A stretch of DNA of 37,764 bases from Alphaproteobacteria bacterium (GTDB lineage Bacteria > Pseudomonadota > Alphaproteobacteria > Micropepsales > Micropepsaceae): contig CANFDA010000005.1 of the NCBI GenBank assembly GCA_947445215.1, positions 1 to 37,764 of the forward strand. The letters are read 5' to 3'. Below, piece after piece: positions 1 through 37,764 of the stretch (position 1 is its first letter; each line of letters opens with the position of its first letter). Under the pieces are notes generated by a model that saw nothing but the letters and a program-made list of their open reading frames with translations, did not search any database and was not told where the DNA came from. The translations under genes were made by a program, and so were the position numbers.

Positions 1-243
1 CGCCCGCATTATCACACCACCGATCGCTTCGCGTATGTGGTGCAAGGCACCTGGTGGGTCGCCACCACCGAGACTTTCGATCCGGCCACCACCTATCCGC
101 TGCCGGTTGGCACCTTTGCCACCGACCTGGCGGGCAAGGTGCATTGGGACGGCTCCAAGGATGAAGACCTAATCCTGCTGGTCACCGGCATGGGACCGAT
201 GAAGACCGTGACGGTGCCGGAAAAGTTGCCCGTTAATAGGTAG
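1..243 (+). CDS. Cupin-domain protein, C-terminal part only
   Basis: The reading frame is open from the left edge and ends at the TAG at 241-243, so only the last 80 residues are present. It opens with a His-rich stretch (HYHTTDRFAYVVQGTWW), followed by a Pro/Gly turn, a KVHWDG segment and a final beta strand (LILLVTGMGP). This is the pattern of small cupins, in which the first motif carries two metal-binding His residues and the second a further one. The His in KVHWDG fits the second-motif ligand. The substrate cannot be told. A strong hairpin follows within 30 bases, so the gene probably ends its transcript and is separate from the propeller gene downstream. The family call is fairly safe and the enzymatic role is unknown. 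Confidence 0.65.
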   Translation, partial: RPHYHTTDRFAYVVQGTWWVATTETFDPATTYPLPVGTFATDLAGKVHWDGSKDEDLILLVTGMGPMKTVTVPEKLPVNR

Positions 244-270
244 GCTTCGGCGGACCTATCCTGGCTTTTG

Positions 271-308
271 GGGCCATCCACGCTTTGCGTGGGTGGCCCT
301 TAGATTAT
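271..308 (+). terminator. Hairpin terminator after the cupin gene
   Basis: A 13-bp stem (271-283 with 287-299, one G-T pair) closes a TTT loop. It is followed by a weak T-rich stretch (TTAGATT). It lies 28 bases after the cupin stop. The stem is strong but the T run is poor, so termination may be incomplete. Confidence 0.65.
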
Positions 309-317
309 GGATTTTCT

Positions 318-337
318 GAAATGCAGCGCCGCATTTC
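318..337. repeat. Inverted repeat GAAATGC-6-GCATTTC
   Basis: A perfect 7-bp inverted repeat with a 6-base spacer lies between the cupin terminator and the possible promoter of the propeller gene. It could be an operator for a dimeric regulator. No regulator gene next to it supports this, so the role is a guess. Confidence 0.3.
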
Positions 338-375
338 TGGGGCGAAAAAACACCATGGTCTGATGGGCCATAGCG

Positions 376-404
376 TTGACAGTCCGGGCCGGAAAGGTCC
401 CAAT
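376..404 (+). promoter_or_regulatory. Possible promoter of the propeller/HAO locus 1
   Basis: TTGACA at 376-381 matches a sigma-70 -35 box exactly and lies 62 bases before the start at 438. No good -10 box is found 16-18 bases downstream. Similar TTGACT elements, each followed by CCGGAAA, lie 59-65 bases before two other exported-protein genes (13833 and 17197), which supports a shared promoter type. Confidence 0.3.
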
Positions 405-437
405 CGACGAACAAGAGAGAACATTTGGGAGGCGGGG

Positions 438-1337
438 ATGCGGAAGAGAGATTTCTTGGCTGCGGGTATTGGCCTGGGAGCCGGCCTGGCGGCGCCTTCT
501 GCCTGGGCCCCTGTGCTGGCCCAGGCCCAAGCTCCGGTTGCTCCGGCGGCGGGTCGCGGTGCGGTGAAGACCGTGCGCGCCAAGACCACACGCATGTTCA
601 AATCCCCTGGCCTTTATCCCAACGGCATGGCGGTCGCGCCGGAAGGTCTTTGGCTGGGCCAGCAGAAGACCACGGTGCAGGTGGCACGCGAATGGAACGT
701 GCCGATGCCTGCCACGCGGGACGAAGCGGCCTGGCTGGTGGACTGGAATGGTAAGCTGCTCAAAACCATCATTACGCCGTGCCGCAACTGCTCCGGCACG
801 GGCTGGGGCGGCGGTTCGCTCTGGATGGCGGCGAACGACGCGCCCTATGGCGTCTTCCAGCTCGACCCCAATGGCAAGCTAATCAGCCATCGTCAGATTC
901 CGCTGAGCTTCGACGGCAATGGCGGCGGCAGCCATGGCCTGCAATGGCACAATGGCAAGCTCTGGATCGCGGCGCTGCGGCTGGGTGGCGTGCTGCGCGT
1001 CGATCCCGCTTCCTGGGTTCCCGAAGTGCTAATCCGCGTCGCGTCGCCGGAAAAGCCACGCCTGCACGACATCACCTTCGACAACAATGGCGACATGTGG
1101 GTGGTGACCGGCACCAACGCCAATACCTATGCTGCGGCCCGCGCAGGTCTGAACAAGTATGACGGCAAGACCGGCCAACTGATCATGACGGTGGATATCG
1201 AGCCTGGTAGCGCCGATCCGCACGGCCTGGTCTTTTACGATGGCAAGCTGATCTCCTGCGATGCCGGCAATCACCCGGCCTGGAAGGAGAGCGAGAGCCC
1301 CCATAGTGGCTGGGTGTTCAGTATCGACTTGATCTAA
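438..1337 (+). CDS. Exported beta-propeller (SMP-30/Vgb-like) protein
   Basis: The product has 299 residues. The ATG at 438 is chosen because GGGAGGCGGGG precedes it and the next residues form an export signal (MRKRDFLAAGIGLGAGLAAP), with a KRDFL stretch that resembles a weak Tat motif, then an Ala/Pro-rich linker. The mature part has repeated propeller strands of the type GLWLGQQ, GSLWMAAND, GKLWIAALR, GDMWVVTG and GKLISCDAG, with Gly/Asp turns between them. This resembles SMP-30/gluconolactonase and streptogramin-lyase-like propellers. The metal ligands of SMP-30 lactonases are not clearly present, so hydrolase activity is not shown. It is followed after 90 bases by the HAO pair on the same strand and may be co-transcribed. 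A beta-propeller gene also lies next to the second HAO pair, which suggests a link. Fold: likely. Function: unknown. Confidence 0.65.
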   Translation: MRKRDFLAAGIGLGAGLAAPSAWAPVLAQAQAPVAPAAGRGAVKTVRAKTTRMFKSPGLYPNGMAVAPEGLWLGQQKTTVQVAREWNVPMPATRDEAAWLVDWNGKLLKTIITPCRNCSGTGWGGGSLWMAANDAPYGVFQLDPNGKLISHRQIPLSFDGNGGGSHGLQWHNGKLWIAALRLGGVLRVDPASWVPEVLIRVASPEKPRLHDITFDNNGDMWVVTGTNANTYAAARAGLNKYDGKTGQLIMTVDIEPGSADPHGLVFYDGKLISCDAGNHPAWKESESPHSGWVFSIDLI

Positions 1338-1427
1338 CAGCCACAGGATTGACCCATATCAGACAGGCAAAGGTTCAACGCGGTCCATCCGCGCCGGACG
1401 ACCCTTCTGCCAATATGCGATGATTTG

Positions 1428-2576
1428 ATGACGATGCCAGATGACGAAACGGGCGTGGTCGCAGAGACCAAGCCTCATGCAGGAACATCGCGACGCCATG
1501 CCCTCGGCGTGATGGGCACCGCGGTCGCCGCTGGCGTGGCGTTGGCCGAGCTTGGGGCACAGGCGCAAACTCCAGCTGTTGCGCCTCTGCGCATTTCGAA
1601 CCCGCCGCCGCTCCTGGTGCCGCGCACGGAACTGGTGATCGTGCCAGAGTATGAAGCGCAGGCGCGTCTCGTGCTGGGACCGGCGCGGGTTGCCCCGATC
1701 CTGGGCAGCGACATGAGCGTGACCAACCGCATCACGCTTCGCCCCCGGATGAATATCAACACGCGCGGTCTGGACCTGACCGCCCCTCTGTTCGGCGATG
1801 ATCATTTCACGCCGATCATGGTCGGCCCGATGGCCGACCAGCGGCGCTTCCATGCCGAGGGCGAAGTCGCCACGGCGCGCGGCGCCTCCGCAGCCAAGGC
1901 CGCGATGGTCGTGAGCAGCGATTCGAGCATGCCGCTGACTGCGATCGCTCAGGCCACTACGGCGCCGCTCTACGTTCAGGTCTATGCGGGCAGCCCCAAG
2001 GTGAAGGACATTCTCGCCCAGGCCAGCACGGTCCGGGCCAAGGCGGTGTTCGTTACGGTGGGCGCAGGCACTTCCGCCGCTGCGCCCGCGACACCGGCCG
2101 GCGCGCCCATCGACTGGGCCGCCATCGAAGCCGTGGTGAAGGGTACGTCTCTGCCTGTGATTGTGAAGGGCATTACCCGCCCGCAGGATGCGCGCGAAGC
2201 CGTTAAGCGCGGCGCCAAGGGCGTGGTGGTGTCGAACTATCGCGGCGGCAGCGCGGCGGGTCTGACGGGCACGCTGCTGTTGGTTGCGCCGGTGGTTCAG
2301 GCGGTTGGCGCCGATGTGCCAGTGCTCGTCGATGGCAGCTTCCGCCTCGGGACGGATGTTCTCAAGGCCCTGGCCTTCGGCGCCAAGGGCGTGCTGATCG
2401 GTCGACCGGCGATGTGGGGCCTTGCGGCCTATGGCGCCGACGGCGTGCAAGGCGTCGTCCAGCGGCTGCAGACCGATCTGGGGCGCTACATGTGCATGTG
2501 CGGTCTTACGTCGCTTACGGCGGTCAATCCCAGTGTGGCGCGCGTTCGCGCGGCCCGTATCGCGGCGAGGAACTGA
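1428..2576 (+). CDS. HAO-family FMN protein A1, catalytic His replaced
   Basis: The product has 382 residues and belongs to the FMN-dependent alpha-hydroxy-acid dehydrogenase family (glycolate oxidase, lactate dehydrogenase). The ATG at 1428 is used; another ATG at 1434 is possible and neither has a strong ribosome site. Residues about 22-45 form a Tat-type signal (TSRRHALGVMG, then a hydrophobic run). The barrel is recognisable: QVY at the flavin strand, the flavin Lys in VIVKGI, and the phosphate-binding region DGSFRLGTD...IGRPAMWGL. The catalytic motif, normally SNHGGR, is SNYRGG here. Tyr271 replaces the catalytic His and the substrate Arg is out of place. The usual TVD is TVG. A YMCMCG motif lies near the C-terminus. 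It therefore probably binds flavin but is unlikely to oxidise hydroxy acids in the usual way. B1 begins two bases after its stop. Confidence 0.85.
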   Translation: MTMPDDETGVVAETKPHAGTSRRHALGVMGTAVAAGVALAELGAQAQTPAVAPLRISNPPPLLVPRTELVIVPEYEAQARLVLGPARVAPILGSDMSVTNRITLRPRMNINTRGLDLTAPLFGDDHFTPIMVGPMADQRRFHAEGEVATARGASAAKAAMVVSSDSSMPLTAIAQATTAPLYVQVYAGSPKVKDILAQASTVRAKAVFVTVGAGTSAAAPATPAGAPIDWAAIEAVVKGTSLPVIVKGITRPQDAREAVKRGAKGVVVSNYRGGSAAGLTGTLLLVAPVVQAVGADVPVLVDGSFRLGTDVLKALAFGAKGVLIGRPAMWGLAAYGADGVQGVVQRLQTDLGRYMCMCGLTSLTAVNPSVARVRAARIAARN

Positions 2577-2578
2577 TC

Positions 2579-3817
2579 ATGGGTGACATTGAACGCGCCT
2601 GGCTTACCAATCCGTCCCGGCGCAAGGCGTTGGCCCGCATGGCAGGTCTTGTGGCGGGCTCTCCCGTCGCCGCGGCCATGGCGCAGATCGACCCGCATCC
2701 GCTGGGCGAGCATCGCCGTGCCTTGAGCCTGGCTGAGATCCAGACGATCTTCGACTTCGAGCCCCTCTTCTTCGGCAATGTCTCCAGGACTATCTACGAC
2801 TATTCGGCGCATGGCGACGGCACGGAGTGGAGCCTGCGGCGCAACCGCCAGGCGTTCGATTGGGTCGATATCATTCCGGGACGCCCCGCCGTTGCCGTAT
2901 CGCAGGTCGACCTCTCGTCGGAGATGCTCGGCCTGAAGATGAAATTCCCCATCGTCATCGCGCCGTCGTCGCTGCAGGTGAACCTGCATCCGGATGGCGA
3001 AATTGGCATGTACCGCGCGGCGACCGCGGCCTCGAACACGATGATGATGCTGAGCGCCAACAATCAGACGCCCGTGACCCAGGTCGCGCCCGCCGTGACC
3101 GGCGGCACCCTCTGGGCGCAGTATTACGCGCATGAGGATTTGGCCACGACCCAGCAATGGGTGAATACCTTTAATAGCGTGGGCTGCGATACCGTCGTTG
3201 TCACCGTCGACCAGCAGGCAGCCTATTATCCGCGCACGCTGCATGACCGGAATTTCGGCGGGCGCGGCGGCCGTGGCGCGGGCGGCCGTGGCGCCGCCGC
3301 AGGCGCTGCGGCAGCGCCCCCGGCGCTGACCGGCGCGGCACGGTACGGGGTCAATGGCCGCATCTGGTACACATGGCAGCATTTCGATGCATTGCGGAAA
3401 ATGGTCAAAGGCCAGCTGCTCATCAAGGGCATCATGGATCCGGAAGACGCTCTGCTGTCGATCCAGCACGGCGCCGATGGCATCGTCGTGTCCAACCATG
3501 GCGGCCGCTCGATGGACTTCGGCCCGTCGTCGCTGGAAGCATTGCCGGAGATCGTGGCCGCCGTGAATGGCCGGGTCCCGATCCTGTTTGACAGCGGCAT
3601 CCGCCGCGGCGCCGACTGCTTCAAGGCACTCGCGCTGGGCGCCAACGCCGTCTGCCTGGGCCGGGCCGCCCGCTGGGGCCTTGCGGCCTTCGGCAGCGCC
3701 GGGGCGCAACGCGCGATGGAAATCCTGCAGCAGGAACTGGTCCAGACCGCGGCCACCGCGGGATGCACCAAACTGTCGGACATCAACAAGACAAAGATCA
3801 GGGCCGACTTCGCTTAG
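2579..3817 (+). CDS. Exported FMN-dependent alpha-hydroxy-acid oxidase B1
   Basis: The product has 412 residues. The ATG at 2579 has GAGGAA in front and lies two bases after the A1 stop, so translation is probably coupled. A Tat-type signal is present (PSRRKALARMAG, then a hydrophobic run ending AMAQ). The catalytic set of the glycolate-oxidase family is complete: YDYSAHGDGTEWSLRRN at the front, QYY, TVD, Lys in LLIKGI, SNHGGRSMD with His307 and Arg310, DSGIRRGAD and LGRAARWGL. In the variable loop after TLHDRN there is an insert of about 30 residues rich in Gly, Arg and Ala; related enzymes carry membrane-binding or mobile segments at this place. It should oxidise a 2-hydroxy acid to a 2-oxo acid in the periplasm. 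The substrate and electron acceptor are unknown. The next gene converges 14 bases away. Confidence 0.88.
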   Translation: MGDIERAWLTNPSRRKALARMAGLVAGSPVAAAMAQIDPHPLGEHRRALSLAEIQTIFDFEPLFFGNVSRTIYDYSAHGDGTEWSLRRNRQAFDWVDIIPGRPAVAVSQVDLSSEMLGLKMKFPIVIAPSSLQVNLHPDGEIGMYRAATAASNTMMMLSANNQTPVTQVAPAVTGGTLWAQYYAHEDLATTQQWVNTFNSVGCDTVVVTVDQQAAYYPRTLHDRNFGGRGGRGAGGRGAAAGAAAAPPALTGAARYGVNGRIWYTWQHFDALRKMVKGQLLIKGIMDPEDALLSIQHGADGIVVSNHGGRSMDFGPSSLEALPEIVAAVNGRVPILFDSGIRRGADCFKALALGANAVCLGRAARWGLAAFGSAGAQRAMEILQQELVQTAATAGCTKLSDINKTKIRADFA

Positions 3818-3831
3818 CGCAGTGCGGCAGC

Positions 3832-4560
3832 CTAAAGTGTGAAGCCGCCATCCACCACGAAGCTCTGTCCGGTGGCGAACGCGCCGGCTTCGGAGGCAAG
3901 GTAGAGCGCCATGCCAGCGATTTCATCCGTTGTTCCCAGCCGTCCCATGGGCTGGCGCGCGTTGAAGGCCTTCCACGCGGCGTCATAGTCGCCGCTATCC
4001 TGCAGCCGCTGCTGTAGCGAGGGCGTATCCACCGTGCCGGGACAAATAGCGTTGCAGCGGATGCCGCGTGTGACGAAATCCGCCGCCACGGAGCGGGTCA
4101 GGCCGATCACGGCTGCCTTGCTGGCGCTGTAGATGCAGCGGTTGGGTATGCCCTTGTGCACGCCCGCCACCGAGGCGATGTTGACGATCGTGCCGCTGCC
4201 GTTTTCCAGCATGGCTGGCAGGAAGGCCTTTATCATTCGCGCCATGGCGAAGACGTTCACCGCGAACGACTTGTCCCACTGCGCGTCCTCGGCGTCCAGG
4301 ATGGTGCCGCTTTCCACGAAGCCCGCGCAGTTCACCAGAATATCGATGCGCCCTATGACGGCCGCCAGCGCGGTGACGGCGGCGCTGTCGGTGACGTCGA
4401 GCGCATGAACTTGGGCCTCTAGGCCCTTCAGCGCGGCGGCATCGCGGTCGGTGGCGATCGCGCGCGCGCCCTGCGCAGCGTAGAGCCGGCTGATGGCGCG
4501 GCCTATGCCTGCACCCGCGCCCGTTACCAGCGCAACTTTTCCGGTAAGCAATCCTGTCAT
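3832..4560 (-). CDS. SDR dehydrogenase, 2-keto-3-deoxy-L-fuconate/DHRS6 type
   Basis: The product has 242 residues. The ATG at 4560 gives a normal SDR N-terminus (LTGKVALVTGAGAGIG). The classic motifs are all present: TGAGAGIG for the nucleotide, an acidic residue in ATDRD that favours NAD over NADP, NCAG, the catalytic Ser in NIASVAG, YSASK with the catalytic Tyr and Lys, and a C-terminal VDGGFTL. The stretches NRCIYSASKAAVIGLT and CPGTVDTPSLQQR closely match bacterial 2-keto-3-deoxy-L-fuconate dehydrogenases and animal DHRS6/BDH2. This suggests oxidation of a sugar-acid intermediate, as in L-fucose breakdown, though no other gene of that pathway is seen here. It is the last gene of the minus-strand run, 10 bases after the small gene. 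The family is sure; the substrate is a family-based guess. Confidence 0.85.
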   Translation of the reverse strand: MTGLLTGKVALVTGAGAGIGRAISRLYAAQGARAIATDRDAAALKGLEAQVHALDVTDSAAVTALAAVIGRIDILVNCAGFVESGTILDAEDAQWDKSFAVNVFAMARMIKAFLPAMLENGSGTIVNIASVAGVHKGIPNRCIYSASKAAVIGLTRSVAADFVTRGIRCNAICPGTVDTPSLQQRLQDSGDYDAAWKAFNARQPMGRLGTTDEIAGMALYLASEAGAFATGQSFVVDGGFTL

Positions 4561-4570
4561 CGCGACGCTC

Positions 4571-4855
4571 TCAGTCGAATCTGATGCCGTAATGAGGCTG
4601 CGGCACGATCTGGGGAAGGAAATCTGGCTTGACGCCCGCAAGACGGAACACCACTTCGGCGATGGGGGTGATCTGGCCCGGTTCAATGTCGAGCATCACG
4701 AAATGCAGGCGGCCTTGTTCGCGCACATCGGCGTTCAGCGCACCGATGCGCTTGAGCATTAATTGCCATTTCAGATCGAAATCTGGCGCGGACGAGGCCG
4801 TACTTTTCGCTGGAGGGAAGGTGACCCGCATGATCAGTCTCATCGCCTCACCCAT
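4571..4855 (-). CDS. Small protein of unknown function, translationally coupled
   Basis: The product has 94 residues and I recognise no family. The ATG at 4855 overlaps the stop of the upstream oxygenase gene (ATGGGTGA arrangement), typical of real coupled genes, and the stop lies 10 bases before the SDR gene. A second ATG four codons in is possible. The protein has no signal peptide and no membrane segment. It has a central amphipathic stretch (DLKWQLMLKRIGALNADV) followed by short strand-like segments (LHFVMLDI, AEVVFRLAG) and a basic/aromatic C-terminus. Its place between a JmjC oxygenase and a dehydrogenase suggests a part in the same process. Confidence 0.55.
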   Translation of the reverse strand: MGEAMRLIMRVTFPPAKSTASSAPDFDLKWQLMLKRIGALNADVREQGRLHFVMLDIEPGQITPIAEVVFRLAGVKPDFLPQIVPQPHYGIRFD

Positions 4856-5747
4856 CCACGCGTTGGAAAAAGGCGCGCGTGAGCGCTTCGGCTTCAGCCG
4901 GGTCGTCTAGCATCGTGCGCAATTCCGCCAGCAGCTCGGGCAGATAATTGGCTTGCAGCGCGGCGGGATCGCCGCCGGCGCCAAATTTCCCAGCACCAGT
5001 GACAATTGCGCGCCAGCGCGGCGAAGCGGTTAACCGTTCCTGTAGCCCGACGCGCAGCAGATCCAACCACATGGTCGGGGTGTAGGACAGGTTGAGCGAC
5101 CAGCTGGGCTCGCCCGCGCTGGTGTGATGTACCGTGCCGCGCGGTATGTAAAAAAACTTTCCGGGTGTCAGCTCGGCGGTCTCTTCCGGCGGCCGCTGCG
5201 CCTGCGCCAGCAAGGGCGCGAGCGCGGCCGTGATGGCGGGCGACCCCAGCGTGTAGCTGTCGGGCGCGAAGGGTACCATCGGGGCCTGGCCCACCTGCCA
5301 GCGTTTGGCGCCGGTGAGCTGGATGGTGAAATTCTCGTTCTTGTCGAAATGCGGCACGGCCCCGCCCCCGGCAGGCGTGTAAAACAGGCTGGCGATCACC
5401 TGCCGCCGGGGCGCGCCCAGGAAATCCGCAACGGCTTCAGTCAGTGCGGGGAGCGGAACATTAATGAAGTAAAGCGTTGCGCCGGCGGCGTGGAATTTCA
5501 TCGCATTGGTGGCGTCGACCGGAAAGACGCTGTGCGCGACGAAATCATTGGCCAGCCAGGCTTGCGCATCTTCGCGCGCCAGCCCCGCCAGCCGCTCCGG
5601 ATCCAGCGGCCCGATGGTATGGCGGATGAAAGCCAGGTCTTCCTCCGCTAGGGGCATCAGCGCCATGCGCGTCTGCCAATGTTCGGCGAAGAACCGTTCC
5701 ACCCCGATGGGCGCGAGCACGCGGAGCATGTCCAGCCTGTCAGTCAT
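4848..5747 (-). CDS. JmjC/cupin-type Fe(II) 2-oxoglutarate oxygenase
   Basis: The product has 299 residues. The start codon at 5747 overlaps the stop of the preceding 2OG oxygenase gene by four bases (ATGA). The core has the JmjC/cupin arrangement. A first metal motif HFD sits in VPHFDKNENFTIQLTGAKRW, and the second His lies in YIPRGTVHHTSAG, followed by a SWSLNLSY strand. The C-terminal third (LLRVGLQERL to the end) is helical, as in the ribosomal-oxygenase-like group that hydroxylates protein residues. There is no signal peptide, so it should act in the cytoplasm. The substrate is unknown. Genes of this kind are often found beside TonB-dependent receptors, and here the operon is divergent from one. 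Family confidence is high; protein hydroxylation is inferred from relatives. Confidence 0.8.
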   Translation of the reverse strand: MTDRLDMLRVLAPIGVERFFAEHWQTRMALMPLAEEDLAFIRHTIGPLDPERLAGLAREDAQAWLANDFVAHSVFPVDATNAMKFHAAGATLYFINVPLPALTEAVADFLGAPRRQVIASLFYTPAGGGAVPHFDKNENFTIQLTGAKRWQVGQAPMVPFAPDSYTLGSPAITAALAPLLAQAQRPPEETAELTPGKFFYIPRGTVHHTSAGEPSWSLNLSYTPTMWLDLLRVGLQERLTASPRWRAIVTGAGKFGAGGDPAALQANYLPELLAELRTMLDDPAEAEALTRAFFQRVDG

Positions 5748-6337
5748 GAAACAAGCTGCGCGGCGCGGGAATTGAAGGCGATGCTAATCCGGTCTTCCTC
5801 CGACCGACTGATGTTCACGCGATGCAAAATCCAGGAGGGGAAGATCAGCAGGTCGCCGGTCACGGGCGGGATCACCATCGCATGGCCGGTAAAGTTGTTG
5901 AAATTGGCGACGATGTCGTTTGAGATCGTATAGGTGTGCGGCGTGATGGGCGTCTTGAATTCCAGCTCGCCCTTGTCCGGTCCTCCCTTCACATAATAGA
6001 CGGCGGAAAAGAGGCTGCCCGGATGGTCATGCGAATAATTGAAATGCCCCTTTTGGTTGATGTTGATCCAGGCTTCCGTGATCACCTGGCGCATGGCCGG
6101 GTTGAACTCGAAAGCGCGATGCACCTCATCCAGCCTCTTGCGCACTTGCGCGAATAGCTCCGCCAGTTCCGGCGTCGCCAGGTCGATATTGTCGCTCTGC
6201 CAGCCGCCGCCATTGGAGACGACGCGGCCTGTGCTCTGCGCCTTCCTATCCAGGCAGAATTTTTCGATCTTGCCATTGTCGAGGCCCAGCGAATCTACCG
6301 CCAGAAAATTGATGAAGATCGGCATGATATTCATCAT
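5744..6337 (-). CDS. 2OG-Fe(II) oxygenase family protein
   Basis: The product has 197 residues from the ATG at 6337, which has GGAG five bases ahead; the next codon is also ATG (6334) and could be used. The C-terminal half shows the small 2OG-Fe(II) oxygenase fold: EAWININQKGHFNYSHDHPG with the first metal His, SAVYYVKGG, a PVTGDLLIFPSWILHRVN strand with the second His, and the 2-oxoglutarate-binding Arg in EEDRISIAFN. This is the pattern of the family often listed as putative 2OG-Fe(II) oxygenase (Pfam 2OG-FeII_Oxy_5 type). The substrate is unknown. It overlaps the JmjC gene by four bases, so two different Fe(II)/2OG enzymes are made in a coupled way. Confidence 0.8.
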   Translation of the reverse strand: MMNIMPIFINFLAVDSLGLDNGKIEKFCLDRKAQSTGRVVSNGGGWQSDNIDLATPELAELFAQVRKRLDEVHRAFEFNPAMRQVITEAWININQKGHFNYSHDHPGSLFSAVYYVKGGPDKGELEFKTPITPHTYTISNDIVANFNNFTGHAMVIPPVTGDLLIFPSWILHRVNISRSEEDRISIAFNSRAAQLVS

Positions 6338-6431
6338 CAAGTCTCCGGCATGATCCCTGGTGGCGACGCGGTTTTTTCCCGGCGCTGTCGGGCAAGATTG
6401 TAAAAGCGCGGGCCCGGAAGGCAAGGGCGGG

Positions 6432-8744
6432 TTACGTGTCTGCTTCCGCCGTCTCCGGCTTCTGAATCCAGAACACGTACATGCCGCCGAACAGGCCGGG
6501 ATGCTGCGTCTCGAATGCGTCCCAGCAGTCGAGATCGGTGGCCGTGCGGTCCTGCGGGAAGCTCTTCCGGTAGGCGTTCACCACGGTTTCGTTCAGCTCG
6601 AACCCCAGAAAGCGGAGTTTCTCATCTTTCAGGAAGCGCGCGATCTGCAGCAGCGTCAGCTGATGCTCCTGCACATGGAAAAGTAGGTCACGGCAGGCGC
6701 TCAAGGTGAAGAAATCTTGTGACTCCAGGATCGCGCCCTGCAGACGCGGATCGGGGTTCTGCATCAACGCCTGGCGGAAGGCGCGAATGTCGCCGGCGCC
6801 CAGCCCCTGCGCCGCGATGCGGGCGCGTGCTTCCACCACCGACTGGCGCGCTTTTTCGCTGTAGAAAGCCAGGAACATGACGCCGCCCGGCCGCAGCAAC
6901 GGTAGCAGGGCGCGCCATCCAGCCCATGGATCGGCCATGTGATGCAGCACGCCGATGCTTTCGATCATGTCGAATTGTCGTCCCAGGCTCCCCAGCGCGA
7001 GGATGTCGGCCTGGCCATGCGCGATCTTCAGGCCCAGTTCCTCCGACTTGCGCCGGGCATAGCCCAGGCTGGCCAGGCTGAGATCAACCGCCAGCATGTG
7101 CTGGTCGCCGAAACGCTGCGCCATGGCGATGGAGCATTGGCCAGTGCCGCATCCGGCGATCAGGATATCCTGCAGCAGACGCCCAGGTTGTTCGAAGCGT
7201 TGGGGAAATTTGGCGTTTAGGAAATTCGCGATACTGTCCGGCGTTGCCGGTGGCTCCTTCCTCCAGCGAGGGTAGGGATTTTCCTCATACTGGTCCCGCA
7301 CCAGTTGTGAGACGGGGTCGTTGATATCGGTGAGACGGGGAATATCCGCGCGCAGCCTCCCTTCTTCCTGTGGCTCGCGGATTTGCTGGATGAGGACTTG
7401 GGTCACCGCTTCTGGCCAGACCTGCTTCAGCAAGGCGTCCGCATTGGCCATGGTATGCAGCGGGAAATAGGCCGCTACCAGCAAAAGCTGCAGCGGCGTC
7501 ACGGCGATGCCGGCTTCCACTTCGGCGCGCGCCGCCATAGCCGCCTGCATTTCCGCATCATCGGCGAGAAAAACGTATTCATTGATGAAGCATTGCTGCG
7601 CCAGCGCCGAGGCAATCGCTTCCGCCCGCGCGTCACCGTTGCTGTGCGGCAATTCTCGCAACAGGGTGCCGCGCAGCAGGGTGAGAAAACGCTCCAGGGG
7701 AATGTCGCTATTGGGCGCCGAAACCAGCAGGGCCCGCAAAAGGGCATCGTTCGCCAAGGGCGCCAGGCCATCATCGCCCAGCAATTGCGCCAGCGAGAGG
7801 CGCTGCGGGCAAGCCATGTCGGCGCGCTCCACCATCGGGCCAATGGAGGGGTGGGCACGGATCATTCCGGCGGCGACATGGCCCAGCGCGCCGGGCCTAT
7901 CCCAGGCCTCGGTGAGGGCACGGGTCAGGAAAACGCGCATCTCGCCGCCAATGGCGCGCCCGCCCAGCCGCTGCGCCGCCTCAGCAAAGAGTTTTCTCGC
8001 CCGTGGCGTTTCCTGCACGGCCAGAGAGCGGCGGATCGCGGTCATGGCTTCGACGAGCTTGCCTTGCACCAGCAGCAGCGCGGCAAGATTGTCCAGAACC
8101 GTGCTGTCTTGCGGCTGCGCCGCCGAAGCACGGGTATAGAGTGTCTCTGCGGCCTGCAGATCGCCATCTTCCCAACGCATCGCGCCCAGGCTGACCAGTG
8201 CGGCGGCAAATCCCGGCTGCAGCGCGATCGACTTGCGAAAGCTGGCGGCGGCGGCGTCGCGCAGCCCGGCGCTGCGTTGTGCATGACCCAGATTGGTATG
8301 CGTCACGGCATTGCCGGGCTGCAGCGCCAGCGCATGGCGGAAAGCGTCGAGTGCTTCCGCCGCGCGTCCCTGCGCCGACAGCGCGTTGCCCATGTTGTTG
8401 TAGATATTAGGGTCTTTCGGATTCAGCGCCTGGGCGCGGGTGTAACCCGCCACCGCGCCGTCCAGGTCGCCCAGGGCTTGCAAGGCGAAGCCAAGATGGA
8501 AGTGGTATTGTGCGACGTCACTCCGCTGCGCGATGGCTTTGCCGATCAGTTCCAACGCTTCCGCTTGCCGGTTTTGTTGCAGTGCAACCAGGCCCAGCAG
8601 ATGCAGTGCATCGGCATGCGCCGGATCGGACGCCAGCACCTGGCGATAGAGCAGGGCGGCTTGATCCAGCTGCCGCGCCTGATGCAGGCGCACAGCGTCG
8701 TCGAGTAGGCTGCGGCTTTTGCGCGTGTTTTTGGGTGGAACCAT
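6432..8744 (-). CDS. TPR-repeat protein fused to a SAM methyltransferase
   Basis: The product has 770 residues from the ATG at 8744; a TTG at 8808-8810 would add 22 residues and no ribosome site decides between them. Residues about 10-250 are tandem TPR repeats (AALLYRQVLASDPAHADAL, then similar units ending DPKNPNIYNNMG-like). A middle region of about 250 residues is helical without clear motifs. The C-terminal 270 residues form a class I methyltransferase: ILIAGCGTGQCSI is the SAM-binding loop, AVDLSLASL follows, then GQADI, IESIGVLHHM and LRPGGVMFLAFY. TPR units probably hold a protein partner for methylation. It heads the minus-strand run and its start region faces the TonB-dependent receptor gene. 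Confidence 0.82.
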   Translation of the reverse strand: MVPPKNTRKSRSLLDDAVRLHQARQLDQAALLYRQVLASDPAHADALHLLGLVALQQNRQAEALELIGKAIAQRSDVAQYHFHLGFALQALGDLDGAVAGYTRAQALNPKDPNIYNNMGNALSAQGRAAEALDAFRHALALQPGNAVTHTNLGHAQRSAGLRDAAAASFRKSIALQPGFAAALVSLGAMRWEDGDLQAAETLYTRASAAQPQDSTVLDNLAALLLVQGKLVEAMTAIRRSLAVQETPRARKLFAEAAQRLGGRAIGGEMRVFLTRALTEAWDRPGALGHVAAGMIRAHPSIGPMVERADMACPQRLSLAQLLGDDGLAPLANDALLRALLVSAPNSDIPLERFLTLLRGTLLRELPHSNGDARAEAIASALAQQCFINEYVFLADDAEMQAAMAARAEVEAGIAVTPLQLLLVAAYFPLHTMANADALLKQVWPEAVTQVLIQQIREPQEEGRLRADIPRLTDINDPVSQLVRDQYEENPYPRWRKEPPATPDSIANFLNAKFPQRFEQPGRLLQDILIAGCGTGQCSIAMAQRFGDQHMLAVDLSLASLGYARRKSEELGLKIAHGQADILALGSLGRQFDMIESIGVLHHMADPWAGWRALLPLLRPGGVMFLAFYSEKARQSVVEARARIAAQGLGAGDIRAFRQALMQNPDPRLQGAILESQDFFTLSACRDLLFHVQEHQLTLLQIARFLKDEKLRFLGFELNETVVNAYRKSFPQDRTATDLDCWDAFETQHPGLFGGMYVFWIQKPETAEADT

Positions 8745-9046
8745 GTCAGGCGCGATGGTGCATTTCCCGGAAGCGAAGCCAAGGCCAGACAAAATGTTGC
8801 TGAACCCCAATGTGATACGTCAGGCGTGTGAAAAGCGCTGTCGGCATAAAAGCATCAGGTGCGGAAAATTATCTTTATAATTTACGTAAACGGAAACAAT
8901 TTAATTTCAATTGGGCTAAAATTTCCGAGCGGCAGGTTGACTAAATGGAGGAATGAACTTCATTGTCATGAAAAGGACGAAAACGATTAAGTGTCGTTCA
9001 ATCCGTGACTAATAAAAAAAGTACAACTATTCAAAGGGGGAGCGCT
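8745..9046. promoter_or_regulatory. Divergent control region, AT-rich
   Basis: This 302-base gap separates the divergent TPR-methyltransferase and receptor genes. Its middle (about 8860-8920) is clearly AT-rich compared with the surrounding DNA. It contains TATAAT at 8876-8881 and the perfect 10-bp palindrome TTTACGTAAA at 8881-8890. A TTGACT lies at 8937-8942 on the plus strand. No complete -35/-10 pair with proper spacing stands out for either direction, so promoters are likely but not placed. Confidence 0.45.
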
Positions 9047-12000
9047 ATGAATTCTCTTGTTCAAGGTCTGAAGATTAGTTGCTCGTCAGCCGCAATGATT
9101 GCCATGCTGGCTTCGGCCGCCCATGCGCAACAGCTGGCCGTTGAGGAAATCACAGTCAGCACCACGCGTATCGGCGGCGGCTTCGAAGCACCGACCCCGG
9201 TCACGGTGATCGGCACCAAGGAACTGGAAAGCGCTTCTTACGGCAACATCCAGGACTCGGTGCGCCAGCTGCCGATGGTCAACTCCCCCCCGGCGTCGTA
9301 CGGCGCTTCGCAGGGTGCGGGCGCGCCCGGCACTGCCGGCGCGAACTTTCTCAACCTGCGCAATCTCGGCACCAACCGCACCCTGATCCTGTTTGACGGC
9401 CAGCGCGTCGTGAACTCCAACCTCACCGGTGGCGTGGACATCACCACGCTTCCCGCGTCCGTCATTTCCCGCGTCGACATCGTGACCGGCGGCGCTTCTG
9501 CCGCCTGGGGTTCCGACGCCGTGGCCGGTGTCGTCAACTTCATCATTGAAAAGAACTTCAAGGGCTTCAAGGGCAACGTCCAGGCGGGCAGCACCACCAA
9601 CAGCCTGGTTCGCCAGGTCACAGCCAACGCCATGTGGGGCGCGGACTTTGACAGCGGCCGCGGTTCGATCGAAGTCGCCGGCAGCTACAATTACCGTCCC
9701 GACACCGCCATGCTGAGAGAGCAGAAGTGGTTTCGCGGCACCTATCTGGTGTCAAACCCGGGCATCACCGCCACCACCGCCTCCGCCAGCAGTCCCCTAT
9801 ACGTCACGGCCGACCATGTCGGCATAATCAACAGCATACCGGGCGGCATCATCTCGTCCAGCGCCGCCGGCACCGCTGCGCTCCAGCCGGACTCCGCCTT
9901 GCGCGCCCCGGCTAACGCGCTGCAATACATCCGCTTTACCCAGAATAGCCAGTTCGAACGCGTCAACCCAGGCAACGTCACGAACGGCGTTCTAACCAAT
10001 GGCGGCAGCCTGAATGAGGACACGAGCTATGTTCCGCTGCAGACCATCGGCTACCCCACCACGACCTACACTCTGTTCGTCTACGGCAAGTACCAGCTGA
10101 CGGATTCGATCCGGGCTTCGGTGCAGCTCAACTATGGCTATTTCACCGGCAAGGGTGACGCGCAATCCTACCAGCAGAACTCCCTGACGATCAAAGCGGA
10201 CAACGCCTATCTGCCGAGCTCGCTCCTCAAGACCATGACCGACGGTGGCATCGCCACCTTCGTCATGGGCACGATGAACACAAATAATTTCAACAGCAAG
10301 ACCGTCACGGGCCGGGACTATTTCCAGCAGGCCTATAATTCGCTGGCGCCCGCCACGACGTTCAACCGCCGCCAGGTCCGGCGCGCCGCCTTCACCCTGG
10401 AAGGCACGCTGGGCGAGGACTGGTTCTGGAATGTCTATGCCCAGCATTCCGAGACCCGCTATTCGGTTAAAGTGCGCGGCGTGGCGATCCTCGCCAACTT
10501 GGTAGCGGCGCAGGACGCCGTGCTGGTCACGACCGCTAATCGCGGTACGTCAGGCATGCCCTTGGGCAGCATCGTCTGCCGCACGTCGCTGACCGGCGTT
10601 CCGGTGGTACAAGGAAAATACACCGCTCAGCCGGGTTGCATCCCCCTCAACGTGTTCGGCGAGGGCGTCGCCAGCCAGTCCGCCATCCGCTACGTCACCG
10701 ACAACAACAGCAACTTCCAGAAGATGTTTGTCGGCCTGAGCTCGGTCGAAGCCTTCATGGACGGTTCGATCCCTTCACTGCTGGATGCGGGCGACATCTC
10801 CGTGGCCTTTGGCGGCGGCTATCGCCGGGAATCAGGTAACAATAAGGCGACGTCGATCGGTGACTTTGGCGGCTACGCGGTGGCCAATTACACTAACTTC
10901 CCGTCTGCCGGCATCAGCGTGACGGAAGGTTTCGTGGAAGTGGGCGTGCCCCTTCTCAAGGACACGTTCGTGCAGTCGCTGGACTTCAACGCCGCCGGCC
11001 GCGTCACCAACTACTCCACCTCCGGCATGGTTCAGACCTGGAAGCTGGGTCTCACCACCCAGGTTATTGACGACGTCAAGCTCCGGGGCACCTGGTCGGT
11101 CGATATTCGTGCCCCCACAATTCAGGACCTGTTCGCCCCGGCCAACACCAACACCGGCAACTGCATTGACCCCAAGACCAACATCACAGAATCCTGCATC
11201 AACAACGTGCTGGGCAATCCGTTGTTGACGCCTGAGGTTGCCCGCACCGTGTCGGGCGGCGTGGTCTTGACGCCGACCTTCATGCCCGGCTTCACTTTCT
11301 CGCTGGACTACTACTCGATCAACCTGAACGATCAGATCAATCCCATCAGCCAAAACGTGATCTTTAACGCCTGCCGGGCGCAGTGGCTGGCGGCCGGCAA
11401 CCTGAACAATCCGCTCTGTTCGGCGCTGGTCTTCGGCGGCGCGCCTGGTCCTCAGGGCCCCCGCCTCAACGTCACCAACCGCGTGCCGGTAAACCTCAGC
11501 TCGCTGTCCGTCTCCGGCTTCGACATTCAGGCCGGTTATGTCACTGATTTGTGGGGCGGCACCCTGTCGCTGAACGGATCGGGCACCTATACCGACCAGA
11601 TCACGGTGGAACAGGAGGGGCAGGTGACCAATAACTATGCCGGTGTTCTGGGCGTGGGCACCGCGCCGCAGAGCACGGGTTCGCCGAAGTGGCGTGGCCT
11701 GCTCTCGGCCGGCTACACCACCGGACCTTACACCGTCGGCATCCAGGCGCGCTGGTTTGGCTCCGCCATCCTCAACAACCAGTGGAACACGGGTAACCAG
11801 GCCACGGCGGCGACGCGCTGGACGGTGTCTGACGCTGTGTTCCACGTCGATCCGACCGCCTATCTGGACTTGCGCGCTTCGTATCAGTGGAGCGACAACA
11901 TCTCGCTCTATGGGGCTGTCGACAATTTCCTCAACATCCCACCGCAGATGCGCCCGCCGTTCAGCAACAGCGTCCAGTCCAATGGTGGCCCGATCCATTC

Positions 12001-12061
12001 GAGCACCGTGTACGACTATCTGGGACGCGAAGTGCGTATCGGCGTCCGCTTCAACTACTAA
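9047..12061 (+). CDS. TonB-dependent outer-membrane receptor
   Basis: The product has 1004 residues. The ATG at 9047 follows AAGGGGGAG and gives a good signal peptide (basic start, hydrophobic core, AHAQQ cleavage site). A TonB-box-like EEITV stretch comes next, then the plug domain: TPVTVIGTKELES, LNLRNLGTNRTLILFDGQRVV, ISRVDIVTGGASAAWGSDAVAGVVNF. The rest is a large beta barrel ending REVRIGVRFNY with a terminal aromatic residue. There is no N-terminal signalling domain, so it probably does not talk to an anti-sigma factor. It belongs to the long receptors common in Caulobacter- and Sphingomonas-like bacteria that import sugars, peptides or plant compounds. Cysteine pairs in the barrel may form disulfides. 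It is followed by a strong terminator, so it is probably transcribed alone. Confidence 0.93.
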   Translation: MNSLVQGLKISCSSAAMIAMLASAAHAQQLAVEEITVSTTRIGGGFEAPTPVTVIGTKELESASYGNIQDSVRQLPMVNSPPASYGASQGAGAPGTAGANFLNLRNLGTNRTLILFDGQRVVNSNLTGGVDITTLPASVISRVDIVTGGASAAWGSDAVAGVVNFIIEKNFKGFKGNVQAGSTTNSLVRQVTANAMWGADFDSGRGSIEVAGSYNYRPDTAMLREQKWFRGTYLVSNPGITATTASASSPLYVTADHVGIINSIPGGIISSSAAGTAALQPDSALRAPANALQYIRFTQNSQFERVNPGNVTNGVLTNGGSLNEDTSYVPLQTIGYPTTTYTLFVYGKYQLTDSIRASVQLNYGYFTGKGDAQSYQQNSLTIKADNAYLPSSLLKTMTDGGIATFVMGTMNTNNFNSKTVTGRDYFQQAYNSLAPATTFNRRQVRRAAFTLEGTLGEDWFWNVYAQHSETRYSVKVRGVAILANLVAAQDAVLVTTANRGTSGMPLGSIVCRTSLTGVPVVQGKYTAQPGCIPLNVFGEGVASQSAIRYVTDNNSNFQKMFVGLSSVEAFMDGSIPSLLDAGDISVAFGGGYRRESGNNKATSIGDFGGYAVANYTNFPSAGISVTEGFVEVGVPLLKDTFVQSLDFNAAGRVTNYSTSGMVQTWKLGLTTQVIDDVKLRGTWSVDIRAPTIQDLFAPANTNTGNCIDPKTNITESCINNVLGNPLLTPEVARTVSGGVVLTPTFMPGFTFSLDYYSINLNDQINPISQNVIFNACRAQWLAAGNLNNPLCSALVFGGAPGPQGPRLNVTNRVPVNLSSLSVSGFDIQAGYVTDLWGGTLSLNGSGTYTDQITVEQEGQVTNNYAGVLGVGTAPQSTGSPKWRGLLSAGYTTGPYTVGIQARWFGSAILNNQWNTGNQATAATRWTVSDAVFHVDPTAYLDLRASYQWSDNISLYGAVDNFLNIPPQMRPPFSNSVQSNGGPIHSSTVYDYLGREVRIGVRFNY

Positions 12062-12083
12062 AGTATATGTTTAAGCAAGCTTG

Positions 12084-12116
12084 GAACCCCGGACGAAAGT
12101 CCGGGGTTCTTTTTTT
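12084..12116 (+). terminator. Rho-independent terminator of the receptor gene
   Basis: A perfect 11-bp stem (12084-12094 with 12099-12109) has a GAAA loop and a run of seven T's at 12110-12116. It begins 22 bases after the receptor stop codon. This is the clearest terminator in the window. Confidence 0.95.
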
Positions 12117-12187
12117 GGCTTGCCGTGGGCTTCGTGGGTTGCGCGAGCCTGGCTGGATCAGCCGGCGGGCTGCGACATACGCGGGAC

Positions 12188-13600
12188 CTAGCGATCCGCC
12201 GCCGGAAATCTGGCCTCGGTCTTCTGGGTATCCGCAACTTTTAGCGGCATGACGATCACGAACTCCACGCCCGCAGTATCATCGGAGGGATCGCGAATGA
12301 TCACCTGGCCGCCATGCGCATCAGCGATGGCCGCCACCAGGGAAAGTCCCAGTCCGTTGCCCGGCGAAGTGCGGCTGACATCGCGACGATAGAAGCGCTG
12401 CAGCACCTTTGCGCGCTCATGCTGCGGGATGCCGCCGCCATTATCGCGCACCATGATCCGCGCTTCGCCCTGTGCGGCCTGCAAGGCGATGGTGATGGTC
12501 GTTCCCGCCGGCGTATGGGTGATGCTGTTCTCCAACAGGTTGCTCAGGAGCTGGGAGAGCAGGGCGCCATTACCGTTGACGTCGCAGGCCTGCAGTTGCG
12601 CGACCTGAAGTCTGCGGCCGCTATCTTCCACCACAGGGCGGTAGAATTCGATGACCTTTTCCGTCAAGGCGGCGAGATCGAGCCCCGGCAGGCTCTGGGA
12701 GCGCAGTCCGCTCTCGATTTCCGAAAGCCGCAGCACGGCGTCGAACATCTGGAGAATTTCATCGCTGGCGACAATCGTGGATTGCAGTCCCGCCCGCAAT
12801 TCTTCCGGTGTCTTGGCGCTGGCCAGCGCCTTCTCGATGCTCAGACGTAGGTGGACCATCGGCGTGCGCAGATCATGGGCGACATCGCTGCTGACCTGCC
12901 GCAGGCTGATTACCAGGTTAGAGATGCGCGTCAGCATGGCGTTCACGACCTCCGAGAGCCTGTCCAGTTCATCTTTCGATGTGCGCACGGGCACCCGGTC
13001 GTTCAGGTTTCCGTTCATGATGGCCTGGCAGGTTTGGGAAATCGCGTCGATCCGGTTGAGGAAGCGCCGACTGATAAAATAGCCGCCCATCGGGGCGACG
13101 ACCAGAATGCCGCCCAGCAACCAAAGCAGCACATAGAGCATGTGCTTCCGTAGCTGGTCGAAATAGGTCATCTCGGTGCCCACAAAGACATAGACCCCCG
13201 GACCCAGTTCGGCGCCGATGCCCACCACCTCCAATTGCAGCTTGGCGGGATTGCGGATGACCTGCGGGCCGATCAGGGGCGTCATGGCGGGCAAGTTGCC
13301 GACGATCCACTTGCCCTGAACCTGGAGCAAATTATGGGTGGTCGAGCCGGTGCTGGCCTGGTGGCCCACCAGGAAGCGCATGGCGCGGTCGAGGCTGCCG
13401 GGGCCGTTTTCGTCGCCCACGGTGTAGAGGGTGCGCAGGCGAGCGATCGTATTTTCCGACCGATGATAAATGAAATTTTGGAAAGCTTTCTCGGTGGAGG
13501 AGAGGGCCACCATGCCCAGCATGCCGATGAACAGGGCAAAGACGATGCCGAAAATGGCGGGAAGCCAGAAACGTTCCGTGCGGAATAATCTCGGAAGCAT
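12188..13600 (-). CDS. Membrane sensor histidine kinase
   Basis: The product has 470 residues. A membrane segment spans about 12-34, a periplasmic sensor region about 35-153, and a second membrane segment about 154-176. A HAMP linker follows, then the dimerisation domain with His242 in SSDVAHDLRTPMVHLR. The ATPase domain has the N box (LLSNLLENSITHTP), G1 (DNGGGIP) and G2 (GNGLGLSLV). It should phosphorylate an OmpR-type regulator in response to a periplasmic signal. The probable partner is the minus-strand response regulator at 16290-16955. The usual order is regulator then kinase, and here a plus-strand HAO pair lies between the two. The start at 13600 has no strong ribosome site. The periplasmic region resembles no sensor domain I can name. 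Confidence 0.9.
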   Translation of the reverse strand: MLPRLFRTERFWLPAIFGIVFALFIGMLGMVALSSTEKAFQNFIYHRSENTIARLRTLYTVGDENGPGSLDRAMRFLVGHQASTGSTTHNLLQVQGKWIVGNLPAMTPLIGPQVIRNPAKLQLEVVGIGAELGPGVYVFVGTEMTYFDQLRKHMLYVLLWLLGGILVVAPMGGYFISRRFLNRIDAISQTCQAIMNGNLNDRVPVRTSKDELDRLSEVVNAMLTRISNLVISLRQVSSDVAHDLRTPMVHLRLSIEKALASAKTPEELRAGLQSTIVASDEILQMFDAVLRLSEIESGLRSQSLPGLDLAALTEKVIEFYRPVVEDSGRRLQVAQLQACDVNGNGALLSQLLSNLLENSITHTPAGTTITIALQAAQGEARIMVRDNGGGIPQHERAKVLQRFYRRDVSRTSPGNGLGLSLVAAIADAHGGQVIIRDPSDDTAGVEFVIVMPLKVADTQKTEARFPAADR

Positions 13601-13767
13601 GGCAGAGACACCGCAAAACCTCCGGCTACTCTAGTGTCGCGGTCCAAACCGTCAACACGGGCGCCCGCTGATCGCCATTTATGCGGCACTGCAACATATC
13701 GAGCGCGAGCTTTCTTGGGGCACGTCCAACCAACCTTGGGTTTTGCCAAGCTGATCACATACCGAAA

Positions 13768-13796
13768 TTGACTTGGCTGCGCGAACCCGGAAAACT
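13768..13796 (+). promoter_or_regulatory. Possible promoter of HAO pair 2
   Basis: TTGACT (13768-13773) lies 65 bases before the GTG start. It is followed after 17 bases by AAAACT, with CCGGAAAA overlapping the spacer end. The arrangement TTGACT, 17 bases, AAArCT occurs again before the propeller gene at 17197. The -10 is far from consensus, so an alternative factor or an activator may be needed. The neighbouring OmpR-type regulator is a candidate. Confidence 0.35.
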
Positions 13797-13832
13797 CCGG
13801 CCCAACAAACACGTATTTGGGGGAAAACGATT

Positions 13833-14954
13833 GTGGATGAAAAAACCAGATCTCCTTTGGGACTGACGTCTCGTCGCAAGGCGCTTGGGGTGATGGGCAC
13901 GGCCGTCGCCGCTGCCGGCGTTGCGGGCGTTGCGCTTGATGCGCCTGCGCAAACTCCGGCTCCGGGCGCAACGACGCTTCTTCGCGAACCGGCCCGGCCT
14001 CCGGCTTTGGCGCCGCGCGGCGATCTGGTGAATGTGCTCGAATATGAAACCCAAGCGCGGCTTGTGGTGGGCGCGGCGCGGCTTGCGCCGGTTGCGGGCA
14101 GCGACCGGACGATCACCGACCGGATCACGCTGCGTCCCCGCTGGAATATCCCCACCCGCGATCTGGACCTGACAGCGACATTGTTTGGCGATGCGCACTT
14201 CACGCCGATCATCGTCGGCCCGATGGCCGATCAGCGGCGCTTCCATGCCGATGGCGAACTCGCCACGGCGCGCGGCGCCTCCGCGGCCAAGGCTGCGATG
14301 GTGATCAGCAGCGATTCCAGCGTGCCGCTGGCGACGATCGCCCAGGCCGTCACCACGCCTCTGTATGTGCAGGTTTATGCGGGCAGCCCCAAGGTGAAGG
14401 ACGTGCTCGCCCAGGCGAGTGCGGCCAAGGCGCGGGCCGTGTTCGTGACGGTTGGTACAGCGTCTGCCAACGGTCCCGCGACGCCCATCGATTGGGCAGG
14501 TGTCGAGGCCGTGGTAAAGGCTACGTCCTTGCCCGTGGTGGTGAAGGGCATCACAACGCCGGCTGAGGCGCGCGAAGCCGTCAAGCGCGGCGCCAAGGGC
14601 GTGGTGGTGTCGAACTATCGCGGCGGCAACGCGGCGTCGCTGCGGGGCACGTTGCTTCTGGTCGCGCCGGTGGTACAGGCGGTTGGCGCGCAGGTGCCGG
14701 TGCTGGTCGATGGCAGCTTCCGCCGTGGAACCGACATCGTCAAAGCCTTCGGCCTGGGTGCCAAGGGCGTGCTGATCGGCCGTCCTGTGATGTGGGGCCT
14801 TGCGGCCTACGGCGCCGAAGGCGTGCAGGGCGTCGTCGAAATGCTGCAGACTGAAACAGCGCGATATATGTGCATGTGTGGCCGTCCGTCGCTCGCGTCG
14901 GTCGATTCCAGCCTAGTGCGTGTGCACGGGCTTCTTCCCCCGGCGAGGACATAA
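13833..14954 (+). CDS. HAO-family FMN protein A2, catalytic His replaced
   Basis: The product has 373 residues and is a close relative of A1. The GTG at 13833 is chosen because GGGGGAAAA lies seven bases ahead and the protein then begins like A1; an upstream TTG at 13773 would lack a ribosome site. The Tat-type motif TSRRKALGVMG is nearly the same as in A1. The catalytic motif is again SNYRGG, with Tyr262 in the His position. The flavin Lys (VVVKGI) and the phosphate-binding segment (DGSFRRGTD, IGRPVMWGL) remain. The YMCMCG motif near the C-terminus is conserved. The same losses in both copies argue that they are fixed and useful, not random decay. The B2 gene starts two bases after its stop. 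Confidence 0.85.
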   Translation: MDEKTRSPLGLTSRRKALGVMGTAVAAAGVAGVALDAPAQTPAPGATTLLREPARPPALAPRGDLVNVLEYETQARLVVGAARLAPVAGSDRTITDRITLRPRWNIPTRDLDLTATLFGDAHFTPIIVGPMADQRRFHADGELATARGASAAKAAMVISSDSSVPLATIAQAVTTPLYVQVYAGSPKVKDVLAQASAAKARAVFVTVGTASANGPATPIDWAGVEAVVKATSLPVVVKGITTPAEAREAVKRGAKGVVVSNYRGGNAASLRGTLLLVAPVVQAVGAQVPVLVDGSFRRGTDIVKAFGLGAKGVLIGRPVMWGLAAYGAEGVQGVVEMLQTETARYMCMCGRPSLASVDSSLVRVHGLLPPART

Positions 14955-14956
14955 TC

Positions 14957-16207
14957 ATGGGTGATATCGAGCGCTCCTGGCTCACCAATCCGTCGCGTCG
15001 CGCGGCAATTGCCCGTGTGGCGGGTCTCATGGCGGCCTCGCCCATCGCTTCAGCTGCGGCACAGATCGACCCTAGGCCTATGGGTGAGCATCGCCGCGCC
15101 TTGAGCCTGGCGGAAATGCAGTCGGCGTTCGACTTTGAGCCGCTGTTTTTCGGCAATGTGTCGCAGTCGGTGTACGACTACACGGGGCATGCCGACGGTT
15201 CGGAGTGGACCCTCCGCCGCAATCGCCAGGCGTTCGGATGGGTCGATATCCTGGCTGCCCGTAATCCCGTTCCGGCGTCGCAGGTCGATCTGTCATCGAC
15301 CATCCTGGGGTACAATTCGAAATTCCCGATCTGGATGGCGCCGACGGCGCAGATGGTGGCTCTGAATCCGGATGGCGAGATGGGCATGTTCCGGGCGTGC
15401 ACGGCCGCCTCGAACACGCTGATGATCCTGAGCGCCAACACCGGTACGCAGGTCGAGCAGGTTGCGCCAGCCTCGCCAGGCGGCACGCTGTGGGCGCAAT
15501 ACTACCCGCAGGAGAACCTGACCACCACCCAGGCATCGATCGACCGGCTGCAGAATGCCGGTTGCCAAAGCATCACCGTCACCATCGACCAGACGGCGTC
15601 CTACTACGAGCGCACACTGCAGGACCGCAATCTGGGCGGTCGCGGTGGCCGTGGTGCTGCCCCGGGCGGCCGTGGTGGTGCGGCTGCCGGACCTGCGCCC
15701 GCACCAGCGGCGCTCACCGGCGCGGCGCGGTACCGCATCGGCGCTGGACGCATCTGGTACACATGGCAATATATCGACGCCGTGCGGAAAATGGTCAAAG
15801 GTCCCATGATCATCAAGGGCATTGACCAGCCGGAAGACGCCTTGCTGGCGATCCAGCATGGTGCGGACTCGATCGTCGTTTCCAATCACGGCGGGCGTTC
15901 CATGGACTATGGTGCGTCGACGCTGGAAAACCTGCCTGCGATCGTGGCGGCGGTGAATGGCAAGGTTCCGATCCTGTTCGACAGCGGCATCCGCCGCGGC
16001 TCCGACATCTTCAAGGCGCTCGCGCTGGGGGCCAATGGCGTTTGTCTCGGGCGCGCCGCGCGCTGGGGCCTTGCGGCTTTCGGCCAGGCCGGCGCCCAGC
16101 GCATCATCGAGATGCTGCAGCAGGAACTGGTCCAGACGGCCGCCGCAGCCGGTTGCGCCAAGCTATCGGACATCAACCGCAGCAAAATCAAGGTCAATTT
16201 CGTCTGA
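14957..16207 (+). CDS. Exported FMN-dependent alpha-hydroxy-acid oxidase B2
   Basis: The product has 416 residues and is a close relative of B1. The ATG at 14957 follows GAGGA and gives the same MGDIER start as B1, then a Tat-type motif (PSRRAAIARVAG). All catalytic positions are intact: YDYTGHADGSEWTLRRN, QYY, TID, Lys in MIIKGI, SNHGGRSMD with His311, DSGIRRGSD and LGRAARWGL. The variable loop holds a Gly/Arg/Pro-rich insert (GGRGGRGAAPGGRGG) that differs in detail from the one in B1. The gene ends with a strong terminator. It should be a periplasmic 2-hydroxy-acid oxidase or dehydrogenase that works with A2. The substrate may differ from that of B1. Confidence 0.88.
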   Translation: MGDIERSWLTNPSRRAAIARVAGLMAASPIASAAAQIDPRPMGEHRRALSLAEMQSAFDFEPLFFGNVSQSVYDYTGHADGSEWTLRRNRQAFGWVDILAARNPVPASQVDLSSTILGYNSKFPIWMAPTAQMVALNPDGEMGMFRACTAASNTLMILSANTGTQVEQVAPASPGGTLWAQYYPQENLTTTQASIDRLQNAGCQSITVTIDQTASYYERTLQDRNLGGRGGRGAAPGGRGGAAAGPAPAPAALTGAARYRIGAGRIWYTWQYIDAVRKMVKGPMIIKGIDQPEDALLAIQHGADSIVVSNHGGRSMDYGASTLENLPAIVAAVNGKVPILFDSGIRRGSDIFKALALGANGVCLGRAARWGLAAFGQAGAQRIIEMLQQELVQTAAAAGCAKLSDINRSKIKVNFV

Positions 16208-16227
16208 TCTGCCGCTAGGGATGAAAG

Positions 16228-16257
16228 AAGGCCCGGGTGCATGCCCGGGCCTTTTTT
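16228..16257 (+). terminator. Terminator of HAO pair 2
   Basis: GGCCCGGG pairs with CCCGGGCC around a TGCATG loop, flanked by AA and TT, and is followed by six T's (16252-16257). It starts about 20 bases after the B2 stop. On the minus strand the same hairpin is followed by TTCTTTC, so it may also slow transcripts of the response regulator before they reach the kinase. Confidence 0.92.
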
Positions 16258-16289
16258 ATTCTGCCGGTTGCGGCCAGGCCAGCCGCACT

Positions 16290-16955
16290 TCACTCATTTA
16301 AAATATAGCCCGAACCTCGAATGGTGCGGATCAGTTCGTTGCGGCTTTTGCAGCCGATCTTGCTGCGCAGGCGGCTGATATGGGTCTCGACCAGATTGGT
16401 TCTGGGCATGAATGTTAAGTTCCAGACATTCTCCAGCAGCATCGCACGCGTCACCACCCGGCCGGCATTGAGCATCAGATATTCCATCAGATGGAATTCC
16501 TGGTGCTGAAGTTCGATCAGCCGTCCGTCGCGCTTCAGCGTGTGGCGGACCAGATCCATTTCCAGACTGCCAACCATGAGCGTGGAAGGCCGCATGGTGC
16601 TGCGGCGGGTGATGGCATTCAGCCGGGCGATCAGCTCCGTCGCCGCAAAGGGCTTGGTCAGATAATCGTCGGCGCCGCCTTCCAGTCCCTGCACGCGATC
16701 GGCGATCGAAACCATGGTAGTGAGAAACAGGATCGGGGTTTGCAGGCCTTCCTGGCGCAGCGAGCGCACGACGCTGAGCCCGTCCTTGCCCGGCAGCATG
16801 CGGTCCACGATCAGCGCTTCATGCCCGCCCTTGCGGGCCCGGGCTTCGCCGTCGGGGCCGGTATAACTTTCCTCCACCTCATAGCCGTTGGAGCGCAGAT
16901 GAAAGGAGATGTGCTCGGCTGTTTGCCGGTCATCCTCTATGAGCAAGACTTTCAT
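16290..16955 (-). CDS. OmpR-family response regulator
   Basis: The product has 221 residues from the ATG at 16955; in-frame ATGs at 16961, 16970 and 16973 are alternatives, and GGGG nine bases before 16955 favours the short form. The receiver domain has the acidic pair in IEDD, the phosphate-accepting Asp51 in VDRMLPGKDG, Thr in LFLTTM and Lys in LTKPF. The C-terminal half is a winged helix of OmpR type (LMEYLMLNAGRVVTRAMLLENVW, ETHISRLRSKI, IRTIRGSGYIL). It should bind DNA after phosphorylation. Its probable kinase is 2.7 kb away on the same strand, beyond HAO pair 2. It is divergent from the NHL propeller gene at 17197, so it could control that gene, the HAO pair, or both. Confidence 0.93.
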   Translation of the reverse strand: MKVLLIEDDRQTAEHISFHLRSNGYEVEESYTGPDGEARARKGGHEALIVDRMLPGKDGLSVVRSLRQEGLQTPILFLTTMVSIADRVQGLEGGADDYLTKPFAATELIARLNAITRRSTMRPSTLMVGSLEMDLVRHTLKRDGRLIELQHQEFHLMEYLMLNAGRVVTRAMLLENVWNLTFMPRTNLVETHISRLRSKIGCKSRNELIRTIRGSGYILNE

Positions 16956-17137
16956 CGTCATAGGCCCCATCACGTTACGTCACGATGATGGACGGACATT
17001 GGCGGCAGTCAATGCGAGGATGAAATCAGGGCCAAAATTGCTGCCCAGGAAGGTTTTCTGGGCCCATGGCCTAGATTTCTGGTCATCACACCCGGGCGTA
17101 TAACATTGGCTAGCACCAAGATTGCTTTCCGGCGGAT

Positions 17138-17166
17138 TTGACTTCCCGGCAAAGTCCGGAAAAGCT
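17138..17166 (+). promoter_or_regulatory. Possible promoter of the NHL-propeller gene
   Basis: TTGACT (17138-17143) is followed after 17 bases by AAAGCT, and CCGGAAAA overlaps the spacer end. It lies 59 bases before the ATG. The layout matches the element before HAO pair 2. Confidence 0.35.
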
Positions 17167-17196
17167 GAAAAAAATTCCAACTGGGGAACGCATACC

Positions 17197-18726
17197 ATGA
17201 AATTCATTCGTCCTGCTCTGACGCTCCTGCTCGTCCCCGCCACATTCGCACTTGCAGCATTGGCGTATCCCGTCTGGGCGCAGAGCGACGCAGACATGAC
17301 GCGCCGCAGCATCACGCAGATGCAGAAGGATACCGGCGTCTACAACCGGCCTGCGACGGCGCGCACCCCCAACTTCGCCAGTGATCCCGGCTGGCCGCAG
17401 GTGCTGCCGAACAGCTGGCGCTTGGGCCAGGTGTCCGGCCTGTTTGTCGATCACCACGATCACATCTGGGTCCTTAACCGCCCCCGCTCCATGACCGACC
17501 AGGAATCCGGCCTCGAAGGTCCGGTGCCCGGTGCGACCAACGAGACTGGCGTACCGATCAACGGCCTGGGCTTCGCGCGTCCCTATGGCCCCACTTCCGA
17601 TTGCTGCAAGGCCGCGCCGTCTGTTCTGGCCTTCGACGCGTCCGGCAAACTGCTGCGGTCTTGGGGTGGCCCCGCCGATCCTGGCTGGCTGGCCAAGCAT
17701 TGCCGCGAAGCCGATGGCTGCGTCTGGCCCAACAACGAGCACGGCATCTATGTCGATCACCAGGACAATGTCTGGCTTTCCGGAAATGGCGGCGGTGGTC
17801 TGGCCCCGGGTGCGACGCCGCCCCCAGCAGCGGCCGGGCGTGGCGGGCGCGGCAACACCCCCTGGACCACGCATGGCCCAGGAAATGACGGCTTTGTGCT
17901 GAAGTTCGACCGCGACGGCAATTTCAAGATGCGCGTCGGCGGCCTGCCTACCGGCATCAACACCAATGACAGGGACGGCGGCATCAACGCCACCCCGGTT
18001 CTGAACCGCGCCACCGATATGGTGGTCGATCCCAAGACCAATCGGCTCTACGTCTCGGACGGTTACACCAACCGCCATGTCCTGATCATCGACGCCAACA
18101 CCGGCAAGTACATCGGCTCCATCGGCGCCTATGGCAACAATCCGGTGGACGACAAGGCCGCTGGCGACGCGGGCAGCTTTGCCGCCGACCGTGCCCGCGG
18201 CAACCGCAAGCCTGCCTTCTTCCGGACCCCGGTGCACTGCGTGAAGATCGCAAATGACGGCAAGCTGTATGTCTGCGACCGCGGCAACAACCGCATCCAG
18301 GTCTTTAATGCGCTCGACCCTAATCTTGGCCAGCCCTGCACCAATCCCCAAGGCGTGGCGGGCCGTTGCGGCTTCCTAGCCGAGCAGTTCATCAGCGAGA
18401 TGACCAACACCTCGATCCCGGGCACCGCGGTGTCGGTCAATTTCTCGACCGATGCGGCGCAGAGCTGCCTCTATGTTGGCGACAACTCCAACATGACGAT
18501 CTACATCCTCAACCGCAGCACCTTGCAGGAGCTGGGGCGTCTTGGCCGCAGCGGCACCCAGCTGGGCCAGTTCCATTGGCTGCACAATGTTAGCACCGAC
18601 ACGCGCGGCAATATCTACACCGCGGAAGTCGATACCGGTAAGCGCATCCAGAAGTTCACCCGCTCCGGCCAGGCCGGCTGCAGCGGAACGGGCCACTCCG
18701 TCGTAGGTGGCGTGCCAGGCAACTGA
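17197..18726 (+). CDS. Exported NHL-repeat beta-propeller protein
   Basis: The product has 509 residues. The ATG at 17197 follows GGGGAA and gives a signal peptide (MKFIRPALTLLLVPATFALA, with VWAQ near the cleavage site). The mature protein has repeated NHL-type strands: GLFVDHHDHIWVLNRP, GIYVDHQDNVWLSGN, DMVVDPKTNRLYVSDGYTN, VKIANDGKLYVCDRGNNRIQVF and VSTDTRGNIYTAEVDTGKRIQKF. A Pro/Gly/Arg insert (APGATPPPAAAGRGGRG) resembles the low-complexity stretches in the B proteins and in the ThuA-like protein. Several Cys residues (CC, HC, CVW) suggest disulfides outside the cytoplasm. Enzyme activity cannot be read from the motifs. Peptidyl-alpha-hydroxyglycine lyase-like and lactonase-like proteins share this fold. 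A terminator follows. Confidence 0.75.
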   Translation: MKFIRPALTLLLVPATFALAALAYPVWAQSDADMTRRSITQMQKDTGVYNRPATARTPNFASDPGWPQVLPNSWRLGQVSGLFVDHHDHIWVLNRPRSMTDQESGLEGPVPGATNETGVPINGLGFARPYGPTSDCCKAAPSVLAFDASGKLLRSWGGPADPGWLAKHCREADGCVWPNNEHGIYVDHQDNVWLSGNGGGGLAPGATPPPAAAGRGGRGNTPWTTHGPGNDGFVLKFDRDGNFKMRVGGLPTGINTNDRDGGINATPVLNRATDMVVDPKTNRLYVSDGYTNRHVLIIDANTGKYIGSIGAYGNNPVDDKAAGDAGSFAADRARGNRKPAFFRTPVHCVKIANDGKLYVCDRGNNRIQVFNALDPNLGQPCTNPQGVAGRCGFLAEQFISEMTNTSIPGTAVSVNFSTDAAQSCLYVGDNSNMTIYILNRSTLQELGRLGRSGTQLGQFHWLHNVSTDTRGNIYTAEVDTGKRIQKFTRSGQAGCSGTGHSVVGGVPGN

Positions 18727-18754
18727 GTTTCGCGTCAGCAGAACGGTTCAATCA

Positions 18755-18789
18755 ACGGCCATGGCAGTCCCTGCTATGGCCGTTTTTTT
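18755..18789 (+). terminator. Terminator of the NHL-propeller gene
   Basis: A 12-bp stem (18755-18766 with 18772-18783, one G-T pair) with a GTCCC loop is followed by a run of T's to 18789. It starts 28 bases after the stop codon. Confidence 0.9.
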
Positions 18790-18871
18790 GCCGGACTTCT
18801 CTGCCAGAAATAGGCCGCAAGCCGTACTGAATTGAACGCCACGCCACGCTAGGCTCCGAGGAAGGCCTTCC

Positions 18872-19267
18872 ATGAAACCGCATCTGCTCGCGCCGCCCTT
18901 TTCGCGCTGGCCGTGCCGGTGCAGGCACCGACGCCGCTTGCCACCACCCTTGCTGCCGATGGACAGGCGGTGGTGGTCAGCGCCGAACAGATCGCCAAAT
19001 CTGATCGCGACGGCGCGCGCCGCCTATGATGCCTCCAGTCCCAAGAACCCGAATGTGCGCAAGAATGGCGGCGAGCTGCGTATCGCGGTGGAAAATCTGC
19101 ACGGCCTGTGCGGCGGCGTGCTGGAGATGACCCTGGACGGCCAACTCATAGGCGCGGTGGCGGGCATCCCGCTTACGGCGAGCCAGCATGGCGTGCGCGT
19201 TGTCATCCGCCCGCGGGGCGCGGTGTGCCACGAGCCGTCGCGTTCAAAGAGTTTCGCGGCCCGCTAG
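18872..19267 (+). pseudogene. Small exported protein gene with two offsetting frameshifts
   Basis: Read straight from the ATG at 18872, the first 45 residues are a basic, Pro-rich string that looks like the wrong frame. In the +2 frame, bases 18886 to about 18999 encode a convincing signal peptide and start (ARAALFALAVPVQA, then TTLAADGQAVVVSAEQIAK). From about 19001 the original frame gives a natural continuation (LIATARAAYDASSPKN and on to the stop). One missing base near 18875-18885 and one extra base near 19000 would therefore restore a protein of about 131 residues. I recognise no family. Either the gene is broken or the sequence has two errors here. It lies between the NHL terminator and a converging esterase gene. 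Confidence 0.45.
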
Positions 19268-19268
19268 A

Positions 19269-20285
19269 TCAGCGCGGGTAGCCTTTAAAGGTCCATTCCA
19301 GCGATTCCGGTAGGGTTTGCGTGATCGCCCGGTTATCGCAATGGCCAGTGTTGCGCGAGAAGACGTAGCGATAATCATAGCTCTTGGCCTTCAACGCTGC
19401 CGCCATGCGCTGGTTGGCCATGGGCCAATTGTGCCAGCTCTTCTCTGGATCGGTGGCGTGATTGTCATTCTCGCTGACATGCATCCAGATGCGGATCGGC
19501 TTTTTGGCCGCATTGGGGATCAGTTTGGCGTGATACTCCCAGGCGCCGCGAGGCGTCTGGGGATTTTCCGGCGAAGCCTGATTTACGAAGGTGCCGGAGT
19601 AACTCAGCACACGGCTGAACCATTCGGGATGATACCAGGCCGCCGTCCAGGCCGCCGCCGCACCGCTGCTGCAGCCGCCGATGGCGCGGCCTTCGCGGTC
19701 GTTGGTGAAGGTGATGTTGCCTTCGCGTGCGGCGCGGGGCAGCACTTCGGTCTGGATGAATTCGGCATAGCGGCCGTCCAGCGTGTCATATTCCAGGCCG
19801 CGCTGGGAATTCTGCGCATCGCTGCCGCCGGAATTGACGAAAAGCACCGCGATGGCGGGAATTTTCTTCTGCGCGATCAGGCTGTCCAGCACAGGCGCCA
19901 TGCGCGAGACGTAACCGACGCCATCCTGGAACACCAGGAACGGCAAGGTGGGCGGCGGCGCGCCGGGTCTACGTGTGAGGCCCGGCGGCACATAGAGCAC
20001 AACCTTGCGCGCGTAAGCCTGCGCGCGTGAATTGCCTTCCAGCGGCGCCGCCATGCGGTTGCCCCACGGGTCGCGGCGCGCCATCGTTTCATTATCGATG
20101 CGCGCGATGCCGGGATAGATCTTGCTGTCGGCCGACTCCATGGTGAAAGGCACCAGCGCACCCCGGGGAGTTCCCATTTCCTGCGCATAGTCCGGCCCGA
20201 TGGTGGCCTCCGACTGGTCCGGGACCTGGGCCAACAGCGGCGTCGCCGCCAGCAGAAGGGCCGAAATGACGGCAAGTCTTTTCAT
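19269..20285 (-). CDS. Exported esterase of the enterochelin-esterase-like family, copy 1
   Basis: The product has 338 residues. The ATG at 20285 follows GGGAGAGAG and gives a signal peptide (MKRLAVISALLLAATPLLAQ). The alpha/beta-hydrolase domain has the nucleophile elbow GGCSSGAAAA (Ser in G-C-S-S-G) and a likely catalytic His in NTGHCDNRA; the acid may lie in VSENDNH. The oxyanion strand is FLVFQDGVGYV. It resembles the Fes/IroE and esterase D group (Pfam putative esterase), which cleaves esters of siderophores, feruloyl sugars or similar. A second copy lies at 31447-32598 with the same IGPDY and DSKIYPG opening motifs. It is divergent from the DUF1592 gene, with a palindrome between the two. 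The substrate is unknown. Confidence 0.82.
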   Translation of the reverse strand: MKRLAVISALLLAATPLLAQVPDQSEATIGPDYAQEMGTPRGALVPFTMESADSKIYPGIARIDNETMARRDPWGNRMAAPLEGNSRAQAYARKVVLYVPPGLTRRPGAPPPTLPFLVFQDGVGYVSRMAPVLDSLIAQKKIPAIAVLFVNSGGSDAQNSQRGLEYDTLDGRYAEFIQTEVLPRAAREGNITFTNDREGRAIGGCSSGAAAAWTAAWYHPEWFSRVLSYSGTFVNQASPENPQTPRGAWEYHAKLIPNAAKKPIRIWMHVSENDNHATDPEKSWHNWPMANQRMAAALKAKSYDYRYVFSRNTGHCDNRAITQTLPESLEWTFKGYPR

Positions 20286-20399
20286 GACGCTCTCTCCCAA
20301 AAGTCGTTTCACAAAGCTGCCGTTCGCGGCATTTTCGTTTCGCGGTCGCAACAAGCGTCTGCAACTATCGCGTTGTTTTCCATGGATAGGCCGCGGATA

Positions 20400-20412
20400 C
20401 TTGTCTGACAAG
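20400..20412. promoter_or_regulatory. Palindrome CTTGTC-T-GACAAG, possible operator
   Basis: A perfect 13-bp palindrome lies in the gap between the divergent esterase (start 20285) and the DUF1592 gene (start 20482). TTGTC-N-GACAA resembles operators of GntR-type regulators, which is a family-level comparison only. TTGTC and GACAA half-sites also occur upstream of the second esterase (31378-31382 and 31406-31410). Confidence 0.35.
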
Positions 20413-20481
20413 GAGGCGGGACTCGCCTCAGAACGACAAGCGCTGGCGGACGGGAAGCCGACCGGCACGAGGAAACGTAAC

Positions 20482-22893
20482 GTGACTGCTGGCCGTGACA
20501 GGCATTTCCGTCTCGCAAAGGCGCTGGTGGCATCATCCTGCGCGGTGGCGATTGCCGCCGGGGGGTTCGCCCTTTTGGGCCGCGCCACAGCGCAGGTCGC
20601 GCCCGCGCCGGATCACCAGCGCGTGCTGACGCAATATTGTCAGGGCTGCCACAACGACACCTCCAAGGCGGGCAATTTCTCGGTGCAGGCCTTGCGCACC
20701 GCCGATCCCGCCGCTCACCCCGACGCCTTCGAGAAAGTGCTGCGCAAGGTTCAGCTGGGCGAGATGCCGCCACGCGGCAGGCCTGCGCCACCCAAGCAGA
20801 CGCTGCAGCAATTCACTTCTTATCTGGCCGGATCGCTGGATCGCAGCGCCGCCGCCAAGCCCGATCCCGGCCGCGCTACCCTGCGCCGTCTCAACCGCGT
20901 CGAATACGCCAATGCTGTGCGCGACCTGCTCGATCTCGACATCGATGTGAGCAAGGACCTCCCGGCCGACGATACCGGCCATGGCTTCGACAATATCGCC
21001 GAAGTGCTCACTGTCTCGCCGACGCTAATGGATCGCTATATCCGTGTTGCGGGCCGCGTCAGCCGCACCGCCACGGGTCTGGCCTCGCGCGCGCCGGTCA
21101 CCACCGATTTCCGCCCGGTGCAGGACCCCTATATCAACCAGCGCGCCAGCGATGTGCTGCCGCTGGATTCGCGCGGCGGCGGCGCCTTTCCGTTTCATGC
21201 GCCCTATGACGGCAGCTACCGGATCACGGTGGACATCAACCAGGCGTCGGGCACCGAAACGCGCCGCCTGCCGGAAAACCGCATCGAAATGACGGTGCCG
21301 CTGACTGCGGGCCAGCACAGCATCGGCGCGTCCTTCCCGCGGCGCTTGACGCTGGAACAGTCGCTGGTGCCGCTGACGCCGCAAACGCTGCGCGGTACCC
21401 GGCCCAGCACCAAGCCCGCCGATATTGCGCTGGATATCCATGTCGATGGCGCGCGGGTGAAGCGCCTGATGGTAGCAGCGCATGCCTCTGGCGTGATCGA
21501 CACCGGCGAACTGTCGCCGCAAGTGGTCTATGCCCGCGATGTGCAGCAGATTTCGGTGCAGGGTCCGATCAATCCCAAGGGTGCGGGCTCCACCCCCAGC
21601 CGCCGCCGGATTTTCTCCTGCCGTCCCTCCGCGAGCCTAGCGGAAGCGGCCTGCGCCCGCTCCATCCTTGCGCGGCTGGCGCGCCACGCCTATCGCCGCC
21701 CTGTCACCGATTCCGACCTGGCGCCGCTGCTGAAGATGTATGCGCAAGGCCGCCTGGATGGTGGCTTCGAAAACGGGATCGAGGCGGCGGTCCAGATGGT
21801 GCTGGTCTCGCCGCATTTCATTTTTGTGCGCGAGGCCGATCCCGCCGGGGCCCCGCCAGGCGCGGTGCATCGCCTGGACGACCTGGAACTGGCAATGCGC
21901 CTGTCGCTCTTCCTCTGGAGCAGCATTCCAGATGCGCCGCTGCTGGCGCTGGCGGAAAAGAACCAGCTCGGCAATCCCGCCATCCTCAAGCGCGAAGTGA
22001 CGCGCATGCTGGCGGACCCCAAGGCGGAGGCCCTGACGCAGAATTTCGCCGGCCAGTGGCTCTATCTGCGCCGTCTCGAATTCCAGACGCCGGACAAGCT
22101 GGCCTTCCCGGCGTTCGACACGCGGCTGCGCGGCGCGATGCTGACCGAGACCAACCTGTTCTTCGACTCGGTGGTGCGCGAGAACCGCAGCGCCACCGAC
22201 CTGCTCGATGCCGACTATACCTTCCTCAACCAGCGTCTGGCCGAGCATTACGACATTCCCGGCATCTACGGCTCCAGCTTCCGCCGGGTGACGCTGGACG
22301 AGGGCAGCAATCGCGGCGGCCTGCTGGGACAGGCCAGCATCCTGACCGTGACCTCCTACAATGACCGCACCTCCATCGTGCTGCGCGGCAAGTGGATTCT
22401 GGACAATCTGCTCGCCGCGCCGCCGCCGCCGCCGCCCGCCAACGTACCGCCGCTGGAAGACGTGAAGGGCGCCAAGCTGCTGACCGTGCGCGAGCAGATG
22501 GAACTGCATCGGGCCAACCCGGTCTGCGCCTCCTGTCATTCCCGCATGGACCCGCTGGGCTTCGCGCTGGAGAATTTCGACGCAGTGGGCGCCTGGCGCC
22601 AGACGGTCAGCGGCAGGAAGATCGATGTCGCCACCGAAATGTCCGACGGCACCAAGTTCGAAGGCCCCAAGGGCCTGCGGACGGTGCTGCTTGCGCGTAA
22701 GGATGCCTTCGTGGAAGCCTTCACCGAGCGGCTGATGACCTACGCCCTAGGCCGCGGCGTCACGGGGGCCGACATGCCCGCCATTCGCGCCGTGCGCGAT
22801 GCGGCAGCGAAAGACGATGACCGCATCCACGCCATCATTCTTGGCATTGTTCAGAGCGTACCTTTCACGATGAGAAGGACACCACAATCATGA
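20482..22893 (+). CDS. DUF1592-type cytochrome c protein (PSD1 group)
   Basis: The product has 803 residues. The GTG at 20482 is chosen because GAGGAAAC lies eight bases ahead and a signal anchor follows (ALVASSCAVAIAAGGFALL). The domain order is that of the DUF1587/1595/1592/1588/1585 proteins: a first haem site (YCQGCHN), then TLRRLNRVEYANAVRDLL, then HFIFVREAD with LAMRLSLFLWSSIPD, then SYNDRTSIVLRGKWILDNLL, a second haem site (CASCHSRMDPLGFALENFD), and a C-terminal FTERLMTYALGRG block. These proteins are common in planctomycetes, acidobacteria and some proteobacteria, and no activity has been firmly set. An exported redox or polymer-related role is usually supposed. The stop overlaps the start of the DUF1552 gene by four bases (ATGA). 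Confidence 0.88.
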   Translation: MTAGRDRHFRLAKALVASSCAVAIAAGGFALLGRATAQVAPAPDHQRVLTQYCQGCHNDTSKAGNFSVQALRTADPAAHPDAFEKVLRKVQLGEMPPRGRPAPPKQTLQQFTSYLAGSLDRSAAAKPDPGRATLRRLNRVEYANAVRDLLDLDIDVSKDLPADDTGHGFDNIAEVLTVSPTLMDRYIRVAGRVSRTATGLASRAPVTTDFRPVQDPYINQRASDVLPLDSRGGGAFPFHAPYDGSYRITVDINQASGTETRRLPENRIEMTVPLTAGQHSIGASFPRRLTLEQSLVPLTPQTLRGTRPSTKPADIALDIHVDGARVKRLMVAAHASGVIDTGELSPQVVYARDVQQISVQGPINPKGAGSTPSRRRIFSCRPSASLAEAACARSILARLARHAYRRPVTDSDLAPLLKMYAQGRLDGGFENGIEAAVQMVLVSPHFIFVREADPAGAPPGAVHRLDDLELAMRLSLFLWSSIPDAPLLALAEKNQLGNPAILKREVTRMLADPKAEALTQNFAGQWLYLRRLEFQTPDKLAFPAFDTRLRGAMLTETNLFFDSVVRENRSATDLLDADYTFLNQRLAEHYDIPGIYGSSFRRVTLDEGSNRGGLLGQASILTVTSYNDRTSIVLRGKWILDNLLAAPPPPPPANVPPLEDVKGAKLLTVREQMELHRANPVCASCHSRMDPLGFALENFDAVGAWRQTVSGRKIDVATEMSDGTKFEGPKGLRTVLLARKDAFVEAFTERLMTYALGRGVTGADMPAIRAVRDAAAKDDDRIHAIILGIVQSVPFTMRRTPQS

Positions 22894-24218
22894 TGATCAC
22901 GCGCAAGCCGCTCGCCCGCCGCACGCTGCTTCGGGGGCTTGGCGTCAGTCTGGCGCTACCGCTGCTGGAAGGAATGAGCGTCTCGGTGAAGGCGGCCGAG
23001 GCCACTGCCGCGACGCGCAAGCGCCTGGCGGTGCTTTACCTGCCCAACGGCATGATCATGCAAAACTGGACGCCGGCAGAGCTGGGCGAAAACTATGCGA
23101 TGTCGCCGATCCTGAAGCCCATGACGCCGTTCCGCGACAAGTTCGTGACGATCAAGGGCCTGGACCATGTGATGGCCGAGGCGATGGGCGACGGCGCCGG
23201 CGATCATGCCCGCTGCTGCGCCACCTTCCTGACTGGCGTGCATATCTACAAGAGCGACGCGGTTCTGCTGAATGGTCCGTCGATGGACCAGATCGTGGCG
23301 AAGAAGTTCGGGCAGCAGACCCAGATCGCCTCGCTGGAACTGGGCCTGGATCAGCCGAGCATGGTGGGGTCCTGCGACAGCGGTTACAGCTGCGCCTACA
23401 ACAACACCCTGTCCTGGACCGGCCCGAAAACGCCGCTGCCGATCACGGTCAATCCGCGCGAGGTCTTCGAGCGCCTGTTCGGCGACGGTGACCTGGCCGA
23501 CGCCGCCACCCGCCGCCGCCAGTTTCTGCGCCAGGCCAGTCTGCTGGATTTCGTGGCGCAGGATGCTAAGCGCTTCGCCACGAATCTGGGCGCGGGCGAC
23601 AAACAGAAGCTGGACGAATACATGACGGCGGTGCGCGATGTGGAGCGCCGCATTCAGATGGCGGAAACGCAGAATGTGGTGGCGCTACCCAAGATGGCGC
23701 GGCCATCCGGCATCCCGGAAAGCTATTCCGCCTATGCCCGGATGATGATCGACCTGCAGGTGCTGGCGATGCAGGCCGACCTCACCCGCGTCACTACCTT
23801 CATGCTGGGCCGCGAATCCGGCGCCCGCTCTTATCCGGAAGCCGGCGTGGCCGATGGCCACCATCCGCTCAGTCATCATGTCAACAACGCGCAGAAGATG
23901 GCCGACCTGACCAAGATCAACACCTATCACATGGAGCAGGTGGCCTATTACTTCCAGCGCATGAGCGAGACGATGGACGGCCAGTCCAGCCTGCTGGACA
24001 CCAGCCTGGTGCTGGCGGGCGCTTCGCTGGCCGACCCCAACCGGCATGAGCATCGCAATCTGCCCATCCTGCTGGGCGGCGGCTTGGTGCAGGGCAACCG
24101 CCACATCGACGCCAAGCAGATTCCGATGTCCAACCTGATGCTCACCATGATGGACCGGCTGGGCGTCGAGGAAGCGAAATTGGGCGACAGCACCGGCCGC
24201 ATGGCCGGTCTGGTCTGA
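22890..24218 (+). CDS. DUF1552 Tat-exported protein
   Basis: The product has 442 residues and overlaps the DUF1592 gene by four bases. The start MMITRKPLARRTLLRGLGVSL carries a twin-Arg motif (ARRTLLRG) and a hydrophobic run. The body matches the DUF1552 family, with motifs such as LYLPNGMIMQNWTP, GDHARCCATFLTGV, the Cys pair in GSCDSGYSCAYN and DGHHPLSHHVNN. The His/Asp-rich segments and a fold related to alkaline-phosphatase/sulfatase-like proteins suggest a metal-binding hydrolase, but this is not proven. DUF1592 and DUF1552 proteins are usually encoded side by side and probably act together outside the cytoplasm. The ankyrin gene follows after seven bases. Confidence 0.88.
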   Translation: MMITRKPLARRTLLRGLGVSLALPLLEGMSVSVKAAEATAATRKRLAVLYLPNGMIMQNWTPAELGENYAMSPILKPMTPFRDKFVTIKGLDHVMAEAMGDGAGDHARCCATFLTGVHIYKSDAVLLNGPSMDQIVAKKFGQQTQIASLELGLDQPSMVGSCDSGYSCAYNNTLSWTGPKTPLPITVNPREVFERLFGDGDLADAATRRRQFLRQASLLDFVAQDAKRFATNLGAGDKQKLDEYMTAVRDVERRIQMAETQNVVALPKMARPSGIPESYSAYARMMIDLQVLAMQADLTRVTTFMLGRESGARSYPEAGVADGHHPLSHHVNNAQKMADLTKINTYHMEQVAYYFQRMSETMDGQSSLLDTSLVLAGASLADPNRHEHRNLPILLGGGLVQGNRHIDAKQIPMSNLMLTMMDRLGVEEAKLGDSTGRMAGLV

Positions 24219-24225
24219 GGCTGCG

Positions 24226-25521
24226 ATGAAACGCGTCCTTGCCGCCACCTTGCTGCTTCTGAGTTCCGCGCCGGTGCTGGCCGGCCCGGCGGAAACCCGG
24301 CTGGCGCAGGCGGTGCGCGACAATGATGTGCGCGCCATGCGCGCCGCTATCGCCGCCAAGGCCAATGTCAATGCGCCGCTGCCCGACCACTCGACAGTGC
24401 TGGCCTGGGCGGTGGATCGCCAGAATGTGGAAGCGGTCCGCCTACTGCTGGCCTCCGGGGCGCAGCCACGCGCGCTGACGCCGGGCGAGGTCTCGCCGCT
24501 GGTCCTGGCCTGCGAGCTGGGCAATCCGGCCATCGTCGCGGCGCTGCTGCGCGCGGGCGCGGAAGCGACACAGGCTTCGGTGGTGGCGCTTTGCGCCGCC
24601 GCTTCGACACAGGCCGCCCTGGCGGCGCTGCAGGCGAAGGGCGGCAACGTCAACGCCACCGACAGCCAGAACCAGACGCCGCTGATGTGGGCCGCCATGT
24701 ATGGCAACACCGCCAATATCGCCTGGCTGCTGAAACACGGCGCCCGCGTCAACATGGTGGACCGGCGGGGCTTCACGCCGCTGTTCTTCGCCCTGCGCAG
24801 CAAGGTTCCCGCAGCCGCGACCCTGCTGATGGATGCAGGCGCCAATGTGAATGCGATCCTGGCCGACGGCACCTCGGTGGTGCAGGCGGCGGCGCTGGTG
24901 GGCAATGTGCATTTCGCCATGCAGGCCGTGCAGCATGGCGCCGATGTGAAGCGCGCCGATAGGGACGGGCGGCAGGTGATCCATCTGGCCGCGTCCACCG
25001 GCGACGCCGATTTCGTCAAGGCGGTACTGGCCATGGGTGGCGATCCCAACAGCCTCACCAGCCGGCCGGTCGTGATAACCGGTGGCCGTTTAACGCCCAT
25101 GCCGGTGTCGGCGACGCCGCTACACTTCGCCGCCCGGGCCGGGTCGGTGCCGGCGATGCGGGCGCTGGCAGAGGCGGGCGCAAAGCCTGACATCAAGGGG
25201 CCGGACGGCATGACGCTGGCGGTGGCGGCGGCGGGCAGCGGCAAGCTGGACGCCATGCAATATGCCTATGAACTGGACCCGCACCTGGATGTGCTGGTGC
25301 GCGGCGGCCGCAGCCTGATGCATGTGGCCGTGGCGGCGCGCGGCACGCTGCAGCCGCTGGAAGTGATCCAGTTCCTGGTGGACAAGGGCGCGCCCCTGGC
25401 CATCGCCGATGACAGCAAGGACACGCCGGGCGATGCGCTCAATCGGGGCGGCGACCAGGCGATACGGGAATATTACATCAAGCTGCTGCGCGACCGCGGC
25501 ATCATCAGCGAACGCCATTAA
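24226..25521 (+). CDS. Exported ankyrin-repeat protein
   Basis: The product has 431 residues and begins with a signal peptide (MKRVLAATLLLLSSAPVLAG). About ten ankyrin units follow, with typical helices and turns: STVLAWAVDRQNVEAVRLLL, SPLVLACELGNPAIVAALL, TPLMWAAMYGNTANIAWLL, TPLFFALRSKVPAAATLL and TPLHFAARAGSVPAMRAL. A degenerate C-terminal unit ends in IREYYIKLLRDRG. There is no enzyme domain, so it is probably a scaffold or binding protein in the periplasm. It starts seven bases after the DUF1552 stop, so the three genes from 20482 should be one operon, and the ankyrin protein is a likely partner of the two DUF proteins. Confidence 0.88.
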   Translation: MKRVLAATLLLLSSAPVLAGPAETRLAQAVRDNDVRAMRAAIAAKANVNAPLPDHSTVLAWAVDRQNVEAVRLLLASGAQPRALTPGEVSPLVLACELGNPAIVAALLRAGAEATQASVVALCAAASTQAALAALQAKGGNVNATDSQNQTPLMWAAMYGNTANIAWLLKHGARVNMVDRRGFTPLFFALRSKVPAAATLLMDAGANVNAILADGTSVVQAAALVGNVHFAMQAVQHGADVKRADRDGRQVIHLAASTGDADFVKAVLAMGGDPNSLTSRPVVITGGRLTPMPVSATPLHFAARAGSVPAMRALAEAGAKPDIKGPDGMTLAVAAAGSGKLDAMQYAYELDPHLDVLVRGGRSLMHVAVAARGTLQPLEVIQFLVDKGAPLAIADDSKDTPGDALNRGGDQAIREYYIKLLRDRGIISERH

Positions 25522-25524
25522 GGC

Positions 25525-25578
25525 TTACTGGCCCAGCATCTCCAGCCGCTCTTTCAATTCCTTCACCGCCACAAAGGC
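25525..25578 (-). pseudogene. 3' end fragment of a minus-strand gene
   Basis: From 25578 down to the TAA at 25525 the minus strand reads AFVAVKELKERLEMLGQ, a believable protein C-terminus. An in-frame TAG immediately upstream (25579-25581), with no possible start, shows that only the end of a gene remains. The parent family is not recognised. The fragment ends three bases after the ankyrin stop codon and abuts a ligase fragment that runs the other way. Confidence 0.4.
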
Positions 25579-25695
25579 CTATCGCGCTCGGCCCGGCACA
25601 AGTCCGGCGTCGCTATGCGCTTTCCCCGTATCAGCCGGATTCGCTGGGACAAGCCCGCCCGCGAGGCCGATGACCTGTCGATCCTGAAAAATTGA
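25579..25695 (+). pseudogene. C-terminal fragment of an ATP-dependent DNA ligase
   Basis: In this frame the stretch encodes RHKSGVAMRFPRISRIRWDK, then PAREADDLSILKN and a TGA stop at 25693-25695. ATP-dependent DNA ligases end in this way: a RHKSG...RFPR strand, then the conserved R.DKP motif (motif VI region) and an EAD..L tail. Nothing of the adenylation domain lies upstream; before about 25580 the DNA belongs to another gene's end. It is therefore a remnant of about 38 residues and cannot be active. Confidence 0.6.
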
Positions 25696-25731
25696 TAGAC
25701 AAATTATTGACTTACAACCGGTGGGTTGGGA

Positions 25732-25759
25732 TTGAAGGGGTCCCGGGCAGGTGTATGAT
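25732..25759 (+). promoter_or_regulatory. Likely promoter of the ThuA-like gene
   Basis: TTGAAG (25732-25737), a 16-base spacer and TATGAT (25754-25759) form a good sigma-70-type promoter 33 bases before the ATG at 25792. A further TTGACT at 25707-25712 lies upstream. Confidence 0.5.
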
Positions 25760-25791
25760 GCCTCCATACCAACAAAGCCCAGGGGAGGACT

Positions 25792-27060
25792 ATGAGCTTT
25801 CATCTTAGCCGCGCATCCAAGCGCGCAGTATCAATTTTTTCCGTGCTGGGAACGGCCGTGGCCGGCGCCGTGCTGCTTGGCGGCGCCTTTGCGCAGCAGG
25901 CCGCTGCGCCGCTGGTCAATCCGCCCGGCGTCTCCATCTCGCGACCGCCGCTCAACACCGATCCCAGCACCTGGGTTGGTTGCACCCATGTCGCCAAGGG
26001 TGGTCCGGCCGGCGTTCCTGGCCAGCTCTGCGCCCCTTCGATACAGACCGGCACTCCGGCGATCCAGGCCCAGCTGACCGCGCAGCGTGACGCTTACCTC
26101 GTCGCCAATCCGGCCCCGGCCGGTGGCCCTGGCGGCGCCACGCCTGCACCGCAGGCGCCGGTCGTTTGCGGTCCCAATCCGTATGTCACCGCTGCTCCGG
26201 CGCCTGCCGGTGGCCGTGGTCCGGCCCGCATGCCGCAGAACGGTCGCGGCCCGATCCGCGTCGCCTTCATCACCCAGGGCCATGAGTATGAGCGCGAGCA
26301 GCTCGCGCAGATGCTCGATTGCCTGGGCGATGACATCAAGTACAGCCACATCGAATACCCGGCGGCTGAGCTGGCCCTGACCCCGGCAGCAGGCAAGAAC
26401 TTCTTCGACGTCTATGTGTTCTTCGACCTGGGCGGTCCGGGCGTTGGCGTGCCGGGCCCCAAGGGCGAACCCGGCTATCGCTTTTATCCCGATCCGTCGC
26501 CGGCGCTGAAGCGCAACTTCGAAGCGCTGGTGAAGTCGGGCAATTCGGGCATGGTGTTCCTTCACCACGCCGCCGCTGCCTGGGCCCATACTTGGCCGGA
26601 ATATTCGGAAGTGGTGGGCGGCGCCTGCGACTGGTATGCGCCGGTCACCGTGCGTGGCGTGCTCGATCCGCATCACGGCTACTACGGCAACACCCAGCAG
26701 ACGTTGACGATCCAGGACCGCAATCACGCCCTGGCGCGCAACCTGCCGGCCACCTATCAGGTGACCGACGAGGCGTATGCCTGCGCCTGGTTCCCGGACT
26801 CGGTGAAGCCGTTCGCGACCACCACGTTCGCGCCGCCGGATCCGCTGGTGAACCTGAACCCCAAGCGCCAGTTCTCGAACCTGGCGGCCTGGTACAAAGC
26901 CTCGGAAAACACCCCGGTCTTCTACACTCAGGTCGGTCACGGAAATTCGCCGTGGCGCGTGGCGGAGTATCAGCTGATGATCCGCAACGCGATCCGCTGG
27001 GCCGCGTCGCCGGAAGCCCATGCCTGGGCCAAGGCCAACCGCCAGCCGATCTGGAAGTAG
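25792..27060 (+). CDS. Exported ThuA-like domain protein
   Basis: The product has 422 residues. The ATG at 25792 follows AGGGGAGGAC and gives a long signal peptide (basic start, then VLGTAVAGAVLLGGAFAQQ). A Pro/Ala/Gly-rich N-terminal third with Cys residues follows, up to about residue 155. The rest is a ThuA-like fold (trehalose-utilisation family, glutamine-amidotransferase-like): RVAFITQGHEYEREQLAQML, FFDVYVFFD, SGMVFLHHAAAAW with WPEYSEVVGG, a HHGYYGN region, TYQVTDEAYA and a PVFYTQVGHG strand before WRVAEYQLMIRNAIRWA. ThuA domains are linked to sugar use and carbohydrate-related binding, and the reaction is not settled for this group. It has its own promoter and terminator. Confidence 0.8.
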   Translation: MSFHLSRASKRAVSIFSVLGTAVAGAVLLGGAFAQQAAAPLVNPPGVSISRPPLNTDPSTWVGCTHVAKGGPAGVPGQLCAPSIQTGTPAIQAQLTAQRDAYLVANPAPAGGPGGATPAPQAPVVCGPNPYVTAAPAPAGGRGPARMPQNGRGPIRVAFITQGHEYEREQLAQMLDCLGDDIKYSHIEYPAAELALTPAAGKNFFDVYVFFDLGGPGVGVPGPKGEPGYRFYPDPSPALKRNFEALVKSGNSGMVFLHHAAAAWAHTWPEYSEVVGGACDWYAPVTVRGVLDPHHGYYGNTQQTLTIQDRNHALARNLPATYQVTDEAYACAWFPDSVKPFATTTFAPPDPLVNLNPKRQFSNLAAWYKASENTPVFYTQVGHGNSPWRVAEYQLMIRNAIRWAASPEAHAWAKANRQPIWK

Positions 27061-27080
27061 GCCGTAAGCAAACGGAACAG

Positions 27081-27120
27081 GGCCGGGGGATGGGAAACCA
27101 TCCTCCGGCCTTTTCTTTTT
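27081..27120 (+). terminator. Terminator of the ThuA-like gene
   Basis: A 13-bp stem (27081-27093 with 27098-27110, one G-T pair) closes a GAAA loop and is followed by TTTTCTTTTT. It begins 21 bases after the stop codon. Confidence 0.93.
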
Positions 27121-27213
27121 GTAATCGCCATCTTTTGGACACTGGAGCGCCATTGACGCCGCCCAGCCAAGGGGCACTATGCCCGCGCAGAGCTTCCGCA
27201 GTTGGAGAATGCC

Positions 27214-30024
27214 GTGATTGAACTTTTCAACACGCGCGCGGGGTTGCGCGCCGTTGTTGTTGCCGCTCTTCTGATCGCGTTTCCGGCGTTCGCCGCCGAA
27301 TGGCCCAAGAGCGACCTGCCGCCCGATCCCACTGTCACTCTCGGCACGCTGCCCAACGGGATGCGCTATGCCATCCGCCACAACGCGACGCCCACGGGCG
27401 AAGTTTCGGTGCGCTTCCACATCGCCGCCGGCGCCTTGCAGGAAGCGCCGCAACAGCGCGGCCTGGCGCACTTCCTGGAACACATGGCCTTCCGCGGTTC
27501 GGTCAAGGTCAAGGACGGCGAATATTCCCGCATGCTGGAGCGCATCGGCCTGCGCTTCGGTTCGGACACCAACGCCTCCACCGGCCAGGAAGAGACCATT
27601 TACCAGTTCGACCTGCCGCGTTCGGACGAAGTCTCGCTGGACACTGCCTTCACACTTTCGCGCGAAATCGCCAGCAACCTCATCATCGCGCCCGACGCCG
27701 CCAAGGCGGAATCCGGCGTGGTGGGCTCGGAACTGCGGCTGCGCGACGTGCCGTCGTTCCAGTCGGGCCTGACGCGGCTGGAATTCCTGCTTGGCGACAA
27801 GCGCGCGGCGCAGCTGCCGCATGGCGACGCCGCCGTGATAGCGCGCGGCTCGGTGGAGGAGCTGCGGGCCTATTACCACGCCTATTACCGGCCTGAGCGC
27901 GCCACTCTCATTGTCGTGGGGGATATAGATCCGGCGAAAATCGAAGCCCGGATCAAGCAGACTTTCGCGGACTGGAAAGGCGTCGGCCCCGCCATCGCCG
28001 ACCCCAAGCTCGCCATCCCGCTGGGCCGCGGGCTGGAAGTGAAAAGCTTCAGCGGCAAGGGCGTCTCCAACACCGTTTCGCTGACGTGGGTCAGCGCACC
28101 GCAGCCGATGCCCTCCACGATGGTGACGGAGCGGGCGCAGTTGATCGAGATGCTGGCGCTGCGCGTTCTCAATCGCCGCTACCAGGAAGAATCCGTCACG
28201 CCGCAGCGGCCCTTCACCCGCGCCAACGTCTCCACTGGGCAAAGCTACCAGGCGGTGCGCATGGCCTCGCTGTCGGTGGGCTACCAGCCGGGCCATTGGA
28301 AGACGGCCCTGGTCACCGCCGAAAAGATGCGGCTCGCCATCCTGGAAACCGGCGTCACGCAGGGCGAACTGGACCGCGCCATGACGGAATTCCGCGCCGG
28401 GCTGGAACAGCGCGCCGAAACCACGGCGACGCGGCCCACCCGCAGTATCGTCAATTCCATCCTGCAGGCGCTTGGCGACAACGAGGTTTACACCAGCGAT
28501 ACGCGCGACCTGGCCGCCTATGATGCCTATGTCAAAGGCTTGACCCTGGCGGAAGTCAATAAGGCGTTGCGCGATGCCTTCATCGGCGGCGGGCCGCTGA
28601 TCTTCGCCAGCGGCGAGGACGCATTTGAAGGCGGCGACGAGGCGGTGAAGGCCACCTATCTGGAAGCGCAGAAGGCGGATCGCAGCGCGCTCACCGCCGC
28701 CGTGGTCAAGCCCTGGGCCTATACCGATTTCGGCGCGCCGGGCACGGTAGCCGCTACCCAGACGCTTGCCGATGTCGGCGCGACCCAGCTGCGCTTCGCC
28801 AATGGCGTGCGGTTGACGGTGAAGCCGACCAAGTTCCGCGCCAACCAGATCGAAGTGCAAGTGAAGGTGGGCAATGGCCGCCTGGATCTGCCGCGCGACC
28901 GCATCACCGTCACCTGGGCGGGCGGCGCGGTGATCTCCGGTGGCCTGAAGCAAATGACCTCGACCGAGATTTCGCGCGCCCTGGCGGGACGGCAGGTCGG
29001 CACCGGCTTCGGCATCGGCGAAGACGGCTTTGTTTTCTCGGGCTCCACCATTCCGCGCGACCTGACGCTGCAGATGGAAATGATGGCGGCCTATGTCCGC
29101 GAGCCGGGCTTCCGCGAAGAGAGTTTCGAGCGGGCGCGCTTCGCCTATCTGGAACGGCTGCGCAATGCCGGCACGACGCCGGGTTCGGTGATGAGCCTGA
29201 AGCTGCCGGAAATCCTGCATGACGGCGACAAGCGCTGGGCCTCGGCCGGGATGGCAGAGGTCGAAGCGGCCAAGCCCGAGGATCTGCGCAACCTGCTGAC
29301 GCCGATGCTGGAGAAGGGCGCCATTGATGTCACCATCGTCGGCAATGTGACGCTGGAACAGGCGATCGCCGCCACGGCGCGCACCTTCGGCGCCTTCGCG
29401 CCACGGACCGAGGCGCGCATTATCGCTAACGCCACCAACACCACCCGTCTGCCCGCCGGTGCCAAGGAACCGACGCGGCTGATCACCACCGACCAGAAGG
29501 GCCAGGAGATCGCCACCGTGGTGTGGCCGACGCAGGGCCGTTTCCCCGACCTCAAGGCCAGCATCACCTTGCAGGTGTTGAGCACGGTGATGAACGACCG
29601 GCTGTTCGACCGCATGCGCGGGCTGGGCGCGGTCTATAGCGCGCAGGTGAACGGAACATCGTCCAAGGTGTTCGACTATGGCTATGTCCAGGCGTTGGCG
29701 CAGTTGCAGCCTTCCGCCACCACGCTGTTCCACGAGGAGCTGGTCAAGATCGTCGCCGATCTGCAGGCGGGCAATCTGACCGAAGACGAGCTGACGCGGG
29801 CGCGCGAACCGGCGCTGGAATCGCTGCGCCGCTCGCGCGAGACCAATGATTATTGGGTCTCGGTGCTGGACGATACGTCCTACAATCCGGCCAAGCTTGA
29901 GCTGGCGCGGCAGTATGAGCCCATCCTGCGCAGCCTGACCGCCGCCGATGTCGTGGCGGCGGCGCGCAAATATCTGACGGACGCCGGGGCGATCCGGATC
30001 TCGGTGGGGCCGTCCGCCTCATAA
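27214..30024 (+). CDS. Exported M16-family zinc metallopeptidase
   Basis: The product has 936 residues. The GTG at 27214 is chosen because GGAG lies six bases ahead; the TTG at 27202 overlaps that site. A signal peptide follows (LRAVVVAALLIAFPAFAA). The N-terminal half holds the inverted zinc motif HFLEH (His86, Glu89, His90) in RGLAHFLEHMAFRGS, with the distal Glu expected in the helix around AKAESGVVGSELR. The family's R/Y substrate-binding region lies in the C-terminal half (DRLFDRMRGLGAVYSAQV). Both halves have the pitrilysin-type repeat (two peptidase folds, the second inactive), so it is a one-chain clamp enzyme that degrades short peptides, probably in the periplasm. It is separate from the ThuA-like gene and converges on the phosphofructokinase gene. 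Confidence 0.92.
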   Translation: MIELFNTRAGLRAVVVAALLIAFPAFAAEWPKSDLPPDPTVTLGTLPNGMRYAIRHNATPTGEVSVRFHIAAGALQEAPQQRGLAHFLEHMAFRGSVKVKDGEYSRMLERIGLRFGSDTNASTGQEETIYQFDLPRSDEVSLDTAFTLSREIASNLIIAPDAAKAESGVVGSELRLRDVPSFQSGLTRLEFLLGDKRAAQLPHGDAAVIARGSVEELRAYYHAYYRPERATLIVVGDIDPAKIEARIKQTFADWKGVGPAIADPKLAIPLGRGLEVKSFSGKGVSNTVSLTWVSAPQPMPSTMVTERAQLIEMLALRVLNRRYQEESVTPQRPFTRANVSTGQSYQAVRMASLSVGYQPGHWKTALVTAEKMRLAILETGVTQGELDRAMTEFRAGLEQRAETTATRPTRSIVNSILQALGDNEVYTSDTRDLAAYDAYVKGLTLAEVNKALRDAFIGGGPLIFASGEDAFEGGDEAVKATYLEAQKADRSALTAAVVKPWAYTDFGAPGTVAATQTLADVGATQLRFANGVRLTVKPTKFRANQIEVQVKVGNGRLDLPRDRITVTWAGGAVISGGLKQMTSTEISRALAGRQVGTGFGIGEDGFVFSGSTIPRDLTLQMEMMAAYVREPGFREESFERARFAYLERLRNAGTTPGSVMSLKLPEILHDGDKRWASAGMAEVEAAKPEDLRNLLTPMLEKGAIDVTIVGNVTLEQAIAATARTFGAFAPRTEARIIANATNTTRLPAGAKEPTRLITTDQKGQEIATVVWPTQGRFPDLKASITLQVLSTVMNDRLFDRMRGLGAVYSAQVNGTSSKVFDYGYVQALAQLQPSATTLFHEELVKIVADLQAGNLTEDELTRAREPALESLRRSRETNDYWVSVLDDTSYNPAKLELARQYEPILRSLTAADVVAAARKYLTDAGAIRISVGPSAS

Positions 30025-30028
30025 GATT

Positions 30029-30060
30029 TCGCCCTCCCGCGCTTTCGCACGGGAGGGCGA
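30029..30060. terminator. Shared hairpin between converging genes
   Basis: An 11-bp stem (30029-30039 with 30050-30060) fills the gap between the M16 peptidase stop and the phosphofructokinase stop. Neither side has a good T run, so it is a weak two-way terminator or only an RNA end-stabilising hairpin. Confidence 0.5.
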
Positions 30061-30077
30061 TGGGTCTTTGGCGCAGA

Positions 30078-31292
30078 CTACTTCTTCAGGATTTTCGCGA
30101 TCCGCGCACCGGCCAGACGCGCCGCCACCGGCATGTCCGAGCCCAGAAGCGGCGCCAGGTAATTGTGGAACTGGGGGGTGACGCCATTGCCGGCGGCGTT
30201 GATAAATTCGTCGGGCATCACCTTGGTCAGGCCCGCGATCTGCTTCAGTTCGGAAAGCTGATACTCGGCGGCATAGTTGCCGGCGCGGTGGATGGTGACA
30301 GAACCATCCTTGTCGCCCCACATGGCATGCTGCACCGCCTTCTCGCCCACTTCGCGGGCCTCGCGCTGGTCGACATCGCTGACGCAGCCCAGAAAGCTGC
30401 GCTGGACATAGCCGAAGGTGTCGCCTCGCACGCGCTTCAGGCCCAGTTTTTCCTTTACCAGCTTGGTGAGCATGTCGGCCAGGGCGCCACCGGCCAGCTC
30501 GACATTGCCGTGCGGGTCTTTCTCCAGGGTGGAGAGCTTGGCGGCGATGGGGGTGTGGTCGGCATCGCCGATGCCTTCCGAAACAGCGATGACGCAGCGG
30601 CCGTGGCGGTCCATCTTCGCCTTCACATCGCCCAGGAACTTGTCGGTGTCGAAGGCGCGTTCCGGCACATAGATCAGGTGCGGGCCGTCTTCCGGATAGG
30701 TGCCGCCAAGCGCGGCGGCGGCGGTGAGGAAGCCGGCATGCCGGCCCATCACCACGCCGATATAGACGCCGGGCAAAGCGCGGTTGTCGAGATTGGCGCC
30801 GGCAAAGGCCTGGGCGACGAACTTGGCAGCGCTGGGAAAGCCCGGCGTGTGGTCATTCACCATCAGGTCGTTGTCGATGGTCTTGGGAATGTGGATGCAG
30901 CGCAGCTTGTAATTGGCCTTCTGCGCCTCTTCGGAGACGATGCGGACCGTGTCGGAGCTGTCATTGCCGCCGATATAGAAGAAGCTGCCGATGCCGTGCG
31001 CCTGCAAGCTCTTGAAGATTTCCTGGCAGTATTTCAGGTCGGGCTTATCGCGGGTCGAACCCAGCGCCGCCGACGGCGTCACCGCCACGCGCTCCAGATT
31101 GGCCACGGTCTCCTGCGTCAGGTCGCAGAAATCCTCGTTGACGATGCCGCGCACGCCGTGAAAGGCGCCATAGACCTTGCTGACATTCGCGAATTTGCGG
31201 GCTTCCAGCACCACGCCGACGAGCGACTGGTTGATGACGGCGGTGGGGCCGCCACCCTGGGCGACAAGAATCTTCGAACCGTTGTACGACAC
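30078..31292 (-). CDS. pfp: 6-phosphofructokinase, pyrophosphate-dependent type
   Basis: The product has 404 residues. The start is a GTG (31290-31292) with AGGG eight bases ahead; no ATG lies upstream in frame. The enzyme phosphorylates fructose 6-phosphate. The motifs point to pyrophosphate rather than ATP as donor. GGGPTAVIN opens the chain. GGNDSSDT has Asp where ATP enzymes have Gly. PKTIDND has Lys where ATP enzymes have Gly. MGRHAGFL and the PE(R/G) sugar-phosphate segment follow. The NDS form, with Asn before the Asp, is known in one group of pyrophosphate enzymes. It is cytoplasmic, reversible, and stands alone between converging and diverging neighbours. Confidence 0.88.
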   Translation of the reverse strand: MSYNGSKILVAQGGGPTAVINQSLVGVVLEARKFANVSKVYGAFHGVRGIVNEDFCDLTQETVANLERVAVTPSAALGSTRDKPDLKYCQEIFKSLQAHGIGSFFYIGGNDSSDTVRIVSEEAQKANYKLRCIHIPKTIDNDLMVNDHTPGFPSAAKFVAQAFAGANLDNRALPGVYIGVVMGRHAGFLTAAAALGGTYPEDGPHLIYVPERAFDTDKFLGDVKAKMDRHGRCVIAVSEGIGDADHTPIAAKLSTLEKDPHGNVELAGGALADMLTKLVKEKLGLKRVRGDTFGYVQRSFLGCVSDVDQREAREVGEKAVQHAMWGDKDGSVTIHRAGNYAAEYQLSELKQIAGLTKVMPDEFINAAGNGVTPQFHNYLAPLLGSDMPVAARLAGARIAKILKK

Positions 31293-31377
31293 GGAAGGCC
31301 CTCTTTTTATGTTGCAGCGCCGAAAAGCCCCGGCGCATCCGATTTTCTCGGGGGAGTAATAGGCTGGAAGTTAATCC

Positions 31378-31404
31378 TTGTCAGCCCGGACTTTTTGCTA
31401 TGAT
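31378..31404 (+). promoter_or_regulatory. Possible promoter of esterase copy 2
   Basis: TTGTCA (31378-31383) and TATGAT (31399-31404) are separated by 15 bases, slightly short. The start codon is 43 bases downstream. A GACAA half-site follows at 31406-31410. Confidence 0.35.
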
Positions 31405-31446
31405 CAGACAAATCGTCGGCTGACAGAGCGGTACTTGGGGGAAAGC

Positions 31447-32598
31447 ATGAAAATTCGGCTCACCATCGTATCCTTTGCTATCGCAACCGCGCTTACCGCC
31501 GCGCTGGCGCAGGTGCCGCCTCCCACCCCAATACCCGCTACCGCGCCCGCGCCAGCGGCCAATCCGGCACCGCCGCAATTCCCCGTGGGCGGCACCGACA
31601 ATATTTCCGACGGCGACACTGTGATCGGCCCCGACTATTCGACCGCCGACGAGATGCGCGCCAATCCCGCCTGGGCCACCGGCGAGCTACACCAGTTCGT
31701 CATGCATGCGAAGGACAGCAAGATATATCCCGGCCGCAAGCGCAAACCCAGCTATCAGGCCGATACGGCACGTTCGCCGGGTGGGCGTGGCAACGCCGTA
31801 CCCGGCGACGTGCAGTGGGTGGATGCGCCCTACGAGCCGCGTCCGGTCTGGGTCTATATCCCGGCCGGCACCAATCCCAGAACGCCCATGCCGGTGATCA
31901 TCGTGCAGGATGGCCGCGGTTATCAGGATCAGGTGCGCCGCGCCATCGATGCCGGCATCGCGCAGAAGAAGATTCCACCGATGGTGATGGTGGCGTTGCA
32001 GCCGGGCTCGGTGCCGCTGGGCGCGCGCGTCGCGGAAGACGCGCAGGGCAGCCAGCGCGGCTATGAATATGACACCGTGAACGGCCGCTACAGCGACTTC
32101 ATCGAGACCGAGGTGCTGCCGCTGGTTTCGAAGAAATACAACATCATCTTCAGCAAAGACCCTGAAGCCCGCGCCACGCTGGGGGGTTCATCGGGCGCGG
32201 CGGCGGCCTTCACCATGGCCTGGTTCCACCCGGAGCGCTATCGCCGCGTGGTGATCTTCTCGCCCACCTTTGTGAACCAGCAGTCACCGGTGGACTCCGC
32301 CAACCCGCGCGGCGCCTGGGAGTATCACGCGACCATTATCCCCAATACACCAAAGAAATCGCTGCGTATCTGGATGCAAGTGGGCGAACGCGACAACCGC
32401 TATGAGGACCAGGAAAGCACCTGGCACAATTGGGTAATGGCGGCGAACCGCACCGCGGCGGCGTTCAAGGCCAAGGGCTACAACTACCGCTATGTCTTCT
32501 CGAAGGACGCCGGTCACACGGACCAGCGGGTGCGCGAGCAGACCATGTCGGCGGCCCTGGAATATGTCTGGCAGGGCTACAAGCCGACTGGGCGTTAG
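31447..32598 (+). CDS. Exported esterase of the enterochelin-esterase-like family, copy 2
   Basis: The product has 383 residues. The ATG at 31447 follows TTGGGGGAAAGC and gives a signal peptide (MKIRLTIVSFAIATALTAALA), then a Pro/Ala-rich linker. It is a paralogue of the esterase at 19269-20285: both share IGPDY, DSKIYPG, SQRG.EYDT, the AYHPE/WFHPE region, TFVNQ.SP and PRGAWEYHA. The nucleophile elbow is LGGSSGAAAA and the likely catalytic His is in KDAGHTDQR. It has about 45 more residues in the N-terminal part (GRGNAVPGDVQWVDAPYEPR). It should cleave an ester outside the cytoplasm. The substrate is unknown. Its stop overlaps the stop of a degraded minus-strand gene. Confidence 0.82.
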   Translation: MKIRLTIVSFAIATALTAALAQVPPPTPIPATAPAPAANPAPPQFPVGGTDNISDGDTVIGPDYSTADEMRANPAWATGELHQFVMHAKDSKIYPGRKRKPSYQADTARSPGGRGNAVPGDVQWVDAPYEPRPVWVYIPAGTNPRTPMPVIIVQDGRGYQDQVRRAIDAGIAQKKIPPMVMVALQPGSVPLGARVAEDAQGSQRGYEYDTVNGRYSDFIETEVLPLVSKKYNIIFSKDPEARATLGGSSGAAAAFTMAWFHPERYRRVVIFSPTFVNQQSPVDSANPRGAWEYHATIIPNTPKKSLRIWMQVGERDNRYEDQESTWHNWVMAANRTAAAFKAKGYNYRYVFSKDAGHTDQRVREQTMSAALEYVWQGYKPTGR

Positions 32599-32858
32599 CT
32601 AGGCACGCCGTTCCGGCGCAGAAGATCGCGCAGGTCGAGCAGGGCGGGAAAGACCTCGTTGTTGCGGTCATGCCCTGCCTCGTACCAGGATAGTTTTTCC
32701 TGCTCCACGACCTCCTTGTCTCCGTGGAATATCTTCTCCGTGAATCAGGCGATGAAGGGCCAGGCGATGGCGGTGAGCAGCGGAATCTTGGCCTTCTTTA
32801 CCGAGAGAAAGCCGAAGGTGTGATTTCGTTTCTGCGCCGTGCTGATCGGCGTGTAGCA
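32595..32858 (-). pseudogene. C-terminal fragment of a probable Rieske-type ring-hydroxylating oxygenase
   Basis: Read from 32858 down to the TAA at 32595, one frame gives a good protein end: YTPIS, KKAKIPLLTAIAWPFIA, a TGA stop at 32745-32747, then FTEKIFHGDKEVVEQEK, WYEAGHDRNNEVFPALLDLR and DLLRRNGVPS. The pattern of a PFI.WFTE.IF..D..VVE stretch and a LR.LL...GVP tail fits the catalytic-domain end of Rieske oxygenase alpha subunits. The TGA probably replaces a TGG (Trp). The front of the gene, including the Rieske cluster, is missing. It is therefore both truncated and interrupted. The family name is moderately sure; the broken state is clear. Confidence 0.5.
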
Positions 32859-33093
32859 AAGCCAGACGCTGAGTACCAGCTCGCCGAAGCCGTGCTCGAT
32901 GTGCATCTCAATGGCCGGGATGTGTTTCCCCTGGCCGACCGCCTAGCGGAATTGAATCTGCCCTTCATCTTCGCCACCTGCAATGGCGCGCGCGGGATAC
33001 CGGCGCGTCATGCGGGACGTCCGGTGCTGCAGAAGCCGTTGCTATCCGGCGACCTGGAAAGGGCCCCGTCCAGCGTGACGGCTGCGAGAAGGC
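32859..33093 (+). pseudogene. Receiver-domain fragment of a response regulator
   Basis: The plus strand encodes EYQLAEAVLDVHLNGRDVFP, then LADRLAELNLPFIFATCNGA and VLQKPLLSGDLERA. This is the second half of an alphaproteobacterial stand-alone receiver domain. The phosphate-accepting Asp is in LDVHLNG, the conserved Thr in FAT and the Lys in LQKP. The first strand and acidic pair are missing; upstream the DNA belongs to the Rieske-like fragment on the other strand. It cannot be a working receiver. Confidence 0.6.
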
Positions 33094-33345
33094 TTAGGAT
33101 TTTTTTGCGGTCTTTGCGGTCTTTGCGGTCTTGGCCGGAGCGCGTCGCGGCTTGACGGCGACCGGCGCCGGGCCGGCCGCTAGATCTTCCGCTTCCTTGG
33201 CCAGCCGCAACGCCCGCAACTTGGCCGTCTTGGCGTCCGAATGGGCGTTTTCCCGCGCGATCATGTCCCGCACCAGCTCGGTGCGGCGGTCATGCTGGGT
33301 ATCGCGGTTGGCTTGGCCGGTTGGCGGCTTTCTGAGCGGAGGCAT
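33094..33345 (-). CDS. Small basic protein with a Lys-Thr-Ala repeat tail
   Basis: The product has 83 residues. It is rich in charged residues and lacks a signal or membrane segment. The middle (RRTELVRDMIARENAHSDAKTAKLRALRLAKEAED) is likely one long helix. The tail is AKTAKTAKTAKKS, encoded by nearly three copies of a 9-base unit (33107-33132), like the basic tails of DNA- or RNA-binding proteins. No family is recognised. The ATG at 33345 has no ribosome site, but a near-perfect promoter places the RNA start on or next to it (see that entry), so it may be translated leaderless. Confidence 0.6.
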   Translation of the reverse strand: MPPLRKPPTGQANRDTQHDRRTELVRDMIARENAHSDAKTAKLRALRLAKEAEDLAAGPAPVAVKPRRAPAKTAKTAKTAKKS

Positions 33346-33350
33346 TACCC

Positions 33351-33379
33351 ATTATAGGAGTCGCGCAATAAAATTACAA
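33351..33379 (-). promoter_or_regulatory. Strong promoter giving a probable leaderless mRNA
   Basis: On the minus strand TTGTAA (33379-33374), 17 bases, then TATAAT (33356-33351) form a near-consensus sigma-70 promoter. Only five bases separate the -10 box from the ATG at 33345, so transcription should begin at or next to the start codon. Confidence 0.6.
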
Positions 33380-33464
33380 GTCCACCCCCGTTTTCCGGGA
33401 ACTTGGCGTTTATATTACGGTCAGCATGTCTGCCGCCCCATGAGAGACTGTGACCGGAAAGACA

Positions 33465-33488
33465 CAGGAAAAGCCTATGCTTTTCTTG
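33465..33488. repeat. Hairpin-forming inverted repeat upstream of the barrel protein
   Basis: GAAAAGC (33468-33474) and GCTTTTC (33479-33485) flank CTAT, and three further outer pairs extend the stem to ten. It lies 60 bases before the gene at 33547 and could sit in its 5' leader RNA. Its function is unknown. The rest of 33380-33546 shows no clear promoter. Confidence 0.4.
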
Positions 33489-33546
33489 GCCGGAACGGAT
33501 GCCTCTGGTAGGGTCTTTTCAAGTTGAAGTGAGGGTTTTGCAGTCC

Positions 33547-34638
33547 ATGTCGGTCGTTGCGCGCGCCATTGCTGCCTGCGCGATCCTTGCCGCTTTCGCG
33601 GCCGGGTCGGCCTTTGCCGCGCCCGCAGCGTCGATCCCCTCCGCCCCGCTCACGATCACCTCTGCCGGTGTCACCTCTTTCGGCGCGCCGCGCCTGCTCA
33701 CCGCCAGCGAGTTTGCCGGCGTGCCTGCGCTCGCCAATACCACCCACGATAGCGGCGCGCTGCGCCTGTCCGACGGTTTCGCCGCCAGCACCGCGCTGTC
33801 GCCGACCCTGGCCTTTGACAGCGCCCATCGCGGGAACCTGTCGGGCCGCTTCGCCAGCTTCACCAACGCCGCGCAGCCGATGCTGGGCAATGGCGCGTCG
33901 TTCCTGGCGCTGGCCGATGCAGGCCGTTATGGCGGTCTCACTTATGCGCCCACCAGCGATGCTCGTGTGCGTGCGGGCGTCAGCGCCTGGAATGGCCGTC
34001 TCGACAATGTGAGCTTTAATGCGCCGGCCGCCACGGGCATGGCCTTCGCCATCGATCAAAGCTCGGTCACCTCGGTTCTCGCGGGCGTATCGTGGAATCC
34101 CTCGGAGTGGGTGAGCCTGGGCCTCAACGCCGTCTCGTCCTATCGCCGCAACACGCCGCTCGCCTATGGCGCGGTGTCGCCGCTGGGCCAGACCGCCCGC
34201 ACCCAGGCGGTGGAAGTGTCGGCCAGCTTCAATCTGGGCAATGACTGGGTGACCACCACCCATTTCGCGCAAGGCTTCACCCAGCTCAACCAGCGCAGCG
34301 GCGCGGCGGGCAGGAGCTTCGACAGCCAGGCCTATTCCATCACCATCGCCAAGCAGGGCGTGTTCGGCGACGACGTGCTGGGCTTCACGCTCAGCCGTCC
34401 TGCCTCCGGCATGATCGGCAGCTTCGCGGCCTTCAGCGCTGCGGATGATCTGCCGCCGATGATGATGGCCGCGGGCCGCAACGCCGCGCCGGAAACCGAT
34501 CTGCAGATCGGCTATGTCACCAGCTTCCTGAATGGCCGTCTGGCGCTGCAGACCAACGCCGGTTACCAGCTCAATGCCCAGGGCCAGACCGGCACCACCG
34601 CTGTCTCGGTGCTTTCGCGCGCGAAGATCAACTTCTGA
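33547..34638 (+). CDS. Probable outer-membrane beta-barrel protein
   Basis: The product has 363 residues. The ATG at 33547 gives a clear signal peptide (VVARAIAACAILAAFAAGSAFA); an upstream start would place it inside the chain. The mature part has many alternating, aromatic-ended strands (RYGGLTYAP, WVSLGLNAVSSYRR, QAVEVSASFNLGNDWVTTTHF, LQIGYVTSFLNGRLALQTNAGYQL) and ends in RAKINF with a terminal Phe. The strands plus a terminal aromatic are the marks of a BAM-inserted barrel. The C-terminal region resembles the barrel part of some autotransporter-like proteins, but no passenger or protease is attached. The next gene begins on its stop codon. Confidence 0.7.
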   Translation: MSVVARAIAACAILAAFAAGSAFAAPAASIPSAPLTITSAGVTSFGAPRLLTASEFAGVPALANTTHDSGALRLSDGFAASTALSPTLAFDSAHRGNLSGRFASFTNAAQPMLGNGASFLALADAGRYGGLTYAPTSDARVRAGVSAWNGRLDNVSFNAPAATGMAFAIDQSSVTSVLAGVSWNPSEWVSLGLNAVSSYRRNTPLAYGAVSPLGQTARTQAVEVSASFNLGNDWVTTTHFAQGFTQLNQRSGAAGRSFDSQAYSITIAKQGVFGDDVLGFTLSRPASGMIGSFAAFSAADDLPPMMMAAGRNAAPETDLQIGYVTSFLNGRLALQTNAGYQLNAQGQTGTTAVSVLSRAKINF

Positions 34639-35381
34639 AGCGCGTTCTATTTCCCCTTATCGCCGCCGTTACGGTGCTTCTGCTGGGCACTGCGTTCTGG
34701 ATTGTGCCGTCTAGCCTGCGCGTCACCGAGCATGCCCTTGCCGCAGACATGCCGGGCCTGAAGGGCTTCACCATCGCCGTGATCGCCGATCCGCATGCGG
34801 GCGGCCTTTTCATCGACGGGCGCAAGCTCGACGAGATCGTGACCCAGACCAACGCCACCAATCCTGACCTGGTGCTGCTGACGGGCGATTTCAACGGCGG
34901 CATGGCGCCTGCGGCCATGGCGCAGCGCCTGTCGCGGCTGCAGGCCCGCATGGGCGTCTATGCCGTGCTAGGCGATTCCGACTTACCGCAAGGCGATGAC
35001 GCACCCGAGATCGCGCCCGCGCTGGAAAGAAACGGCATCTTTGTGCTACGCGGCCCCTACATCGTGCTGGGCACGGCGCAGGGCCCGGTTATCCTGACCG
35101 GCCTGAACCAAGGCGATGGCGGCCTGCGCCGCATTCCGCCCACCGGCACGGTTCTTTGCCTGTCTGCCACGGTTCCGGACATCGCCAACCTGCCGCCGCG
35201 CTGCGCCTTGACGGTGGCCGGCCCCCAGCATGCCGACCAATATGCGCTGCCGTTCCTACGCCCGGCGGCGATCCGGCGTGAAGGCGGCCGGGCGCTGTTC
35301 GTCAGCCCCGGCATCGGCACCAGCGGCGTTCCCGCCCGCCTGGGCGCTGCGCCCGAAATTTCGCTGCTGAACATCCAGTAG
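34635..35381 (+). CDS. Membrane-anchored metallophosphoesterase-like protein, altered motifs
   Basis: The protein aligns with YkuE-like metallophosphoesterases: AVIADPHAGG (metal motif D-x-H), LVLLTGDFNGG (GD motif), YAVLGDSD and ALTVAGPQHADQ. The third motif is normally GNHD or GNHE and here reads GDSD, so the catalytic His is lost. The usual G-H-x-H motif is GPQH. Activity may be weak or absent. No ATG, GTG or TTG in frame lies before 34674. A CTG at 34635 overlaps the stop of the barrel gene (CTGA) and starts LKRVLFPLIAAVTVLLLG, a natural membrane anchor. A GTG at 34674 is the alternative and would cut that anchor in half. I favour the CTG start with moderate confidence. It is probably co-transcribed with the barrel gene. 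Confidence 0.65.
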   Translation: MKRVLFPLIAAVTVLLLGTAFWIVPSSLRVTEHALAADMPGLKGFTIAVIADPHAGGLFIDGRKLDEIVTQTNATNPDLVLLTGDFNGGMAPAAMAQRLSRLQARMGVYAVLGDSDLPQGDDAPEIAPALERNGIFVLRGPYIVLGTAQGPVILTGLNQGDGGLRRIPPTGTVLCLSATVPDIANLPPRCALTVAGPQHADQYALPFLRPAAIRREGGRALFVSPGIGTSGVPARLGAAPEISLLNIQ

Positions 35382-35434
35382 CGACGGGGCTTGCAGCCCG
35401 CTAAAACCGCATCACTTTTTCTGAAGGAAAGATC

Positions 35435-35623
35435 ATGGCCGGCCCGCAATTCGTCGCGGAGCATCGGCCAGGAAAAGTGGCCCCCTTCAATTTGAAGAAG
35501 GCACTTTTCCGTCTGGCCGTGCGACCATCCAAAAAGGGTGGCAATTGCAGTGTTGGAAGCGCTTCGATAAAAGCCTTTTCGCGCACTGGTAGAGGACTGA
35601 ACATGGCCGGCCCCCAATTCGTC
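35435..35623. repeat. Palindromic insertion flanked by 21-base direct repeats at the ettA start
   Basis: Bases 35435-35455 and 35603-35623 are the same 21-base start-codon region with one mismatch. Between them lie 147 bases that keep the reading frame open. This part contains a long imperfect palindrome at 35465-35519 (outer arms CGGCCA/TGGCCG, inner arms GGAAAAGTG/CACTTTTCC, core CTTCAA-T-TTGAAG). It also holds a perfect GAAGCGCTTC palindrome at 35556-35565 and a small CCATCC/GGGTGG hairpin. Both copies of the start have a ribosome site. This looks like a small mobile or palindromic element inserted with a target duplication. Confidence 0.55.
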
Positions 35624-37261
35624 TATTTCATGAAGGACCTGTCCAAGACCTATCCGGGCGGCAAGCAGGTTCTGAAGAATATCTACCTGTCCTTCTATCC
35701 CGGCGCGAAGATCGGCATTGTCGGCGTCAACGGCGCGGGCAAGTCGACCCTGATGAAGATCATGGCGGGTATGGACACCGAATATACCGGCGAGGCCTGG
35801 GCCGCCGATGGCGTGCGCATGGGCTATCTCAGCCAGGAACCGCAGCTCGATCCCACCAAAACGGTGCGAGAGAATGTGATGGAAGGCGTCGCTAAGAAGC
35901 AGGCGCTGGTGGACCGCTACAACGAGATCGCGTCGAACTATACCGACGAGACCGCCGACGAGATGGCGAAGCTGCAGGACGAGATCGAGGCCCAGGGCCT
36001 GTGGGATCTCGACAGCCAGGTGGACCAGGCGATGGACGCGCTGCGTTGCCCCGATGGCGATGCGGCGGTGGATACGCTGTCAGGCGGCGAGCGACGCCGC
36101 GTGGCGCTGTGCAAGCTGCTGCTGGATGCGCCCGATATCCTGCTGCTGGACGAACCCACCAACCATCTCGACGCCGAGTCGGTGCAATGGCTGGAATCGA
36201 CGCTGAAGGATTACAAGGGCTGCATCATCCTGGTCACCCATGACCGCTATTTCCTCGACAACGTCACCGGCTGGATTCTAGAGCTGGATCGCGGCAAGGG
36301 CATTCCGCACGAAGGCAACTACACCTCTTTCCTGGAAGTGCAGGAAAAGCGCCTGAAGCAGGAATCCAGCGAGGAGCAGGCGCAGCAGCGCACGATCGCG
36401 CGCGAGCGCGAATGGATCAAGCAATCGCCCAAGGCGCGGCAGGCCAAGTCCAAGGCGCGCATCAACTCCTATGAGGAACTGGTCGCCAAGTCGCAGGAAC
36501 AGCGCAGCGGCACCGCCACCATCATGATCCCCGTGGCCGAGCGGCTGGGCGACCTGGTGATCGAGGCGGAGAATCTCGCCAAGGGTTATGACGACCGCCT
36601 GCTCTACGAGAATGTGAACTTCAAGCTGCCGCCGGGCGGCATTGTCGGCGTCATCGGCGCCAACGGCGCGGGCAAGACGACCCTGTTCCGCATGCTCACG
36701 GGCCAGGAAACGCCCGATGCCGGCACCCTAAAAATCGGTTCCACGGTGCAGATCGGCTATGTCGATCAGAGCCGTGACAGCCTCGACCCCAACAAGACCG
36801 TGTATCAGGAGATTTCCGGTGGCACCGACTTCATCGAGTTCGGCAAGACCAAGATCAATGCGCGGGCCTATTGCGGGCACTTCGCCTTCAAGAGTGGCGA
36901 TCAGCAGAAGAAGGTCGGTCAGCTGTCGGGCGGCGAGCGCAATCGCGTTCATCTGGCCAAGATGCTGCGCTCGGGCGCCAATCTGTTGCTGCTCGACGAA
37001 CCCACAAACGATCTTGACGTCGATACGCTGCGGGCGCTGGAAAGCGCGCTAGAGGAATTCGCCGGCTGCGCCCTGATCATCAGCCATGATCGCTGGTTCC
37101 TGGACCGCATCGCCACCCACATGCTGGCCTTTGAAGGCGACAGCCAAGTGGAATGGTTCGAAGGCAACTTCCAGGACTATGAAGCGGACAAGAAGCGCCG
37201 TCTGGGCGTCGATGCCGACCAGCCGCATAAGATCAAGTACAAGCGCTTCACGCGCGCTTAG
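35603..37261 (+). CDS. ettA: EttA, ABC-F translation factor
   Basis: The product has 552 residues, the usual EttA length, from the ATG at 35603 with AGAGGA six bases ahead. An upstream ATG (35435, with its own AAGGAAAG) would add 56 unrelated residues and is explained by an insertion. Two ABC domains are present: Walker [10 protein letters not shown] and GANGAGKTT, signatures [15 protein letters not shown] and [15 protein letters not shown], and Walker [12 protein letters not shown] and [11 protein letters not shown]. An arm insert lies at about residues 95-160, and a basic linker ([20 protein letters not shown]) joins the domains. The protein is cytoplasmic, binds the ribosomal E site and tunes the first peptide bond to the ATP/ADP level. 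Family assignment is very secure. Confidence 0.95.
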
Positions 37262-37282
37262 CTTTTTTTGCGAGCCGGTAAG

Positions 37283-37352
37283 GCGAGCTTAGAAAAGCTT
37301 GCGCCACGGAGCCCGCGTAGCGGGCGAGTGGGCGCCTAGGCGCTGTTCTTTT
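37283..37352. other. Cluster of hairpins downstream of ettA
   Basis: Three small inverted repeats lie in the gap after ettA: 37283-37302 (AGCTT/AAGCT core), 37311-37325 (GCCCGC/GCGGGC), and the perfect palindrome GCGCCTAGGCGC at 37332-37343 followed by TGTTCTTTT. The last may act as a weak terminator. Otherwise 37262-37442 shows no gene. Confidence 0.35.
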
Positions 37353-37442
37353 GCGTCGTGAGTTCGTCGCGCCTGCGCTCATGTGCTATTTGTACACATC
37401 GCTTGGCGCCCCTGCTCACGCCGCAAAATTCCTCGCGCCGAA

Positions 37443-37764
37443 TTAGTGTGACTTCTCGTATCTAATGTCTTGCGCATGCGGCGGGTAGGGCGCGGCCTCG
37501 CGCTCTTCCGGCAGGCCGGATAGCGTGTTGGCGAAGCCGTGATTGACGTCGCGGTGATGCGCTTCGTCGGCTCGCACCACCAGCACGACATCGCGCAGGG
37601 TCGCACCTTCCGGCAGCTTCCAGTAATGCCGCGCGCAGGCGGTGGCGGTATCGGCGGCCTCACCGGCGCGGCAAGCGGCGGCATCGCGGCGCCGGCTGGG
37701 CGAGCCGCGACCGGTGGCGTTGTTTCCGCCTTTGGTCGACAAACTTCGTTCACGCAGATCTCCG
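37443..37764 (-). pseudogene. C-terminal part of an alternative oxidase, probably truncated
   Basis: The minus-strand frame ends at 37443 and is open to the window edge. Its last 60 residues match the end of the alternative (cyanide-resistant) ubiquinol oxidase: [20 protein letters not shown], then [14 protein letters not shown] with the di-iron E-x-x-H ligands, then a PYPPHA tail. In a complete oxidase a segment with another Glu/His set (EEEAVHTY type) lies some 30-40 residues earlier. Here that stretch is a basic, Gly/Arg/Ala-rich string in this frame, and the other minus-strand frame I read through shows no match either. The gene is therefore probably cut and joined to other DNA, unless the break lies in poor sequence near the window edge. 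Confidence 0.5.

Follow-up and report, generated by a model that had tools for sequence, protein, structure and literature searches.

A coupled gene pair in a genus of uncultured alphaproteobacteria combines a catalytic-type FMN_dh protein with a paralogue that appears to have lost the substrate site

The stretch of DNA analysed here, which we refer to as the window, spans 37,764 nucleotides and carries two copies of a two-gene unit encoding proteins that we designate A and B. The genes of both pairs and the context genes beside the second pair are the following:

1428 to 2576, forward strand: A1, FMN_dh paralogue apparently without a substrate site (pseudo-oxidase), with a Tat-like signal, the motif SNYRGG and a short loop 4
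2574 to 2581, forward strand: junction of the A1 stop and the B1 start (TGA TC ATG), a point at which stop and start overlap by 8 bases in the other loci
2579 to 3817, forward strand: B1, catalytic-type FMN_dh protein with a Tat-like signal, the motif SNHGGR and a Gly/Arg/Ala-rich loop 4
9005 to 12061, forward strand: TonB-dependent receptor, a context gene also present at the A-B locus of genome G006 (L027)
12188 to 13600, reverse strand: sensor histidine kinase adjoining pair 2, and also adjoining the pair in L027
13833 to 14954, forward strand: A2, second A copy, 75% identical to A1, with a probable GTG start at 13833
14957 to 16207, forward strand: B2, second B copy, 73% identical to B1, two bases past A2
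16290 to 16973, reverse strand: response regulator adjoining pair 2

A1 reads from an ATG at 1428 to a TGA ending at 2576 (382 aa) and B1 from an ATG at 2579 to 3817 (412 aa), leaving between stop and start the two bases of spacing given in the initial annotation of this DNA. The kinship with glycolate and lactate oxidases proposed there is borne out by Pfam and PDB searches, both of which return family matches for A and B. Against a curated cut-off of 24.9 bits, the Pfam FMN_dh family PF01070 scores 220.7 bits on A1 (E-value 3.7e-65), 314.1 on B1 (1.4e-93), 225.3 on A2 and 306.7 on B2, and sequence identity between A and B is only about 30%. A reading of A1 and B1 as the pre-mycofactocin synthase MftD was rejected, their scores of 129.8 and 176.4 bits comparing with a curated score of 470.85 for NCBIfam TIGR03966. 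The motifs previously reported for the two proteins, TVG...SNYRGG in A1 and TVD...SNHGGR in B1, were read correctly, and the twin-arginine-like start described for both is also present: each carries an S-R-R motif and a hydrophobic stretch, with S21, R22 and R23 invariant in 8/8 aligned A sequences and R14 and R15 in 8/8 aligned B sequences, as judged by eye. These starts suggest that A and B are exported through the Tat route. Near the C-terminus of A1, the motif R-Y-M-C-M-C (2484-2501, residues 353-358) is invariant in the eight aligned A sequences, and its Cys-x-Cys might be redox- or metal-related.

To place the residues of the active site, A, B, a sister group of B (B') and other paralogues were aligned with spinach glycolate oxidase (GOX), which provides the reference numbering. 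The catalytic His of A1 had been described as replaced by Tyr, with the Arg displaced and TVD turned into TVG, and the alignment agrees on every point: GOX His254 aligns with Tyr, Gly255 with Arg, Arg257 with Gly and Asp157 with Gly. As read from the alignment, the defect is wider than this substitution of His by Tyr, taking in the Tyr24 segment, Arg164 and most of loop 4 as well. Among the 14 full-length A sequences, position 254 is Tyr in 13 and Trp in one, the Asp157 position is Gly or Asn and the Arg257 position is Gly in every case; a nine-residue segment around Tyr24 is absent from 14/14, and so is Arg164. Only 24-34 residues separate positions 157 and 230 in A, compared with 72 in GOX and 65-109 in B and B', so that loop 4, the active-site lid, appears to have all but disappeared. 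The 25 catalytic-type sequences have 39 invariant columns in common, of which columns 24, 157, 254 and 257 are all altered in A; from the roles of the GOX residues, we take these four to represent the catalytic base pair and carboxylate binding. This signature is not a chance occurrence, since 13 further full-length A genes of the genus, among them A2, show it. A replacement His in the active site had been named beforehand as an observation that would speak against a non-catalytic A, and none was found in the alignment: the only invariant His residues across eight aligned A sequences are H126 and H142 (A1 numbering), at GOX positions 69 and 85, and position 255, mostly Arg in A, is His in a single A (L028). 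The site is otherwise conserved, with an aromatic residue at 254, Gly257, Ser287, Asp or Glu at 108 and invariant Tyr129 and Lys230. When 24 FMN_dh proteins were screened, seven conserved residues were all present in 12/14 active proteins, and one or more of them was missing from 8/10 inactive proteins (PMC8491902). By our count, A keeps two of these seven (Tyr129 and Lys230). The earlier proposal that A is a non-catalytic partner is upheld with respect to the hydroxy-acid reaction, for which A apparently fails every known criterion.

The flavin-phosphate motifs, which the initial annotation had described as remaining in A, are indeed kept, and the FMN-contact columns are unchanged. All 12 of these columns (GOX positions 77, 106, 127, 155, 230, 252, 253, 285, 286, 289, 308 and 309) are invariant and identical to GOX in the 14 A sequences, against a background of 60/246 columns (hypergeometric p 1.8e-8). 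The columns were chosen, and individual residues assigned their roles, on the basis of what is generally known of spinach GOX. Partial support for both is available in the literature (PMC10153336, PMC7020226, PMC8491902). Gly287 of GOX is Ser in all A, and the conserved contacts suggest that A binds FMN. The tabulated contacts of B are kept except for a change of Gly286 to Ser, as in lactate oxidase, and position 106 of B' is mostly Ala instead of Ser. In the structure predicted for A1 by AlphaFold (mean pLDDT 62.5, with the barrel mostly above 70 and the first 109 residues at low confidence), residues 108-376 match human HAO1 (6w44) with a Z of 28.7 and an rmsd of 3.0 over 254 residues, and the model matches spinach GOX (1gox) with a Z of 27.1; the predicted fold of A1 is a (beta/alpha)8 barrel like that of GOX and HAO1. 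The B1 model is poorer (mean pLDDT 57.9), and the family fold of B was judged from its sequence.

The description of B as the intact member of the pair stands in part. B1 has SNHGGR, and the six catalytic residues Tyr24, Tyr129, Asp157, Lys230, His254 and Arg257 are kept in 12/12 B and 6/6 B' sequences, but Arg is missing from aligned position 164, which holds Glu, Pro or Gln in B and B' with an Arg one residue later, in a loop 4 of uncertain alignment. Because of this missing Arg, we consider B to be probably, but not certainly, a working oxidase or dehydrogenase. Loop 4 of B (B1; L028:9661-10989) is a Gly/Arg/Ala-rich stretch of low complexity and very variable, with 65-109 residues across B and B'.

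A profile of A detects the gene in 14/69 genomes of the genus and, outside it, returns nothing in 385 genomes of the class (E 1e-75) or in 398 genomes of the phylum (E 1e-55). Beyond Pseudomonadota, the search covered plasmids and a near-identity scan of contigs. No plasmid record has a single stretch spanning 80% of A1, and the best of the longer plasmid matches (Acidisarcina) was rejected as an A, being a lone gene for an ordinary oxidase without a partner; the contig scan returned one true relative, L017, from the same genus. As far as sampled, the A-B pair is thus limited to one genus of uncultured alphaproteobacteria. The B profile likewise finds B-type genes in 14/69 genomes of the genus, and the mismatches between genomes with A and genomes with B (G017, G435 and G444) are explained by contig ends, although the B-type match of G435 is a distant solo gene on a separate contig.

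A total of 16 A genes was found, of which two (G017 and G435) stop no more than 200 bases short of a contig end and 14 have downstream sequence. The initial annotation had proposed searching genomes for whether A always sits beside a B-type gene and had named A genes commonly standing alone as evidence against the pair. In 14/14 informative loci a B or B' gene comes next on the same strand, and solitary A genes were not seen among the loci of the 69 genomes of the genus. The A stop and the B start overlap by exactly 8 bases in 12/14 loci, a layout typical of translational coupling, and both pairs of the window have a 2-base gap. The B' sister group, about 57-62% identical to B1, occurs at L067:7893-11547, L069:6672-9111, L070:5990-8474, L073:8107-9438, L074:8059-9733 and L075:3-2532. 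It lies directly behind A as its partner twice (L069 and L070), behind an A that a contig end truncates once (L074), behind B once (L067) and without A once (G008:C32, L073), while in G444 B' and B stand at a contig start and are uninformative for pairing. These placements, the lone B' of L073 among them, indicate that A depends on B more than B depends on A, and B-type proteins may work alone. Solo FMN_dh proteins of other alphaproteobacterial loci (L076:4613-5854, L078, L080 and L082) are 32-37% identical to B1 and have no A. Three of them (L076, L078 and L080) resemble B1 in their twin-arginine-like start and SNHGGR motif, but differ from the pair in having no A-type gene beside them; in the tree, the L076 protein groups with B at modest support, on a long branch.

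Comparison of the two pairs of the window by blastn yields an alignment of 1485-3787 only, with 75.6% identity over 2328 columns. Since the DNA similarity between the copies is restricted to A and B, the pair was duplicated as one unit. In the A part and the B part of the tree alike, pair 2 of the window groups with the pair of L027, and pair 1 stands next to them. The host assembly (1.9 Mb, 86% complete) encodes two ordinary single FMN_dh-family members elsewhere. Both partners evolve under strong purifying selection, with median pairwise dN/dS values of 0.14 for A, 0.19 for B and 0.13 for B', and the constraint on A, the putatively inactive partner, is no looser than that on B. In the tree, the A sequences cluster together (support 100/100) on a stem as long as 1.52 changes per column, and B and B' jointly make up a second cluster. 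Distances within A and B are correlated (mirror-tree Pearson 0.69, Mantel p 0.0016, 11 pairs), a correlation that also follows from shared inheritance and is for that reason weak evidence of contact between A and B.

The genomic surroundings are shared among the loci in part. The pair of G006 (L027) is flanked by homologues of the receptor and the kinase found in the window. In three loci (L025:12665-15086, L026:6209-8684 and L072:6326-8747) the genes downstream of B encode an MFS-type transporter and an FMN_dh protein that has no signal and is fully canonical, an arrangement that suggests a cytoplasmic counterpart of the exported pair. A short-chain dehydrogenase also lies downstream in L025 and L072, and an enolase-superfamily protein, a dicarboxylate symporter, a D-2-hydroxy-acid dehydrogenase and an HpcH/HpaI aldolase are found nearby in L025. 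Such neighbours, which are not universal, point to 2-hydroxy or sugar acids as the substrate class. Elsewhere in the window, JmjC_2/cupin-like, TIGR02466-family and TPR proteins are encoded at 4848-8810 beside the TonB receptor, and the combination of TIGR02466, TPR and TonB genes is seen again in L027. A three-gene unit at 20200-25521 encodes a DUF1592-family protein with a cytochrome domain, a DUF1552 protein and an ankyrin-like protein, and also occurs, arranged differently, near the pair in L026:13298-17998.

We propose that A and B make up a periplasmic FMN-dependent 2-hydroxy-acid dehydrogenase or oxidase, whether as its subunits or at the least as partners obligately linked in function, with B as the catalytic member and A as a stabilising or activating pseudoenzyme, an explanation for which we hold belief and doubt in equal measure. 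In this enzyme, B would bind the substrate and oxidise it through the usual His/Asp/Arg/Tyr chemistry, and A, a barrel of the same family, would hold FMN for structural reasons and, devoid of the carboxylate-binding residues, the catalytic base and the lid, would stabilise or activate B in a mixed oligomer. Judged at the sequence level, A exhibits what characterises the dead member of a paralogue pair, namely the loss of its catalytic residues, purifying selection and a constant position beside a catalytic-type copy. A putative hetero-oligomer of A and B is the likeliest reading of these data. Adjacency, coupling and similarity of the trees also fit two enzymes of one pathway that are inherited together, and the presence of a separate Tat-like signal on each protein neither demands nor excludes a complex. 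Some pre-assembled Tat complexes carry the signal on one partner only (PMC10924467).

The FMN-dependent alpha-hydroxy-acid oxidases and dehydrogenases (1GOX, HAO1, lactate oxidase and mandelate dehydrogenase) share PF01070 and the FMN contacts with the pair, and A differs from them in lacking His254, Asp157, Arg257, Tyr24, Arg164 and most of loop 4. To our knowledge, the members of this family known so far are single-gene homo-oligomers. Glycolate oxidase, for instance, is a tetramer (PMC10153336). The statement in the initial annotation that hetero-oligomers are unknown in the family needs correction, because rice GLO1 and GLO4 subunits form them, GLO5 being catalytically inactive (PMC5549332). 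In contrast to A and B, GLO1 and GLO4 each have activity, can assemble into homo-oligomers too and do not constitute an obligate pair, and GLO5 is no obligate partner; the rice proteins are, moreover, plant isozymes encoded by separate genes, whereas A and B form a coupled and apparently exported pair. A functional parallel is offered by the AdoMet decarboxylase of trypanosomes, where a dead paralogue termed prozyme is needed for activity (PMC5201418). As with A and B, a dead paralogue is kept there beside an active enzyme, but fold and cofactor are different, and activation is proven in that system and only proposed here. The ERb and ERc components of thraustochytrid PUFA synthase are two paralogous FMN-binding TIM barrels that form a heterodimer (PMC13311796); unlike A and B, they are enoyl reductase domains within megasynthases and both keep the catalytic His. 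By analogy with these FMN barrels and with rice GLO, a mixed A-B oligomer is plausible. A literature search, with most subscription papers outside its reach, returned no paper on a hydroxy-acid oxidase pair with a dead subunit, and a dedicated two-protein enzyme of this kind looks to be undescribed for the family.

The main rival to the pseudoenzyme reading is that A is a separate flavoenzyme whose exposed FMN performs a different reaction in the same pathway, such as reduction of the keto-acid product of B or another redox step, with coupling to B serving co-production alone. Tyr129, Lys230 and all FMN contacts are invariant in A, the altered site is itself conserved beyond what a mere scaffold seems to need, and each protein has its own Tat-like signal, all of which this explanation accommodates well; no known FMN_dh member, however, works without the residues that A has lost, and exact coupling to B together with duplication as a unit favours a fixed stoichiometry. 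We regard it as somewhat unlikely, yet as a serious contender. It is improbable, in our estimate, that the pair constitutes a two-flavin, two-subunit enzyme in which a lid-less, substrate-blind A does redox work, either relaying electrons from B to an acceptor in the periplasm or catalysing a new reaction on the product of B. Specifically as an electron-transfer subunit, A would take electrons through its FMN from the FMN of B and deliver them to a periplasmic acceptor (cytochrome c or quinone), and retention of the FMN site with removal of the lid would open the flavin to a protein partner. Flavins of neighbouring subunits nevertheless lie ~45 A apart in glycolate oxidase tetramers, too far for direct transfer (PMC10153336), and the A-B loci surveyed show no consistent linkage of a cytochrome gene to the pair, which makes this role distinctly improbable. 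We consider it very unlikely that A, devoid of FMN, acts as a folding or export chaperone or as a pure scaffold for B: the loss of the entire substrate apparatus and the replacement of Gly287 by Ser in all A would suit such a function, but 12/12 FMN-contact columns are unchanged (p 1.8e-8 relative to random columns). Decay of A as a duplicate on its way to becoming a pseudogene, which the loss of several catalytic residues might have suggested, is refuted by a dN/dS of 0.14, intact reading frames, the same losses in 14 copies and the retention of A at every locus, and we give it practically no credence.

The hydroxy-acid oxidase family serves as a textbook model of flavin enzyme mechanism and is viewed as a collection of stand-alone homo-oligomers. 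If A is indeed a pseudoenzyme subunit of B, it would amount to a natural experiment in which FMN binding is uncoupled from catalysis, and would show in bacteria how a pseudoenzyme evolved into an obligate subunit; the database label 'alpha-hydroxy-acid oxidase' would be wrong on function for A-type proteins.
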